Source: Kineosporiaceae bacterium SCSIO 59966 (lineage in GTDB: Bacteria; Actinomycetota; Actinomycetes; Actinomycetales; SCSIO-59966). Taken from it: a DNA stretch of 64,000 nucleotides. Where the stretch lies: positions 2,170,001 to 2,234,000 of the forward strand of contig CP052876.1 of the NCBI GenBank assembly GCA_020881835.1, read 5' to 3'. A program made the position numbers and the translations under genes. The notes below the pieces were generated by a model. It saw only the letters and a program-made list of their open reading frames with translations. It was not told the DNA's origin and ran no database searches. Shown here one piece after another: positions 1-64,000 of the stretch (positions are counted from its first letter, which is position 1; each line of letters begins with the position of its first letter).

Positions 1-1353
1 CTCGGTCCGCACGCCCAGGTCGCGGGCGTTGCGCCCGACACCTGCGGTGCGGGCGTGGGCGTACTGGACGTAGAACACCGGGTTGTCGTTGCTGCGCCGC
101 ACGAGCAGGTCGAGGTCGACGTCGATGGGCGAGTCCACCGAGGAGCGGGTCAGGGCGTACCGGGCGGCGTCCACGCCGACGACGTCGACGAGGTCCTCCA
201 TGGTGACGACGGTGCCGGCCCGCTTGCTCATCCGCACCGGGACGCCGCCGGAGACGAGGTTGACCATCTGGCCGATGAGCACCTCGACGACGTCCGGGTC
301 GTCGCCGAACGCAGCGGCGGCGGCCTTGAGCCGGGCGACGTAGCCGTGGTGGTCGGCGCCCAGCATGTAGATGCACAGGTCGAAGCCGCGGCGCCGCTTG
401 TCGCGCAGGTAGGCCAGGTCCGCCGCGATGTACGCCGGGGAGCCGTCCGACTTGATCACGACCCGGTCCTTGTCGTCGCCGAAGTCGGTGGAGCGCAGCC
501 ACCACGCGCCGTCGGCGTAGTAGAGGTTGCCGCTCGCCTTGAGCTCCTCGACGACCGCCTCGACCTGGCCGGAGGAGTGCAGGTCGTCCTCGTGGAAGAA
601 CACGTCGAACTGGACGCCGAAGTCGCGCAGCGACGTCTTGATCTCCTCGAACATCAGCTCGACGCCGTGGGCCCGGAAGTACTCCTGGGCCTCGTCGTCC
701 GGCAGGGTCGTGGGGTCGCTCGGCGCGGCCTGCACGACGCGGCGGGCGATGTCGTCGATGTAGGCGCCGCCGTAGCCGTCCTCGGGGACGGCCTGGCCGC
801 GGGCCCGGGCGAGCAGGGAGCGCGCGAACCGGTCGATCTGCGCGCCGTGGTCGTTGAAGTAGTACTCGCGGGTGACGTCGGCACCGGAGGCCTGCAGGAT
901 GCGCGCCAGGGAGTCCCCGACCGCGGCCCAGCGGGTGCCGCCGAGGTGGATCGGTCCGGTCGGGTTGGCCGAGACGAACTCGAGGTTCACCACCCGGCCG
1001 GCCATCGCGTCGTTGCGCCCGTAGGCCTCCCCCGCCTCGACGACGGTGCGGGCCAGCTCCCCGGCGGCCGCGGCGTCCAGGACGATGTTGAGGAACCCCG
1101 GCCCGGCGACGTCCACGCTCTTGACACCCGGCACCTCCACCAGCCGGGCCGCGATCACTCCGGCCAGCTGCCGCGGGGGGATCCCGGCCCGCTTGCCGAG
1201 CTGCATCGCGACGTTCGTGGCCCAGTCGCCGTGCTCCCGGTTGCGGGGCCGCTCCACCCGGACGTCGTCCGGCACCTCGACGGTGAGGTCGCCGGCGGCG
1301 ACCGCGTCGAGCAGGCACTGGCGGACGGCGCGGGCGAGGGCCTCGGGAGTCAC
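1..1353 (-). CDS. argS: Arginyl-tRNA synthetase, 3' end beyond the window
   Basis: Class I aminoacyl-tRNA synthetase that charges tRNA-Arg with arginine in the cytoplasm. About 451 codons are visible and the frame is still open at base 1, so the C-terminal anticodon-binding part is missing. Visible features are the N-terminal additional domain, the HIGH-type signature as [20 protein letters not shown] near residue 125, and the KMSKS-type loop as [11 protein letters not shown] near residue 365. The GTG start at 1353 overlaps the TGA of the upstream MFS gene in a GTGA junction, which suggests translational coupling. Identity is secure; only the 3' end is unknown. Confidence 0.96.
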
Positions 1354-2600
1354 CGGTCCAGGGTAGTGGCGGGCACGACGACGGCCGGTGCCGGCAGGTC
1401 GTCCTCGACCGCCCGCGGCCGGCTGATCACCCAGCCGGCGAGGACCTGGACGACGAGTGTGGCGGAGAGGAAGCCGAATGCCGCCCCCCAGCCGCCGGTC
1501 ACGTCCCGCAGCCAGCCGACGACGAACGGCCCCGCCCCGGCGACGGTGTAGCCGACGCCCTGGGCGAACCCGGACAGCGCGGCGGAGCCCTGCGTCGTCC
1601 GCGAGCGCAGGTTGACCATCGCCAGCGCCATCGGGAAGGCACCGGGGCCGGCCCCGGCGGCGACGACCCACAGCCAGGTGAGGTCGGCGGGGCGCAGCAG
1701 CAGCCCGAGGTAGCCGACGGCGTAGGCGAGGAGGAAGGTGAGCACCAGCCAGAAGGGGTTGCGCATCCGGAAGGTCAGCCACGGCACGAGCAGCGACATC
1801 GGCATCCCGACGGCGGCGAACAGGGCGAGCATCGTCCCGCCCTCGGCGGCGGTGAGTCCCGCGTCGAGCAGCAACGTCGGCAGCCAGGCGAACATCGCGT
1901 ACGTGTTGAGGGAGGTCATCCCCAGCAGGCCGGCCAGTCCCCAGGCGACCGGGCTGCGCAGCAGCGCGCCGGCCGGTACGTGCGGGGCCGCGGGCAGGCC
2001 CGCGGTGTCGCGCCGGGCGCGGTGCGCGGTGACCAGCCAGGGCACGGCCGCCGCGAGGGACAGCAGCGACCAGGTCGCCACCGAGGCCCGCCAGCCCGCC
2101 AGGTCGGCGACCGGGACGGCGAGCAGCGGCGGCAGCGCCGTGCCGGCGGCGAGCAGCATGGCGTACAGGCCGGTGACGGCGCCGACGCGGTCGGGGAAGT
2201 AGCGCTTCACCAGCGGCGGCAGGACGACGTTGCCGACGCCCATCCCGCCGAGCGCCAGCAGCGACAGCGCGAGAAAGCTCGCCGTGCCGGGGGCGACGGC
2301 CCGCAGCAGCAGACCTGCGGTGGTGAGCAGCATGGCGGCCCACGCGGTCCGCTCCAGTCCCCAGCGCCGGGCCAGCGCGGGGGCCGCGGCGCCGAACGCG
2401 GCGAACGCGACCGTCGGGACGGTGCCGAGCAGGCCGGCGGCCGTGGCGGACATGCCCAGGTCGGAGCGCACGTCGGCGAGCAGCGGGGAGACCGCGGTGA
2501 CGGCCGGACGCAGGTTCAGCGCCACGAGCACCACGCCGAGGGCGACGGTGACCCGCCCCCCACGGGTGGCCGTGCTCTGGGACGATCGGCGCGGGGACAC
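1350..2600 (-). CDS. MFS transporter, CynX/NimT-like
   Basis: Integral membrane protein of about 416 residues with roughly 12 hydrophobic segments. The conserved [14 protein letters not shown] stretch near the N-terminus is typical of the CynX/NimT (cyanate permease-like) branch of the major facilitator superfamily. The substrate cannot be read from sequence. The open frame continues further upstream, but that part only mirrors the divergent regulator gene. The GTG at 2600 is preferred because a TACCAT -10 box (minus strand, 2613-2608) sits 7 nt before it, a leaderless arrangement. It shares a 36-bp divergent control region with the GntR regulator, which may control it. Confidence 0.85.
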
Positions 2601-2636
2601 GACGGGGATGGTAGAGGTGAAACATAGGATGACTCG
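2601..2636. promoter_or_regulatory. Compact divergent promoter region, MFS gene / gntR
   Basis: Only 36 bp separate the two start codons. Each side has a TANNNT hexamer: TACCAT on the minus strand (2613-2608), 7 nt before the MFS GTG, and TAGGAT on the plus strand (2625-2630), 6 nt before the gntR ATG. Both would give leaderless mRNAs. The 11 bp between the hexamers is a natural place for the regulator to bind and block both promoters; that is inference. Confidence 0.55.
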
Positions 2637-3335
2637 ATGACGCGTCACGATGCGGACGCCGACGCCGCTCCGGTGCATGCCCGGCGGGCCAGCCGGATCG
2701 ACCAGGTGATCGAGGTGCTCCGGGAGGAGCTCGGGTCGGGACGGTGGCCAGTGGGCAGCCGCATCCCGACCGAGCCCGAGCTGGCCGAGCTGACCGGCAC
2801 CGGCCGCAACACCGTCCGTGAGGCGGTGCAGGCGCTCGTGCACGCGGGCCTGCTCGAACGCCGCCAGGGCTCGGGCACGTACGTGGTCGCCGACAGCGAG
2901 CTCGCCGTAGCCGTGGGCCGCCGGGTGGCCGAGGCGCGCAACCGGGACGTCCTGGAGGTCCGCCGCACCCTGGAGGTGGGCGCGGCGCGGCTGGCCGCCA
3001 CCCGTCGCACCGCCGCGGACGTCGCCGAGCTGCGTGAGCTGCTCGCCCGCCGGACGGCGGCGCGGACGGCCGGTGACCTGGACGACGTCGCCGCCGCCGA
3101 CCTCGCGCTGCACCGGGCGATCGCCCGGGCCTCCCGCAACCCGGTGCTCAGCGAGCTCTACGACCACCTCATCGACGCGATCGCCGAGAACGTCCGGGTC
3201 AACGTCGGCGTGCGGCTGCGGACCGCCGACAACGACCACGCCGACCTCGTCGCGGCGATCGTCGACGGCGACCCCCAGCGCGCCGCCCTGGAGGCGGCGC
3301 GGTTCATTGACGAGCTCCTCGGCGAGGGGTGCTGA
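2637..3335 (+). CDS. GntR-family transcriptional regulator, FadR/FCD subfamily
   Basis: DNA-binding regulator of 232 residues. Residues about 20-88 form the winged helix, including [20 protein letters not shown] and the wing [11 protein letters not shown]. Residues about 105-225 form an alpha-helical FCD ligand domain with the typical helix [17 protein letters not shown]. The family binds small organic acids or metal-bound ligands; the ligand here is unknown. The ATG at 2637 follows a TAGGAT -10 box by 6 nt. Its divergent position suggests that it regulates the adjacent MFS transporter and itself. It ends about 100 bp before the cas operon, with no sign of a functional link. Confidence 0.88.
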
Positions 3336-3369
3336 CCGGCGCGCAGATGTCTCTTAGAACGCGGACGGC

Positions 3370-3407
3370 GCCGCTCGAGGCCTCCTGAGCCGCTCGAGAC
3401 CCCCTGA
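3370..3407 (+). repeat. Two 19-bp tandem direct repeats upstream of cas3
   Basis: Units at 3370-3388 and 3389-3407 both begin GCCGCTCGAG and end CCTGA, and differ at only two positions. They abut the -35 region of the presumed cas promoter, whose -10 is at 3425-3430. Head-to-tail sites at this position often bind an activator or repressor. No protein can be assigned. Confidence 0.6.
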
Positions 3408-3424
3408 GTGTCGGTGGGCCTGCG

Positions 3425-3430
3425 TAGGGT
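3425..3430 (+). promoter_or_regulatory. Putative -10 box of the cas operon
   Basis: TAGGGT lies 7 nt before the GTG at 3438, the spacing of leaderless actinobacterial promoters. No good -35 hexamer is seen; the direct repeats at 3370-3407 occupy that place, so activator-dependent expression is possible. This box is the main reason for placing the cas3 start at 3438 and not at the earlier in-frame GTG at 3408. Confidence 0.45.
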
Positions 3431-3437
3431 GACGATC

Positions 3438-6257
3438 GTGGACGGGGGAAGCCTGGAGACCGGCGCCGTACCCGGCGTCGCCGTGCTGTGGGGGAAGTCG
3501 AACGCGGGCGGTGAGCCACACCTCCTCGTGGCGCACCTGCTCGACACCGCTGCCGTTGCTGAGGTCCTGTGGGACCGTTACCTGGCTCCCTCGTTCACCC
3601 AGCAGGTCGACGCGTCCTGCGGCGGACGGGGGCGGGACCTGTTCGTCCTGGTCGCCGGCCTGCACGACGTCGGCAAGGCGTCCCCGGCCTTCCAGTCCAA
3701 GGACGAGGTGCTCGCGCAGCGCGTGCGCGACAGCGGGCTCACCTGGCCGCCGCTCACCCGAACAGGTGCCGGGCGCTGGCACCACACGCTGGCCGGCGCA
3801 CACCTGCTCCGTCGTGCCCTGCGGTCGGCCGGATGGAGCCGACAGTCGAGGTCGTGGGTACTGCCCCTGGTGGCCGGTCACCACGGGGTCGTTCCGGACG
3901 CGAGCCGGTGGAGCGAACCACCGGAGCGAGGTGCCCAGGGTCCCGGACGCTGGCCAGCGGCTCAAGACGCCCTGGTCGCCTGGGTGGCCGGCGCACTGGA
4001 GCTGGACCTCAAGTCCGCGGAACCCTCATCGGCCCCCGCCCGCGGCGTCCAGCTGGCCCTGGTGGGAGCGGTCATCATGGCTGACTGGATCGCCAGCAAC
4101 GACCAGCACTTCCCGGGCATCGCCCAGCTGGACGACGTGTCGATGGAGCGTTCCCGGCACCGCGCGCACGAAGCATGGCGTCACCTCGGGCTAACCGGCG
4201 GATGGCAAGTCAGCCGGCTCAGCAGCGGACCTGGCACCTTCGAACGACGCTTCGGCAAGCCACCACGTGCCGCACAAACCGACGCAGTGGCGCTGGCCGA
4301 GCAGATGGAGGCGCCCGGGCTGCTGCTGCTCGAGGCACCGATGGGCGAGGGGAAGACCGAGGCCGCTCTGGCAGCGGTCGAGGTGCTCGCCCGACGCTTC
4401 GGTGCGACCGGCGTCTTCGTCGGCATGCCCACCCAGGCCACCAGCGACCCGATGTTCACCCGGGTTCGCACCTGGCTGCGCTCGGTCGACCCGGACGTGC
4501 CACTGGCCCTGCTGCACGGGAAACGACAGTTCAACCCCGAGTGGCGGGCACTGCTCGACCAGGGCCGCTTCTGCGGTGTAGACGACTTCGGGATGGACGA
4601 CTCCTACGGGACGTCGGCTCCCGTCCCCGCCACCGACCGGCCAGGTCAGGCACCGGCGGAGTGGTTTCTCGGCCGCAAACGCGGACTTCTGGTCCCCGCC
4701 ACGGTCGGGACCGTCGACCAGCTGCTACACGCAGCCACCCGAACCCGACACGTCATGCTGCGGCACACGGGGCTGGCAGGACGAGTCGTCGTGCTCGACG
4801 AGGTGCACGCCTACGACGTGTACATGTCGCAGTTCCTGTTCGAGGCCCTGCGCTGGCTGGCTCAGCAGCAGGTACCCGTGGTGCTGCTCTCGGCCACGCT
4901 GCCACCGGATCTGCGCGCGCGCCTGGTGCGCGCGTACCTGCAAGGGGCGACCCGTCGGCGGGACACCGGCGTCGAGGGCCTGCCGCACACGACTGGCTAT
5001 CCACGGGCGACGTCCGTGTGCGTGACCGGCGAGGGAGCCTCGTTCGACGTCGCCGTCAGCGCCCCCTGGCGCCCGTCGATGACCGTCCAGGTCCAGGTCC
5101 TGGACGAGGCGCCGATGGCCGGCCCGGACGACGTGGCGAGGCTCGTGCTCGAGGCCGTCACCGACGGCGGTTGTGTCCTCGTCGTTCGCAACACGGTGGC
5201 AAGGGCACAGCAGACGTACCTGGCTCTGCGGGATGCCTTGGGAGACGACGTGGTGCTGCTGCACGCTCGCCTCACGGCGGGCGAGCGCGCAGACCGTACC
5301 CAGCGACTGCTCGACGCGCTGGGTCCGCCGGTGGCAGCCTCCGGGCCTGGCCGGCCCAGACGGCTCGTGGTGGTCGCGACACAGCTGGCCGAGCAGTCCT
5401 TCGACGTCGACGTGGACCTCCTGGTGACCGACCTGGCTCCCATCGACCTGCTGCTGCAGCGTGCAGGGCGGCTTCACCGGCACGACCGTCCACCAGCTGC
5501 CAGGCCGGTACGTGTACGGAACCCGAAGGTCGTCGTGGCCGGGATGCGCCGGTCTGCGACCGGCCCGCCCGACCTGCCACCGGGTAGTGAGGCGGTCTAC
5601 GGGCGGTACCTCTTGCTGCGGGCAGCCGCCCTCGTGACGGGGGCGGACGGGGGTGCCGGTTGGTCGGTGCCCGCCGACGTGCCGCACCTCGTCAGCCGCG
5701 GCTACGGGGAGGACCCGCAGTGGCCGTCGACGTGGCAGGACGCCGGTTCGGATGCGCGCGCGGAGTGGGACACCGAGCAGGAACGGCGTGCTGACAACGC
5801 CCAGAGCTACCTTCTCGGCGGGCCGTCCGATCTGAGCAAGGACACGTTGGACGGGCTGCACGCACGAGCCACCGCCCCTCTCGACGACGACGACGCAGTC
5901 GCCGCGGTCGTCCGCGACGGCGAGCCGTCGGTGGAGGTCGTGCTGGTGCAGCGCCGGGATGAGGGCGGCTACCTGACGCTGGACGGCCGCTCGTTGGGGC
6001 CGGGTGGAGAGGCTGTCAGCGACCCGTCACTGCTGCAGACGGTGCTTGCCGCGACGATCCGGCTGCCTGCTGTGAAAGTGCTCACCTCGGCTGCGCAGAC
6101 GGAGCTCAGGCCGCTGCCGGGATGGACCGCGGACCCGTGGCTGGGCCGAGCCCGTGCGCTCGTGCTCAACACCGAGTACACGGCGCGGCTTGGCGGGTAC
6201 GCGCTGCGCTACGACCGAGAACTGGGGCTGCTGCACGAACGGGAGGGACGCCGTTGA
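3438..6257 (+). CDS. cas3: CRISPR-associated helicase/nuclease Cas3 (type I-E)
   Basis: Effector recruited by Cascade to unwind and degrade target DNA. The protein has 939 residues from the GTG at 3438 (949 from 3408). The N-terminal HD nuclease shows GLHDVGKASPAF near residue 76, HHTLAGAHLL and VAGHHGVVP. The superfamily 2 helicase shows Walker A as GEGKTEA near residue 305, the DEVH box near 454, SATLP near 486 and motif VI QRAGRLHRH near 675. All motifs are intact in one chain, so nuclease and helicase are fused as usual for I-E. The stop overlaps the TTG start of casA. Confidence 0.96.
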   Translation: MDGGSLETGAVPGVAVLWGKSNAGGEPHLLVAHLLDTAAVAEVLWDRYLAPSFTQQVDASCGGRGRDLFVLVAGLHDVGKASPAFQSKDEVLAQRVRDSGLTWPPLTRTGAGRWHHTLAGAHLLRRALRSAGWSRQSRSWVLPLVAGHHGVVPDASRWSEPPERGAQGPGRWPAAQDALVAWVAGALELDLKSAEPSSAPARGVQLALVGAVIMADWIASNDQHFPGIAQLDDVSMERSRHRAHEAWRHLGLTGGWQVSRLSSGPGTFERRFGKPPRAAQTDAVALAEQMEAPGLLLLEAPMGEGKTEAALAAVEVLARRFGATGVFVGMPTQATSDPMFTRVRTWLRSVDPDVPLALLHGKRQFNPEWRALLDQGRFCGVDDFGMDDSYGTSAPVPATDRPGQAPAEWFLGRKRGLLVPATVGTVDQLLHAATRTRHVMLRHTGLAGRVVVLDEVHAYDVYMSQFLFEALRWLAQQQVPVVLLSATLPPDLRARLVRAYLQGATRRRDTGVEGLPHTTGYPRATSVCVTGEGASFDVAVSAPWRPSMTVQVQVLDEAPMAGPDDVARLVLEAVTDGGCVLVVRNTVARAQQTYLALRDALGDDVVLLHARLTAGERADRTQRLLDALGPPVAASGPGRPRRLVVVATQLAEQSFDVDVDLLVTDLAPIDLLLQRAGRLHRHDRPPAARPVRVRNPKVVVAGMRRSATGPPDLPPGSEAVYGRYLLLRAAALVTGADGGAGWSVPADVPHLVSRGYGEDPQWPSTWQDAGSDARAEWDTEQERRADNAQSYLLGGPSDLSKDTLDGLHARATAPLDDDDAVAAVVRDGEPSVEVVLVQRRDEGGYLTLDGRSLGPGGEAVSDPSLLQTVLAATIRLPAVKVLTSAAQTELRPLPGWTADPWLGRARALVLNTEYTARLGGYALRYDRELGLLHEREGRR

Positions 6258-7882
6258 CCGGATTCGATCTTGTCCACGAGCCGTGGGTGCCGGTGATGGA
6301 GGAGGGCAGGAGACGAGATGTCTCCTTGCTGGAGGCACTGCAGCGGGCGCACGAGCTCGGGACGCTGGCCGTCGACGACGCCCTGCAGGCCGTCGCCGTC
6401 CTGCGGCAGGTCCTGCTGCCGGTTCTCCTCGACGCCTTCGGCGCCCCGCAGACCGCCGAGGAATGGGCACAGCGGTGGGAGGAAGGCGCGTTCGACGGCG
6501 AGCGCATCGAGGCCTACCTCGCCCGGCACGCCCACCGGTTCGACCTGTTCCACGACACGACCCCGTTCGCCCAGGTCGCCGGACTGCGCACGGAACGGGA
6601 CGACACCAAGCCCGTGTCCCTGCTCCTGCCTGCCGTGGCCGCGGGCAACAACGTGCCGCTGTTCTCCGCGCGTACCGAGGCCGACCCGCCGTCGTTGACA
6701 CCGGCCGAGGCGGTTCGGGCGCTGGTGTCCGGCCACTGCTGGGACACCGCCGCCATCAAGTCGGGGGTGGTGGGCGACCCGAGGGCCAAGGCGGGCAAGA
6801 CCACGGGCAACCCGACGGGGCCGCTCGGGCAGCTGGGAGTCGTCGTTCCGATCGGGCCGACACTGCGCGACACCCTGCTGCTCAACACTCCCGTCGTCAT
6901 CGACGGCCTCGCGCCCGACGACCTGCCCCAGTGGCGCCGCGAGCCCGCGACCGCCGCATGGCAGCAACGACCGGCCACCGGGTTGCTGGACCTGCTGACC
7001 TGGCAGTCCCGCCGAATCCGGCTCGTACCAGAGACGACGGGTGACGGCACCGTGGTGGTACGCCGGGTCGTGGTCGCTGCGGGCGACCGGCTGACCCAGA
7101 TCCCGGTCGACGTCGAGCCGCACACCGCCTGGCGCGTGAATCCTCGCCCCGCAGCGGGTCAGCCCTCGGTTCGCCCGGTCCGGCACGTCTCAGGACGGTC
7201 GGCGTGGCGCGGCCTGGCGGGCCTTCTGGCCACCTCGGTCCCCACCGACGACAAGGTGACGGCACCGCTCCTGCTGCAACAGATCTCCCATCTGAGAGCC
7301 GAGGATCACCTACCGCCTGACTACCCGCTGCAGGTCCTCACCGTGGGGGTCGAGTACGGCAACCAGTCGGCGGTCGTGGAGGACGTCATCGTCGACCAGA
7401 TCCCACTACCCGTCGTGGCCCTCGTCGCGGACGACTCCGTCAGGGCCGTGCTGCTCGAGGTGACCCGTCAGGCCGAGGAACTCCGGGAGGCCGCCAACAG
7501 GCTGGGGGACGACATCCGTGCCGCCTGCGGAGCTGACAAGATCCCGTGGGACCGCAGCCAGCGACTCGGCGACACGCTGGTGCAGGAGCTGACTCCCGTC
7601 GTGCGACGCCTGTTGAGGGGGCTGCAACGGGAGCCAGAGCGCACCGACGACGCCGTCCTGGCCTGGCGTCAGACAGCTGGCCGCCTCGCGCTGGCCACCG
7701 TCGAGCCGGCCCTGGACGCCGCTCCACCCACGGCCTTTCTCGGCCGTCAGGTCACCGAACGCCTCTCACTGCGTCTGGCCACCGCAGAGCGTCGGTTCCG
7801 CGACGCCATCAACAAGACGCTGGGGAACCCGATCGACCAGACCCAGGCAGAGCCAACTTCCCCCCGAGGAGCCCAACGATGA
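6254..7882 (+). CDS. casA: Cascade large subunit Cse1/CasA (Cas8e)
   Basis: Large subunit of the type I-E Cascade complex, which recognises the PAM and recruits Cas3. The protein has 542 residues. The start is a TTG whose last bases overlap the cas3 stop (TTGA), giving the family N-terminus FDLVHEPWVPV. The next segment, LLEALQRAHEL through LLPVLLDAFG, is also typical. An earlier open start near 6122 lies inside cas3 and gives an Arg-rich non-homologous extension, so it was rejected. The end overlaps casB by ATGA, so expression is probably translationally coupled to both neighbours. Confidence 0.93.
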   Translation: MTGFDLVHEPWVPVMEEGRRRDVSLLEALQRAHELGTLAVDDALQAVAVLRQVLLPVLLDAFGAPQTAEEWAQRWEEGAFDGERIEAYLARHAHRFDLFHDTTPFAQVAGLRTERDDTKPVSLLLPAVAAGNNVPLFSARTEADPPSLTPAEAVRALVSGHCWDTAAIKSGVVGDPRAKAGKTTGNPTGPLGQLGVVVPIGPTLRDTLLLNTPVVIDGLAPDDLPQWRREPATAAWQQRPATGLLDLLTWQSRRIRLVPETTGDGTVVVRRVVVAAGDRLTQIPVDVEPHTAWRVNPRPAAGQPSVRPVRHVSGRSAWRGLAGLLATSVPTDDKVTAPLLLQQISHLRAEDHLPPDYPLQVLTVGVEYGNQSAVVEDVIVDQIPLPVVALVADDSVRAVLLEVTRQAEELREAANRLGDDIRAACGADKIPWDRSQRLGDTLVQELTPVVRRLLRGLQREPERTDDAVLAWRQTAGRLALATVEPALDAAPPTAFLGRQVTERLSLRLATAERRFRDAINKTLGNPIDQTQAEPTSPRGAQR

Positions 7883-8490
7883 CGAGTAGCACGACAGCCC
7901 ACCCCGCAAGCCGGGCCGGAGCACGTCGCGCGCCGTACTGGCGCCGGTTCGTCGACGACACCGGGGGCTGGCGCGAGGAGAGACCCCCGGGTGCCGACCT
8001 GGCGGCTCTGCGTCAGGGGATCGGTCGAGAGGCGGGCACCGTTCCCGCGATGTGGCCCTACTACACCACCCTGAGTGCAGACGGTCACGTGTCGGCGGAC
8101 CTCTTGGCGGAGCACCACGCCCTCACCTTGTACGGCGTCCACCAGCAGTCCGAGTCGATGCCCATGCACCGCCCGAAGGCCGGGGTCGGGAAGGCCTTCG
8201 CCGCGCTCAGGACCCATGGGAAGTTCAGCGCCGAGGCGGTGGACCGGCGCTTCGCCGCCGCGGCTACCGCCACGTCGCTCACCGAGGCCGCCACCCATCT
8301 GCGCGGGCTCATCAGCCAGCTGCGCGTCATCGACCGCCCACTGGACTACGACCTCCTGTTCCGCGACCTTCGCGACTGGCAGTTCCCGGAGCGTCGCCCC
8401 ACCGTCCGGCGTCGATGGGGGAGCGCCTACTTCGCTGCCCACCCGGAGGCGACAACAACGAGCGGAACTCCGACCTCTGCCGATTCCTGA
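7879..8490 (+). CDS. casB: Cascade small subunit Cse2/CasB
   Basis: Small subunit of Cascade (203 residues), present as a dimer that stabilises the R-loop. The basic helical sequence, with ARRAPYWRRFVDD near the N-terminus and GVGKAFAALR followed by LRGLISQLR in the C-terminal half, fits Cse2. The ATG at 7879 overlaps the casA stop. A 28-bp gap follows before casC. Identification rests on these motifs and on position between casA and casC; Cse2 proteins are divergent in sequence. Confidence 0.9.
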   Translation: MTSSTTAHPASRAGARRAPYWRRFVDDTGGWREERPPGADLAALRQGIGREAGTVPAMWPYYTTLSADGHVSADLLAEHHALTLYGVHQQSESMPMHRPKAGVGKAFAALRTHGKFSAEAVDRRFAAAATATSLTEAATHLRGLISQLRVIDRPLDYDLLFRDLRDWQFPERRPTVRRRWGSAYFAAHPEATTTSGTPTSADS

Positions 8491-8518
8491 CCGAGACCCT
8501 TCACCCACGGGAGACCCC

Positions 8519-9655
8519 ATGACCACGTGCACGTACGTCGACATCCACGTGCTGCAGACCGTCCCACCGTCAAACCTCAACCGCGACGACGCCGGGAGCC
8601 CCAAACAGGCCATCTACGGCGGCGTGCGACGGGCCCGTGTCTCCTCGCAGGCATGGAAGCGGGCAGCGAGGAAGGCCTTCGCCGAGCAGGTCCCCCCGGA
8701 GCGGCTGGCGACACGGACCAAGAAGATCTCCGGGCTACTCTCCGACCGGCTGATCGCCCGGACGGGAATGGCGGAGGAGCACGCGACCCGACTCGCCACC
8801 ACGTTGCTGAGCCCCCTGAAGATCACTCCCGGTCGGAAGGCAGCAGAAACGGCCTACCTGCTCTTCTTCGGTAGACCTCAGCTGGAGCGGCTGGTCGACG
8901 AGGTCGCCGATCGGGCCGACGACCTGGCTGCTCTGGACGACGAGCAGCTCAAGGATGCGCTCAAGGACGTGCCCGTGCGGGACATCCTGTCCTCCGGCCA
9001 CCCGATCGACGTAGCCCTGTTCGGTCGCATGGTGGCGGATCTGCCGGGTCTCAACGTCGATGCGGCGACACAGGTGGCTCACGCCCTGTCCACGCACCAG
9101 GTGGAGCTCGAGTTCGACTACTACACGGCGGTGGACGACGAGAACCCGAAGGAGGACACCGGCGCCGGAATGATCGGCACGGTCGAGTTCAACTCCGCCA
9201 CCCTCTACCGCTTCGCCACTGTCGGGGTCCACCAGCTCATCGACAACCTGGGCGGTGACGTCGAGGCTGCCATGGAAGCGCTGCGGGTGTTCGTCTCCGC
9301 CTTTGTCACCTCGATGCCCACGGGCCACGAGAACTCGTTCGCCCACCGCACCACCCCGAGCCTGGTCAGCGTCGTCGTGCGGGACGACCAGCCGGTCAAC
9401 CTCGTGTCGGCATTCGAGGCGCCGGTCCGCGCGGACGAGCGCGGAATCGCTCAGCTGTCCGCTCTGCGGCTGGCCGAGGAGATGTCACAGGCCTCAACGC
9501 TGTGGGGCCTCACGCCGTTGAACGTCGCCTCCACATACTCCGGAGGGGACCACGACACCCTCCGTCAGGCGCTCGGTGACTCCCGGCCGTTCCCGGCCGT
9601 CGTCGACCAGACCGTCACGGCCGTGCGTCGACACGTTGCGGGGCAGGGGTCCTGA
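8519..9655 (+). CDS. casC: Cascade backbone protein Cas7e/CasC (Cse4)
   Basis: RAMP protein that forms the six-copy backbone of Cascade along the crRNA. The protein has 378 residues. The N-terminus contains the family pattern DIHVLQTVPPSNLNRDD, then GGVRRARVSSQAWKRAARKAF, and later GTVEFNSATLYRF. The ATG at 8519 is preceded by GGGAG at 8510-8514 as ribosome-binding site. The final A of its TGA is the first base of the casD ATG. Length and motifs are normal. Confidence 0.95.
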   Translation: MTTCTYVDIHVLQTVPPSNLNRDDAGSPKQAIYGGVRRARVSSQAWKRAARKAFAEQVPPERLATRTKKISGLLSDRLIARTGMAEEHATRLATTLLSPLKITPGRKAAETAYLLFFGRPQLERLVDEVADRADDLAALDDEQLKDALKDVPVRDILSSGHPIDVALFGRMVADLPGLNVDAATQVAHALSTHQVELEFDYYTAVDDENPKEDTGAGMIGTVEFNSATLYRFATVGVHQLIDNLGGDVEAAMEALRVFVSAFVTSMPTGHENSFAHRTTPSLVSVVVRDDQPVNLVSAFEAPVRADERGIAQLSALRLAEEMSQASTLWGLTPLNVASTYSGGDHDTLRQALGDSRPFPAVVDQTVTAVRRHVAGQGS

Positions 9656-10470
9656 TGCCCGGTGACGAGGCCAGTCTGCTGTTGAGGCTGGCGGGTCCAA
9701 TCCAGTCGTGGGGGACGGCAAGCCAGTTCAATCGGCGCGCGACGGGACCTGAGCCGACCAAGAGCGGGATCATCGGACTGCTCGCCGCGGCACAGGGACG
9801 GCGTCGCCAGGACACGATCGAGGACCTCCTAGACCTGAAGCTCGGCGTCCGTGTCGATGAGCCGGGGTCTCTGCTGAGGGACTACCACACGGTGAGTGAC
9901 TACCGGGGCAGGCCTCTGCTGTCGGCCAAGGTCTCGGCCAAGGGCAAGCAAGAGCCCACGTCTCCCGCCAAGACCACCCACGTCACCGAGCGCTTCTACC
10001 TGCAGGACGCCGTCTTCGTCGCCGCCGTCAGCGGCGCGACCGCCCTGCTGGAGGGGCTTCTCGACGCCCTTCGACGTCCCCGGTTTCCGCTCGCACTCGG
10101 ACGACGGTCCTGCGTCCCCACCCAGCCACTCGTCCTCACACCTCCTCCGGCGTCGGCATCAGCTGGTCAGGAGGGTCTGTGGGCCGGCGGCTGCGGGGCG
10201 GCGCTGTCCGAGGTGCCCTGGCAGGCCAACGTCGGCACGCGACGGCGCCTGCGCCGTGAGCGCAGCGCGCCGATGCATGTCGACCTTGCGGTAACCGTCG
10301 ACGACCCGATGGGGGACGACGTCCGCGTCGACGTACCGGCGACCTTCGACCCGCTGCGCAGGTCCTTCAGCTCCCGCCGCGTTCGACAGGGCTGGGTACG
10401 GGTCCCGTCGGGCATCGAGGGAGCGACGAGCTCCGAGACCCATGATCCCTTCTCGTTGCTGGGGTGGTGA
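9655..10470 (+). CDS. casD: Cascade subunit Cas5e/CasD
   Basis: RAMP protein (271 residues) that caps the 5' handle of the crRNA in Cascade. The N-terminus has the Cas5 signature LLRLAGPIQSWGTASQFNRR followed by PTKSGIIGLLAAA. Central glycine-rich strands are also seen. It starts at the ATG overlapping the casC stop and ends 6 bp before casE. Length is slightly above the usual 225-250, with an extended C-terminal region. Confidence 0.93.
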   Translation: MPGDEASLLLRLAGPIQSWGTASQFNRRATGPEPTKSGIIGLLAAAQGRRRQDTIEDLLDLKLGVRVDEPGSLLRDYHTVSDYRGRPLLSAKVSAKGKQEPTSPAKTTHVTERFYLQDAVFVAAVSGATALLEGLLDALRRPRFPLALGRRSCVPTQPLVLTPPPASASAGQEGLWAGGCGAALSEVPWQANVGTRRRLRRERSAPMHVDLAVTVDDPMGDDVRVDVPATFDPLRRSFSSRRVRQGWVRVPSGIEGATSSETHDPFSLLGW

Positions 10471-10476
10471 CGTCGC

Positions 10477-11205
10477 ATGTACCTGTCTCGAATCTGGCTG
10501 AATCCGCTGCGGACCGGCACTCAGAGGATGCTGCGCAGCCCGCAGGTGGTACATGCGGCCGTTCTGGGCGGCCTGCCGGGACAACCCGTCGAGGAACGGC
10601 CCCTGTGGCGGCTTGAGACTGAGTCCCCGCATCGACTCCAGCTGCTCGTCCTGACACGGTCACTGCCGTCGTGGGAACACGTGGTGGAGCAGGGCGGATG
10701 GCCGTCGGCTGAGGAGTCCCAGACCTTGGTGCGCAGCGTCAAGCCACTGCTGGACCGTGTCGAGCGTGGCCGGGAGTTCGCGTTTCGCTTGCGCGCCAAC
10801 CCGGTCAGTGCCACTCGCCGTCCGGCGAAGCCCTCGCCTGCGCAGGCCGAGCAACTCAGCGTGCCCGGGGCCCGCGGCGTTCGCGTCCCGCACCGCACCG
10901 CATCGCACCAGCTCGCCTGGTTTCTCTCACGGACTGCGTCGTGGGGCTTCGACATTCCGGAGACAGAGTCGGGATTCCCAGACGTGCTGCTGACGGGCCG
11001 CGAGAGGATCTCCTTCACCAAGGGAGGTGACGACGGGCGGCACCGCGTCACCCTGAGCACTGCCACCTTCGAGGGCCGCCTTCGGGTGGCCGACGTCGAC
11101 CTGCTCAGGCAGAGCCTCACGGAGGGAGTGGGCCCCGCTCGCGCCTACGGCTGTGGTCTGATCACGCTGGCTCCGGTGTCGTCCAGGTCGCGGGCGGAGG
11201 TCTGA
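10477..11205 (+). CDS. casE: CRISPR RNA endoribonuclease Cas6e/CasE
   Basis: Cuts pre-crRNA in the repeat hairpin and stays bound to the 3' hairpin in Cascade. The protein has 242 residues. The N-terminus YLSRIWLNPLRTGTQRML and the His of SPQVVHAAVLGGLPG (about residue 26, equivalent to the catalytic His of E. coli CasE) are present. The C-terminal glycine-rich loop GVGPARAYGCGLITL is also visible. The repeats downstream can form the expected short GC stem. It ends one base before cas1. Confidence 0.93.
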   Translation: MYLSRIWLNPLRTGTQRMLRSPQVVHAAVLGGLPGQPVEERPLWRLETESPHRLQLLVLTRSLPSWEHVVEQGGWPSAEESQTLVRSVKPLLDRVERGREFAFRLRANPVSATRRPAKPSPAQAEQLSVPGARGVRVPHRTASHQLAWFLSRTASWGFDIPETESGFPDVLLTGRERISFTKGGDDGRHRVTLSTATFEGRLRVADVDLLRQSLTEGVGPARAYGCGLITLAPVSSRSRAEV

Positions 11206-11206
11206 G

Positions 11207-12199
11207 ATGTGGTGGCTGGCGAACCCGCAGGACCTGCACCGGGTCGAGGACAGGCTGTCCACGCTGTACGTCGAACGCTGCCACATCGACCGTGACGACA
11301 ACGCGGTCGTCCTGGTCAATCGCGAGCGGACGGTACGCGTGCCAGCCGCCTTTGTCGCAACCGTGCTGATCGGTCCAGGGACGCGGATCACGAGCGGCGC
11401 CGTACGTCTTCTCGCCGACTCCGGTACCGCGATCTGCTGGGTCGGTGAACGAGGCGTCCGGATGTATGCCGCCGGCTTGGGACCGAGCCGTGGCGCAGCA
11501 CTGCTGATGCGGCAGGCGTACCTGGTGACACGAACCAAGGAGCGGCTCGCTGTCGCCCGCCGCATGTACGCCATGAGGTTCCCCGGGGAGGACGTGGACA
11601 GCCTCACGATGCAACAGCTGCGGGGCAGGGAAGGCGCTCGAGTGAAACGGCTGTACCGGGAACACTCCGCTCGGACCGGAGTGCCGTGGACCGGCAGGGA
11701 GTACCGGCCGGGGCAGCCCTTCGACGCTGGCGACGACGTGAACCGTCTGCTGTCTGCCGGGCACAGCGCCCTCTACGGCATCTGTCATGCGGCGATCGTC
11801 GGCATCGGGGCGAGCCCCGCCCTGGGCTTTGTGCACACCGGTGGTGCGACGTCGTTCGTGCTGGATGTCGCAGACCTGTACAAGGCGGAGTACACCATCC
11901 CCCTCGCGTTCGACCTCGCCGCCCGGGGGCACGTCGACGAGCGAGACATTCGCACCGCATTCCGGGACCGCGTAGCCGATGGCCATCTGATGAAGCGCAT
12001 CGTGCAGGACGTCAAGTCGCTCCTGCTCGGTGAGGAGGCCGACCCAGAAGAGGCCGATGAGCACCATCTGTGGGACGAGTTCGATGGCAACGTCCCGGGC
12101 GGCGTCAACTGGGCTCGGGAACTGGCCGAAGGATGGGACTCCCACTCCCTCATCGGAGTCACCGGTCCCGACGTCCCCGAGCCTCCGGTGCCCTGGTGA
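11207..12199 (+). CDS. cas1: CRISPR integrase Cas1 (type I-E)
   Basis: Integrase subunit that, with Cas2, inserts new spacers at the leader end. The protein has 330 residues. The catalytic Glu is in LRGREGARVKRLY, the His in LGFVHTGG, and the Asp pair in SFVLDVADLYKAE, so all metal ligands are present. The C-terminal acidic and proline-rich tail is somewhat longer than the E. coli protein. The stop overlaps the GTG of cas2 by GTGA. With intact active-site residues adaptation should be possible. Confidence 0.95.
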   Translation: MWWLANPQDLHRVEDRLSTLYVERCHIDRDDNAVVLVNRERTVRVPAAFVATVLIGPGTRITSGAVRLLADSGTAICWVGERGVRMYAAGLGPSRGAALLMRQAYLVTRTKERLAVARRMYAMRFPGEDVDSLTMQQLRGREGARVKRLYREHSARTGVPWTGREYRPGQPFDAGDDVNRLLSAGHSALYGICHAAIVGIGASPALGFVHTGGATSFVLDVADLYKAEYTIPLAFDLAARGHVDERDIRTAFRDRVADGHLMKRIVQDVKSLLLGEEADPEEADEHHLWDEFDGNVPGGVNWARELAEGWDSHSLIGVTGPDVPEPPVPW

Positions 12200-12474
12200 C
12201 CGTCGTCATCCTCGTGGCAGCGCCCGAGGGACTGCGCGGTCATCTCACGAGGTGGCTGGTCGAGGTGGCAGCTGGGGTGTTCGTCGGCAACCCCAGCCAG
12301 CGGGTCAGGGAGCGGTTGTGGGTGGTGCTGTCGGACCGGATTGGGGATGGTCAGGTGATCATGATTGAACCGGCCCGCAACGAGCAGCGCTGGACTGTGC
12401 GTACCGCCGGCCGCGACCGTTGGCACCCAGTTGACTATGACGGACTGATTCTCAGCGCTCGTCCCCGTCGGTAA
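12196..12474 (+). CDS. cas2: CRISPR adaptation protein Cas2 (type I-E)
   Basis: Small subunit of the Cas1-Cas2 integrase (92 residues). The N-terminal beta strand VTVVILVAAPEGLRGHLTRW and the segment GVFVGNPSQRVRERLW are diagnostic for the I-E type. The GTG at 12196 overlaps the cas1 TGA. The gene ends only 18 bp before the first CRISPR repeat, so any leader function must lie largely within its 3' coding sequence. Its last codons include TCGTCCCCG (12459-12467), a 9-nt match to the start of the repeat. Confidence 0.94.
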   Translation: MTVVILVAAPEGLRGHLTRWLVEVAAGVFVGNPSQRVRERLWVVLSDRIGDGQVIMIEPARNEQRWTVRTAGRDRWHPVDYDGLILSARPRR

Positions 12475-12492
12475 AGTCCCTGGTCAGCAAGT
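12431..12492 (+). promoter_or_regulatory. Possible CRISPR leader/promoter buried in the end of cas2
   Basis: Only 12475-12492 is free of coding sequence before repeat 1. TTGACT (12431-12436) and TAAAGT (12472-12477) are the only promoter-like hexamers nearby, but their 35-bp spacing is too long for one sigma-70 promoter, so TAAAGT may act alone as an extended TANNNT box. No AT-rich leader is seen. The array could simply be read through from the cas operon. Confidence 0.3.
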
Positions 12493-15400
12493 GTCGTCCC
12501 CGCCCACGCGGGGGTCATCCGCTGGTCCAGCAGGATGCTGACCAGCCTCCACTGTCGTCCCCGCCCACGCGGGGGTCATCCGTCGCCGACGACGCGACCC
12601 ATCGTCTCGAACCGGTCGTCCCCGCCCACGCGGGGGTCATCCGCGTCAGCTTCAGGAGGAGGCGTCGTTGTCGGGGTCGTCCCCGCCCACGCGGGGGTCA
12701 TCCGTACACGTGGGTGCCGGGTGACACCGGGATCGCGTCGTCCCCGCCCACGCGGGGGTCATCCGGGGGCTGACTGGTCGCCGTGGCGCACCGAGATGTC
12801 GTCCCCGCCCACGCGGGGGTCATCCCCCACCGACAGAAGGGAAGTACGCAGCCATGGCGTCGTCCCCGCCCACGCGGGGGTCATCCCCGGTTCATCGACG
12901 CTTCGGCGTCGGGTAGCACGTCGTCCCCGCCCACGCGGGGGTCATCCCACCTCAGACCGCCTGCCACTCGTGGGTCATGTGTCGTCCCCGCCCACGCGGG
13001 GGTCATCCGTCGGCCGCCGCGCACCTCCACGGCGAGCTGGTGTCGTCCCCGCCCACGCGGGGGTCATCCAGCTGCTCCCACGCGTCACCGCACGCCGGCG
13101 CGGTCGTCCCCGCCCACGCGGGGGTCATCCGTGCTCTACGTCAACACACGGACGCGTGAGCTGGTCGTCCCCGCCCACGCGGGGGTCATCCGGCCCTATC
13201 TCTGATCTCTGACTCGGTGAGCTCGTCGTCCCCGCCCACGCGGGGGTCATCCCAACCGGGTCGAGGTCCGCCGCGCCCGCATCGAGTCGTCCCCGCCCAC
13301 GCGGGGGTCATCCCTGGACCGCGAGACTCCTCGGCTCCGAGCACGCGTCGTCCCCGCCCACGCGGGGGTCATCCGCGACCTGGGGAGATCACCGCCGCGA
13401 TCCTGACGTCGTCCCCGCCCACGCGGGGGTCATCCCCGGTCGGACGACCGTGGGCTGACGTGCGGACGGTCGTCCCCGCCCACGCGGGGGTCATCCGTAC
13501 GTGTGGGTCCCCGGGGACACCGGGATCACGTCGTCCCCGCCCACGCGGGGGTCATCCGGCCACCGTCTCCGAGCTGGACGCCGCGCTCGTGTCGTCCCCG
13601 CCCACGCGGGGGTCATCCGCTGATCTCGATCTCCTGGTTGGGAGGAAGGACGTCGTCCCCGCCCACGCGGGGGTCATCCCAACGGCACCATCCCCGCCGC
13701 CGAGTACGAGGTGGTCGTCCCCGCCCACGCGGGGGTCATCCCTCTCCTACCTGGGCCTCATTGACCACGACGACGTCGTCCCCGCCCACGCGGGGGTCAT
13801 CCCCCGGCGATCGACCGGATCGCCCTGTCGGCGATGTCGTCCCCGCCCACGCGGGGGTCATCCGGCGGCCCAGCAGCGGGTCGAGCACGTGTCCGAGTCG
13901 TCCCCGCCCACGCGGGGGTCATCCCCCCTTGTAGTACCCGGGGGCCAGGGCGACGAAGTCGTCCCCGCCCACGCGGGGGTCATCCCTCGAGGGCCTTGGT
14001 GTCGAGCTCGGCGGCTTGGTCGTCCCCGCCCACGCGGGGGTCATCCCAGCGCCAGCCAGCCGACGATCGTCACGACCGGGTCGTCCCCGCCCACGCGGGG
14101 GTCATCCCGCGGCGATGTCGTTGGTGAGGATCGTCAGCGTGTCGTCCCCGCCCACGCGGGGGTCATCCGTAGCACCCCCCGGAGGGGGTCTTTTCGGGGA
14201 GGTCGTTCCCGCCCACGCGGGGGTCATCCGCGCACGCGCTACGAGGTGCTGCGCCGAGACGGGTCGTCCCCGCCCACGCGGGGGTCATCCCCAGTCCGAC
14301 CCGTTGTCGAGGGTGGGGCACTGGTCGTCCCCGCCCACGCGGGGGTCATCCGGGCTGGTCGTCCCACTCGTGCTCGCCTCGGGCGTCGTCCCCGCCCACG
14401 CGGGGGTCATCCCGAAGACGCCGGGCTGTCAGACGCCGATGCTGAGTCGTCCCCGCCCACGCGGGGGTCATCCCTCTCCCATCGAGGGCATCAAGGCCGC
14501 GTTCGCGTCGTCCCCGCCCACGCGGGGGTCATCCGGTCCTGCCGGAGCTGCTGTCTACGTTGCTGGGGTCGTCCCCGCCCACGCGGGGGTCATCCCCATG
14601 ACCCCTACGGCTGTCCCGGGGGGTTGCCGTCGTCCCCGCCCACGCGGGGGTCATCCGCTCTTCCTGCCAGGTTGTCGTCCACTCGTCGTGTCGTCCCCGC
14701 CCACGCGGGGGTCATCCCGGCCGTCACGAGCGCGCGGCGAGCCAGGCCCGGTCGTCCCCGCCCACGCGGGGGTCATCCGCGGACCCTCCAGCGCGCTCTC
14801 GCCGCGGGGGAGTCGTCCCCGCCCACGCGGGGGTCATCCGGCATCGGCCGCAGCCGCACGTCCCGCGGCAGCGTCGTCCCCGCCCACGCGGGGGTCATCC
14901 CTCCCCAGCGCACGGGCGCTCATCGACGCGCTCGTCGTCCCCGCCCACGCGGGGGTCATCCCTGATGGACGTGCTGTCGCTGCTCGGCGGTGGCGTCGTC
15001 CCCGCCCACGCGGGGGTCATCCGTCCGGTTCGACGGGGAGTCGGCGGCATCCCAGGTCGTCCCCGCCCACGCGGGGGTCATCCCGCGGCCTCCGGCTTGA
15101 CCGCGCCCTCGGCGACGTCGTCCCCGCCCACGCGGGGGTCATCCCTTCGTCGTCCACGTCGCCGACCCCACGTACACGTCGTCCCCGCCCACGCGGGGGT
15201 CATCCGTCCACGATGGTCCGCAGGTCCCGCAACGGGACGTCGTCCCCGCCCACGCGGGGGTCATCCGCGTCTCCTCCACGGCCGCCGCGTCCGCGGACCG
15301 TCGTCCCCGCCCACGCGGGGGTCATCCGTACACCGCGCGTCTACGGTTGGTGTTGCGCCAGTCGTCCCCGCCCACGCGGGGGTCATCCCGCGTCCCGCTC

Positions 15401-18400
15401 GGTGACCTCGACCGGCACCCGGTCGTCCCCGCCCACGCGGGGGTCATCCGTCAGGCCAGCCAGTTCGTCGCACCGCTGGACGGTCGTCCCCGCCCACGCG
15501 GGGGTCATCCCCCCCAACGGCACAGTCTGAACTGTGCCGGTTTGTCGTCCCCGCCCACGCGGGGGTCATCCCCCCAACGCCCATCTGGAGGGCAGTGGAC
15601 GCGCGTCGTCCCCGCCCACGCGGGGGTCATCCGCAGGCCTGCGTACTGATCGAGGGTCATCGATGGTCGTCCCCGCCCACGCGGGGGTCATCCGGTCGTC
15701 ACCGAGGCGTCCGTGTCCTTCCAGGCGTCGTCCCCGCCCACGCGGGGGTCATCCCGTCTGGTCCTGCTGGCGGTTGATCGTCTCGCCGTCGTCCCCGCCC
15801 ACGCGGGGGTCATCCTCGGTACTGCCTCACGACGCTTGGACTCCTGACGTCGTCCCCGCCCACGCGGGGGTCATCCCGCAAGCAGGAACGCACCACCCAG
15901 CAGGGACGCGTCGTCCCCGCCCACGCGGGGGTCATCCCGACTCCAGGGACTCATCGGTGATCGACCGGTCGTCGTCCCCGCCCACGCGGGGGTCATCCCG
16001 ACTCGTTCTCACTCATCGCACTTCCCTCTCGGTCGTCCCCGCCCACGCGGGGGTCATCCCTCTCCATCCGCTACGGCACGCCAGGCTTCCAGGTCGTCCC
16101 CGCCCACGCGGGGGTCATCCGACGAACAGCACCCGGGTCCGTCCGGTTCGGCGGTCGTCCCCGCCCACGCGGGGGTCATCCCGGATGAACGGCCGGCTGC
16201 GGTGGTCGCTGGACGTCGTCCCCGCCCACGCGGGGGTCATCCCGATGTCCGAGAGTGGCACGCCCGGGCCATAGCGTCGTCCCCGCCCACGCGGGGGTCA
16301 TCCCTCACGCCACGGACAGCCTGTCGGCGTGTCGCTGTCGTCCCCGCCCACGCGGGGGTCATCCCTCACGCCACGGACAGCCTGTCGGCGTGTCGCTGTC
16401 GTCCCCGCCCACGCGGGGGTCATCCCTCACGCCACGGACAGCCTGTCGGCGTGTCGCTGTCGTCCCCGCCCACGCGGGGGTCATCCGGGGACGCGGGTGA
16501 GCGGAACTGCCTCCGACATGTCGTCCCCGCCCACGCGGGGGTCATCCCCCGGTGAGCGTGTCGGCGATGACCGGCCCCGGGTCGTCCCCGCCCACGCGGG
16601 GGTCATCCCCCGGTGAGCGTGTCGGCGATGACCGGCCCCGGGTCGTCCCCGCCCACGCGGGGGTCATCCGCACCCGAGGCAGTCGCCGTCAGGGTTAGCC
16701 TCGTCGTCCCCGCCCACGCGGGGGTCATCCGGCGGCGGCGACGGCGCTCCAGTTGCTCATGGCGTCGTCCCCGCCCACGCGGGGGTCATCCGTCGTTGGG
16801 TGAGGAGTGGTCGAAGGTCGCCCAGTCGTCCCCGCCCACGCGGGGGTCATCCCCCCGGCGACTCGCAGTCCGCGTACCTCTTCGCGTCGTCCCCGCCCAC
16901 GCGGGGGTCATCCCGACGCAGAGCGAGGGTGGTGGTCTTGTAGTGAGTCGTCCCCGCCCACGCGGGGGTCATCCCGGGACGTCGCTGTCCGGGTTCTCGG
17001 ACGAGGCGTCGTCCCCGCCCACGCGGGGGTCATCCGCCCCTCACCACACAGCAGGTAGCGGCGCTGTTGTCGTCCCCGCCCACGCGGGGGTCATCCCGCG
17101 GCCAGGTCCTCCCCGCCCATCGCCGCGGCGTCGTCCCCGCCCACGCGGGGGTCATCCGTCCACCTCAACCCCCACCAAGCCGCGTGACGCGTCGTCCCCG
17201 CCCACGCGGGGGTCATCCCATCGTCTGGCAGGACCCGCCACCGGACGGGCGGTCGTCCCCGCCCACGCGGGGGTCATCCGCGCGGGTGGGCGAGCAGGGC
17301 GGCGTGAGCCTCGTCGTCCCCGCCCACGCGGGGGGTCATCCCGGACTGTCGGCCCGGCTCGCCGCGCTCGACGGGTCGTCCCCGCCCACGCGGGGGTCAT
17401 CCGTAGCCCTCCGAGTCCGGGTTGAACGCGACGTCGTCGTCCCCGCCCACGCGGGGGTCATCCGCGCTCGCGGAGGGCATGGACTCGCAGGTTGTGGTCG
17501 TCCCCGCCCACGCGGGGGTCATCCGAAGTGGCGCCAGGCATAGGACGCTGAGTACTCGTCGTCCCCGCCCACGCGGGGGTCATCCGTGGTGTGGTCCACG
17601 CCGGACCAGGACGCCTACGTCGTCCCCGCCCACGCGGGGGTCATCCGTGAGTCCCACTGGACCGGTTCGCGTCGGCCGCGTCGTCCCCGCCCACGCGGGG
17701 GTCATCCCCGGATGACGGTGCGTGTCGCGGTCGGGAAGCGGTCGTCCCCGCCCACGCGGGGGTCATCCTACGGGTCGATGTTGAAGGTCTTGGTGGTCAT
17801 GGGTCGTCCCCGCCCACGCGGGGGTCATCCGTACGGGTAGAGGGAGTCCGCGTTGGAGACGGCGCCGTCCCCGCCCACGCGGGGGTCATCCGTTGACCTC
17901 GGCGCTCGATGAGGTGCCGGGCCTGTCGTCCCCGCCCACGCGGGGGTCATCCGGACAGGTACTGCGACGGGTCGGTCGCGTCGTTGTCGTCCCCGCCCAC
18001 GCGGGGGTCATCCACCCGGGCATCAGCCAGCCGCCGGAGTCGAACGGTCGTCCCCGCCCACGCGGCGGTCATCCGTAGTGGTGTGGCTGGCTGGCGTCGT
18101 CGGTCACGTCGTCCCCGCCCACGCGGGGGTCATCCCCGCCTGCTCGACGAGGCGGACCCGCGGTCGGCGTCGTCCCCGCCCACGCGGGGGTCATCCCGCC
18201 GCGGTGGTGTGGGAGCCGACCCCGGCCGCGTCGTCCCCGCCCACGCGGGGGTCATCCGTCCCATGCCCCCGACGATGTACCGGACAGCCGGTCGTCCCCG
18301 CCCACGCGGGGGTCATCCGTACGGGCCGACGTAGTTCCCTGCGATGACGGCGTCGTCCCCGCCCACGCGGGGGTCATCCGGCCTCCGGGCCGGCGTCCAG

Positions 18401-21122
18401 ACCGAGAGCCGCGTCGTCCCCGCCCACGCGGGGGTCATCCCCCATCCTGCGCGTCGAGCAGGCTGTTCAGCTCGTCGTCCCCGCCCACGCGGGGGTCATC
18501 CGCGACGAGCCGGCCTGGTCCACGACCACCCGGGGTCGTCCCCGCCCACGCGGGGGTCATCCGTTCGCGGAGGCGGATCCTGCGACGCAACGGCTGTCGT
18601 CCCCGCCCACGCGGGGGTCATCCGGCCGTTCGGAGATCAGCTTGGCGGTGCGGTACGTCGTCCCCGCCCACGCGGGGGTCATCCACCGACCGTCCCAAGG
18701 AGGAGGTCACGCTGGAGGTCGTCCCCGCCCACGCGGGGGTCATCCGGTTGCCGCCGCCATCGGCGGCGGGACGAAGGTGTCGTCCCCGCCCACGCGGGGG
18801 TCATCCGTCATGCCGTCGTTGGACCGGCCGCGGCGGGAGGTCGTCCCCGCCCACGCGGGGTCATCCCGACTCACGGAGCAGGTCCCCGGCGGACGCCATG
18901 TCGTCCCCGCCCACGCGGGGGTCATCCGGCGTTGAGCGAGGCCCGGCAGTGGTCGGACCGGTCGTCCCCGCCCACGCGGGGGTCATCCGTCGCACCCCCG
19001 CTACGGCCAGAAAACGCAAGAGGTCGTCCCGCCCACGCGGGGGTCATCCGTTCTTCGAGTTCCGGCCGACGTTCCTCCTGTCGTCGTCCCCGCCCACGCG
19101 GGGGTCATCCGGTAACGGCGCCGGTGAACGGGTTGAAGATCCAGTCGTCCCCGCCCACGCGGGGGTCATCCCCACGTGTACGCCGCCGCGATGAGCCTGG
19201 GCTGGTCGTCCCCGCCCACGCGGGGGTCATCCGTGAACTACACGCGCACCAGGCTCGTCGCTTTCGTCGTCCCCGCCCACGCGGGGGTCATCCAGGCTGA
19301 TCTGTTGCTGACGCCTCCCAGATTGAGTCGTCCCCGGCCACGCGGGGGTCATCCCCCACCCAGGCGGTCGCCACCACCCAGGCCCCCGTCGTCCCCGCCC
19401 ACGCGGGGGTCATCCCGGCAGCACGGTCGCCGGCGTCCACGACACGAGGTCGTCCCCGCCCACGCGGGGGTCATCCGTGGCCTGGGCTGGCGGTTGCTGC
19501 GGCACTATCGTCGTCCCCGCCCACGCGGGGGTCATCCCCGAACTCCGGCCACCCCAGCAGCGCGGAGGAGGTCGTCCCCGCCCACGCGGGGGTCATCCCC
19601 GCTGCGCGTTGATGCCCTCCAGCAGGGGGAGGTCGTCCCCGCCCACGCGGGGGTCATCCGCCGACCCCCCCTTCCTGGCCCGGGCGCTCGCGGTCGTCCC
19701 CGCCCACGCGGGGGTCATCCCGTCATGCAGACCGCCCCCGAGGACGTGTCCCGGTCGTCCCCGCCCACGCGGGGGTCATCCGATCGTCGCTCCGGCCCTG
19801 TTCAGCCGCGGCCCGTCGTCCCCGCCCACGCGGGGGTCATCCCTTCGTCGTCCACGTCGCCGACCCCACGTACACGTCGTCCCCGCCCACGCGGGGGTCA
19901 TCCCGCCTGGTCCTGCTGGCGGTTGATCGTCTCGCCGTCGTCCCCGCCCACGCGGGGGTCATCCCGCCGGCTCCTACCACGACCTCGTGGACTCCGAGTC
20001 GTCCCCGCCCACGCGGGGGTCATCCTGCAGACCACATCACCACACGAGTGATAGGAGTGTCGTCCCCGCCCACGCGGGGGTCATCCCTGCCCCAGGGCCT
20101 CCGGGCCGGCGTCCAGGCCGTCGTCCCCGCCCACGCGGGGTCATCCCCCGAAGGTCGGCCCCGTTCTCCCTGACCCGGTGTCGTCCCCGCCCACGCGGGG
20201 GTCATCCCTGGCGCAGCGCCCTTACGTGGGCGACGAGGACGTCGTCCCCGCCCACGCGGGGGTCATCCGCGCACGAGACCGTGAAGCTGCTGCGGTATCT
20301 CGTCGTCCCCGCCCACGCGGGGGTCATCCTTGGTGGGAGGTTCCCCGCTCAGATGTGCTGGCGTTGTCCCCGCTCACGCGGGGGTCATCCGGTGTGATCC
20401 ACGATGGTGGACATCAGTAGGGGGTCGTCCCCGCCCACGCGGGGGTCATCCCTACGAGGGCACCCTCGTCCTGTTCCGTGACTTGTCGTCCCCGCCCACG
20501 CGGGGGTCATCCCTGGGCCGCGTTCGAGGCCGGCGTCGAGCTGTCGTCGTCCCCGCCCACGCGGGGGTCATCCCGGGTACGGGAACGGGGTACCTGCGCG
20601 CAGACGGTCGTCCCCGCCCACGCGGGGGTCATCCCCACCCGACGGACGCGCCCCACTGCTCCTGGTAGTCGTCCCCGCCCACGCGGGGGTCATCCGCCCG
20701 GTATGACCCACTCGTAGGAGTCCGACTCGTCGTCCCCGCCCACGCGGGGGTCATCCGGACTTCCACGGCGACGGAGTCGGCAGCAGCCAGTCGTCCCCGC
20801 CCACGCGGGGGTCATCCGAACGGCCACACGGCGGCACAGTCGGTGACCATGTCGTCCCCGCCCACGCGGGGGTCATCCTCTTCCAGTCGCCGGAGGGGAG
20901 TTGCTGGAGCGGTCGTCCCCGCCCACGCGGGGGTCATCCCTCCGTCCCGTCCCTGGTCGAGCAGTACGCACGGTCGTCCCCGCCCACGCGGGGGTCATCC
21001 GCCGGTAGCGACCCTTCTGGACGATCATGGGGTGTCGTCCCCGCCCACGCGGGGGTCATCCCGACAACGCCGACGTCGCCCTCGTCGTCGCCAAGTCGTC
21101 CCCGCCCACGCGGGTGTCATCC
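12493..21122 (+). CRISPR. Type I-E CRISPR array, 142 repeats and 141 spacers
   Basis: The 28-bp repeat begins GTCGTCCCCG and ends GGGGTCATCC, with a CCCCGC/GCGGGG stem like other I-E repeats. Repeat starts were followed one by one from 12493 to 21095. The period is 61 bp (33-nt spacers) except for rare one-base changes: 34-nt spacers after repeats 20, 87 and 107, an extra G in repeat 80, and one base missing in repeats 105, 108 and 126. Substitutions occur in repeats 29, 89, 92, 113, 130 and 142. The hairpin and handle orientation put transcription on the plus strand, with the newest spacers next to cas2. A truncated 143rd repeat follows at 21156. All long open frames inside are artefacts. 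Confidence 0.99.
14169..14201 (+). terminator. Spacer 28 with an intrinsic-terminator-like hairpin
   Basis: The 33-nt spacer contains ACCCCC, a CGGA loop, GGGGGT and then CTTTT, a 6-bp GC stem followed by a short U tract, in the direction of array transcription. Such hairpins are common phage terminators. It may lower transcription of the 114 repeats downstream. Confidence 0.55.
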
Positions 21123-21155
21123 CGCGACCCGCTGCCGCGTGTCCGGGAGGAGTTG

Positions 21156-21330
21156 GTCGTCCCCGCCTGTCAAGGGACAGTAGGAACTGCCCAGAGGCGG
21201 ACGGTGAAATTTGCCCGCTGACGGCCACGGGAACTGCCCGGTCGTTCCGGGCCCACACGGGCGTCGTCCGTCACCCGGCATCGCCACCTCCGCCCCGTGC
21301 GGTGTCGTCCTCCCCACGCGGGGGTCATCC
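21156..21330 (+). repeat. Decayed trailer end of the CRISPR array
   Basis: After repeat 142 come three damaged copies: a truncated one holding only the first 12 bases (21156-21167), a degenerate 29-nt copy at 21241-21269 starting GTCGTTCCGG, and a 27-nt copy at 21304-21330 starting GTCGTCCTCC and ending GGGGTCATCC. They are separated by an IS-like remnant and by one spacer-sized segment (21270-21303). This is the expected state of the oldest, leader-distal end. Confidence 0.8.
21168..21240. mobile_element. Possible remnant of an insertion-sequence end
   Basis: A 73-bp segment breaks repeat 143 after its twelfth base. It starts TGTCAAGGGACAG and holds two copies of GGAACTGCCC (21183-21192 and 21230-21239) plus an AT-richer GTGAAATTTGCCC. 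Starting with TGT and carrying repeated internal motifs resembles the ends of IS21-type elements, but no transposase is present and the match was not searched. Confidence 0.4.
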
Positions 21331-21459
21331 CGTCGAGTACGCCGCATCGGTGGAGTTCGGCAGGTCCCGTACGCGGGCCGTGCGGGGCCCGGGAGCCTGC
21401 TTGTTGATGACGTCCGGGAAACGCCGACGGCGGCAGTTCGCCAGTCACGTCCGCTCGCG
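21331..21459. other. Short non-coding stretch between array trailer and hxlR
   Basis: About 130 bp after the last degenerate repeat. No gene, clear repeat or terminator was recognised. It may be old spacer or flanking sequence. Confidence 0.4.
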
Positions 21460-21798
21460 TCAGGCCGACGACGCCTGGGCCAGGGTGTCGCTCCAGCGAC
21501 GGTTCCAGCGATCGATCGCGAGGAACACCGGCTCGAGGTCCCGGCCCATGTCGGTCAGCTCGTAGCGCGGGCAGCCGTCCTGGAGCCGGTGGCTGATGAC
21601 ACCGGCCCGGCACAGCTCCTCGAGCCGCTGGGTGAGCAGTCGCGACGACAGGTGAGGTACCGCGTCGAGGAGGTCGGTGAACCGGACGGGCCCCTCGAAC
21701 ATGCGTCGCAGGATCGAGGCCGTCCACCGGCGTCCGAGGAACTCGATCGACTCCTGGAACCTCGGGCAGTGCGCGGCGTCCAACAACTCTCTCCTCAC
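21460..21798 (-). CDS. HxlR-family transcriptional regulator
   Basis: Winged-helix regulator of about 112 residues. It shows the family N-terminus RRELLDAAHCPRFQESIEFL and then LGRRWTASILRRMFEGPVRF, DLLDAVPHLSSRLLTQRLEEL and the wing GCPRYELTDMG. The single Cys in AHCPRF is the redox or aldehyde-sensing Cys found in many HxlR/YodB proteins. The frame is open to 21867, but that extension covers the palindromic operator, so a GTG near 21798 is preferred (GTG at 21801 or TTG at 21786 are alternatives). It is divergent from a DoxX gene that it probably represses. Confidence 0.85.
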   Translation of the reverse strand: MRRELLDAAHCPRFQESIEFLGRRWTASILRRMFEGPVRFTDLLDAVPHLSSRLLTQRLEELCRAGVISHRLQDGCPRYELTDMGRDLEPVFLAIDRWNRRWSDTLAQASSA

Positions 21799-21833
21799 CA
21801 CCCTCCAAGCATTGCATCGGCCCGGCGACCCCG

Positions 21834-21856
21834 CTACCTTACCCAAGGTAGTTACC
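21834..21856. promoter_or_regulatory. Palindromic operator between hxlR and doxX
   Basis: CTACCTT (21834-21840) and AAGGTAG (21845-21851) form a perfect 7-bp inverted repeat with a 4-bp centre. It overlaps a second one, GGTA-GT-TACC (21847-21856). It lies between the divergent genes and is the likely HxlR binding site; on the minus strand TTGCTA (21866-21861) could be a -35 element. Binding is inferred. Confidence 0.6.
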
Positions 21857-21881
21857 AAAGATAGCAACGATGGGAGTCGAG

Positions 21882-22304
21882 ATGGAATGGGTCGTGCTCG
21901 TAGGCCGGGTGCTGTTCGTCCTGCTGTTCTTCGGTAGCGGACTGGGGCACCTCACCCAGACCCAGGCGATGGCCGGGTACGCCGGCAGCAAGGGCGTGCC
22001 GGCGCCCCGCGCGTCGGTGATCGGCAGCGGTGTACTCATCGTGGTGGGCGGGCTCATGGTGCTGCTCGGCATCTGGGCCGACCTCGGCGCGCTCCTGCTG
22101 GTGATCTTCCTGATCCCGACGGCGTTCCTCATGCACAACTTCTGGAGCGTCACCGACCCGCAGGGCCGGCAGATGGAGCAGACCCAGTTCCTCAAGGACC
22201 TCTCCCTGGCCGGTGCGGCGCTGGCGCTGTTCGCCTTCTTCGCCACCACCCCGGACCTCGGGCTGACGATCACCGGCCCGCTGCTGGACGGCTGGTTCGA
22301 GTGA
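21882..22304 (+). CDS. DoxX-family membrane protein
   Basis: Membrane protein of 140 residues with four hydrophobic segments and the DoxX features LFFGSGLGHLTQ near the N-terminus and FLMHNFWSVTDPQGRQMEQTQ followed by FLKDLSLAGA. DoxX-like proteins are often linked to thiol or oxidative stress, which fits the neighbouring Cys-containing HxlR regulator. The ATG at 21882 is chosen because GGGAG at 21872-21876 precedes it; ATG 21870 is possible. The stop overlaps the GTG of the next gene. Confidence 0.85.
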   Translation: MEWVVLVGRVLFVLLFFGSGLGHLTQTQAMAGYAGSKGVPAPRASVIGSGVLIVVGGLMVLLGIWADLGALLLVIFLIPTAFLMHNFWSVTDPQGRQMEQTQFLKDLSLAGAALALFAFFATTPDLGLTITGPLLDGWFE

Positions 22305-22765
22305 CGCTGCCCACCCCACTGCCGCCGCGGCCGGGGCCGCGCCCGCGCACCACGCCGTCCAACCCCCACACCCAGCTGGACCAGCAGCCGACGGACCCCA
22401 GCATCCGCGAGCAGCTGGCGGCCCGCCTGTTCGCCCTGCCGGGCGTCGTGGAGCGCCCGAGTGCGATCTCGGTGCCGGGTGCGCGGGCGCTGACGCTCCC
22501 GTCCGGTGGGCCGTCCCGGCTGTTCATCGTGGGCACCGAGTTCGCGCACCTGCACCCGGCGCCGGACTTCAGCGTGCACACCGTGCTGCCGCGAGAACTG
22601 GTGGCGGAGGCGATCGACGCGGGCTGGGCAGAGCGGCACCCGCTGGCGGGTCGCGGTCCGATCCCGGACGCCATCGTCATGCTCTACGCACCGCGCGACG
22701 AGACCGAGCTGGACGTCGTGGCCGGGCTGGTGACCGCTGCCCACGACCTCTTCGTCCCGGCCTGA
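22301..22765 (+). CDS. Luciferase-like domain protein (DUF5519 type)
   Basis: Soluble protein of 154 residues. After a proline-rich N-terminus of about 40 residues it shows the pattern of the small luciferase/DUF5519 family: SAISVPGARALTLP, FIVGTEFAHLHPAPDFSVH, LPRELVAEAIDAGWAERHPL and VMLYAPRDETELDVV. The biochemical role of the family is unsettled. The GTG overlaps the doxX stop, so it is expressed with doxX under the HxlR operator. The assignment is by pattern recall, not by a search. Confidence 0.65.
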   Translation: MTLPTPLPPRPGPRPRTTPSNPHTQLDQQPTDPSIREQLAARLFALPGVVERPSAISVPGARALTLPSGGPSRLFIVGTEFAHLHPAPDFSVHTVLPRELVAEAIDAGWAERHPLAGRGPIPDAIVMLYAPRDETELDVVAGLVTAAHDLFVPA

Positions 22766-22805
22766 GCGCGTCCCGGCCCGGAACGGGCCAAAGAAGATCA
22801 CCCGG

Positions 22806-22877
22806 TGCCCCCGGCAGGATTCGAACCTGCGCTCCCGCCTCCGGAGGGCGGTGCTCTATCCCCTGAGCTACGGGGGC
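22806..22877 (-). tRNA. tRNA-Arg, anticodon CCG
   Basis: On the minus strand the acceptor stem GCCCCCG (22877-22871) pairs with CGGGGGC (22813-22807). The D arm GCTCAGGGGATAGAGC, the anticodon stem CCGCC/GGCGG with loop CTCCGGA, and the T arm with TTCGAAT are intact. The loop gives anticodon CCG, reading CGG, a frequent Arg codon in this GC-rich DNA. CCA is not encoded. Confidence 0.96.
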
Positions 22878-22898
22878 CGGTCGTGCTCGGTGAGCCTA

Positions 22899-23993
22899 TC
22901 AGTCGGCGGCTGACTGCCCGGCCACGTACTCCCAGTGCCACGGCTCGTACGGGCCGGCACCGCCGCGGCGGGCCCAGTCCGGGTTGTCCCACCCGAACGC
23001 CGGGGCGTTCTCCCGCAGCCACCGGTACCGGTGGTCGGCCACCTGGACGCCGCCGGCGAGGTCGACGGCCAGGCCCCAGCCGTGCTCGCTGGTCCCCGGG
23101 ACGGCGGCCAGCCGGGGCTTGCGCGCGCGGACGGCGACCTGCGAGCGGTAGCTGCGGTAGGAGTCGGTGATGACGAGGTCCTCGCCGAAGTGGTCCTGGT
23201 AGGCGAACCGCAGCTTGGCCAGCGCCACGGCAGCGTCCGCGCGCAGCAGGTGGCCGGTGCCCCACAGCTCGCACAGGTCCCTGACCCGCAGGCGGCCGTT
23301 GGCGGCACCGACGTCGATGTTCGCGACGTCGCAGTCACCGACGGCCTCCTGCAGACGGGCCTGCTCCAGCGCGACCCGCTCACGCTCCCGGCTGGCCCGC
23401 TCGGCGCGCTCACGAGCGGCAGCCAGCTCCTCCGCAGTGGGCACCTCGGCGGTGTCCACCGCGAGCACCTCCGGGACGGCGACCACGTCGGTGACGCTGG
23501 GTAGCACCCGGAACGCCGTCCGAGCCGCCGCCGCGGGGGCGGCGGCCGCCGCCGTCGAGGTGGCGGCGTCCCCGTCGGTCGTGGGCAGGACGTCACCGGC
23601 CAGCGGAGCGACGATGGTGGCCAGGCCCAGGACGCCGACGACCCCGACCTGAGGCAGCCGGCCGACGACGAGGGCGCGGCGGCGGCGGCGGATCTCCAGC
23701 TCACGCAGCTGGCGCCGGGTCAGCGCGACGGCGGGACGGGAGGCCCGGTGCGCGGCCCGGCCGGCGGCCCGCCCAGCGACGTGCTCAGGAGCACGGTGGG
23801 CCGCTCGGCCAGCGGCACGGCCAGTCGCACGGCCAGAAGCCCGTCCAGAGGCGCGCTCTGCGGCCCGCAGCTCGCGGCGGCTCGGGAACTCTCCCGACGG
23901 CGTGGGGTTTGCGAGGACACGGGAGGGGGCACTACCGGGGAGACGCTCGGGCGTACGCCGCAGCGGGGTTCCGCTGGCACGGTGCGATGCCAC
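22899..23993 (-). CDS. Membrane-anchored M15 D-Ala-D-Ala carboxypeptidase (VanY type)
   Basis: Peptidoglycan-modifying metallopeptidase of 364 residues. Residues 1-100 are an Arg/Ala-rich cytoplasmic region with a GRASGRATGRAAGRAA-type repeat. One membrane segment follows (VGVVGVLGLATIVAPLAG), then an Ala-rich linker and a short coiled coil around EELAAARERAERASRERERV. The C-terminal zinc domain has SYRSYRSQ, HGWGLAVDLAGG and WHWEYV, carrying the His, Asp and His ligands. Start GTG at 23993 with GGAGG 9 nt upstream. A promoter-like TATAGT lies about 115 bp upstream, leaving a long leader. The tRNA-Arg lies just downstream. Confidence 0.88.
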   Translation of the reverse strand: MASHRASGTPLRRTPERLPGSAPSRVLANPTPSGEFPSRRELRAAERASGRASGRATGRAAGRAAHRAPEHVAGRAAGRAAHRASRPAVALTRRQLRELEIRRRRRALVVGRLPQVGVVGVLGLATIVAPLAGDVLPTTDGDAATSTAAAAAPAAAARTAFRVLPSVTDVVAVPEVLAVDTAEVPTAEELAAARERAERASRERERVALEQARLQEAVGDCDVANIDVGAANGRLRVRDLCELWGTGHLLRADAAVALAKLRFAYQDHFGEDLVITDSYRSYRSQVAVRARKPRLAAVPGTSEHGWGLAVDLAGGVQVADHRYRWLRENAPAFGWDNPDWARRGGAGPYEPWHWEYVAGQSAAD

Positions 23994-24109
23994 GGGTGAG
24001 TACCTCCGCGGGAGACGACGGCAGACAACGGGCAGGGCAGGCAGTACAGCAGACCCGCACGGCCGACCCGAGACCGGCCGCGACCCACGGAGGGTGGACG
24101 GGTCACGGG

Positions 24110-24140
24110 ACTATAACGGGACCGGCGGGTAGCGACGCAA
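24110..24140 (-). promoter_or_regulatory. Promoter-like sequence for the VanY-type gene
   Basis: On the minus strand TTGCGT (24140-24135) and TATAGT (24115-24110) are 19 bp apart. Transcription from here would give a 5' leader of about 110 nt before the GTG at 23993. The leader is GC-rich; I compared it by eye with the ydaO (c-di-AMP) riboswitch pattern, common before wall hydrolases, and saw no match. Confidence 0.4.
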
Positions 24141-24156
24141 CCCTGGGTGAGCGGAG

Positions 24157-25206
24157 TCACCGGTTCAGTGGCGTCCTGCGGGTGACGTCTCGGATCTCCC
24201 CGACCAGCTCTTCGAGCACGTCCTCGAGGAACAGCACCCCCACCACGCGGCCCGAGTCGTCGAGCACCCGCGCCAGGTGGGACCCGCTGCGCTGCATGCT
24301 CGCCAGGGCGTCCTCGATCTCGTCGTCGTAGCGCACCGACACCAGGGACCGGACTCGTTTGTCGGGCACCGGCTCGTCGTGGGCGTCGTCCTCGGCGTAC
24401 AGGACGTCCTTGAGGTGCAGGTACCCGACGAGGTCGCCGTCACCCGCCACGACCGGGAACCGGCTGAACCCGGTCCGCCCGACCAGCCGCTCGACGTCCG
24501 ACGGGGTGCTGCCGAGCGGCAGGGTGACGAGGTCCTCCACCGGCACCATGACGTCGGTCGCCACGAGCTCGCTGAACTCGATCGCACCGGTGAGCAGGCC
24601 GTGCTCGTCCTCCAGCAGCCCCTCGCGGGTGGACTCGGTGACGATGGAGTGCACCTCCTCGGCCGTGTACGCGGACACCACCTCATCCCTGGGCTCGACG
24701 CCCACGAGCCGCAGGGCGAAGTTGGCGGCCGCGTTGAGCAGCCGGATCAGCGGGGAGACCACCCGGGCGACGAGCACGAGCGGCGGCGCGAGCAGGAGCG
24801 CGGCCCGCTCCGGGCCGGCGATGGCGATGTTCTTGGGGACCATCTCGCCCAGGACGACGTGCAGGTAGACGACGACGGCGAGGGCGAGCGCGAAGGCGGC
24901 CGGGTGGACCAGGTCCTCCGGCACGCCCAGCCACGCGAAGACCGGCTCGATGAGGTGCGCGAGCGCCGGCTCGGCGACCGCGCCGAGCCCGAGCGAGGCG
25001 ACCGTGATGCCGAGCTGGGCGCACGCGAGCATGAGCGACACGTGCTCCATCGCCCACAGCGTCGTGCGAGCGGCCCGGCTGCCCGCCTCGGCACGCGGCT
25101 CGATCTGGCTGCGCCGCGCGGAGATGACGGCGAACTCGCCGCCGACGAAGAAGGCGTTGGCGGCCAGCAGCGCGACCCCGAGCAGGAGGGCGGCCCCGTC
25201 ACTCAC
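24157..25206 (-). CDS. CNNM/CorC-type membrane protein with CBS pair (short form)
   Basis: Hemolysin-C/CorC-like family member of 349 residues, thought to act in divalent cation (Mg/Co) handling. Residues 1-185 are the CNNM membrane domain (VGGEFAVISARRSQIEPRAE, LGLGAVAEPALAHL, LGEMVPKNIAIAGPERAA). Two CBS domains follow at about 205-335 (DVMVPVEDLVTLP, FLEDVLEELVGEI). The C-terminal CorC/HlyC transporter-associated domain present in the upstream paralogue is missing here. The GTG start overlaps the stop of that paralogue, so the two are co-translated and probably work as a pair. Confidence 0.9.
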   Translation of the reverse strand: MSDGAALLLGVALLAANAFFVGGEFAVISARRSQIEPRAEAGSRAARTTLWAMEHVSLMLACAQLGITVASLGLGAVAEPALAHLIEPVFAWLGVPEDLVHPAAFALALAVVVYLHVVLGEMVPKNIAIAGPERAALLLAPPLVLVARVVSPLIRLLNAAANFALRLVGVEPRDEVVSAYTAEEVHSIVTESTREGLLEDEHGLLTGAIEFSELVATDVMVPVEDLVTLPLGSTPSDVERLVGRTGFSRFPVVAGDGDLVGYLHLKDVLYAEDDAHDEPVPDKRVRSLVSVRYDDEIEDALASMQRSGSHLARVLDDSGRVVGVLFLEDVLEELVGEIRDVTRRTPLNR

Positions 25207-26519
25207 GACGCCACCTCCGCCCGCGCCGACGGGATGAACCGCAGCCGGTCGATCCGGCGTCCGTCGAGCCGCTCCACCCGGAGCACGCCGCCGGGGACGA
25301 CGACCTCGTCGCCGACCCGGGCGAGCCGGCCGAGCCGGGCCACGACGAACCCGCCGACGGTCTCGTAGGAGGGTCCCTCGGGGATGTCCGCCCCGAGCCG
25401 GTCACGGACCTCGTCGGGACGCAGCAGCGCCGGCACCACCCAGGACCCGTCCCGCAGCCGGCGGGCCCCGGCCCGGGCCCGGTCGTGCTCGTCGGCCACC
25501 TCACCGACGAGCTCCTCGATGAGGTCCTCCAGGGTGACGATGCCGGCGGTCCCGCCGTACTCGTCGGTGACGACGGCCATCTGCAGTCCCTGCTCGCGCA
25601 GCTGGACGAGCAGCGGGTCGAGCCGGACGGTCTCGGGCACCCGCAGGGCCTCGGTCATCAGCGCGGCCGCGGGCACCTCCTCACGCTTGTGGTGGGGGAC
25701 GGCGATGGCCTTCTTGACGTGCACGACCCCGGCGATGTCGTCGAGGTCGGTGTCGACCACCGGGAACCGGGAGTACCCCGTCGCGCGGGCCAGCCGGACG
25801 ACGTCCGCGGCGGTGTCCTCCCGGCGGACGCTGACCATCCGCACCCGGTGGGTCATGACGTCGGCAGCGGTGCGCGTGCTGAAGCCCAGGGATCGGGCCA
25901 GCAGCGTCGCGGTGCCCTCGTCGAGGGTGCCGGCCTCGGCCGAGCGGCGGACGAGCGAGGCGAGCTCCTCGGGGGACCTGCTGGAGGACAGCTCCTCGCG
26001 CGGCTCGACCCCGACGGCGAGCAGGACCCGGTTCGCCGAGCCGTTGAGGACCCGGATGAGCGGCCCCGTGACGAAGGTGAACGCCCGCTGCAGCGGGACC
26101 GCCCAGCGGGCGGTTGCCATCGGCACGGCCAGCGCCAGGTTCTTCGGGATGAGCTCGCCGACGAGCATCGAGGCCACGGTGGCCAGCAGCATCCCCAGGC
26201 CGACCGACGTCCCGCCGACCGCTGCCTCGGGCAGGCCGGCCGCTGTCAGCGGGCCGCGCAGCAACCGGGACAGCGACGGCTCGACGAGGTAGCCGACCAG
26301 CAGCGTGGTCAGGGTGATGCCGACCTGGGCCCCGCTCAGCTGGGTGGACAGCGTCCGCAGTCCGGCGAGCACGCCGGCGGCGCCGGGCTCACCGGCGTCC
26401 CGGGCGTGCTCGACCGCGGGGCGGTCCAGGGTGACCAGGGAGAACTCGGCGGCGACGAAGACCCCGGTGCCCAAGGTGAGCAGCACACCGAGGCCGAGGA
26501 GCAGCCACTCGGTCAGCAC
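25203..26519 (-). CDS. CNNM/CorC-type membrane protein with CBS pair and CorC domain
   Basis: 438 residues, paralogue of the downstream gene. CNNM membrane domain at 1-195 (GTGVFVAAEFSLVTLDRPAVEH, GELIPKNLALAVP). CBS pair at about 215-340 (DVMTHRVRMVSVRREDTAAD, DEYGGTAGIVTLEDLIEELV). C-terminal CorC/HlyC domain at about 350-430 (SYETVGGFVVARLGRL). This full-length form plus the shorter copy is a common actinobacterial tandem. Starts at GTG 26519. About 100 bp separate it from guaB1 on the same strand. Confidence 0.9.
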   Translation of the reverse strand: MLTEWLLLGLGVLLTLGTGVFVAAEFSLVTLDRPAVEHARDAGEPGAAGVLAGLRTLSTQLSGAQVGITLTTLLVGYLVEPSLSRLLRGPLTAAGLPEAAVGGTSVGLGMLLATVASMLVGELIPKNLALAVPMATARWAVPLQRAFTFVTGPLIRVLNGSANRVLLAVGVEPREELSSSRSPEELASLVRRSAEAGTLDEGTATLLARSLGFSTRTAADVMTHRVRMVSVRREDTAADVVRLARATGYSRFPVVDTDLDDIAGVVHVKKAIAVPHHKREEVPAAALMTEALRVPETVRLDPLLVQLREQGLQMAVVTDEYGGTAGIVTLEDLIEELVGEVADEHDRARAGARRLRDGSWVVPALLRPDEVRDRLGADIPEGPSYETVGGFVVARLGRLARVGDEVVVPGGVLRVERLDGRRIDRLRFIPSARAEVAS

Positions 26520-26621
26520 GGGGGTCCGCCGGGCGCGGACACCGATGAGGACCGGGCCGCAGATGAAGGATGATCGTCCATCGCGGCACCCATGCTAGCC
26601 GTGCGGGCACCGCCGCGGAGG

Positions 26622-29073
<2,452 letters not shown>

Positions 29074-29077
<4 letters not shown>

Positions 29078-29877
29078 ACGGGTTCCCCACGGCCCTGCGG
29101 GTCGAGCTGCGCAAGACGACGACCACCCGGATGTGGTGGGTGCTGCTCCTCGTCATGACCGGGTACGTGCTGGCGATCGCCGCCTTCCTCGCGCTGGCCT
29201 TCACCGCCGGGCCGCAGGCCACCGGTGGTCCACCGCGATTGCCACCGGAGCAGATGCGTCTGGCGCTCTACACCGTCGCGATGCCGCTCGGGTACGTGTT
29301 CCCGCTGCTCGTCGGCACGCTCTCGATCACCACCGAGTACCGGTACCAGACGCTCACCTACACGTTCCTGGCGACACCACGACGCGGCCTCGTGCTGCTG
29401 GCCAAGCTGGTCTCGGCCACCCTGGTCGGCCTGCTCTTCGGCGTCGTCGGGGTGCTGGCCGGCCTCGGCGGCGCCGCGGGCGTGCTCGCGCTGCGTGGGG
29501 AGGACGCCGGGCTGACCGGTGAGGTGCTGCGCGCGCTGGCGCAGAGCGTGCTCGGCATGGGCCTGTGGGCCGCGGTCGGCGTGGGGGTCGGAGCGCTGCT
29601 GCGCAACCAGGTCGCCGCGGTCATCGTCGTCCTGGCCTTCTCCCAGCTCGTGGAGCCGATCCTGCGGCTGGGGCTGGGAGCGTGGTCGGCGACCCGCGAG
29701 GTGTCCCGCTACCTGCCGGGGGCCGCCGGTGACGCGATGGCGGGCGGGAGCCTGCTCACCGTCGGCAGCCCGGTCCAGCTGCTCGACTGGTGGGCCGGCG
29801 GCCTGGTCCTGGCCGGCTACGCCGTCGTGTTCTTCGTGCTCGGCTGGGCCTCCACGGTGCGCCGCGACGTCGCCTGA
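29074..29877 (+). CDS. ABC transporter permease
   Basis: Membrane partner of the preceding ATPase, 267 residues with about six hydrophobic segments, including WWVLLLVMTGYVLAIAAFLAL and LGYVFPLLVGTLSITTEYRYQ. The motif ITTEYRYQTLTYTFLATPRR is typical of ABC-2 type permeases whose partner is a single-domain ATPase. The cargo is unknown. The GTG overlaps the ATPase stop by GTGA. A short hairpin CCGGCC-TGCG-GGCCGG (29878-29893) follows the gene. Confidence 0.88.
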
Positions 29878-29918
29878 CCGGCCTGCGGGCCGGCGTGCCC
29901 GCCAGCCCTGCCGACGAC

Positions 29919-29924
29919 TAGGGT
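29919..29924 (+). promoter_or_regulatory. Putative -10 box of kgd
   Basis: TAGGGT lies about 50 nt before the GTG start of kgd, in the 98-bp gap after the ABC permease. No clear -35 element is seen. The leader would be about 45 nt. Confidence 0.35.
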
Positions 29925-29975
29925 TTGGACCGGCGACCATTCAGCTCACGACCGTGGAAGAGGGCGATCCCCGCC

Positions 29976-32900
29976 GTGTCCCAGACCGACTCCTCCGGTT
30001 CCCGTCCCACCGGACCTGGGCAGAGCGTCCCGCCGGAGGCGGCGGCCGCCTTCGGGCCCAACGAGTGGTTGGTCGAGGACCTCTACCAGCGCTACCTCGA
30101 GGACAAGAACTCGGTGGACCGCGCGTGGTGGGAGTTCTTCGAGGACTACAAGCGCGGCAACGGCGTCCGCGGCCAGGGCAGCGCACCCAGTGACCACGTC
30201 GAGCAGCCGTCGCCCGAGCCGGTCCGGCCGGGGCCGGCCCCGGAGCCGAAGGCCCGTGGGCCGGAGGCGGCGGACAGCGACTTCCGGCGCGCCGACGACA
30301 CGGTGGCCGTCGGTGCTGCCGCCCCGCCGGTGCCCGCCGAGCCGCGGGCCCCCAAGCCCCCGGCCGCACCGCAGGCCGAGACCAAGCCGAAGAGCGCCCC
30401 CGCGGCGCAGGAGGGCGGCGGTGCGGAGCCGGTCGAGCCGGTCCGGCTCAAGGGCCCGGCGGCCCGGGTGGTCAGCAACATGGAGGCCAGCCTGGAGGTG
30501 CCGACCGCGACGAGCGTGCGGTCGGTGCCGGCCAAGCTCCTGGTCGACAACCGGATCGTGATCAACAACCACCTGGCCCGTTCCCGCGGCGGGAAGGTGT
30601 CCTTCACCCACCTCATCGGCTTCGCGGTCGTCGAGGCGCTCGCGGACATGCCGGAGATGAACTACGGGTACACCGAGGTCGACGGCAAGCCCGCCGTGCT
30701 GCGGAACCCGCACGTCAACCTGGGCATCGCCATCGACCTGCTCAAGGACGACGGCTCCCGCCAGCTCCTCGTCCCGGCCATCAAGAACGCCGAGACGATG
30801 GACTTCGCCCAGTTCTGGGCGGCGTACGAGGACGTCGTCCGGCGGGCCCGCAACGGCAAGCTCACGATCGAGGACTTCCAGGGCACGAGCATCTCGCTGA
30901 CCAACCCCGGCACCATCGGCACCGTCCACTCGGTGCCGCGGCTGATGAAGGGCCAGGGCGCCATCATCGGCGTGGGGGCGATGGACTACCCGGCGGAGTA
31001 CCAGGGCGCCTCGGAGGAGACGCTGGCCCGGCTCGCGGTGAGCAAGGTGCTGACCCTGACCTCGACGTACGACCACCGGATCATCCAGGGCGCGCAGTCG
31101 GGGGACTTCCTGCGGATCATCCACGCCAAGCTGCTGGGCGAGGACGGCTTCTACGACCGGATCTACACCTCGCTGCGGATCCCCTACGAGCCGGTCCGCT
31201 GGGTGCGGGACATCTTCGTGTCCGAGGACGACGAGCTCAACAGGACTGCTCGCGTCTACCACCTGATCAACGCCTACCGGGTCCGCGGTCACCTCATGGC
31301 CGACACCGACCCGCTGGAGTACCGCCAGCGGCGCCACCCCGACCTCGACATCCAGACCCACGGCCTGACGCTGTGGGACCTCGAGCGGGAGTTCCCGACG
31401 GGTGGTTTCGGCGGCAAGCCGGTGATGAAGCTGCGCCACATCCTCGGGGTGCTGCGCGACTCGTACTGCCGCACGGTCGGCATCGAGTACATGCACATCC
31501 AGGACCCGGAGCAGCGCCGCTGGATCCAGGAGCGGGTGGAGCGGCCCTACGCCAAGCCGACTCGCGACGAGCAGCTGCGGATCCTCAAGCGGCTCAACGC
31601 CGCCGAGGCGTTCGAGACGTTCCTGCAGACGAAGTACGTGGGGCAGAAGCGGTTCAGCCTCGAGGGCGGGGAGAGCGTCATCCCGCTGCTCGACGCGCTG
31701 CTGTCCGAGGCCGCCCACGAGGGCCTCGACGAGGTGTGCATCGGCATGCCGCACCGTGGGCGGCTCAACGTGCTGGCCAACATCGCCGGCAAGAGCTACG
31801 GCCAGATCTTCCGCGAGTTCGAGGGCCAGCAGGACCCGCGTTCGGTCCAGGGCTCCGGCGACGTCAAGTACCACCTCGGCACCGAGGGGACGTTCAGCGC
31901 CGACAACGGGGACACGACGAAGGTCTACCTGGCCGCGAACCCCTCGCACCTCGAGGCGGTGAACCCGGTGCTCGAGGGCATCACCCGGGCCAAGCAGGAC
32001 CGCCTCAACAAGGGCGGGTCGACGTTCCCGGTGCTGCCCGTGCTGCTGCACGGCGACGCGGCGTTCGCCGGGCAGGGCGTGGTGGCCGAGACGCTCAACC
32101 TGTCCCAGCTCCGTGGCTACCGCACCGGCGGCACCGTGCACGTGGTGATCAACAACCAGGTGGGCTTCACCACGGCACCGGCGTCGAGCCGCTCGTCGTT
32201 CTACTCCACCGACGTCGGCAAGATGATCCAGGCGCCGATCTTCCACGTGAACGGCGACGACCCGGAGGCGTGCGTGCGCGTCGCCCGGCTGGCGTTCGAG
32301 TACCGGCAGGCGTTCGACAAGGACGTCGTCATCGACCTGGTCTGCTACCGCCGCCGTGGCCACAACGAGGGCGACGACCCGTCGATGACCCAGCCGCTCA
32401 TGTACTCGCTCATCGAGGCCAAGCGCTCGGTCCGCAAGCTCTACACCGAGTCGCTCATCGGCCGCGGGGACATCTCCGTGGAGGAGGCGGAGCAGGCGCT
32501 CAGGGACTACCAGCAGCAGCTCGAGCGGGTCTTCACCGAGACCCGCGAGGCGCAGTCCGAGGCGCAGCGGACCCCCGACCGTCCCGCGGACGACGACGCC
32601 CCGGCCGGGCTGGAGAAGCCGGCTGCCCAGCAGCACGAGCCGGTCGCCGAGGTGAAGGACACCTCGGTGAGCCTGGAGGTGCTCAAGCGCATCGGGGACG
32701 CGCACGTCTCCCCGCCCGAGGGCTTCGTCGTCCACCCCAAGCTGCGTCCGCTGCTGGAGAAGCGCTCCCAGATGTCCCGTGCCGGCGGAATCGACTGGGG
32801 CTACGGCGAGCTGCTCGCGTTCGGGTCGCTGCTCATGGAGGGCGTCCCGGTCCGGCTGGCCGGCCAGGACACCCGCCGGGGCACGTTCGTCCAGCGGCAC

Positions 32901-33812
32901 GCCGTCCTGACCTCCAAGACCACTGGCGAGGAGTGGACGCCGCTGCTGTACCTGTCCGAGGACCAGGCCCGGTTCTGGGTCTACGACTCGCTGCTGTCGG
33001 AGTACGCGGCGATGGGTTTCGAGTACGGCTACTCGGTGGAGCGGCCCGACGCCCTGGTGCTCTGGGAGGCCCAGTTCGGCGACTTCGCCAACGGAGCCCA
33101 GATCGTCATCGACGAGTTCATCTCCTCCTCCGAGCAGAAGTGGGGCCAGCGCTCCTCGGTCGTCCTGCTGCTGCCGCACGGCTACGAGGGCCAGGGCCCG
33201 GACCACTCCTCGGGCCGTATCGAGCGCTTCCTGCAGCTGTGCGCGGAGGGGAACATGACGGTCGCCATGCCCTCGACGCCGGCGTCGTACTTCCACCTGC
33301 TGCGCCGGCAGGCGTACGCCCGTCCGCGCCGCCCGCTCGTGGTGTTCACCCCGAAGTCGATGCTGCGGCTCAAGGCCGCCGCCTCGGCCGTGGAGGACTT
33401 CACCACCGGGTCGTTCCGCCCGGTCATCGGCGACACCGGTGACCTCGACCCCGGCGCGGTCGACCGCGTCCTGATGTGCACCGGCAAGGTGTACTGGGAC
33501 CTCGCCGCGCACCGTGAGCGGGTCGGCGACCGCCGGACGGCGATCGTCCGGGTCGAGCAGCTCTACCCGCTCGACGGCGAGGCGCTGTCCGAGGCGCTCA
33601 GCCCCTTCGGGGACGCCGAGCTCGTGTGGGTGCAGGAGGAGCCGGCGAACCAGGGTGCCTGGCCGGCCACCGCCCTGGCCCTGCCCGACCTGCTCGGCGG
33701 GCGGACCGTGCGCCGGGTGAGCCGGCCCGCGTCGGCGTCGCCGGCGACCGGCTCCAGCCGCAAGCACCAGCAGGAGCAGCAGGCGCTGGTGGACGAGGCG
33801 TTCCAGCGCTGA
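29976..33812 (+). CDS. kgd: Multifunctional 2-oxoglutarate decarboxylase/dehydrogenase E1-E2 (Kgd)
   Basis: Central TCA-cycle enzyme of Actinobacteria, 1278 residues, combining an E2-like succinyltransferase domain and a thiamine-diphosphate E1 domain. The N-terminal helix ([20 protein letters not shown]) is followed by an Ala/Pro-rich linker to about residue 155 with no lipoyl domain. The E2 core spans about 160-385 and ends with [15 protein letters not shown]. The E1 domain runs from about 410 to the end, with [14 protein letters not shown], the ThDP motif [11 protein letters not shown]...NNQVGFTT near 690, and [17 protein letters not shown] 29976 is chosen because the upstream codons are Arg-rich and unlike the family. 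GarA/PknG-type control is known in relatives but not visible here. Confidence 0.96.
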
Positions 33813-33837
33813 CCGCCCCTGAACGGAGGAGCATCCG

Positions 33838-34017
33838 GTGTACTTCACCGACCGCGGCATCGAGGAGCTGGAGTCCCGGCGCGGCGAGGAGGAGGTCTCG
33901 CTGGCCTGGGTGGCCGAGCGGCTGCGTGAGTTCGTCGACCTCAACCCCGAGTTCGAGACTCCGGTGGAGCGGCTCGCCACCTGGCTCGCCCGCCTCGACG
34001 ACGAGGACGGCGAGTGA
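33838..34017 (+). CDS. Small DUF6104-like protein
   Basis: 59-residue acidic protein starting YFTDRGIEELESRRGEEEV with a helical WVAERLREFVDLNPEF segment. It resembles the small DUF6104 proteins that follow kgd in many actinomycetes. GTG 33838 has a strong ribosome-binding site, GGAGGA, at 33825-33830. Its TGA overlaps the GTG of the SGNH hydrolase. Function unknown. Confidence 0.8.
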   Translation: MYFTDRGIEELESRRGEEEVSLAWVAERLREFVDLNPEFETPVERLATWLARLDDEDGE

Positions 34018-34625
34018 GCCAGGAGCGGCCGGCGCCGCTGCGGATCTGCGTCGTCGGGGACGAGCTCGTCGCCGGCGTCGGTGACCGCCGCGCGCTCGGC
34101 TGGGTCGGGCGGGTAGCCGCCCGCACCGCGGTGCAGGTGCCGGCGACCGGGGTGTTCGCGCTCGGGGTGCCCGGCGAGTCGACGTCCGGCCTGCTCGCCC
34201 GCTGGCGGGAGGAGACCGACCTGCGGTTCGCCGCGGACGCCGACAACCGGCTGGCCGTCGGCCTGGGCCGGGCGGACGTCGATGCCGGGCAGTCGACGGC
34301 ACGCAGCCGGCTGAACCTCGCCAACGTCCTCGACGACGCCGAGTCGCGAGGCATCGCGGCGTTCGTGCTCGGCCCACCGCCGACGCTGGACACGGAGGTC
34401 AACGCGCGGCTCGGTGACCTGTCGCAGGCGTTCGCCGACGTGTGCCAGCGGCGCGGCGTCCCGTTCGTCGACGCGTTCGGCCCGCTGTCAGCGCACGACG
34501 CGTGGTTCGCCGACCTCGCCGGCGGGGACGGCACCCACCCGGGCCAGTCCGGCTACGGGCTGCTCGCCTGGCTGGTCCTGCACGGCGGCTGGCACGAGTG
34601 GCTCGGCGTCCCCCAGGACGCCTGA
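34014..34625 (+). CDS. GDSL/SGNH-family hydrolase
   Basis: Esterase/lipase-like hydrolase of 203 residues. Block I appears as ICVVGDELVAGVGD with an unusual GDEL in place of GDSL, so the usual nucleophilic Ser of block I is replaced by Glu. Block V is DGTHPGQSGYGLLAWLVL with the Asp and His of the triad. Glu in place of Ser could mean that it is not a classical esterase, though related actinobacterial proteins also vary here. No signal peptide is seen, so it is cytoplasmic. The GTG overlaps the stop of the DUF6104-like gene. Confidence 0.8.
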   Translation: MSQERPAPLRICVVGDELVAGVGDRRALGWVGRVAARTAVQVPATGVFALGVPGESTSGLLARWREETDLRFAADADNRLAVGLGRADVDAGQSTARSRLNLANVLDDAESRGIAAFVLGPPPTLDTEVNARLGDLSQAFADVCQRRGVPFVDAFGPLSAHDAWFADLAGGDGTHPGQSGYGLLAWLVLHGGWHEWLGVPQDA

Positions 34626-34629
34626 GCCG

Positions 34630-35598
34630 TCACGGCCGGGTGAAGACCACCTTGCCGAACAGGTCCCCGGAGACCATCCGGGCGAACCCGTCCCGCGCCT
34701 GCTCCAGCGGCATCGTCGCGTCGATGAGCGGCCGGACGCCGGTGCTCTCGCAGAACCGGACGAGCCGCTCCAGCTCGTCCCGGGTGCCCATGGTGGAGCC
34801 GACGACGGACAGCTGGAGGAAGAAGACCCGGTTGAGGTCGGCCGAGGGGTCAGCGCCGGAGGTGGCTCCGGAGACGACGAGGGTGCCACCGGGCCGCAGC
34901 GCGCGCAGGGAGTGGGCCCACGTCGCCTTGCCGACGGTCTCCATCACCGCGTCGACCCGCTCCGGCAGCCGCTCCCCGGGCTCGAACACCTGCTCCGCGC
35001 CCAGGTCGAGGGCGCGGGCCCGCTTGTCGGCGTCCCGGCTCGTCGCCCACACCCGGTAGCCGGCGGCGGAGCCGAGGGCGATGAGCGCGGTCGCCACCCC
35101 TCCCCCGGCGCCCTGGACGAGGACCGTGCTGCCCGGCTGTGCGCCGGACTTCGTGAACAGCATCCGGTAGGCGGTCAACCAGGCCGTCGGCAGACAGGCC
35201 GCCTCCTCGAACGACAGCGAGGCGGGCTTGGGCACGAGGTTGCGCCGCGGCACGACCACCTCGTCGGCGAACGTGCCCTGGTACACCTCGGACAGCAGGG
35301 ACCGGCGCGGGTCCTCGGTCTCGTCCCCGCTCCACCCCGGGCTGGACACGACGGCGTGGATGACCACCTCGTTGCCCTCGTCGTCCACCCCGGCCCCGTC
35401 GCAGCCGAGGATCATCGGCAGCCGGTCGGCGGGCAGGCCGACGCCGCGCAGGCTCCACACGTCGTGGTGGTTGAGGCTGGCGGCGCGCAGCCGCACCCGC
35501 GCCCAGCCCTCGGGCACCTCGGGCTCGGGCCGTTCGCCGAGCTCGAGCGCGCTCAGCGGGTCGTCGGTCGACTGTCGGGCGGCGTAGACGGCGAACAC
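34630..35598 (-). CDS. Zinc-type MDR alcohol dehydrogenase/quinone oxidoreductase family protein
   Basis: NAD(P)H-dependent oxidoreductase of the medium-chain family, 322 residues. The N-terminal GroES-like domain has VRLRAASLNHHDVWSLRG and ILGCDGAGV. The Rossmann domain has VLVQGAGGGVATALIALGSAAGYRV near residue 155 and TMGTRDELERLV later. The Cys cluster for structural zinc is absent, closer to the quinone-oxidoreductase branch. Substrate unknown. It is convergent with the SGNH hydrolase; only 4 bp separate their stops. Confidence 0.88.
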   Translation of the reverse strand: MFAVYAARQSTDDPLSALELGERPEPEVPEGWARVRLRAASLNHHDVWSLRGVGLPADRLPMILGCDGAGVDDEGNEVVIHAVVSSPGWSGDETEDPRRSLLSEVYQGTFADEVVVPRRNLVPKPASLSFEEAACLPTAWLTAYRMLFTKSGAQPGSTVLVQGAGGGVATALIALGSAAGYRVWATSRDADKRARALDLGAEQVFEPGERLPERVDAVMETVGKATWAHSLRALRPGGTLVVSGATSGADPSADLNRVFFLQLSVVGSTMGTRDELERLVRFCESTGVRPLIDATMPLEQARDGFARMVSGDLFGKVVFTRP

Positions 35599-35647
35599 GG
35601 GACCGAACCTAGCGAACAGACGCGGGCGACGGCAGCGGCGGGCAGGG

Positions 35648-36838
<1,191 letters not shown>

Positions 36839-36956
36839 TCGTGACCCCTTGGATCGCTGGAGCGGTTCGCTGAGCGGTGCCGACCGCGGGATGACGATCA
36901 CGACACGGTGGGCCGGGATCCTGCGGCTCGGCGGCGGGGGTCACCCGCGAGGTGGC

Positions 36957-37032
36957 TAGGGTGCCACAAGTTCTCACGTTCACCAAGGACCCGGGAGGAT
37001 CCGTGATCCAGCACACCCGGAGGGGCTGCTAG
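36957..37032 (+). promoter_or_regulatory. Orphan promoter, RBS and 9-codon mini-ORF
   Basis: TAGGGT (36957-36962), GGGAGG (36993-36998) and GTG (37003) are well spaced, but the frame closes after nine codons (VIQHTRRGC) at TAG 37030-37032, inside the end of the opposing sodX. It looks like the 5' end of a deleted gene, or a leader peptide or short RNA gene. Low confidence; it may be chance. Confidence 0.25.
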
Positions 37033-37364
37033 AGGCCCCGGGAGCGCCCGCTGAGCCACCGGGGCAGCCGCCACAGCCCGACGGCCAGCACGTCGTCGTC
37101 CGGGACGGCCCCGACCAGCCAGGAGTCGACGCCGCGCTCAGGGTTGTCCCGCTCCACCCACCACCCCTCCGGCACCCGGCGGGCCAACCGCTTGACCGAC
37201 AGCGGGCGTCCCCCGGGCAGGCGGACGACGGCAAGCCGCCCCGGCCGGGGACGGCCGCCCCACCGGACGAGCAGCAGGTCCCCCTCGCGCAGCGTGGGCT
37301 CCATCGACACGCCACGGACCCGGGTGAGCCCGAGCCCCCGCTGCGGCTGCACGACGTCTGGCAC
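37029..37364 (-). CDS. sodX: Nickel superoxide dismutase maturation protease (SodX), S26 signal-peptidase-like
   Basis: Serine protease that removes the short N-terminal propeptide of Ni-SOD. The Ser nucleophile is in RGVSMEPTLREGDLLLVRWGG and the Lys general base in GGRPLSVKRLARRV; ERDNPERGVDSWLVG is the C-terminal box. No membrane anchor is seen, as in other SodX proteins. About 111 residues from GTG 37364; an ATG at 37409 gives 126 but would place the sodN -10 box inside the gene. It is divergent from sodN. Confidence 0.85.
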   Translation of the reverse strand: MPDVVQPQRGLGLTRVRGVSMEPTLREGDLLLVRWGGRPRPGRLAVVRLPGGRPLSVKRLARRVPEGWWVERDNPERGVDSWLVGAVPDDDVLAVGLWRLPRWLSGRSRGL

Positions 37365-37369
37365 CGAGG

Positions 37370-37375
37370 TAGTGT
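37370..37375 (+). promoter_or_regulatory. Putative -10 box of sodN
   Basis: TAGTGT about 50 nt before the sodN ATG. The sequence between holds GGAAGGGA (37410-37417) as ribosome-binding site. Nickel control is known for sodN in Streptomyces, but no operator was recognised. Confidence 0.3.
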
Positions 37376-37424
37376 CGCGGGAGATCGTTCCGGTCGTCGA
37401 CGTCAACATGGAAGGGACTCCAGC

Positions 37425-37826
37425 ATGCTCTCCCGTTTCCTCCGTCCGGTCGAGGTCAGCGCTCACTGCGACCTGCCCTGCGGCGTGTACGACCCCGCCC
37501 AGGCGCGGATCGAGGCGCAGTCCGTCAAGGCCATCGCCGAGAAGATGGCCGACAACGACGACCCCGACTACCGGGTCCGCGCGCTCATGATCAAGGAGCA
37601 GCGCTCCGAGCTCGTCAAGCACCACCTGTGGGTGCTGTGGACGGACTACTTCAAGCCCCCGCACTTCGAGAAGTACCCGCAGCTGCACCAGCTGTTCAAC
37701 GAGGCGACGAAGCTCGCCGGCGGTGGCGGCGGGACCAAGGCCAGCAGCGACGTCGAGGTGGCAGACCAGCTGCTGGCGAAGATCGACGAGATCGCCGAGA
37801 TCTTCTGGGAGACCAAGAAGGCCTGA
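37425..37826 (+). CDS. sodN: Nickel-dependent superoxide dismutase
   Basis: Converts superoxide to oxygen and hydrogen peroxide in the cytoplasm. The precursor has 133 residues. A 13-residue propeptide ends at Ala, and the mature protein begins with the nickel hook HCDLPCGVYDP: His14, Cys15 and Cys19 of the precursor bind nickel. The four-helix body follows (ARIEAQSVKAIAEKMADNDD, KHHLWVLWTDYFKPPHFEKYP). Processing by the adjacent SodX is expected. Length and hook are canonical. Confidence 0.97.
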   Translation: MLSRFLRPVEVSAHCDLPCGVYDPAQARIEAQSVKAIAEKMADNDDPDYRVRALMIKEQRSELVKHHLWVLWTDYFKPPHFEKYPQLHQLFNEATKLAGGGGGTKASSDVEVADQLLAKIDEIAEIFWETKKA

Positions 37827-37865
37827 TCCCGCGCCTTGCTTCGGCCGCCGGTCGCGCGGTCCGTC

Positions 37866-38687
37866 TCACGGGAGCCGTAGACCCTGCTCGCACGCCCGCC
37901 GCAGCCGCTTGTGGCGGCGGACACGCTCGCGCAGGGCCGGCATCCCGGGGACGGTCCGCTCGGCCGGCGGTTCGGCGTCCAGGACCCCGTCGCGCAGCGG
38001 CCCGACGACCGTCCAGGAGGACCACCGCTCCAGGTCCGGCTCGGTGAAGTCGTGCCCGAGGAGCATCGCGGTGCCGGAGTCAGGCAGCGACTCACCGTCC
38101 AGAGGCTCCACCTGCAGCGGAGGGCCCCAGTGCGGGACGCGGGCCGGCCGGACTCGGGGCACGTGGACGGCGCCGGGGTCGGCCGTCACCAGCAGGGCGT
38201 CGTCCGGCGCGGCGCGGGCGGTGAACGGCTGGACGTCGAGGACGTCGAGGTGGACCAGCAGCCGGGGCAGGTACCACCAGTGCTCCCGGCGCAGCAACGG
38301 TGAGTCGGCAAGGGCCCGGGACGGCGGGTGCTTGCGCAGCTCCTGGTCGAGCAGGGTCTCGACGAACACCTCGCCGCCCCGGTCCTCGACCAGCCGCGGG
38401 ACGGCGGTCACCGCGAGCGGCGCCCACCCCGACGCGGTCAGGCGGGGGTCGGACAGGGTGAGCACGACGCGGGGGCGCGTGGCCAGGGAACGCGCCCAAC
38501 CCGCCTCGGCGTAGGGGACGGCCAGGACCGGGTGGTCGACGTCGAGCAGCGGGACGACGGGACGGCCGGCCGGAGCGGCGTCCTCGGTCCAGCACACCTC
38601 CGCGGTGGCCGCGGCACGCACCGAGCGGACGAGGACGTCCTGCACCGGCTGCTCGAGCACCGCTCCGCCTCCCCGACCGTCCGCCAC
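37866..38687 (-). CDS. Hypothetical protein, possible PNPOx-like FMN-binding barrel
   Basis: Soluble protein of 273 residues of uncertain function. VVPLLDVDHPVLAVPYAEA, ATRPRVVLTLSDPRL and PLAVTAVPRLVEDRGGE have the strand rhythm of FMN-binding split barrels (pyridoxamine-phosphate-oxidase-like), and HPPSRALADSPLLRREHWWY with LPRLLVHL follows. This is a weak structural impression, not a match. The GTG start is at 38687; the opposing cstA promoter lies just upstream. Confidence 0.6.
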   Translation of the reverse strand: MADGRGGGAVLEQPVQDVLVRSVRAAATAEVCWTEDAAPAGRPVVPLLDVDHPVLAVPYAEAGWARSLATRPRVVLTLSDPRLTASGWAPLAVTAVPRLVEDRGGEVFVETLLDQELRKHPPSRALADSPLLRREHWWYLPRLLVHLDVLDVQPFTARAAPDDALLVTADPGAVHVPRVRPARVPHWGPPLQVEPLDGESLPDSGTAMLLGHDFTEPDLERWSSWTVVGPLRDGVLDAEPPAERTVPGMPALRERVRRHKRLRRACEQGLRLP

Positions 38688-38695
38688 CAGAGCCC

Positions 38696-38724
38696 TTGAT
38701 CTCGGACAAGGCGGACACTAGCGT
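38696..38724 (+). promoter_or_regulatory. Sigma-70-type promoter of cstA
   Basis: TTGATC (38696-38701) and TAGCGT (38719-38724) are exactly 17 bp apart, about 50 bp before the cstA ATG. This is the best-formed promoter seen in the window. Confidence 0.6.
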
Positions 38725-38776
38725 CGCCGCCAGGTTCGGCGACAACGGGGCCGCCGACCGTCACGGGAGGACTCCG

Positions 38777-40504
38777 ATGCCCGCCATCGTCGTCGCTGTC
38801 GCCGTCCTGGCCATTTTCCTCGTCGGCTACCGCTACTACTCGGCGTACCTGGCCCGGCGCGTCTTCGGCCTCGACCCCGCGTTCGTGACGCCCGCGCACG
38901 AGCTGCGTGACGGCGTGGACTTCGTGCCGACGAACAAGCACGTGCTGTTCGGGCACCACTTCACCTCGGTCGCCGGCGCGGCACCCATCGTCGGACCGGC
39001 CATCGCGGTGTTCTGGGGCTGGGGTCCGGCGCTGGCGTGGATCGTGCTGGGGACCGTCTTCGCCGCCGGCGTCCACGACTTCGGGTCCATCGTCGTCTCG
39101 GTCCGCCACAAGGCCCGCAGCATCGGCACTCTCGCCGGCGACGTGATCAACAGGCGGGCGCGCATCCTGTTCCTGCTGATCATCTTCTTCCTGCTGACGC
39201 TGGTGAACGCCGTGTTCGCCGTCGTCATCGGCAACCTGTTCGTCGCCAACCCCGGAGCGGTGCTGCCGGTGATCCTGTCGATCCCGTTCGCGATCGGCAT
39301 CGGGCAGTACATCTACCGGACCCGCAGCTCGGCGCTGGTGCCCTCGCTCGTCGGGGTGGCGATCCTGTACTTCTTCATCTGGGTCGGCGAGCAGGTGCCG
39401 CTGGACATCACCCCGCTGGCGACGGACCTCGGCTTCGACCGGCCGCGCGACCTGTGGGTCATCATCCTGTTCGTCTACACCTTCTTCGCCAGCCGGCTGC
39501 CGGTGTGGGTGCTCCTGCAGCCGCGGGACTACATCAACTCCCACCAGCTGTTCATCGCGCTCGGGGTCATCCTGCTGGGCATGCTCGTCGGGATGGACCG
39601 GATCGTCGCCCCGGTGCTCAACGACGTCCCCGAGGGCTCACCACCGATCTTCCCGTTCCTGTTCATCACCATCGCCTGCGGGGCGATCTCCGGCTTCCAC
39701 TCCCTCGTGGCGAGCGGGACGACGGCCAAGCAGCTCGACAAGGACACCGACGCCCGCTACGTCGGGTACGTCGGCGCGGCCGGTGAGGGCAGCCTCGCGA
39801 TGGGATCGGTCCTCGCCGTCTCCGCCGGCCTCGCCGCCACCCAGGTGGAGTGGGAGGCCTTCTACGTCGACTTCGCCACCGCCTCGGGCGGGGCGACCAA
39901 CAACTTCGTCCAGGGCGTGGCGAACTTCGCCAACAACCTCGCGGTCCCGCTGGACGTCGCCGCCGTCTTCGCCGCGGTGGTCGTCATCAGCTTCGCCGCG
40001 ACGACGATGGACACCGGCGTCCGTCTCCAGCGGTACGTCATCCAGGAGATCTCCGAGTCCGCCGGGTTCCGGCCGCTGGCCCGCAACCTCACGCTCGCGT
40101 CCCTGGTGGCAGTCATCGTGCCGCTGGTGATGGCGCTGCTGCCCGGTGGCGGCGAGGCCGGCTACACCTTCGGGGTGCTGTGGCAGCTGTTCGGGACCAC
40201 GAACCAGCTCACCGCCGGGCTCGCTCTGGCGGTCATCGCGGTGTGGGTGACCCGCAGCGGGCGGCCGAGCCTGCCCGTGCTCGTGCCGCTGGTCTTCCTG
40301 CTGGTGATGACGTCGTGGGCGCTGGTCGTGAACCTCAGGAACTTCATCGAGGAGGGCCAGTGGGTGCTCGCCCCGCTGGACGCGATCATCTTCGTCCTGG
40401 CGATCTGGCTCATCGTCGAGGCGGCGATCGCGCTGCGCTCGGCCCGTCGGCATGACACCACCGAGCCGTCGGAGCCGGTCTCGGACCGACCGTGGACCGG
40501 CTGA
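38777..40504 (+). CDS. cstA: Carbon starvation protein CstA family transporter
   Basis: Membrane protein of 575 residues with about 16 hydrophobic segments. CstA/BtsT-type proteins take up pyruvate or peptides with protons when carbon is scarce. Diagnostic stretches are DGVDFVPTNKHVLFGHHFTSVAGAAPIVGPAIAVFWGWGP (residues about 50-90), HDFGSIVVSVRHK, GAISGFHSLVASGTTAKQ and FAATTMDTGVRLQRY. It is shorter than E. coli CstA (about 700), lacking part of the C-terminal region, as in many Gram-positives. ATG 38777 has GGGAGG 6 nt upstream. The next gene starts inside its last codons. Confidence 0.94.
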   Translation: MPAIVVAVAVLAIFLVGYRYYSAYLARRVFGLDPAFVTPAHELRDGVDFVPTNKHVLFGHHFTSVAGAAPIVGPAIAVFWGWGPALAWIVLGTVFAAGVHDFGSIVVSVRHKARSIGTLAGDVINRRARILFLLIIFFLLTLVNAVFAVVIGNLFVANPGAVLPVILSIPFAIGIGQYIYRTRSSALVPSLVGVAILYFFIWVGEQVPLDITPLATDLGFDRPRDLWVIILFVYTFFASRLPVWVLLQPRDYINSHQLFIALGVILLGMLVGMDRIVAPVLNDVPEGSPPIFPFLFITIACGAISGFHSLVASGTTAKQLDKDTDARYVGYVGAAGEGSLAMGSVLAVSAGLAATQVEWEAFYVDFATASGGATNNFVQGVANFANNLAVPLDVAAVFAAVVVISFAATTMDTGVRLQRYVIQEISESAGFRPLARNLTLASLVAVIVPLVMALLPGGGEAGYTFGVLWQLFGTTNQLTAGLALAVIAVWVTRSGRPSLPVLVPLVFLLVMTSWALVVNLRNFIEEGQWVLAPLDAIIFVLAIWLIVEAAIALRSARRHDTTEPSEPVSDRPWTG

Positions 40505-40752
40505 CGCGGGCCTGGCGTCGCCTCGAGGCCGCTCATGACGCGGTCTTCGTGGCCCGGTGGCGCACGGAGCTGCGGCGAGAGGCGCGTCGCGAGGAGGAGG
40601 AGCTGCTCGGCGTCCTGCTGCTCGAGGCGATGGGGGCCCAGAGCCCGGTGTCGTACTACGCCCTCGAGGTGTACCCGTGGCTGCTGACCCGCACCCACCA
40701 GCTGCACGTCTCCCGGGGCATCGACCGGCTGTCCGGCAGTGCCTGCTGCTGA
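40492..40752 (+). CDS. Cory-CC-star family small protein
   Basis: 86-residue protein rich in Arg and Glu, starting MDRLTRAWRRLEAAHDAVFVARW, with a middle helix ARREEEELLGVLLLEAMG, a YYALEVYPWLL segment, and a Cys-Cys pair as the very last residues. A terminal CC next to an ArsA-family ATPase is the mark of the cory-CC-star proteins. Function unknown; metal binding or tail modification at the CC end is a guess. GTG 40492 overlaps the end of cstA, and its stop lies 14 nt inside the ArsA gene. Confidence 0.8.
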   Translation: MDRLTRAWRRLEAAHDAVFVARWRTELRREARREEEELLGVLLLEAMGAQSPVSYYALEVYPWLLTRTHQLHVSRGIDRLSGSACC

Positions 40753-41704
40753 GGCGCTCACCGGCGTCCGGGTGCACCTCGTCGGCGGCAAGGGCGGGGT
40801 CGGCAAGACGACGGTGGCCGCGGCCCTCGCCAGGCTGCTCGCCAGCCACGGCCACCGGACCCTCCTCGTGTCGACCGACCCCGCCCACTCGACGTCCGAC
40901 CTGCTGGGGGTGCACCCCCGGCGCGACCCGGTCCCGGCCGGACACCGGTGGTCGGTGCTGGAGATCGACGCCGAGCAGGTGGCCCGCGAGCACGTGGCGC
41001 GAATCGCCGAGGACGCCCGCGACGTCGTCCCGGCAGCGGTGATGCCCGCGCTACGGCGGCACCTGGACGCGGCGCTGGCCAGCCCCGGCACCCAGGAGAG
41101 CGCGCTGCTCGACCGGCTGTCCGACGTCCTGCTCGACGCGGTGGCCGCGGGCACCTGGGACCGGGTCGTCGTAGACACCGCTCCGACCGGGCACACGCTG
41201 CGGCTGCTCACCCTGCCGGACCTGCTGTCCGGCTGGGTGGACGGCCTGCTGCGCACCCGCGAATCGTTCCTGCGGACCGACTCCCTGGCCCGCGCCCTGG
41301 CCCGGGAGGACGCCGAACCGGCTCCGGACCCGGTCGCCACCCGGTTGCGGGCGCGACGCGACCGGCTCACCGCCGTGCGTGATCTGCTGCGGCACGAGTC
41401 CGCCGTCCACCTGGTCGTCGTGCCCGAACGACTCGCCGTGCTGGAGACCGCACGAGCACGGGACGCCCTGCGAGCAGGCGGCTTGCCGCTGGGCCTGCTC
41501 GTCGTCAACCGGGTGCTGCCGAGCGGCAGCGCGGACCCGTTCCTCGCGGCGCAGGTCCGCGGTCAGCGCGCGTGGCTGGACCGGATCGACGCCGACCTCG
41601 GCGAGATGCCGCAGGTGCTGCTGCCGCACCTGCCCGAGGAGCCGGGGCCGCAGTCGCTCGACGTCCTGGGGGCGGTGCTGGCCGACGCGCTCGGCCGAGA
41701 GTAA
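40739..41704 (+). CDS. ArsA/GET3-family ATPase
   Basis: 321-residue deviant-Walker P-loop ATPase. GGKGGVGKTTVAAALARLL (about 16-34) is the signature, with STDPAHSTSDLLGV as switch I and VVDTAPTGHTLRLL as switch II. Relatives drive arsenite efflux or tail-anchored protein targeting, but no arsenic genes are nearby. Overlap with the cory-CC-star gene and the cstA gene before it suggest a joint, undefined role at the membrane. Confidence 0.9.
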   Translation: MPAAEALTGVRVHLVGGKGGVGKTTVAAALARLLASHGHRTLLVSTDPAHSTSDLLGVHPRRDPVPAGHRWSVLEIDAEQVAREHVARIAEDARDVVPAAVMPALRRHLDAALASPGTQESALLDRLSDVLLDAVAAGTWDRVVVDTAPTGHTLRLLTLPDLLSGWVDGLLRTRESFLRTDSLARALAREDAEPAPDPVATRLRARRDRLTAVRDLLRHESAVHLVVVPERLAVLETARARDALRAGGLPLGLLVVNRVLPSGSADPFLAAQVRGQRAWLDRIDADLGEMPQVLLPHLPEEPGPQSLDVLGAVLADALGRE

Positions 41705-41719
41705 GGAGGGGACAGACCG

Positions 41720-43096
41720 CTACTTCCAGCGCCTCCTGCTGCCCACGAGCTCCTGGAGGTAGCCGTACACGGCCACCGGCGACATCACCATCTGGTAGAC
41801 CACGACGTAGGCGACGAAGCCGACGGCGTTGCGGCGCACCCGCAGGCCCAGCCGACCGAAGACGTGCCGGCGTTGGAACCGGTAGAGGATGACGTTGACC
41901 AGCAGGGTCAGCGGTAGGACGAACAGGGTCCAGGGGCCGACGACCCAGTAGTAGCCGGCCAGAGCGAGCACCAGCCCCGGCATCCAGATCAGCGTGTACC
42001 CGAGGTCGAGAGCCGGGATGACGAGGTCGAGCCCCGTCATCAGCCGGGTCATGGGCGTGTGCTGACGCCACGGCGGCACTGCACGCAGCCCTTCGAGCAT
42101 CCCGCGGGCCCACCGCGCCCGTTGCCGGGCGAGGTGCCGAAGGCTCACGGGCACGTCGGTGAAGGCGACTGCGAGGGGTTCGAAGTACACCCGGCCGCGC
42201 TGTGCCAAGAGGTGCCAGGTGATGACGATGTCCTCCCCGATGGCGTCGGGCCACCCACCCACCGCCCGGACCGCATCGGCCCGGTACAGGCTGAAGGCGC
42301 CCTGGGCCACGAGGGTCCCCTGGTACAGGCCCTGCATCCGCTTGACCGAGGCGATGCCGAGGAAGTAGTCCCACTCCTGCATCCGGGCCCAGAACCCGTC
42401 CCGGCTGTTGCGGACGAGGATCGACCCGGCGACGGCGACGACGTCGTCCGGGGCGGACTCCAGGCGCGCCACCAGGCTCCGCAGCGCACTGGGGTGCAGC
42501 AGGGTGTCGGCGTCGAGCGTGACGACGAGGCCGGTGGTCACCCGGTCCAGAGCGGCGTTGAGCGCGTGACTCTTGCCCGGGACCGGGGCGTCCACGACGA
42601 CGAGACGGACGCCGAGGTCCTGAGCAGCCTGAGCGGCGACCTCGGCGGTGCCGTCCGCGGAGCCGTTGTCCGCCAGTACCACCGTCACCGGCCCGGCGTA
42701 GTCCTGGTTCGCCAGGTAGCGCAGCGTCGTCCCGATGCCGGCAACCTCGTTGCGCGCCGCGATGACGACGGTCACTGGGGTCGTCGGGGAGGTCACCCGC
42801 AGGGACGGCTGCCGGTCCAGCACCAGGCTGGCGGCGAGGAACGCGACCACGCCGCCCGGGAGGTACGCCACCAGCGTGATGACGAGGACGGCGATGACAG
42901 GGTGAGTGAGGTCGGCGAGGTCGCGGAGCCAGGGCAGTGACAGCCACACGGAGCCGGCCATCCACAGCACGGACCAGGCGAGGGCGATGGTGAACTTCAC
43001 CTGGACGCTGAGGTACCGCCCGCTCCGCCGACGCGCCGCGGGCGGATCACGCAGCGGCGTGAGCAGCGACGGAACGCTCCCGGGCTCCACGGTCAT
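41720..43096 (-). CDS. Processive family 2 glycosyltransferase, membrane bound
   Basis: 458 residues, with two N-terminal membrane segments (about 30-85), a GT-A catalytic domain and three or four C-terminal membrane segments. VTVVIAARNEVAGIGTTLRYL, VVLADNGSADGTAEV, the metal site TLDADTLLHPS, the acceptor region AIGEDIVITWHLL and the QRARW-type motif (RQRARWARGM) are all present. This is the plan of cellulose, hyaluronan and poly-GlcNAc synthases; the polymer is unknown. ATG 43096 preferred; a GTG at 43120 is open. No partner genes are visible. Confidence 0.9.
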   Translation of the reverse strand: MTVEPGSVPSLLTPLRDPPAARRRSGRYLSVQVKFTIALAWSVLWMAGSVWLSLPWLRDLADLTHPVIAVLVITLVAYLPGGVVAFLAASLVLDRQPSLRVTSPTTPVTVVIAARNEVAGIGTTLRYLANQDYAGPVTVVLADNGSADGTAEVAAQAAQDLGVRLVVVDAPVPGKSHALNAALDRVTTGLVVTLDADTLLHPSALRSLVARLESAPDDVVAVAGSILVRNSRDGFWARMQEWDYFLGIASVKRMQGLYQGTLVAQGAFSLYRADAVRAVGGWPDAIGEDIVITWHLLAQRGRVYFEPLAVAFTDVPVSLRHLARQRARWARGMLEGLRAVPPWRQHTPMTRLMTGLDLVIPALDLGYTLIWMPGLVLALAGYYWVVGPWTLFVLPLTLLVNVILYRFQRRHVFGRLGLRVRRNAVGFVAYVVVYQMVMSPVAVYGYLQELVGSRRRWK

Positions 43097-43149
43097 CCAT
43101 CGGCACGTGCGAACCGGCACTCAAGAGGCAATTGGGCGCGTACGGCACG

Positions 43150-43701
43150 ATGACGGCCGTGGACGACGCGACGGTGACGGGCCGGGTCCGGGTACGGCCG
43201 GCCGAGGACGACGAGCTGGACGCGGCCGGGGCGGTGGTCGTCGCCGCCTACCAGGCTGACGGGCTCGGCGGGGACCGGGACTACCTCGAGGACGTCGGGA
43301 ACGCGAGGAAGCGGGCCGCCCACGGGACGGTCCTCGTGGCGCTGGACGGCGGCGAGGTGGTGGGCAGCGTGACGTACGCCCGGCACGGGTCGCCGCTGGC
43401 GGAGGTCTGCGCACCGGGGGAGGCGGAGTTCCGGATGCTCGGCGTCCACCCGGACGCGCGCGGCCGTGGCGTCGGCCAGGCGCTGGTGCAGGCGTGCATC
43501 GACGGGGCCCGTGCGGACGGCGCCCGCCGGCTCGTGCTGTCGACCGAGCCGCACTCGCACGCGGCCCACCGCATCTACCGCCGCCTGGGGTTCCGGCGCG
43601 AGCCGGCTCTCGACTGGACCCCGGTGCCGGGCGTGGACCTGCTCGTCCTCGCCCTGCCGCTCACGGGTGACGCAGCCCAGGACGGCGGGGGCTCGTCATA
43701 G
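43150..43701 (+). CDS. GNAT-family N-acetyltransferase
   Basis: 183 residues with the GNAT fold: VRPAEDDELDAAGAVVVAAY, EFRMLGVHPDARGRGVGQALVQACI (acetyl-CoA pyrophosphate loop R/Q-x-x-G-x-G/A at about residues 108-115) and HSHAAHRIYRRLGFRREPAL. Substrate unknown. ATG 43150 is chosen over 43132. It is divergent from the glycosyltransferase, with a gap of about 50 bp. Confidence 0.88.
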   Translation: MTAVDDATVTGRVRVRPAEDDELDAAGAVVVAAYQADGLGGDRDYLEDVGNARKRAAHGTVLVALDGGEVVGSVTYARHGSPLAEVCAPGEAEFRMLGVHPDARGRGVGQALVQACIDGARADGARRLVLSTEPHSHAAHRIYRRLGFRREPALDWTPVPGVDLLVLALPLTGDAAQDGGGSS

Positions 43702-43711
43702 CGGTCCGGCG

Positions 43712-44098
43712 TCAGCCCTGCGCGGGTCCCCGGACCCGGGCGAGAAAGCGGTCGGCGTCGACGACGACGCGGGTCACCTCGCCGACCGCGAGCAGGCCCT
43801 GCTCGTCGTCCTCGGCGCGGACGGCGAACCGCACGAGCCGGCCGTCGACGGCGACGACCTCGGCCGTGACCGTCACCCGGGACCCGACCGCGCTGGGCCG
43901 CAGGTGCTCCAGGCTGACGCGGGTGCCGACGCTCGTCCGACCGGCCGCGACGGCGTCCGGCACCGCGGCACAGGTGACGGCCTCGCACCACGCGAGCAGC
44001 CGCGGCGTCCCGAGAACCGGCAGGTCACCGCTGCCCAGTGCGGCGGCGGTGTCCTCGTCGGTGACGGTGAAGGTCCGGGTGACGGGGTCGCTGCTCAC
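43712..44098 (-). CDS. Thioesterase-family (hotdog-fold) protein
   Basis: 128 residues with the pattern of FlK-like hotdog thioesterases: TFTVTDEDTAAALGSGDLPVLGTPRLLAWCEAV, then SVGTRVSLEHLRPSAVGSRVTVTAEVV and RLVRFAVRAEDDEQGLLAVG. The conserved Thr/Glu and His of the family lie in these stretches. A CoA-thioester substrate is likely but unknown. Starts at ATG 44098. Confidence 0.83.
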   Translation of the reverse strand: MSSDPVTRTFTVTDEDTAAALGSGDLPVLGTPRLLAWCEAVTCAAVPDAVAAGRTSVGTRVSLEHLRPSAVGSRVTVTAEVVAVDGRLVRFAVRAEDDEQGLLAVGEVTRVVVDADRFLARVRGPAQG

Positions 44099-44125
44099 CG
44101 ACCGCAGGCTACGTCAGGGGTCCGC

Positions 44126-45247
44126 TCAGGTGACCAGACCGAGCCGGCGCAGCTCGACCATGAGGTCGTGCGGGTGGCTCGAGGCGGCCATCGCGTCCTC
44201 GAGGGTGACCAGGCCGTCGCGCACGTAGGTGACGAGGTGCTGGTCGAACGTCTGCATCCCGTAGAACCCGCCGTCGGCGATGAGGTCGGAGATCGTGCTC
44301 GTCTTCTCCGGGTCCGCGACGGCGTCGGCGATCCGCCCGGTGCCCACGCAGACCTCCATGACGACGCACCGCCCCTGCCCGTCGGCACGCGGGACGAGCC
44401 GCTGGCACAGGATGCCGCGCAGGGACCCGGCCAGGGACAGCCGCACCTGCATCTGCTCGTGCGGGGGGAAGAAGTCGATGATGCGGTTGATCGTCTCCTG
44501 CGCGTCCGTCGTGTGCAGGGTCGACATGACGAAGTGCCCGGTCTCGGCGGCGGTGAGTGCGGCCCGGACGGTCTCGGCGTCCCGCATCTCCCCGACGAGG
44601 ATGACGTCCGGGTCCTGCCGCATCGCGGCACGCAGCGCGGTGGCGAAGTCGGAGGTGTCGATCCGCAGCTCCCGCTGGTTGATCATGGCGAGCTCGTCGC
44701 TGTGCAGCACCTCGATCGGGTCCTCGATCGTGACGATGTGCACCTCGCGCTGGGTGTTGATGGCGTTGACCATCCCGGCCAGCGTCGTCGTCTTGCCGGA
44801 GCCGGTCGGCCCGGTGACGAGGACGAGACCGCGCGGCTCGAGGGCGAGCGTCCCGACGGCGGGCGGCACCCCGAGGTCCTCCAGCGGGATGGCGCCGAAG
44901 GTCACCCGGCGGAACACCAGACCGGCGGACCCGCGCTGACGGAACGCGTTGACGCGGAAGCGTCCGACGCCGGGCATGGAGTAGGCGAAGTCGGCCTCGT
45001 TCGTGGCCGCGAACTCCTCGATCAGGTCGGGACGCAGCACCTCGGCCACCATGTGCTCGGTGTCCGCGGGGGTCAGCTCCGGGGCCTGCAGCTTGCGCAG
45101 CCGGCCGTCGATGCGGATCCGCGGCGGGGAGCCGACCTTGCAGTGCAGGTCGGAGCCGGCCAGCTCGACGAGGGCGAGCAGGTAGTCGACGACGGACAGC
45201 GGCGGGCGGTCGCCGTTCTGGGCGGGCTGCACCTCACTGACGCTCAC
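44126..45247 (-). CDS. pilT: PilT-type twitching motility ATPase
   Basis: Retraction ATPase of type IV pili, 373 residues. N-terminal PAS-like domain (LALVELAGSDLHCKVGSPPRIRIDG), Walker A GPTGSGKTTT near residue 150, Asp box TIEDPIEVLH, Walker B VILVGEMRDAETVRAALTAAETGH near 215 and the His box STLHTTDAQETINRIIDFF. The family C-terminal AIRNLIRE sequence is not present; a different region is found there. No pilin, PilB or PilC lies in the window, so its partners must be elsewhere or it has another role. It follows an HD-domain pair on the same strand. Confidence 0.92.
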   Translation of the reverse strand: MSVSEVQPAQNGDRPPLSVVDYLLALVELAGSDLHCKVGSPPRIRIDGRLRKLQAPELTPADTEHMVAEVLRPDLIEEFAATNEADFAYSMPGVGRFRVNAFRQRGSAGLVFRRVTFGAIPLEDLGVPPAVGTLALEPRGLVLVTGPTGSGKTTTLAGMVNAINTQREVHIVTIEDPIEVLHSDELAMINQRELRIDTSDFATALRAAMRQDPDVILVGEMRDAETVRAALTAAETGHFVMSTLHTTDAQETINRIIDFFPPHEQMQVRLSLAGSLRGILCQRLVPRADGQGRCVVMEVCVGTGRIADAVADPEKTSTISDLIADGGFYGMQTFDQHLVTYVRDGLVTLEDAMAASSHPHDLMVELRRLGLVT

Positions 45248-45312
45248 CCCAGCAGTGTCGGTGCGTTCCGGCGCCGACTTGAGCGGACGCCGTCTGGCCG
45301 TCGAACCTCGGC

Positions 45313-46617
45313 TCAGCTGCGGGCGAGGACTCGGGACAGGGCGGCGACCACCCGGGGGTCGTAGTCGTGCGCGAGGCCGAGGTGGATGCGCTCGAGCGCC
45401 ACGGTGCGGGCGGCCTCGCCGCCGGACTCGCCGACGAGGTCGTCGTAGGCGTTGGCGACTCGGATGATCCTGCTGGCCAGCGGCACCTCGGCGTCCCCGG
45501 AGAGCCGGTCGGACGGCGTCCGGTAGGGGCGGTGCTGTCGGGCGACGGCGACGGCGACGGCCTCCGGGACGCCGGTGCTGGCGACGATACCGGCGCCCAG
45601 CTCGGCGATCGTCTGCTGCTGCGCGGGGGACGCCATCACGGTCGCGCCACCGGGGATGGGGTCGGTCAGGGAGAGCTGGCCGATGTCGTGCAGGAGCGCC
45701 GCGTACTCCAGGTCGAGCAGCTCGGACTCGCCGAGCCCGAGGTCGCGGCCGATCGCGACGGCCAGTGCGCTGACCCGCTGGGAGTGCCGGGTCTCGGTGT
45801 ACCCGCCGATCTCGGTGAGCCGGGACAGCGAGCGGATCGTCTGCAGGTAGGTCCGCCGCACCATGGCGTACCGGCGGAAGGCGAACTGCGTGATCAGCAG
45901 CGGGACGGCGAACACCGGCAGGGCCAGCAGGTCCATCGGGCGGGCCGCCAGGGCGACGAGGACGCCGGTGGCGGAGATGGCCGCGCTGATCCCGGCCGCG
46001 GCGCGCACCTCGTCGACCAGCACGGGCCGCAGCGGGGCGTGCTGGCGGGCGGCCCGGACCGCGGCGGCGACGACCGAGTCGACGGCTGCGGCGAGCAGCG
46101 CGACGGCGATCATCACCAGGGCGGCGAGCCAGCGGTGGTCCTCCCAGTCGGTGACGTGCTCGACGAGCGGGCGTCCGGCCACCGGCACGGACCGGAAGAG
46201 CACCGCGGCGATCGCCACGGTGAGCACCCGCCGGGCCAGCACGTCCGCGCGCGGCGCGCGGCCGGCCAGGGCGTGCGGCATGACGCCGACGAGGACGCCG
46301 ACGGCGGTGACCGCGACGACCGCCCCTGCACCGAAGGTCAACGGCTCGTCACCGAGCTCGGGCACGAGGGCCAGCGCGAGCGCCATCGCCGCACCGATCG
46401 GCGCCGCGTCGCGGTCTCCCGGCAGGTTGAGACGCAGCAGCTCACCGGCCGCGATGAGGACGGCGAAGGCGCCGAGCAGGACGACGGGACCGAGCTCCCC
46501 GCGGCTCCACGACACCGCGGCGGACACGGTGGCCACGACGGTGACGAGCGCGGCGATCCCGGTGACGACGCCGGCCGGTGTCGTCCCCGGGACGGCGGGC
46601 CCGGCCCGCCCGGTCAC
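45313..46617 (-). CDS. Membrane protein with HD domain
   Basis: 434 residues. The N-terminal part (about 1-240) has seven or so hydrophobic segments. The C-terminal HD phosphohydrolase domain carries ETRHSQRVSALAVAIGRDL, ALLHDIGQLSL and RQHRPYRTPSDRL. The GYP-type motif of the neighbouring protein is degenerate here, so it may be inactive on cyclic-di-GMP or act on another substrate. GTG 46617 overlaps the stop of the HD-GYP gene. Some 48 upstream codons that would be open belong to the overlapping gene. Confidence 0.85.
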   Translation of the reverse strand: MTGRAGPAVPGTTPAGVVTGIAALVTVVATVSAAVSWSRGELGPVVLLGAFAVLIAAGELLRLNLPGDRDAAPIGAAMALALALVPELGDEPLTFGAGAVVAVTAVGVLVGVMPHALAGRAPRADVLARRVLTVAIAAVLFRSVPVAGRPLVEHVTDWEDHRWLAALVMIAVALLAAAVDSVVAAAVRAARQHAPLRPVLVDEVRAAAGISAAISATGVLVALAARPMDLLALPVFAVPLLITQFAFRRYAMVRRTYLQTIRSLSRLTEIGGYTETRHSQRVSALAVAIGRDLGLGESELLDLEYAALLHDIGQLSLTDPIPGGATVMASPAQQQTIAELGAGIVASTGVPEAVAVAVARQHRPYRTPSDRLSGDAEVPLASRIIRVANAYDDLVGESGGEAARTVALERIHLGLAHDYDPRVVAALSRVLARS

Positions 46618-48014
46618 GACGTCCCCAGGTCGGCGCCGTCCGGCAGCGGACGTGCGCCCCGGTGGAAGGAGGGGGCGTCGGGATCGTCGTGGTCGAACCC
46701 ACCGGCGTCCGCGGCGCCGGCGACCACCTCGGCGGCCGGTGCGCGGGTCGGCTCCCACGGCTCGTGCTCGAGCGCGGCGACGAGCGCGTCGACGAACCGG
46801 GGCTCGAACTGCGTGCCCTTGCCGGCCTCGAGCTCCACCAGCGCCTCGTCGACCTCCCGGGCGCGGCGGTAGGAGCGGGTCGAGGTCATGGAGTCGAACG
46901 CGTCGGCGACGGCGATGATGCGCGCCAGCTCGGGGATGTCGTCACCCGACAGCCCCATCGGGTAGCCCTTGCCGTCCAGCCGCTCGTGGTGGTGCAGGAT
47001 CCCGGAGTAGGCGTCCTCGAGGAACTCGATACCGCGCACCATCTCCAGACCGCGGACCGGGTGCAGCGCGATGGCGGCGAACTCCTCGTCGGTGAGCCTG
47101 CCGCTCTTGCGCAGCACCCGGGTCGGGACGCCGATCTTGCCGACGTCGTGCAGCATCCCGGCGAAGCGCACCATCTCGACCCGGTCCGTCGCCAGGCCGA
47201 CCTGGCGGGCGATGAGGACGCTGGCGTGCGAGACCCGCTCGTTGTGGCCGCGGGTGTAGAGGTCCTTGGCCTCGACCGCGCCGACCAGGGCGAGCACCGT
47301 CCGCTCGTACGCCTCCTGCTCGGCGGCGTACTGGGCCCAGGCCCAGCGGGCGACGTAGAGCGGGGCGAGGACGAGGACGGCCGAGAGCGGTCCGATGCCG
47401 GCGCCGTCCCAGAGCACGGCGAGCAGGACGCCGAACATGGCGTACCCGAGGTAGGGAGCGGCCCCGGGCCGTACCGTCCCCCAGAAGGCCTGCCAGAACG
47501 GAACGCCCTTGTGGAAGTGCACGATGCCAATAACGAAGGCTGCGTTGACTACGCACATCACCGCGGCGGCCAAAGCCATCGGCAGCACGTTGCCCCAGAC
47601 GAACTCCAGCCCACTCAGCTGCGCGATGTCGAAGGACCCACCGGCGAGACGGTACGTGACGGCGGCAGCCAGGGTGGCGAGCCCGAACTGGGCGGCGTTG
47701 AAGGCTCGAACAACCGGGCTCCAGCCGTTGATCTGGATGACGGCGGCCAGCGTCGCGACGAGCACGGCGCCCCAGACTCCAAGCAGCGGAATCGCAGCCA
47801 AATAGACGATGAAAACCGCAGAAATGCTTTGGGTAGTGTGGGCAGAGATCCGTAGTGAATGACCGAAAACACTCAGTACTGCCAACCCCACGAAGGGTAC
47901 CCACCGGAGGTCCTGCCACGGTTGGTCGACGAGGCCCACCGCGAGGAGGTAGCCGACGTCCAGCACGACGAGGAGGGCGATGAACGCCCTCGCAGCGCGC
48001 GGCAAGTCAAGCAC
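46614..48014 (-). CDS. Membrane-anchored HD-GYP domain protein
   Basis: 466 residues. About seven hydrophobic segments (residues 8-225) of the MASE-like type are followed by an HD-GYP domain: RGHNERVSHASVLIARQVG, FAGMLHDVGKIGVP and HHERLDGKGYPMGLSGDDIPE (signature HD and GYP). HD-GYP proteins degrade cyclic-di-GMP; residues look intact. The acidic tail of about 50 residues has no known role. GTG 48014 has GGAGGG 5 nt upstream. Together with the next HD protein and PilT it may form a surface-signalling unit. Confidence 0.9.
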   Translation of the reverse strand: MLDLPRAARAFIALLVVLDVGYLLAVGLVDQPWQDLRWVPFVGLAVLSVFGHSLRISAHTTQSISAVFIVYLAAIPLLGVWGAVLVATLAAVIQINGWSPVVRAFNAAQFGLATLAAAVTYRLAGGSFDIAQLSGLEFVWGNVLPMALAAAVMCVVNAAFVIGIVHFHKGVPFWQAFWGTVRPGAAPYLGYAMFGVLLAVLWDGAGIGPLSAVLVLAPLYVARWAWAQYAAEQEAYERTVLALVGAVEAKDLYTRGHNERVSHASVLIARQVGLATDRVEMVRFAGMLHDVGKIGVPTRVLRKSGRLTDEEFAAIALHPVRGLEMVRGIEFLEDAYSGILHHHERLDGKGYPMGLSGDDIPELARIIAVADAFDSMTSTRSYRRAREVDEALVELEAGKGTQFEPRFVDALVAALEHEPWEPTRAPAAEVVAGAADAGGFDHDDPDAPSFHRGARPLPDGADLGTS

Positions 48015-48063
48015 GAGTCCCTCCGGTCAGAGCGGGCAACCGGGGTCGACAGCTCGTCGAGGG

Positions 48064-48135
48064 TCAGCGACCCTCCCAGGCCCAAACCGCCTCCGCGGAG
48101 AGCATGCGCTCCACCGCAGCCACGATGATCTTCAT
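48064..48135 (-). CDS. Candidate 23-residue small protein upstream of the HD-GYP gene
   Basis: ATG 48135 to TGA 48064 on the minus strand, 49 nt before the HD-GYP start. It begins MKIIVAAVERMLSAEAV and ends in a tryptophan-containing stretch, so it could be an amphipathic helix. An AAGGA element lies 12 nt upstream, within the loop of an inverted repeat. No known family; could be a leader peptide or chance. Confidence 0.35.
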   Translation of the reverse strand: MKIIVAAVERMLSAEAVWAWEGR

Positions 48136-48138
48136 CTC

Positions 48139-48166
48139 GACATCACATCCTTCACGTGATGTCACG
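48139..48166. repeat. Inverted repeat next to the small ORF
   Basis: GACATCAC (48139-48146) and GTGATGTC (48156-48163) form an 8-bp inverted repeat with a 9-bp loop. CGTGA-TG-TCACG (48155-48166) is a second, overlapping palindrome. The loop of the first contains the putative ribosome-binding site of the small ORF. It may be an operator or an RNA hairpin. Confidence 0.5.
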
Positions 48167-48517
48167 GACACCGCTGGTCGTCCGCGCGCGCTCCGCTCCG
48201 CTCGGTGGGATACGCGTTCGAGGGTGAAGACAACTGGCCATGCAGGACTGCTGAGCTGTCGGCCCCGCTTGCTCGCTCTGGAGTTGTGGCTCGGCGTCGC
48301 GGGAGTGCTGTGGTCCCTGTGACCAGCGTGACGCCCAGGTACAGTGAAGTGATCGCCAGCCACCACGTCAAGCGAACAGTCCCTGACGTAGCGTGACTCA
48401 CCCGTTCGCCGTACCGCCGAAACGGTCACGGGGTGACAATCGGTTGACGTCCCGCGATCCGGGCCCATTCTGCCCTACCCTCCGCGACGACGCGACCAAC
48501 GACCGCTGGAGCCCGCC
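48167..48517 (+). promoter_or_regulatory. Gene-free stretch with a possible promoter
   Basis: About 350 bp with a lower GC content than the surrounding genes and no convincing gene. TTGACG (48444-48449) and TACCCT (48476-48481) precede the gene at 48518, but their 26-bp spacing is too wide for a pair. The TACCCT may act alone. The upstream half holds several short open frames that look like chance. Confidence 0.35.
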
Positions 48518-49180
48518 GTGCCCGCCCTACGCCTGCTGCCCGACCTCGAGGACGCCCTCTGCCAGCTGTCCGACGTCCGTGCGGTGAGCGTCGTCACCGA
48601 CCCGGACGCCCGCCCCCAGGAGATCCACGTCCTGGCCAACCCGGGCAAGCCCGCCAAGCAGCTCGTCCGCGATGTCCAATCCGTCGCCCTGGCCCAGTTC
48701 GACCTCGACCTGGACCACCGCATCGTGTCCGTCGTCCAGATCGGCGACCGGGACGCGACGCACGAGGAGGACTCCGCCGCCGAGGCGACGACGGACCGGC
48801 CGGACCACGCGCGCGTGGTCGTGACGAGCATCGCCACCCGCACCGCCGGCGGCCAGTACGAGGTGGAGGTGACGCTGGGCGCCGGGGACGACGCGTTCAC
48901 CGGCTCCGCGCTCGGACCGCTCTCGCCCTCTCACCGGCCACGCATCGTGGCCTCGGCGACGCTGGCGGCCCTCCGCGAGCTGCTCGGCATGCGCTGCGAG
49001 CTGGAGACCGCGGACCTGGTCCGCACCGCCACCCGGGAGGTCGCACTTGTCGTTCTCGTCCTCGGTGTCCCGCGGGTGGGCGAGCAGGTGCTGACGGGCT
49101 CCGCGCCCGTGCGCGGGGACCACCCGGACGCCGTGGCCCGGGCCGTGCTCGACGCCCTCAACCGGACCCTCGCCGGCTGA
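48518..49180 (+). CDS. Conserved-looking hypothetical protein
   Basis: 220-residue acidic soluble protein. DLEDALCQLSDVRAVSVVTDPDARPQEIHVLANPGKP and LVRDVQSVALAQFDLDLDHRIVSVVQI look like a regular alpha/beta unit, and the second half (SIATRTAGGQYEVEVTLGAG, ARAVLDALNRTLAG) repeats a strand-strand-helix pattern. I do not recognise the family. GTG 48518. It precedes the bL37 gene by 64 bp. Confidence 0.7.
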   Translation: MPALRLLPDLEDALCQLSDVRAVSVVTDPDARPQEIHVLANPGKPAKQLVRDVQSVALAQFDLDLDHRIVSVVQIGDRDATHEEDSAAEATTDRPDHARVVVTSIATRTAGGQYEVEVTLGAGDDAFTGSALGPLSPSHRPRIVASATLAALRELLGMRCELETADLVRTATREVALVVLVLGVPRVGEQVLTGSAPVRGDHPDAVARAVLDALNRTLAG

Positions 49181-49244
49181 GCCGCCCCTGCCGGTGTGGG
49201 ACGATGCCGGCACGCAGACCACCGTCACCTCGAGGAGGACCGGG

Positions 49245-49319
49245 ATGAGCAAGCGAGCCCGTAAGCGCCGCGCACGCAAGAACAGCGCTGCCAACCACGG
49301 CAACCGCCCCAACGCCTGA
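49245..49319 (+). CDS. Ribosomal protein bL37 (AURKAIP1/COX24-like)
   Basis: 24-residue, very basic peptide beginning MSKRARKRRARKNSAANHGN. This is the actinobacterial small ribosomal protein bL37. The ATG has a strong ribosome-binding site, CGAGGAGG (49231-49238). It is too short for most gene finders. It lies just before rsrA on the opposite strand. Confidence 0.9.
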   Translation: MSKRARKRRARKNSAANHGNRPNA

Positions 49320-49331
49320 CGGCGTCCGGGC

Positions 49332-49592
49332 TCAGTCCAGCTGGACGCGGACCTCGGTGATCCGGGCCATGATCCGGGTCCGCAGGCTGTCCGGGGCTGG
49401 CTCCTGACAGGACCGGCGCACGAGCGCCTTCAACGCCACCTCGAGGTCGAACTGCCGCAGGCACGGGGCGCACTCGTCGAGGTGCTGGCGGATGCGGACG
49501 AGGTCGTGGTGGGTGAGCTCGTCGTCCAGGTACTCGTAGACCCGGTCGAGGACGTCACGACAGTCCGTCTCGTGCGGACGACCACAGCTCAC
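49332..49592 (-). CDS. rsrA: Mycothiol-system anti-sigma factor RsrA
   Basis: Redox-sensing zinc anti-sigma factor, 86 residues. The ZAS motif is [13 protein letters not shown] (H-x3-C-x2-C), and [23 protein letters not shown] provides further Cys residues near the N-terminus. Disulfide stress would release SigR. The start overlaps the sigR stop, so the two are co-translated. Length and motif are typical. Confidence 0.94.
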
Positions 49593-50209
49593 GAGTCCTC
49601 CCCCGATCCTGACGTGGGCACCAGCCCACGCTCCCGGGCGTAGTCCTCCAGCATCGCCCGCAGCTGGCGACGTCCGCGGTGCAGCCGCGACATCACCGTG
49701 CCGATGGGCGTGCCCATGATCTCGGCGATCTCCTTGTAGGCGAAGCCCTCGACGTCCGCGAGGTACACCGCCATGCGGAAGTCCTCGGGCAGGGCCTGCA
49801 GAGCGTCCTTGACGTCGGAGTCGGGCAGCCGGTCGAGTGCCTCGGCCTCCGCCGAGCGCAGACCGGTCGAGGTGTGCGACTCGGCGCGGGCGAGCTGCCA
49901 GTCCTCGATCTCCTCCGCCTGCGACTGCTGCGGCTGCCGCTGCTTCTTGCGGTAGGAGTTGATGTACGTGTTGGTGAGGATCCGGTACAACCAGGCCTTG
50001 AGGTTCGTCCCGGGCCGGTACTGGTGGAACGACCCGAAGGCCTTGGTGTACGCCTCCTGGACGAGGTCCTCGGCGTCCGCCGGGTTACGGGTCATCCGCA
50101 GCGCCGCGGAGTACAGCTGGTCGAGGTACTGCAGCGCCTCGTCCTCGAAGCGGGCAGCGCGCTGCTCGGAGGTCTCCTCCTGAGGGGCGCGCGTCGTCTC
50201 CTCGCTCAT
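49589..50209 (-). CDS. sigR: ECF sigma factor SigR (disulfide-stress)
   Basis: 206 residues from ATG 50209. Region 2 is [34 protein letters not shown] with [22 protein letters not shown]; region 4 is [47 protein letters not shown]. It drives thiol-oxidative stress genes with mycothiol-system partners. A TAGGCT (minus strand 50223-50218) 8 nt upstream could give a leaderless mRNA. The frame stays open for 43 more codons to GTG 50338, which overlaps the upstream hydrolase stop, so a longer isoform is possible, like the unstable SigR-prime of Streptomyces. Confidence 0.94.
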
Positions 50210-50334
50210 CGCCGCTGAGCCTAGTGCTGCGCCTGAGCCGTCCGCGAACCGCGACGGGGCGACCCCGCCGGCAAGCACGGCGTCAAGGTTGACCAGCACG
50301 GGCGTGACCTCCGGACGGGGACGGGGCAGCGTTC

Positions 50335-50997
50335 TCACCCGGTGCGAACACCACCGCGACCGGGTGTGTTCCGCAGCCGCTGGAGCCAGGCGACGACGGC
50401 GCCGGCCACGGCGTCCGGGTCGGCTGCCAGGGCGTGGTTCCCGTCGACGGCGACGACCTCCACCTCGGCGCGGCCGTGGGGTGCCGCCGCCCGGACGTCG
50501 TCCGGGCTGCCGAAGGGGTCCCGGCGGCCCTGGACGACGAGGACCGGCCGGTCGTCCGGAAGCTCACCGGCCCGGCTTCGGTCGGGACGTCCCGGCGGGT
50601 GCAGGGGGAACGCCAGGCAGCACACCCCCACCGCGTCGAGGTCCGCGGCCGTCCGGCAGGCGACCCGCGCCCCGGCGCTGCGGCCGCCGACGACGAGCGG
50701 CCCGCGAGCGGGCAGGGCCCGCAGCACCTCGGTCCACGCGGCGTCGAGCCGGGCGGGTGCGGTGGCCACCCGGCGGCCGGCCACCTTCCACGGCTGGACG
50801 ACGAGGGCCACCTCCCAGCCTGCGGCCACCGCCGCGTCCCGGACGGCGAGCAGGTCCGGGGCGTCGACCCCGCCGCCCGCCCCGTGACCGAGGACGAGCC
50901 GCCCGACCGGGCGTCCGGCAGGCTCGCTCAGCCGGACCCGCGCCGGGCCCTGCGAGGTCGGGACCTCGACCTCAGAAGAGCGCGGTGTCCTGGCCAC
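50335..50997 (-). CDS. Alpha/beta-hydrolase family protein (dienelactone-hydrolase-like)
   Basis: 220 residues. [19 protein letters not shown] forms the oxyanion region, the nucleophile elbow is [16 protein letters not shown] (Ser near residue 108), and [18 protein letters not shown] and [17 protein letters not shown] carry the Asp and His of the triad. This is the KANL3/Tex30-like small hydrolase type. Its TGA overlaps the upstream in-frame GTG of the long sigR form. Its start lies 26 nt inside the SRAP gene. Confidence 0.88.
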
Positions 50998-51775
50998 CGA
51001 GCAGCTCCCCCGTCGCCGGGTCGACGACCCCGACCAGCTCCTCGACCGGCGCCGGCTGGGTCAGCTCCGGGCCGTTGTTGCGCACGTTGTTCACCCGCGG
51101 ACTGACCGGGACGGCGGTGAACCGACCCGGTGGCACCGGCGCGAGCAGCCCGCGGACGTCGTCCGGGTCGGTGACCGCCGGGTCGAGCCAGGCCTCCCAC
51201 CTCTCCCGGGGCAGGACGAACGGCATCCGGTCGTGGATCCGGTCGAGACCGGGCTCGGCGTCCGTCGTGACGATGGCGTACGTGGCCAGCCAGGCCGCCG
51301 GGTCGTCGGCGTCCCGGCCGGGGTCCCGCCACAGCTCGTACACCCCGGCGAAGGCGAGACCCTCGTCGTCGGCGGGGCGGATGTAGAAGGGCTGCTTGCG
51401 CGGCCGGCCCCGCCCGTCGGTGACGACCGGGCTGGCCTGCCACTCGTACCAGCCGTCCGCCGGCACCAGGCACCGGCGCACCGCGGCGGCGCGCCGGTAG
51501 GCCGGTTTGTCGAGCAGCGACTCGGCCCGGGCGTTGATCATCCGGTTTCCCACGGTGCGGTCGCTGGCCCAGGACGGGACGAGCCCCCAGGTGAGCAGCC
51601 GCAGCCGGCGGGCGTCGTCCCGCTCGAGGACGACGGGGTTCGCCGTGGTCGGCGCGACGTTCCAGTCGGGGCCGTCGCGGCCGGGAGCGGCCGGCGGGTC
51701 CAGCTCGACCGTGTGCACCTCGAACTCCTCGGCGAGCTCGTCGGGGTGCCGGCTCGCCGCGTACCTGCCGCACAT
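50972..51775 (-). CDS. SOS response-associated peptidase, SRAP/YedK family
   Basis: 267 residues; these proteins crosslink to and protect abasic sites in single-stranded DNA. The catalytic Cys2 follows the initiator Met (MCGRYAAS). Conserved elements are WNVAPTTANPVV, LTWGLVPSWA, NARAESLLDKPAYR with the active Glu/Asn, CLVPADGWYEW, and the His in LDRIHDRMPFVL. ATG 51775 is required to expose Cys2; the frame remains open further upstream without homology. Confidence 0.93.
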   Translation of the reverse strand: MCGRYAASRHPDELAEEFEVHTVELDPPAAPGRDGPDWNVAPTTANPVVLERDDARRLRLLTWGLVPSWASDRTVGNRMINARAESLLDKPAYRRAAAVRRCLVPADGWYEWQASPVVTDGRGRPRKQPFYIRPADDEGLAFAGVYELWRDPGRDADDPAAWLATYAIVTTDAEPGLDRIHDRMPFVLPRERWEAWLDPAVTDPDDVRGLLAPVPPGRFTAVPVSPRVNNVRNNGPELTQPAPVEELVGVVDPATGELLGGQDTALF

Positions 51776-51847
51776 GGCACCCAGCCTGCCAGCAGCGCAG
51801 CCCCGGTGGTCTCGCGCCACGGGCCGTTCTGCGGTAGGACAAGGCAC

Positions 51848-52393
51848 ATGACGCTCGTCCGCCGCATCGCCCGTCCGCTGCTGTCCGCCGTCTTCATCGC
51901 CACCGGCCTGGACCAGGCCCGGCACCCCGCCGCCAAGGCGGATGCCGCGCGCCCGCTCGTGCACCGGGTCGCCGGACCGCTGCGCCTGCCCGACGACCCG
52001 GAGACGCTCGTGCGGGCCAACGGCGCGGCGATGGCCGGGGCGGGCGCGCTGCTCGCCCTCAACCGCCTCCCCCGGGTGTCCTCGGCCGTGCTGGCCGCGA
52101 CGCTCGTCCCGACGACGTACGTCGAGCACCCGTTCTGGACGGTGCGTGACCCGGAGGAGAAGCGCCGGCAGCGGACCCACTTCCTCAAGAACCTCGGGCT
52201 GCTCGGCGGCGTGCTGCTGGCCACCGTCGACACCGAGGGCCGTCCGGGCCTGGCGTGGCGGACCCGGCACGCGACGAAGGACGCCAGGCGCACCGCCCGG
52301 CACGCCGGCCGCGAGGCGCGGACCGTGGCGCGGCAGGCTCGCCGGGAGGCTGAGCGGGCGGCGCGGCGTGCCGGCAGCGCCGTCGGGGTCTGA
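51848..52393 (+). CDS. DoxX-family membrane protein with basic tail
   Basis: 181 residues. Residues 1-125 form a DoxX-type membrane domain (RPLLSAVFIATGLDQARHPAAK, VLAATLVPTTYVEHPFWTV, KRRQRTHFLKNLGLLGGVLLATV). The remaining 50 residues are Arg/Ala-rich, with a run of short repeats like RTARHAGREAR and RQARREAERAAR, which may bind nucleic acid or lipid. It is divergent from the SRAP gene. The stop codon lies within the first of four 15-bp repeats. Confidence 0.8.
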   Translation: MTLVRRIARPLLSAVFIATGLDQARHPAAKADAARPLVHRVAGPLRLPDDPETLVRANGAAMAGAGALLALNRLPRVSSAVLAATLVPTTYVEHPFWTVRDPEEKRRQRTHFLKNLGLLGGVLLATVDTEGRPGLAWRTRHATKDARRTARHAGREARTVARQARREAERAARRAGSAVGV

Positions 52394-52440
52394 GGCGTCG
52401 GGGTCCGAGACGTCAGGGTCCGAGGCGTCAGGGTCCGAGA
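52381..52440. repeat. Four tandem 15-bp repeats after doxX
   Basis: Units at 52381, 52396, 52411 and 52426 match CGTCRGGGTCYGAGR. The first overlaps the doxX stop codon, so copy number changes would not affect the protein. A simple minisatellite, probably made by slippage. Confidence 0.85.
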
Positions 52441-52483
52441 GCGAGCGTTCCGTGCACCGCACCGGGTCGTAGGCTCGCCACCT

Positions 52484-53788
52484 ATGAGCCTGCCGCTGTG
52501 GCCGGCGCCGACCCCGGACCGGCCCGTCGACGCGACCGTCACCCTGCCCGGCTCCAAGTCGCTGACCAACCGCTACCTCGTGATCGCCGCCCTGGCCGCT
52601 CAGCCGTCCCGGCTCCGGGCGCCGCTGCGCTCCCGCGACACCCTGCTCATGGCCGGTGCCCTGCGGGCCCTCGGCGCCGGCATCGAGGACGTCCCGGGAG
52701 CGTCCCCGTTCGGTGAGGACTGGCTCGTCACGCCGGCCCCCCTGCACGGCGGCTCCGTCGACTGCGGTCTCGCCGGCACGGTCATGCGCTTCCTGCCCCC
52801 GGTCGCGGCCCTCGCCGCCGGCGACGTCCGGTTCGACGGGGACCCCCGCGCCCGCGAGCGGCCGATGTCAGCGGTCCTCGAGGCCCTGCGCGCTCTCGGC
52901 GTCCGGGTCAGCGACGACGGCCGGGGGGGTCTGCCGTTCACCGTTCACGGCACCGGCACCGTGACCGGCGGCGAGGTCGCCATCGACGCCACGGACTCCA
53001 GCCAGTTCGTCTCCGGGCTGCTGCTGGCCGCGGCCCGTTTCGAGCGGGGCCTCACCGTTCGGCACACCGGCGCGCCGATCCCGAGCCGGCCGCACGTGTC
53101 GATGACCGTCGAGGCGCTGCGCGACGTCGGCGTCGTCGTCGACGACCTCGAGCCGGACACCTGGCGGGTCGAGCCCGGGGAGATCGGCGGACTGGACGTC
53201 CAGGTCGAACCGGACCTGTCCAACGCCACCGCCTTCCTGGCCGCCGCGGCCGTCACCGGGGGTCGCGTCACCGTCCCGGGCTGGCCGCAGTGGACGACGC
53301 AGGCCGGCGACGCGATCCGGGACCTGCTCGACTCGATGGGAGCCGAGGTGACCCTCGAGCGGGACGGCCTCACCGTGCGGGGCACCGGCGAGCTGTACGG
53401 GGTGGACGCCGACCTGCACGACGCCGGAGAGCTCACCCCCACGGTGGCCGCGCTCGCCGCCCTCGCCGACACCCCCTCCCGGCTGTCCGGCGTCGCGCAC
53501 CTTCGCGGCCACGAGACCGACCGGCTCGCGGCGCTGGCCCGGGAGATCACCGGCCTGGGAGGCGACGTCACCGAGACCGCCGACGGTCTGGTCGTCCGCC
53601 CCGCCCCGCTGCACGCGGGGGTGTTCCACACCTACGGCGACCACCGGCTGGCCACCGCCGGCGCGGTGATCGGCCTGCGGGTGCCCGGAGTCCAGGTCGA
53701 GGACGTCGGCACCACGGCGAAGACCCTGCCGGACTTCCCCGGCATGTGGTCGCGGATGCTCCAGCCCGCCCGGGAGGCCACCGGGTGA
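52484..53788 (+). CDS. aroA: EPSP synthase (3-phosphoshikimate 1-carboxyvinyltransferase)
   Basis: Shikimate-pathway enzyme joining shikimate-3-phosphate and PEP, 434 residues. [18 protein letters not shown] (about 22-39), [55 protein letters not shown], and [14 protein letters not shown] with the conserved catalytic residues are present. ATG 52484 lies 8 nt after TAGGCT (52470-52475), so the mRNA may be leaderless. The stop overlaps the rsgA GTG. Confidence 0.95.
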
Positions 53789-54816
53789 CCTCCCGGTCGA
53801 CGCGACGCCTGGACGAGAGCGACGTCCGGATCCGCCCCAACCCCAGAGGGTCTCGACCCCGGACGAAGGACCGGCCACGGCACGAGGACGCCGTCACCGG
53901 CCGGGTCCTCACCGTCGACCGGGGCCGGTACACCACGCTCGTCGACGAGGACGGCCCCACCGAGCGGGTCGTCGTCGCGATGCGGGCGCGGGAGATCCAG
54001 CGCACCGGCATCGTCGTCGGCGACCGGGTCGGAGTCGTCGGCGACGTCAGCGGGACGACGGACGCCCTCGCCAGGATCGTCCGGGTCGAGCCACGGGCCA
54101 CCGTGCTGCGCCGGACCGCCGACGACAGCGACCCGGTCGAACGGGTCGTCGTCGCCAACGCCGACCAGCTGGTCGTCGTCACCGCGGTCGCCGACCCCGC
54201 GCCCCGGCACCGGATGGTCGATCGCGCGCTCGTCGCTGCGTACGACGCGGGCATCACGCCGCTGCTGTGCCTCACCAAGGCCGACCTCGCCGACCCCGCC
54301 CCGTTCCTGGCCGCCTACCGCGACCTCGACCTGACCACGCTCGTGACCCGCCGTCGTCCGGACGGCTCCATCGACGGGGTGGAGGACGTCCGCGCCCGGC
54401 TGGCCGGGCACGAGACCGTGCTGCTCGGCCACTCCGGGGTCGGCAAGTCCACGCTCGTCAACGCCCTCGTCCCGGACGCCGACCGGGCCACCGGCAGCGT
54501 CAACGCCGTCACCGGACGGGGACGGCACACCTCGTCCTCGGCGGTCGCGCTGCGGCTGCCCGGCCGGTCCGGCTGGGTGACCGACACCCCGGGCATCCGC
54601 TCGTTCGGGCTCGCGCACGTGCAGCCGCAGCACCTGCTGCGCGCCTTCGAGGACCTCGAGCCCGGCAGCGCCGGCTGCCCCCGCGGCTGCAGCCACGACG
54701 AGCCGGACTGCGCCCTGGACGCGTGGGTCGAGGCGGGCAACGCCGGACCGCACGGCCGGGCCCGGCTGGACTCGCTGCGCCGGCTGCTGCGCAGCCGCAC
54801 CGAGGCGGACGGGTGA
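53785..54816 (+). CDS. rsgA: Ribosome small-subunit GTPase RsgA
   Basis: Circularly permuted GTPase that checks 30S maturation, 343 residues. An N-terminal OB domain is followed by G4 LTKADLADP (about 160), G1 [12 protein letters not shown] (about 213), the G2 region [10 protein letters not shown]3 DTPGIRSFG, and the zinc domain [14 protein letters not shown] near 292. GTG 53785 overlaps the aroA stop and its own stop overlaps the CPBP gene. Confidence 0.94.
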
Positions 54817-55511
54817 CCCGGGGGGACGCGGTCACCGCGGCCGCCGTCACCCTCGGTCTCGCCGCCTGGAACAACGGGCTCGGCGCGACGGACTGGCACT
54901 CCCGCCGCTACGTCCCGGCGAACAGCGCGGCCGCCGCGGGCCTACTGGTCCTGGCACGGGCCCGAGGGATCACCCCCGCCGAGCTCGGCACCGAGCTCGC
55001 GCGCGTCCCCGCCGGGCTGCGCCTCGGCGGAACCCTGGCCGCAGTGGTCGCCGGCGGCATCGCCGCCGCGGTCGCCGTCCCGGGGCTGCGCCGGCTGCTG
55101 GCCGACGAGCGGATCACCGAGCTGTCCGGTCGCGAGGTCGCGCACCACGTCGCGCTGCGGGTCCCCGTGGGGACGGCGCTGTGGGAGGAGATCGCGTTCC
55201 GCGCCGTCCTGCCCGCGGTCCTCGGCCGGCTGCTGCCTCGGCGGCGCGCCGAGCAGGCCGCGGCGGTCGTGTTCGGTCTGTGGCACGTGCGGCCGGCGCT
55301 CGAGGCGGCCCGCGCCGACGGCGTCCGGGCGCCCCGGCGGCTCGCCGGGTCGACCGCGGCGGCCGTGGTGAGCACGTCGTTGGCCGGCTGGTTCCTCACC
55401 GCGCTGCACCGGCGCAGCGGCAGCGTCACCGCACCCCTCGTCGTCCACGCCGCGTCGAACGCCCTCGGCACGCTCGCCGTGGCGGCAGCGGACCGGCTGG
55501 CGCACCGGTAG
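54813..55511 (+). CDS. CPBP-family intramembrane metalloprotease
   Basis: 232 residues with about five hydrophobic segments. Active-site motifs are EEIAFRAVLPAVLGRLL (Glu-Glu-x3-Arg type, about 121), FGLWHVRPALEA (His) and VVHAASNALG (His/Asn). CPBP proteins process prenylated or bacteriocin-related substrates; the role here is unknown. GTG 54813 overlaps the rsgA stop. Confidence 0.88.
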   Translation: MTRGDAVTAAAVTLGLAAWNNGLGATDWHSRRYVPANSAAAAGLLVLARARGITPAELGTELARVPAGLRLGGTLAAVVAGGIAAAVAVPGLRRLLADERITELSGREVAHHVALRVPVGTALWEEIAFRAVLPAVLGRLLPRRRAEQAAAVVFGLWHVRPALEAARADGVRAPRRLAGSTAAAVVSTSLAGWFLTALHRRSGSVTAPLVVHAASNALGTLAVAAADRLAHR

Positions 55512-55514
55512 CGT
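55509..55514 (+). promoter_or_regulatory. Putative -10 box of hisN
   Basis: TAGCGT overlaps the end of the CPBP gene and sits 7 nt before GTG 55522, the leaderless spacing seen elsewhere in the window. It decides the hisN start in favour of 55522 over 55513. Confidence 0.4.
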
Positions 55515-55521
55515 GCACGGG

Positions 55522-56355
55522 GTGAACCGAGGCTACGACGACGACCTGCGGCTGGCCCACGTCATCGCCGACTCCGTCGACGGCCTGACGATGGAGCGCT
55601 TCCGCGCCCAGGACCTGCGGGTGGAGGCCAAGCCGGACCTCAGCCCGGTCACCGACGCCGACCGCGGCGCCGAGCAGCTGGTGCGGGCCCAGCTCGGGCG
55701 CACCCGGCCTCGGGACGCGGTCATCGGTGAGGAGTACGCACCGACCGGACACGGCCCGCGGCAGTGGGTCGTCGACCCGATCGACGGCACGAAGAGCTTC
55801 GTCCGCGGCGTGCCGGTGTGGGCCACGCTCATCGCCCTCGTCGACGACGGGGAGCCGGTGCTCGGCGTGGTGTCGGCTCCCGCGCTCAACCGCCGCTGGT
55901 GGGCCGCGGTCGGCTCCGGGGCGTGGAGCGGGCCACGGCTGTCCTCGGCCACCCGGCTGCGGGTCTCCGACGTCCGGCGGCTCCCCGACGCCTCACTGTC
56001 GTACTCGAGCCTCGCCGGCTGGGAGGAGCGCGGGTCGCTGCCGCAGTTCCTCGACCTCACCCGTCGGTGCTGGCGCACCCGCGCCTACGGCGACTTCTGG
56101 TCGTACGCGCTGCTCGCCGAGGGCGCGGTCGACATCGCCTGCGAACCCCAGCTCGAGGTGCACGACATGGCGGCGCTCGTCCCCGTCGTCACCGAGGCGG
56201 GCGGCCGGTTCACCTCGCTGGACGGCGTCCCCGGTCCCTTCGGCGGCAGCGCCCTGGCCACGAACGGGCACCTGCACGACGACGTCCTCAGGGTGCTCCA
56301 CCAGGACAGCACGGACGGCGCGAGCAGGATCGCCCACAGGTCGAACCAGCCGTAG
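55522..56355 (+). CDS. hisN: Histidinol-phosphatase, inositol-monophosphatase type
   Basis: Histidine biosynthesis phosphatase, 277 residues. Metal site DLSPVTDADRGAEQLV, VIGEEY, the signature WVVDPIDGTKSFVRGVPVWATL (about 85-106), YGDFWSYALLAEGAVDIACEP and EVHDMAALVPVVTEAGG are all intact. The family usually ends soon after ALATNGHLHDDVL; the last 15 or so residues here are extra and lie opposite the convergent membrane gene. Confidence 0.92.
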   Translation: MNRGYDDDLRLAHVIADSVDGLTMERFRAQDLRVEAKPDLSPVTDADRGAEQLVRAQLGRTRPRDAVIGEEYAPTGHGPRQWVVDPIDGTKSFVRGVPVWATLIALVDDGEPVLGVVSAPALNRRWWAAVGSGAWSGPRLSSATRLRVSDVRRLPDASLSYSSLAGWEERGSLPQFLDLTRRCWRTRAYGDFWSYALLAEGAVDIACEPQLEVHDMAALVPVVTEAGGRFTSLDGVPGPFGGSALATNGHLHDDVLRVLHQDSTDGASRIAHRSNQP

Positions 56356-56996
56356 CCGCCGGCGGCCCCGCTCGGCGGGTTGCCCTGGGTGACGACCCCC
56401 AGGACCGGGTCCCGCTCGGCCCACTGCCAGGTGCCCCACGCCGTCCCGACCAGCTCCAGCCAGCTGACGACGACGAACGCCCCCACGTAGAGCGTCCGGG
56501 AGCGGCCCCAGGCGAGGAAGCCGAGCAGGCAGGCGAACCAGAACGCGCCCAGGGCGTCGTGCCGCTCGGCCAGCGTCACGCCGTGCACCGCCCAGGCCCC
56601 GCCGACGACGACCGTCGCCGCGACGAGCGGGCGGGACCACTGCTGGAACAGCTCGCTGCGGCCGAGCGCCAGCGCGGCGAGGTAGACGAGCCCGTGCCCG
56701 GGCGGCACGTACGCGGGCACGGTCTCCAGCCGGTACGTGTACGCCTCGAGCAGCGGGGAGAACGTGTACTCGACCATCGTGGCGAGCACGACGACCACAC
56801 CGGTCTGGGCCCGCACGAGCGGGGTCTCGCGACGGAGCAGAGCGATCAGCACCCCCCAGGTGAGGACGCCGAGCGCCACCTGCTCGAGCATCGGCCCGGA
56901 GCGGTCCAGCCACAGGACTACGCCGATCCAGGCCATCACCCCGGCGGCCAGGAGCAGGTCCCGGCGGCTGCGCCGGACCAGGTCACGGACGGTCAC
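56085..56996 (-). CDS. Membrane protein of unknown function with an antisense-derived tail
   Basis: About 303 residues. Residues 1-240 hold roughly seven hydrophobic segments (LLLAAGVMAWIGVVLWL, VVVVLATMVEYTFSPLLEAYTYRL, GLVYLAALALG, LGAFWFACLLGFLAWG) and end with GYGWFDLWAILLAPSV. The last 65 residues are Ser/Pro/Thr-rich and lie entirely opposite hisN, so they look like a read-through after loss of a stop. GTG 56996 has GGGGGAGGG upstream; ATG 57029 is possible. No family recognised. Confidence 0.7.
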   Translation of the reverse strand: MTVRDLVRRSRRDLLLAAGVMAWIGVVLWLDRSGPMLEQVALGVLTWGVLIALLRRETPLVRAQTGVVVVLATMVEYTFSPLLEAYTYRLETVPAYVPPGHGLVYLAALALGRSELFQQWSRPLVAATVVVGGAWAVHGVTLAERHDALGAFWFACLLGFLAWGRSRTLYVGAFVVVSWLELVGTAWGTWQWAERDPVLGVVTQGNPPSGAAGGYGWFDLWAILLAPSVLSWWSTLRTSSCRCPFVARALPPKGPGTPSSEVNRPPASVTTGTSAAMSCTSSWGSQAMSTAPSASSAYDQKSP

Positions 56997-57020
56997 GGCC
57001 GCCACCCTCCCCCACCCCCT

Positions 57021-57073
57021 CGTGATCATGCAATCCCGCCACCCTGTCGTGGTGGCGGGATTGCATGATCACG
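57021..57073. repeat. Perfect 23-bp inverted repeat
   Basis: Arms at 57021-57043 and 57051-57073 are perfectly complementary, with a 7-nt centre CTGTCGT. The outer part reads CGTGATCATGCAATCCCGCC. It lies between two divergent genes, so it is not placed as a shared terminator. It may be a REP-like or small mobile repeat; no second copy was seen in this window. Confidence 0.85.
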
Positions 57074-57172
57074 GCGGGGTTGGAGTTGGAGTGCTAGGTT
57101 CGCCCCAGTTCTTGTCGCCGTGTTGTGCCTCGGCAGCCGGACGCCGCGGCGCGGGTGGGAGAGGGTGGGCTG

Positions 57173-57508
57173 ATGGACCACGTCGACCTGGGAGCCGTCG
57201 CCCGCGAGCAGGCCGAGGCCGCGGTCACCGCCGGCAGCGGCCGGGCCGCCGTCACCGTCTTCGGCGGCCAGGCGAACACCCTGCGCCAGACCGTCATCGC
57301 ACTGCGCGCCGGCGCCGCTCTCGACGACCACGAGAACCCCGGCGAGGCGACGCTGCACGTGCTGTCCGGCCGGGTGCGGCTCGTCGGCGCGCAGACCGGC
57401 GACGCCGCCGAGGGGCAGACCGGGACCTTGCTCGTCGTCCCGGAGGAACGCCACCGGGTAGAGGCGGTCGAGGACTCCGTCATCCTGCTGACCGTCGGGA
57501 AGCACTAA
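57173..57508 (+). CDS. Cupin-domain protein
   Basis: 111 residues with the small beta-barrel pattern: LRQTVIALRAGAALDDHENPGEATLHVLSGRVRL (motif 1, residues about 38-71) and GTLLVVPEERHRVEAVEDSVIL (motif 2). The two His and the Glu of motif 1 and the His of motif 2 could bind a metal. No ligand can be named. ATG 57173 is preceded by GAGGGTGGG. Confidence 0.85.
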   Translation: MDHVDLGAVAREQAEAAVTAGSGRAAVTVFGGQANTLRQTVIALRAGAALDDHENPGEATLHVLSGRVRLVGAQTGDAAEGQTGTLLVVPEERHRVEAVEDSVILLTVGKH

Positions 57509-57546
57509 CCGGACGTCTACCCGACACGTCGAGCATCCCCAGCACC

Positions 57547-60500
57547 TCATGCATGGCGGGCTCCGTGGCCCCGATCTGACACGGCGAGCCTCCGCGACCC
57601 GACTCTGACCTGGACCTGCGGGTTGGCGGCACACGGGTCCGCGGACACCTGTACGTGTTCCTGGGAGATGTCCACCCGGAACCGCTGGCCCCGGTGCACG
57701 AGCGTGAAGCTCACCGCCTCCAGCCCGTCGGGTAGCCGCGGGTCGAACGTCACGGCGGCGTCTTGCAGCTGCACCCCGGCGAACGACCGGGTGACGATGT
57801 CGATCGTCCCTGCCATCGCCCCGAGGTGGATGCCCTCGCTCGTCGTCCCGCCCTGGGTGTCGTCCAGGTCGGCGGTCAGCGCGTCGCGGAACGTCGTCCA
57901 CGCGCGTGCCGGGTCCATCCGGGCCAGCACCGAGGCGTGGACGACGCGGCTCAGGGTGGAGCCGTGCGCGGTGCGGGCCAGGTAGTGGTCGACGGTGCGG
58001 GCCAGCAGGTCCGGCGAGGGCTGGTAGCCCAGCCGCTGCAGCATCTCCTCCAGGCCGTCCGGCCCGAGCAGGTACACGAGCATGAGGACGTCGGCCTGCT
58101 TGGCGAGCTGGTAGCGGTTGGTCGTGTCGCCCTCGGCCTCCAGGATGAGGTCCAGCCGTCCGATGTTGCCGTAGGTGGTGCGGTAGCGGTCCCAGTCGAG
58201 CTCCTCCAGCGTCTCGTACCCGGCGAACTGGCTGATCACGCCGTCGTGGAAGGGCACGGCGAGGCGCCGGCTCAGGTGACCCCAGCGCTCGGGCTCCTCG
58301 ACGGTGATCCGCAGGCGGGCGTGCAGCTCGTCGCAGTCGTGGCCGGCGGTCACGGCCAGGACGTCGCGGGCCCGCCGGCAGACCCAGGCGGCCAGCACGT
58401 TCGTGTACGCGTTGTCCCGCAGTCCTTCTCCCGGCGCGTCGGGGTAGCCGTCGTGGTACTCGTCGGGGCCCATCACGCCCTCGATGTGGAACCGGTCCTG
58501 GTCCGGGTCGTATGTCGCCATGCTGGCGAACAGCCGGGCGACCTCGATGATCAGGTCGGCGCCCCGGTGAGCCAGCCAGGCGACGTCCCCGGTGGCCTGG
58601 TAGTACTGCCAGGCGTTGTACGCGACGGCCAGCCCGACGTGGCGCTGCCGGTGGGAGTTGTCCGGCATCCAGCGTCCGGACCGCAGGTTGTACAGCTGCC
58701 GCGGGGTCTCCTCGCGGCCGTCGCTGCCGCTCTGCCACGGGAACAGCGCCCCCGCGAACCCCGCGTCGGCTGCGGCCCGGCGTGCCGTGTCGAGCCGCCG
58801 GTAGCGGTAGTCCAGCAGCGCCCGGCCGACCCAGGGCAGGTGCGGGGTCACGACCGGCAGCACGAACAGCTCGTCCCAGAAGACGTGGCCCCGGTAGCCC
58901 TCGCCGTGCAGGCCGCGGGCCGGTACCCCGGCGTCGACGTCGGCGGTGTGCGGCGACACCGACTGCAGCAGGTGGAAGACGTGCAGGTTCAGCACGAGCT
59001 GCGTCTGGCGGTCGGCGTCCAGCTCGATCCCGAACCGCTGCCACAGCCGCGCCCAGGCGCTCTCGTGGTCAGGGAGCAGGTCTGCGAATGCCCCGGGCGG
59101 ACACGACACGTCGCCCACTGCCGCCAGCCCGGGTGAGGCAATCGCCCGGTCCCGGGAGGTGTACACCGCCACGGTCTTCTCGACCGTGACCGGCTCACCG
59201 TCCCGCAGCGGCAGGCCGAACTCGTGGCCCGGCCGCTGCCCTGACCTCCAGGTCGGAACCGGAACCGCGCCGGCGACCGTCGTCCGGACGGCGGTTGCGA
59301 TGCGCACCTGGCTCTGCGTCGTCTCCACCTCGACGAGGAACGTCTCGTCCCCGCACTCCTGCGCCTGGACCAACCGCAGGTGGCGGTCCGCCAGGGCCCG
59401 GTACTCCGCCACGTTGCGGTTGCGGACGGCGGTGTCGACGCCGGACGCCACAGTCAGCCGGCCGCTCCAGCCATCGGCCACCAGGGTGGTCTGCAGGCAG
59501 GCCACGTGAGGGCGGGCCATGGAGACCAGGCGACGCTGCGTCAGCCTCAGCCGGCGCCCCGCTCGGTCGGTCAGGACCGCGCGTCTCGTCAGCACGCCGC
59601 GGCGCAGGTCCAGCTCGCGGCGCTCCCGGCTCACGTTCAGACCGCCCTCGGACCACCACGGACCGGCGTCGGTGCGCAGGTCCAGGTGCAGCCAGTTCGG
59701 CGCGTTGACCAGGTGCTCGTCCTCCACCTGCCGCCCGTGCACCGTGGACGTCACGCGGTTGTACACCCCGGCGAGGTACGTGCCCGGGTAGTGCACGCCG
59801 TCGGCGGAGTGCTCCGGCGCCGCCCCCCGGGTGCCCAGGTACCCGTTGCCCAGAGCGGTCAGCGCCTCCCGGTGCCCCTCGTGCGCCGGGTCGAAGCCCT
59901 CGTAGACGAGCACCCACGGGTCGGTTCGCAGCGCACCCAGGTCGAGCTGGGAGACGTCCTCGACGACGACGTCCGCCCCGGCACGCTCCAGCTGCTCCCG
60001 GTTACCGGACCGGGCCACGCCCACCACGAGCCCGAAGCCGCCACGACGCGCGGCCTCGACGCCCGACGTGGCGTCCTCCACGACGGCGGTCCTGGCCGCC
60101 GGCACCCCGAGCCGGCGAGCCGCCTCCACGAACGTGGCCGGGTCGGGCTTGCCGGGCAGCCCCTCGTCCGCCGCGACCTGACCGTCCACGACAACGTCGA
60201 ACATCCCGGCCAGGTCCGCTGCCGCGAGCAGCGCCGCGGCGTTGCGGCTGGCCGTGACCAGGGCGACCGGCACACCGCCGGCGCGCAGTCGGCGCAGCAG
60301 GGCCACCGTGCCGCCGAACACCCGCACCCCGTGCCGGCCGAGCAGCTCCAGGTACATCTCGTTCTTGCGGGCCGCCAGGCCGTGCACGGTCCACTCCGAC
60401 GGCCCGTCCCCGGGCGTCCCGAGCGGGACCTCGATCCCGCGGGACGCCAGGAAGGCCACCACGCCGTCCTCCCGGGACCGTCCGTCGACATAACGGCGAT

Positions 60501-60708
60501 AGTCCACGTCCGGGTCGAAAGGTTCCCCGGCGGCGCCCACGCGGGGATCGGCCAGGACACCGTCGAACAACTGCTTCCACGCCTGCGCGTGCACCCTCGC
60601 GGTGTCCGTGACGACGCCGTCCATGTCGAAGATCACCGCGTCCTGCGGCGGAACGGCTCCGGTCGGCGCCACCCCGGCCGGCTCCGCTGAGCGACGCAGC
60701 ATCTCCAC
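57547..60708 (-). CDS. HAD beta-phosphoglucomutase fused to GH65 disaccharide phosphorylase
   Basis: 1053-residue bifunctional protein. Residues 25-245 are a HAD phosphatase/mutase domain (VIFDMDGVVTDTARVHAQAWKQLFDG, VEDATSGVEAARRGGFG) of the beta-phosphoglucomutase type. Residues about 260-1040 are a glycoside hydrolase 65 phosphorylase, with WDELFVLPVVTPHLP and the catalytic-Glu region EGVMGPDEYHDGY near residue 750. Such fusions degrade trehalose, maltose or kojibiose by phosphorolysis and convert beta-glucose 1-phosphate to glucose 6-phosphate. The exact disaccharide is not decidable. GTG 60708. Confidence 0.92.
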   Translation of the reverse strand: MEMLRRSAEPAGVAPTGAVPPQDAVIFDMDGVVTDTARVHAQAWKQLFDGVLADPRVGAAGEPFDPDVDYRRYVDGRSREDGVVAFLASRGIEVPLGTPGDGPSEWTVHGLAARKNEMYLELLGRHGVRVFGGTVALLRRLRAGGVPVALVTASRNAAALLAAADLAGMFDVVVDGQVAADEGLPGKPDPATFVEAARRLGVPAARTAVVEDATSGVEAARRGGFGLVVGVARSGNREQLERAGADVVVEDVSQLDLGALRTDPWVLVYEGFDPAHEGHREALTALGNGYLGTRGAAPEHSADGVHYPGTYLAGVYNRVTSTVHGRQVEDEHLVNAPNWLHLDLRTDAGPWWSEGGLNVSRERRELDLRRGVLTRRAVLTDRAGRRLRLTQRRLVSMARPHVACLQTTLVADGWSGRLTVASGVDTAVRNRNVAEYRALADRHLRLVQAQECGDETFLVEVETTQSQVRIATAVRTTVAGAVPVPTWRSGQRPGHEFGLPLRDGEPVTVEKTVAVYTSRDRAIASPGLAAVGDVSCPPGAFADLLPDHESAWARLWQRFGIELDADRQTQLVLNLHVFHLLQSVSPHTADVDAGVPARGLHGEGYRGHVFWDELFVLPVVTPHLPWVGRALLDYRYRRLDTARRAAADAGFAGALFPWQSGSDGREETPRQLYNLRSGRWMPDNSHRQRHVGLAVAYNAWQYYQATGDVAWLAHRGADLIIEVARLFASMATYDPDQDRFHIEGVMGPDEYHDGYPDAPGEGLRDNAYTNVLAAWVCRRARDVLAVTAGHDCDELHARLRITVEEPERWGHLSRRLAVPFHDGVISQFAGYETLEELDWDRYRTTYGNIGRLDLILEAEGDTTNRYQLAKQADVLMLVYLLGPDGLEEMLQRLGYQPSPDLLARTVDHYLARTAHGSTLSRVVHASVLARMDPARAWTTFRDALTADLDDTQGGTTSEGIHLGAMAGTIDIVTRSFAGVQLQDAAVTFDPRLPDGLEAVSFTLVHRGQRFRVDISQEHVQVSADPCAANPQVQVRVGSRRLAVSDRGHGARHA

Positions 60709-60851
60709 AGCGACCTCTCCATCTGGTGCGGCGACACTAGTGCTGGTGACTTCCCCACAGGTGCGACGGGCTCGTTAGTGGTAGCCGTCCCTGCCGCCGT
60801 GTCGCACAGATGCGCGGAGACTGCACGATGAGGTGCTGGCAGCGCTCGCTG
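60709..60851. other. Gap between the GH65 gene and vapC
   Basis: About 140 bp holding the upstream region of the HAD-GH65 gene. TAGTGT is seen on the minus strand near 60740 as a possible -10 box. Nothing else recognised. Confidence 0.3.
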
Positions 60852-61289
60852 CTACGACTCGACCTGGAACGGGTGCCGCCACCGTAGACCGGGAAAGCGC
60901 GCGAAGTCGCGATCCGTGGTGATCCACTCGCTGCCCGACTCGATCGCCAGCGCCGCGAGGTAGGCGTCAGGCACGAGATTGCCTGTGGCGCCTGACCGTC
61001 GACACAGGTCGACGAAGATCTCCCAGTGCCGTGGGCCAGGGGCGACGAGAACGCAGTTCGGTCGTGCGCGAAGCCTGCCGAGCTCGTCCAGCGCATGATC
61101 CAGGGGCGTCGGTGGCTGGAAGACGCGGGGATGGGTGAGGACCCGTACGGCGCTTCTGAGCACCATCTCGGCAAGTCCGAACGCGAGAGGCGTGGAGACT
61201 GCCTCCTCCAACCACCGCCGGTAGCGATCGTGCTGAGGAGCGTCGGCGCGCAGCGCGAGTACGAGCACGTTGACGTCGAAGAGGATCAC
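60852..61289 (-). CDS. VapC-type PIN-domain toxin
   Basis: 145-residue ribonuclease-type toxin. Acidic residues of the PIN fold are in ILFDVNVLVLAL (Asp near 4), FGLAEMVLRSAVRVL (Glu), LVPDAYLAALAIES (Asp) and WITTDRDFARFPGLRW (Asp). GTG 61289 overlaps the antitoxin stop, as in most VapBC operons. The longer open frame upstream belongs to the antitoxin region. Confidence 0.9.
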   Translation of the reverse strand: MILFDVNVLVLALRADAPQHDRYRRWLEEAVSTPLAFGLAEMVLRSAVRVLTHPRVFQPPTPLDHALDELGRLRARPNCVLVAPGPRHWEIFVDLCRRSGATGNLVPDAYLAALAIESGSEWITTDRDFARFPGLRWRHPFQVES

Positions 61290-61525
61290 GCGTCCTCGTC
61301 CATGAGGTCGAGGAGAGCCGCCGAGTCGTTCAAGTCGACACCCGGGCACAGGCCCGACCCCGCGAAAGGCCGCACCTGGTACGGCTCGACCGGCGCAGCC
61401 GCGCGACGTGACAGGGCCTCACGCAGCGCGTCCTCGACGACCGACGTGAGAGTGCGGCCCGATCGCGCCGCCTCCTCCTTGGCCTGCCGCATGAGCTGGT
61501 CATCAAGGTTCAGAGTCGTGCGCAT
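61286..61525 (-). CDS. VapB-type ribbon-helix-helix antitoxin
   Basis: 79-residue antitoxin. MRTTLNLDDQLMRQAKEEAA is the ribbon-helix-helix DNA-binding part, and the C-terminal DLNDSAALLDLMDEDA is the toxin-binding tail. ATG 61525 lies 7 nt after TATGCT on the minus strand (leaderless); ATG 61537 is less likely. Expected to repress its own promoter. Confidence 0.88.
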   Translation of the reverse strand: MRTTLNLDDQLMRQAKEEAARSGRTLTSVVEDALREALSRRAAAPVEPYQVRPFAGSGLCPGVDLNDSAALLDLMDEDA

Positions 61526-61554
61526 GCAGAAAAGCATACTCCTCAGGCATCGAT

Positions 61555-61668
61555 GTGCTCACTAGGGCGCACTCGGCCCACCGCTACGGCTGGCGGTGCG
61601 GCGGCTGCGGCTCCTGGTTCGCAGTCGCGGCCGTGGTGATGGGCTGGATCGGTGCCGTCCTGTGGTGA
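61555..61668 (+). CDS. Candidate 37-residue membrane mini-protein
   Basis: GTG 61555 to TGA 61668. A CGGC zinc-knuckle-like pair (RYGWRCGGCGSWF) is followed by a hydrophobic AVAAVVMGWIGAVLW end. This hints at a real small membrane protein, but no ribosome-binding site is evident and no family is known. Divergent from vapB; the 137 bp after it (61669-61805) hold nothing recognised. Confidence 0.3.
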   Translation: MLTRAHSAHRYGWRCGGCGSWFAVAAVVMGWIGAVLW

Positions 61669-61805
61669 ATCAGCCGGCCTTGGAACGGCGGTCGCGTGGT
61701 CGTACTGGAGGTGGAGGCACCGGGCGGCCGGAGCGCTCCCCGTGGCGCTGCAGGTGGACGACACGCACGAGCGACCGGCAGCGACCTCGGCTCGTGGTCA
61801 GGTGG

Positions 61806-63332
61806 TCAGAACGGGGGCTCCTCCGGCTCGTCGGCGTCCGCCGGCTCGGGCCCGGCGCCGGCAGCGTCCGTCGCGCTCAAGGCTGCGCGCAGCTCCTCGA
61901 GCGTCGCGGCGCCGAGGTCGTCGGCGTCCCAGTCGCCGAGCACCGGTGGGACGTCGGTGCGGTAGGCGTGGCCGGTCGGGCTCGTCCACGTGACGCCGCC
62001 GTCGTCCCGGGACACGGACCAGCCGCCCTGGTGCCGGGCCCGGTGGTCGTGGGTGCACGGTGCATGGGTGTTGGTGGCACTGGTCGGCCCCTCCGGGAAC
62101 ACCACCACGTGGTCGATCTCGCCGGTCTCCGCTGGATGCATGCACGTCGGGGCTGTGCACGTGACGTCTCGGGCCACGACGTGGTCTCGCAGCTCCTGCG
62201 GTGGCGCGTAGGTGGTGCGGCCGTAGTCGAGCAGCCGACCGGTCAGCGGGTCGACGACGAGCCGCCGCCACGTTGCGTCCGCCGCGATGCGGCGGGCGAC
62301 GTCGGCCGGCACCGGCCCATAGCCGCGCAGCTCCGCGGGCCGGTCGTCGAGCCCGAGCAGCGTGCTGGCGGCCACGACCACGTGCACCTGCGGCTTGCGT
62401 CCTTGACGCGTGGCCAGCGGTGTCGGACAGTTCTCCAGCGCGTGCCGAGCGAGCTCGACGAGCGCGTCGGTACGCAACGCGTCGAGCGGTCGGGCGTCAC
62501 CTGCCTGACGCAGTGCCCGTGCCCGACCGTCGAGCGCGTGGAACACCGACATCGCGTCCTCCGCGGGCAGGTGGATGCCGAGCGTCGCCATCCCGTCCGG
62601 CTCGGGACGCAGCCACACCGCCCGCCGCGCTCGCGCCTTCTCGTGCCGAGCCCGTGCGGCGTCCGGGTCCACGCGCAGCACTCGCCGCTGCACGCACGGC
62701 CGCAGCTGCCGGGCAGTCTGCTGCGGCGCGCGGCGCAGCACGTACTCCTCGACGGCACGAGCCTTGTTCGCCGTCAGCGTCACGGTGTGCTCGATGACAA
62801 CGCGGGCGCGCGCCCGGCAGATCTCCCCTTTCCGCAAGGCCTCCAGCGTCGCCGGCAACCGGCTCGTCAGGTCGACCGCCTCCGCGAGCCGGATCTGCAC
62901 GGCGCGCCGCGGCAGCTTGAGCCGGGCGGCGATCTCGTCAGCGGCGAACTCCGAGATGCCGCGCTCGTCGTCCGCGCGCGCCTCGCCCCGCCGGTTCGGC
63001 TCGACCGGCGCCGGACGCCGCCGGGCCAGCTCGGCCCACGCGACATCCTTGGCCGCCTCGACCCAGGCCTCCAGCCGCGCCAGGGCGGCGATGTACTCGA
63101 TGAGGTCGTAGCCGGCCAGGTGCGCCGGGTCCATCGAGGCGACCAGTGCCGCCACCTCGGGGCCGGGCGCCATGCGCTGCAGCGCCGGCCGCGACACGAC
63201 CGCCGCCCACCGCTCACCGTCCTGCAGGCGCCTTCCCTGCTCGGCATCCTCGACCGGGACTAGCTCCACCGGCTCGGGCTCCGGGCGCAGCGCCCGCCGA
63301 AGTCGTTCTGCCACAGCCGTTGTCGTCGTCAT
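61806..63332 (-). CDS. HNH endonuclease with DUF222 domain
   Basis: 508 residues. The DUF222 domain (about 60-330) has SMDPAHLAGYDLIEYIAALARLEAW, ISEFAADEIAARLKLPRRAV and YVLRRAPQQTARQLRPCVQ. The C-terminal HNH nuclease is CTAPTCMHPAETGEIDHVVV with TNTHAPCTHDHRARHQ. Many copies occur in actinomycetes (the 13E12-type repeat family in mycobacteria), perhaps as mobile or defence elements. ATG 63332 lies 6 nt after TAGCGT on the minus strand (63344-63339). Confidence 0.92.
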   Translation of the reverse strand: MTTTTAVAERLRRALRPEPEPVELVPVEDAEQGRRLQDGERWAAVVSRPALQRMAPGPEVAALVASMDPAHLAGYDLIEYIAALARLEAWVEAAKDVAWAELARRRPAPVEPNRRGEARADDERGISEFAADEIAARLKLPRRAVQIRLAEAVDLTSRLPATLEALRKGEICRARARVVIEHTVTLTANKARAVEEYVLRRAPQQTARQLRPCVQRRVLRVDPDAARARHEKARARRAVWLRPEPDGMATLGIHLPAEDAMSVFHALDGRARALRQAGDARPLDALRTDALVELARHALENCPTPLATRQGRKPQVHVVVAASTLLGLDDRPAELRGYGPVPADVARRIAADATWRRLVVDPLTGRLLDYGRTTYAPPQELRDHVVARDVTCTAPTCMHPAETGEIDHVVVFPEGPTSATNTHAPCTHDHRARHQGGWSVSRDDGGVTWTSPTGHAYRTDVPPVLGDWDADDLGAATLEELRAALSATDAAGAGPEPADADEPEEPPF

Positions 63333-63537
63333 GCGGCAACGCTAGAGGGCACCACCGACAATCAGGATCGTGCAAGAACCCTGTGACGCAAAGCATCCGG
63401 CCCATCTACTGCGCGTGTGACGATTCGACAGGCGTCCGCCCGTCGATCGGGTTGCCCTTCCGAACCGACCGAGTTGCGAAGTTGCGAGGACAGCGCACTA
63501 ATGGGGTCGGTACCGCCATAGGCTCGTCGGGGGAACC
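63333..63537. other. Intergenic region upstream of the HNH gene
   Basis: About 205 bp. Holds the HNH-gene -10 box (63344-63339) at one side and TAGGCT (63519-63524) with GGGGGA (63528-63533) before the next gene at the other. A short TTGCGA direct repeat is also seen. No gene recognised. Confidence 0.35.
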
Positions 63538-63714
63538 GTGGTCGGCACGATCGTCGGCACCTTCACTTCGGGAGCTGTGGACTCGCTGCGGGAAAGTGGG
63601 GCCGACAGCGTCGGTGACGTCGGGGATGCGATCGTCGACGGGTGGCAGGAGGTGGCCGACACCGGTGCCGCAGTGGGTGATCTCGCGGAGGACGCCTGGG
63701 ATGCGATCTTCTAG
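63538..63714 (+). CDS. Small acidic hypothetical protein
   Basis: 58 residues. VVGTIVGTFTSGAVDSLRES leads into an Asp/Ala/Gly-rich helical region (DAIVDGWQEVADTG, DLAEDAWDAIF). GTG 63538 has GGGGGA 5 nt upstream. It resembles no family I know. The end overlaps the next gene by 14 nt, which supports a real operon. Confidence 0.5.
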   Translation: MVGTIVGTFTSGAVDSLRESGADSVGDVGDAIVDGWQEVADTGAAVGDLAEDAWDAIF

Positions 63715-64000
63715 GCGTTGGCTTGCCTCTGTCGGCGCCGGGGTGGCGGGAGCCATCGGCGTGCTCGTGCTCACCGTGCCACTCATGAGCGACGAGACGG
63801 CGACGGCCGCCGTGCTGATCGGGCTCGTTCTCCTGGCGGTGGCTGCCGCGCTCTGGATCTTCGGCCGTGCACCCCGTGTGGTCGAGTCCGCGATCACCAC
63901 GCGCGAGACCGCGGACGGACCAGAGCTTCACCTGCGCTTACGGCCCCATGTGCCGGTGGCGAACGTTCTCGTCCTGGGTGCGCTGAGCGCGTTGGTGCTC
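63701..64000 (+). CDS. Membrane protein, 3' end beyond the window
   Basis: 100 codons visible from ATG 63701, with two membrane segments (SVGAGVAGAIGVLVLTVPL and AVLIGLVLLAVAAALWIFG) and a third starting at the window edge (NVLVLGALSALVL). It overlaps the preceding small gene by 14 nt. No family recognised. Confidence 0.6.
   Translation, partial: MRSSRRWLASVGAGVAGAIGVLVLTVPLMSDETATAAVLIGLVLLAVAAALWIFGRAPRVVESAITTRETADGPELHLRLRPHVPVANVLVLGALSALVL

Follow-up and report, generated by a model that had tools for sequence, protein, structure and literature searches.

A large array and a leader probably dual-coded with cas2 at a complete type I-E CRISPR-Cas locus of an actinobacterium

The CRISPR-Cas locus described here lies in a 64,000-nucleotide stretch (the window) of the Kineosporiaceae bacterium SCSIO 59966 genome, and combines a complete type I-E gene set and a large, normally polarised array with a leader that is probably dual-coded with cas2. 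The cas2 frame runs into the leader and ends 18 bp short of the first repeat, so that Gly-Leu-Ile codons of Cas2 spell an ACTGA element at -49. We also favour, with somewhat less assurance, the view that the leader is written into cas2 in a wide group of type I-E systems from actinobacteria, where either Cas2 codons or a lineage-specific Cas2 tail, present because it translates the leader, would supply the integration element at -49. In such a group, the adaptation protein and its landing site would be inseparable by deletion. No paper describing a leader dual-coded with cas2 was found in the literature searched. The window displays both features by which the proposed group is recognised, i.e., the 18 bp gap and an ACTGA-like element at -49 derived from DGLI codons.

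Judged from its sequence, the locus is a complete type I-E CRISPR-Cas system of the ordinary kind (Table 1). Seven of the eight cas genes score above the curated cut-offs of type I-E models (NCBIfam). The type I-E call of the initial annotation is borne out by cas8e, cse2, cas7e, cas5e and cas6e, which all pass these cut-offs and are also recognised by PADLOC I-E models. The complete cas set that it had placed beside the array is likewise confirmed, Cas3 being identified by two domain models and PADLOC Cas3e, while it stays below the cut-off of the full-length NCBIfam equivalog PRK09694 (327.9 vs 569 bits). Because the cas8e profile match begins at residue 49, the true start of this gene lies inside the listed ORF; those of cse2/cas11e and cas7e also lie inside theirs. 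The cas2e start, a GTG overlapping the cas1 stop, was picked by reading the sequence (the ORF used in the profile search begins at 12070), and its stop is a TAA at 12472-12474. The repeats and spacers conform to the type I-E pattern of a palindromic 28-29-nt repeat (CCCCGC-N4-GCGGGG) with 32-33-nt spacers. The first spacer base is G or C in 132/141 spacers, vs counts between 79 and 113 over the next seven positions (2-8), and a PAM-derived base between repeat and spacer is indirectly suggested. A Sporichthyaceae MAG (81%) and Frankia (79%) are among the nearest Cas1 matches; horizontal transfer of the locus was considered on the basis of Cas1 similarity and was not adopted.

Table 1. Features of the locus (window positions) with supporting matches
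Feature	Position	Strand	Details
cas3 (HD nuclease + helicase)	3408..6257	+	TIGR01596 and TIGR01587 above cut-off; PADLOC Cas3e E=4.5e-208
cas8e/cse1 ORF	6122..7882	+	TIGR02547 E=7.9e-50, above cut-off
cse2/cas11e ORF	7546..8490	+	TIGR02548 E=7.2e-30, match at residues 142-298
cas7e ORF	8075..9655	+	TIGR01869 E=3.6e-91, match at residues 153-468
cas5e	9655..10470	+	TIGR01868 E=2.2e-49
cas6e	10477..11205	+	TIGR01907 E=3e-20
cas1e	11207..12199	+	TIGR03638 E=1.5e-107
cas2e, 92 aa	12196..12474	+	TIGR01873 E=1.2e-15; PADLOC Cas2e E=3.8e-38
Leader (-55 to -1)	12438..12492	+	Overlaps last 37 nt of cas2
Leader element ACTGA (-49..-45)	12444..12448	+	Within Cas2 DGLIL codons
Leader end motif CTGGTCAGCAAGT	12480..12492	+	Adjoins first repeat
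CRISPR array	12493..21122	+	142 repeats of 28 nt, 141 spacers (repeat scan)
Spacer 30	14291..14323	+	3 mismatches, metallophosphoesterase gene, Curtobacterium phage Buldak
Spacer 108	19050..19082	+	3 mismatches, DNA primase/helicase gene, Arthrobacter phage Adumb2043
Spacer 138	20879..20911	+	33/33 identical, DNA polymerase I gene, Arthrobacter phage Berrie
Decayed distal end	21156..21330	+	Half repeat 21156-21167; degenerate repeats at 21242, 21303

The array size first reported, 142 repeats and 141 spacers, was reproduced exactly on rescanning, the repeat finder returning the same count rather than a much smaller one. The 28-nt consensus given by the array scan is GTCGTCCCCGCCCACGCGGGGGTCATCC; 132 of the 142 copies are perfect, five have one mismatch, one has two, and the remaining four have five mismatches each, owing to an indel or shift. 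Spacers measure 33 nt in 136 cases, 34 nt in three and 32 nt in two, and 137/141 are distinct, tandem identical spacers being found at 16304/16365/16426 and 16548/16609. Scanning the whole genome, a single contig of 3,095,448 bases (GC of the 64-kb window, 73%), at up to three mismatches gave 138 copies of the repeat, all on the forward strand, and a reversed control pattern gave none. Since 138 equals the 132 + 5 + 1 copies of the array, all were assigned to it, a placement that rests on this equality, as does the finding of no second array with the same repeat in the genome at this threshold. Variant repeats are concentrated away from cas2 (nine in the half distal to it vs one in the cas2-side half; Fisher p = 0.017), the polarity expected when an array grows normally.

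The cas2 stop codon precedes the first repeat by 18 bp; the leader therefore overlaps the 3′ end of the gene. In the leader, ACTGA spans three codons, taking the A at the wobble position of GGA (Gly), the whole of CTG (Leu) and the initial A of ATT (Ile). No second leader was detected in the window beyond chance expectation. Comparison was extended to 115 unique leaders of the same type, 78 classed as non-coding and 37 lying inside cas2, the latter comprising 28 short-tail (the window's own included) and nine long-tail leaders. Chance matches without an array (L127 and L128) were left out, as were leaders identical over 75 nt, containing N or with <110 nt upstream; L021 had once been grouped with the non-coding leaders, although 15 bp separate the end of its cas2 from the repeat. 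The pattern A[CG][TC]GA starts exactly at -49 in 51/78 non-coding and 25/37 in-cas2 leaders, and at other offsets (-100 to -16) its occurrence in the non-coding leaders averages 0.54, with a maximum of 7. The strict element is absent from 27/78 non-coding and 11/28 short-tail leaders, nine of these 11 reading ACTAA. In the later-fetched set alone (59 junctions, partly from genomes already sampled and therefore not fully independent), the element is present in 31/49 non-coding and 6/9 short-tail leaders. Because the search pattern included the end-motif anchor, the conservation of this anchor partly reflects ascertainment; the -49 element lay outside that pattern. A family-level search matched 1/22 genomes, by chance (L127). 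In 34/37 in-cas2 leaders, a gap of 18 bp separates the cas2 stop from the repeat. In an earlier survey, in which 54 of 80 Cas1-relative loci were examined and cas2 was recognised in 18, this gap was 18 bp in 11, the other gaps being 21 to 116 bp.

Codon usage in cas2 follows the element. The D codon of DGLIL stands at -54 in 28/28 short-tail leaders, and the Gly of Gly-Leu-Ile is GGA in 27/28, vs 0/9 in long-tail leaders, where it is GGC in 9/9 (Fisher p = 8e-8). In the first set, with its 19 short-tail frames, GGA is used at the site in 18/19, vs 82/301 Gly codons elsewhere in the frame (p = 3.6e-9), and the 14 Ile codons at the site are ATA or ATT in 11/14, vs 12/102 elsewhere (p = 4.5e-7); the sequences are related, and the p-values of the leader comparison thus overstate independence. 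The later-fetched set gave GGA in 9/9 short-tail copies. The Ile bias is weaker between short and long tails (15/22 vs 1/8, p = 0.012), and low GC3 (0.00 to 0.38) also occurs in both groups at other cas2 codons, namely -24, -23 and -19 from the DGL motif. In long-tail Cas2, the element is supplied by the longer tail, which is QPNENP-like in 8/9.

These observations could be accommodated by an ordinary large type I-E array with cas2 merely ending nearby, the leader being the stretch after the stop and the upstream likeness reflecting Cas2 conservation. Indeed, the DGL motif is conserved in Cas2e, the E. coli protein included, and conservation extends along the full length of the leaders that lie in cas2. 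Such an account nevertheless seems unlikely, as the codon bias tracks the element and not the protein position, and the same element stands at the same offset, free of any reading frame, in 49/74 non-coding leaders. This strict count removes 4/78 leaders with an upstream DGL-like peptide, among them L109, which had earlier been read as coding and was classed as non-coding in the main count. It could further be proposed that the non-coding leaders are leftover homology, i.e., duplicated units of cas2 end and leader belonging to second arrays that have not yet diverged. L023 at 18779, which keeps a broken cas2-like frame, and L150, with a cas2-like end, look like decayed cas2 ends, so some of the shared sequence reflects descent. 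However, divergence in the non-coding leaders affects the flanks (-100 to -61, with 0.12 to 0.14 bits per base) but neither -50 to -41 (0.83 bits) nor -20 to -1, and we regard leftover homology as quite improbable.

It is possible, if rather doubtful, that the -49 element in cas2 acts in pre-crRNA transcription, as a promoter or activator site, and is not an adaptation signal. Promoters are common in leaders. A -10 region overlapping the first repeat has been predicted in S. avermitilis (PMC4762764). On the other side, a scan of 12200-12600, covering the sigma-70 type only, found no promoter (0 vs 0.1 expected), and the fixed position of the element relative to the repeat edge fits an integrase too. 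We tentatively infer that the element acts in spacer integration, bound by Cas1-Cas2 or by a host factor, and not in transcription of the array; the CRISPR system is presumably active in its own strain. The upstream element ACTGA (-49 to -45) lies inside cas2 and the downstream anchor CTGGTCAGCAAGT adjoins the first repeat. Spacer acquisition would take place where leader and repeat meet, sparing cas2 because only the repeat is copied. As for the array, long repeats are prone to expansion or collapse during assembly, yet an artefactual size is highly improbable given 137/141 distinct spacers, a single contig and the normal polarity of the variant repeats. Because nearly all spacers are distinct, any miscount could arise mainly at the tandem identical spacers.

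The array is large but not exceptional. Among 394 genomes of the class, own genome included, in which I-E-like repeats were counted per strand, 10 or more are present in 66, and the median of these 66 on the richer strand is 33.5. The earlier statement that type I-E arrays usually hold far fewer spacers fits this median; the rarity was oversold, as the own genome, with 134 repeats in this survey, is exceeded on a single strand by four of the 65 others, and one of 38 other relatives in a separate set has 160 copies. A record size is rejected by the same four genomes, by that relative and by the longest published array, that of Haliangium ochraceum, with 587 spacers (PMC7145573). Either long-term adaptation activity or weak spacer loss, the two causes put forward earlier, may lie behind the size, a single genome being compatible with both.

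The array had also been described as a dense record of past invaders, which is directly supported for 3/141 spacers and for those three only. Their phage-gene matches are far better than those of shuffled spacers; the PAM positions at the best protospacers of these three are GAT, GAG and AAC, too small a number for judging an AAG-like PAM. Weaker phage matches, with seven (one), eight (four) and nine mismatches (35), were left unused. Shuffling the spacer letters (five rounds, four phages) gave 0, 0.6 and 7.4 matches at these levels, and the excess may reflect the base order destroyed by shuffling or real weak matches. Spacer-core scans of viral contigs, five in all, gave no match in four; the polymerase spacer core matched three viral contigs. 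The comparison of spacers with phages and plasmids thus yielded three phage matches and no accepted plasmid target. Most of the plasmid matches listed are long stretches of ~65% identity to Streptomyces plasmids, and these stretches resemble other arrays aligned in register with the repeat. Three short plasmid matches that were checked have 11, 10 and 6 mismatches against the best spacer, and two additional phage places have 10 and 6; none was accepted, since collections of this size are expected to yield such matches by chance (E 0.03 to 0.1). Among the 40/503 candidates scored against the own genome, the array matched, apart from itself, its decayed tail (79%) and two short places (76-77%), neither of which was taken as a self-target.

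Altogether, the array is one more large example of a well-known kind, and the leader is more informative than the array itself. A dual-coded leader would offer a testable map, in which an anchor occupies -14 to -2 and a further element lies at -49, for hosts that are not known to have the E. coli form of IHF. Dual coding would account for the recurring 18 bp spacing and for part of the Cas2 C-terminal tail, and deletion or recoding of cas2 in such hosts may damage the leader too.

In E. coli, type I-E genes are ordered cas3-cse1-cse2-cas7-cas5-cas6-cas1-cas2, with repeats of ~29 nt and spacers of 32-33 nt, and this gene order and these sizes are shared by the present locus. The E. coli leader is intergenic, with an IHF site, whereas here the leader overlaps cas2. 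CRISPR4 of Streptococcus thermophilus is also of type I-E. Its cas2 likewise reaches the array, the stop codon coinciding with part of the repeat (PMC5826314, citing Carte et al. 2014); the parts of that source consulted describe no leader element and state that no new spacers were added (PMC5826314), whereas the present locus has a gap of 18 bp together with a conserved element. The S. avermitilis system shares the eight I-E cas genes and an array downstream of the cluster in the same direction, but has a second array upstream and 100 unique spacers in total, vs one array and 141 spacers here (PMC4762764). Its PAM is AAG, with the last G kept in the repeat, and acquisition has been shown experimentally; its two leaders were aligned, and cas2 overlap is unmentioned in the parts of that report consulted (PMC4762764). 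Haliangium ochraceum likewise has a very long single array, which is four times larger (PMC7145573).

An unbroken series of 142 repeats of 28 nt and 141 spacers was recovered by repeat scan, exactly the count and extent that the initial annotation had claimed. Of the repeats, 132/142 are perfect; 136/141 spacers are 33 nt long and 137/141 are distinct, with identical neighbours at 16304/16365/16426 and 16548/16609. Spacers 44 and 54 (15145 and 15755), ten units apart, reappear side by side as spacers 121 and 122 (19843 and 19904), the former pair identical and the latter differing by one base, through either duplication with deletion or repeated acquisition. Spacers 4 (12704-12736) and 17 (13497-13529) differ at 6/33 bases, as if one site had been sampled twice from diverged invaders. 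The whole genome (one contig, 3,095,448 bases) holds 138 copies of the array repeat at up to 3 mismatches, the number within the array, and thus no second array with this repeat at that threshold. The type I-E cas set annotated beside the array is borne out by a profile search, in which all eight genes, encoded on the same strand in the order cas3, cas8e, cse2, cas7e, cas5e, cas6e, cas1e and cas2e, match type I-E profiles. Cas3 scores below the cut-off of its full-length model and above that of its two domain models; the catalytic motifs GEGKT (Walker A), DEVH and LHDVGKAS (HD) are readable in Cas3. The closest named Cas1 relatives are from actinobacteria.

Coordinates of the cas-array locus in the window
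Feature	Position	Relation to the repeats
cas3 to cas2e	3408-12474	
Leader	12438-12492	
cas2 stop codon (TAA)	12472-12474	18 bp upstream of first repeat
Repeat-spacer array	12493-21122	
Half repeat	21156-21167	past last full repeat
Degenerate repeats (two)	21242 and 21303	past last full repeat

One variant repeat lies in the cas2-side half, whereas the distal half has 9 (Fisher p = 0.017); together with the degenerate tail, this polarity is as expected of an array growing at its cas2 end and decaying at the other. The half repeat is interrupted after 12 nt by sequence starting TGTCAAGGGACAGTAGGAAC (21167-21200), which has a 34-nt match of 91% elsewhere in the same genome (G000:C1:1792611-1792644) and may be the terminus of an insertion element.

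Array size was surveyed with a general I-E repeat pattern, no mismatch permitted, in 394 genomes of the class including SCSIO 59966, as per-strand counts that possibly sum several arrays. The pattern is present in 102 genomes, with at least 10 copies in 66, among which the larger-strand count has a median of 33.5. SCSIO 59966 reaches 134 copies and is exceeded by four other class genomes (140, 144, 154 and 164); one of 38 other genomes taken as relatives has 160 copies, and PMC7145573 gives 587 spacers for the longest array in CRISPRCasdb. Given these larger values, the array belongs to the upper tail and a record size was rejected; it is a large example of an ordinary kind. The initial interpretation is thus partly supported: its statement that type I-E arrays usually have far fewer spacers agrees with the median but overstates the rarity.

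The array, searched by BLAST as two halves against phages, gave 62 and 81 phage records among the matches listed. Four complete phage genomes were picked from these lists, and the full set of 141 spacers was checked against them. Spacer and phage differ by 6 mismatches or fewer in eight cases (one for spacer 30, three for spacer 108 and four for spacer 138), while shuffled spacers gave none below 8 mismatches in the same genomes. For the best matches, the targeted genes encode metallophosphoesterase, DNA primase/helicase and DNA polymerase I in Curtobacterium and Arthrobacter phages, spacer 138 being identical to Arthrobacter phage Berrie across 33 bases; further matches occur in a Microbacterium phage. 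Weaker matches at 7, 8 and 9 mismatches (1, 4 and 35 vs 0, 0.6 and 7.4 in the control) were left out of the accepted set. The proposed record of past invaders is thereby substantiated for 3/141 spacers, the other 138 having no accepted match in this comparison. The bases preceding the best protospacers are GAT, GAG and AAC (three spacers only). The first spacer base is G or C in 132/141, whereas each of positions 2 to 8 has G or C in 79 to 113 spacers, an excess that fits a PAM-derived base at the repeat-spacer boundary, as described for S. avermitilis (PMC4762764) and E. coli (PMC8482600). Long matches to the array, at about 65%, also occur on Streptomyces and Kitasatospora plasmids (H81-H87) and point to I-E arrays with similar repeats on these plasmids. 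A phage scaffold of human faecal origin, listed as unverified (L143, MT835722.1), matches the array in many pieces, and may therefore carry a CRISPR array itself or be a bacterial contig.

The feature worth following is the overlap of leader and cas2 rather than array size. The short distance from the cas2 stop codon to the first repeat leaves scant space for a separate leader, and the same 18 bp gap recurs in 11/18 relatives with a script-recognised cas2 (54 loci examined). The leader-repeat junction was found in 30/394 class genomes (control matches in 3), in 21/35 genomes of one family, all already sampled, in 28/200 of a third family (control matches in 2), and in 1/22 of a second family, a chance match. 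Several relatives' loci have a second array with its leader outside cas2. At two such junctions, L023 (at 18779) and L150, the second array begins behind an apparent decayed cas2 3' end plus leader, which suggests that new arrays may be seeded through copying of a cas2-leader unit.

Among 115 unique leaders, 37 lie within the cas2 frame, 28 with cas2 ending soon after the residues DGLIL (short-tail) and 9 with a longer C-terminal tail (long-tail), and 78 were classed as non-coding. The motif A[CG][TC]GA starts exactly 49 bp upstream of the first repeat (-49) in 51/78 non-coding leaders, vs a mean of 0.54 and a maximum of 7 for the remaining start positions between -100 and -16, and in 49/74 after removal of four rows with an upstream DGL-like peptide. 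It is likewise present in 17/28 short-tail and 8/9 long-tail leaders, and 9/11 short-tail leaders lacking the strict motif have ACTAA. Compared without gaps, coding and non-coding leaders of the first set reach identities of 0.55 and 0.63 at -55 to -41, vs 0.25 and 0.29 in a shifted control (largest 0.39 and 0.42), and stay near background at -100 to -56 (0.34 to 0.38 vs 0.29 to 0.31; 0.28 to 0.29 vs 0.28 to 0.29). The later-fetched set alone, which contains no long-tail case, has the element in 31/49 non-coding and 6/9 short-tail leaders.

Codon choice follows the element. In the short-tail group its first base is a glycine wobble base, and the codon is GGA in 27/28, whereas in the long-tail group, where the element sits within the tail, this glycine is GGC in 9/9 (Fisher p = 8e-8; all leader and codon p-values are optimistic because the sequences are related). 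In the first set, GGA occupies 18/19 sites vs 82/301 elsewhere in short-tail frames, which were taken stop to stop and may include a few codons before the true start; the later-fetched set has GGA in 9/9. An isoleucine codon shows the same but weaker trend (ATA/ATT in 15/22 short-tail vs 1/8 long-tail; p = 0.012). Both groups also show low GC3 at a small number of other cas2 codons, so that low GC3 is by itself no proof.

On the best reading, the leader doubles as a DNA recognition sequence and as part of the Cas2 coding sequence. The -49 element could serve either integration or transcription; a scan restricted to sigma-70-type promoters found none in 12200-12600. The long-tail group further points to translation of leader DNA as the reason why a portion of the Cas2 tail (QPNENP-like) would exist.

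A wide survey of leader motifs reportedly appeared in Curr Biol in 2021. No statement of a leader inside cas2 was found in the titles and abstract openings listed from a largely non-subscription literature on leaders or cas2. PMC5608340 contains the wording 'within the cas2', and the S. avermitilis paper aligns two leaders in its Figure 1B, with no cas2 overlap mentioned in the available text (PMC4762764). In S. thermophilus CRISPR4, according to a review (PMC5826314), the stop codon of cas2 shares bases with the repeat, so that closeness of cas2 and array is already known once.
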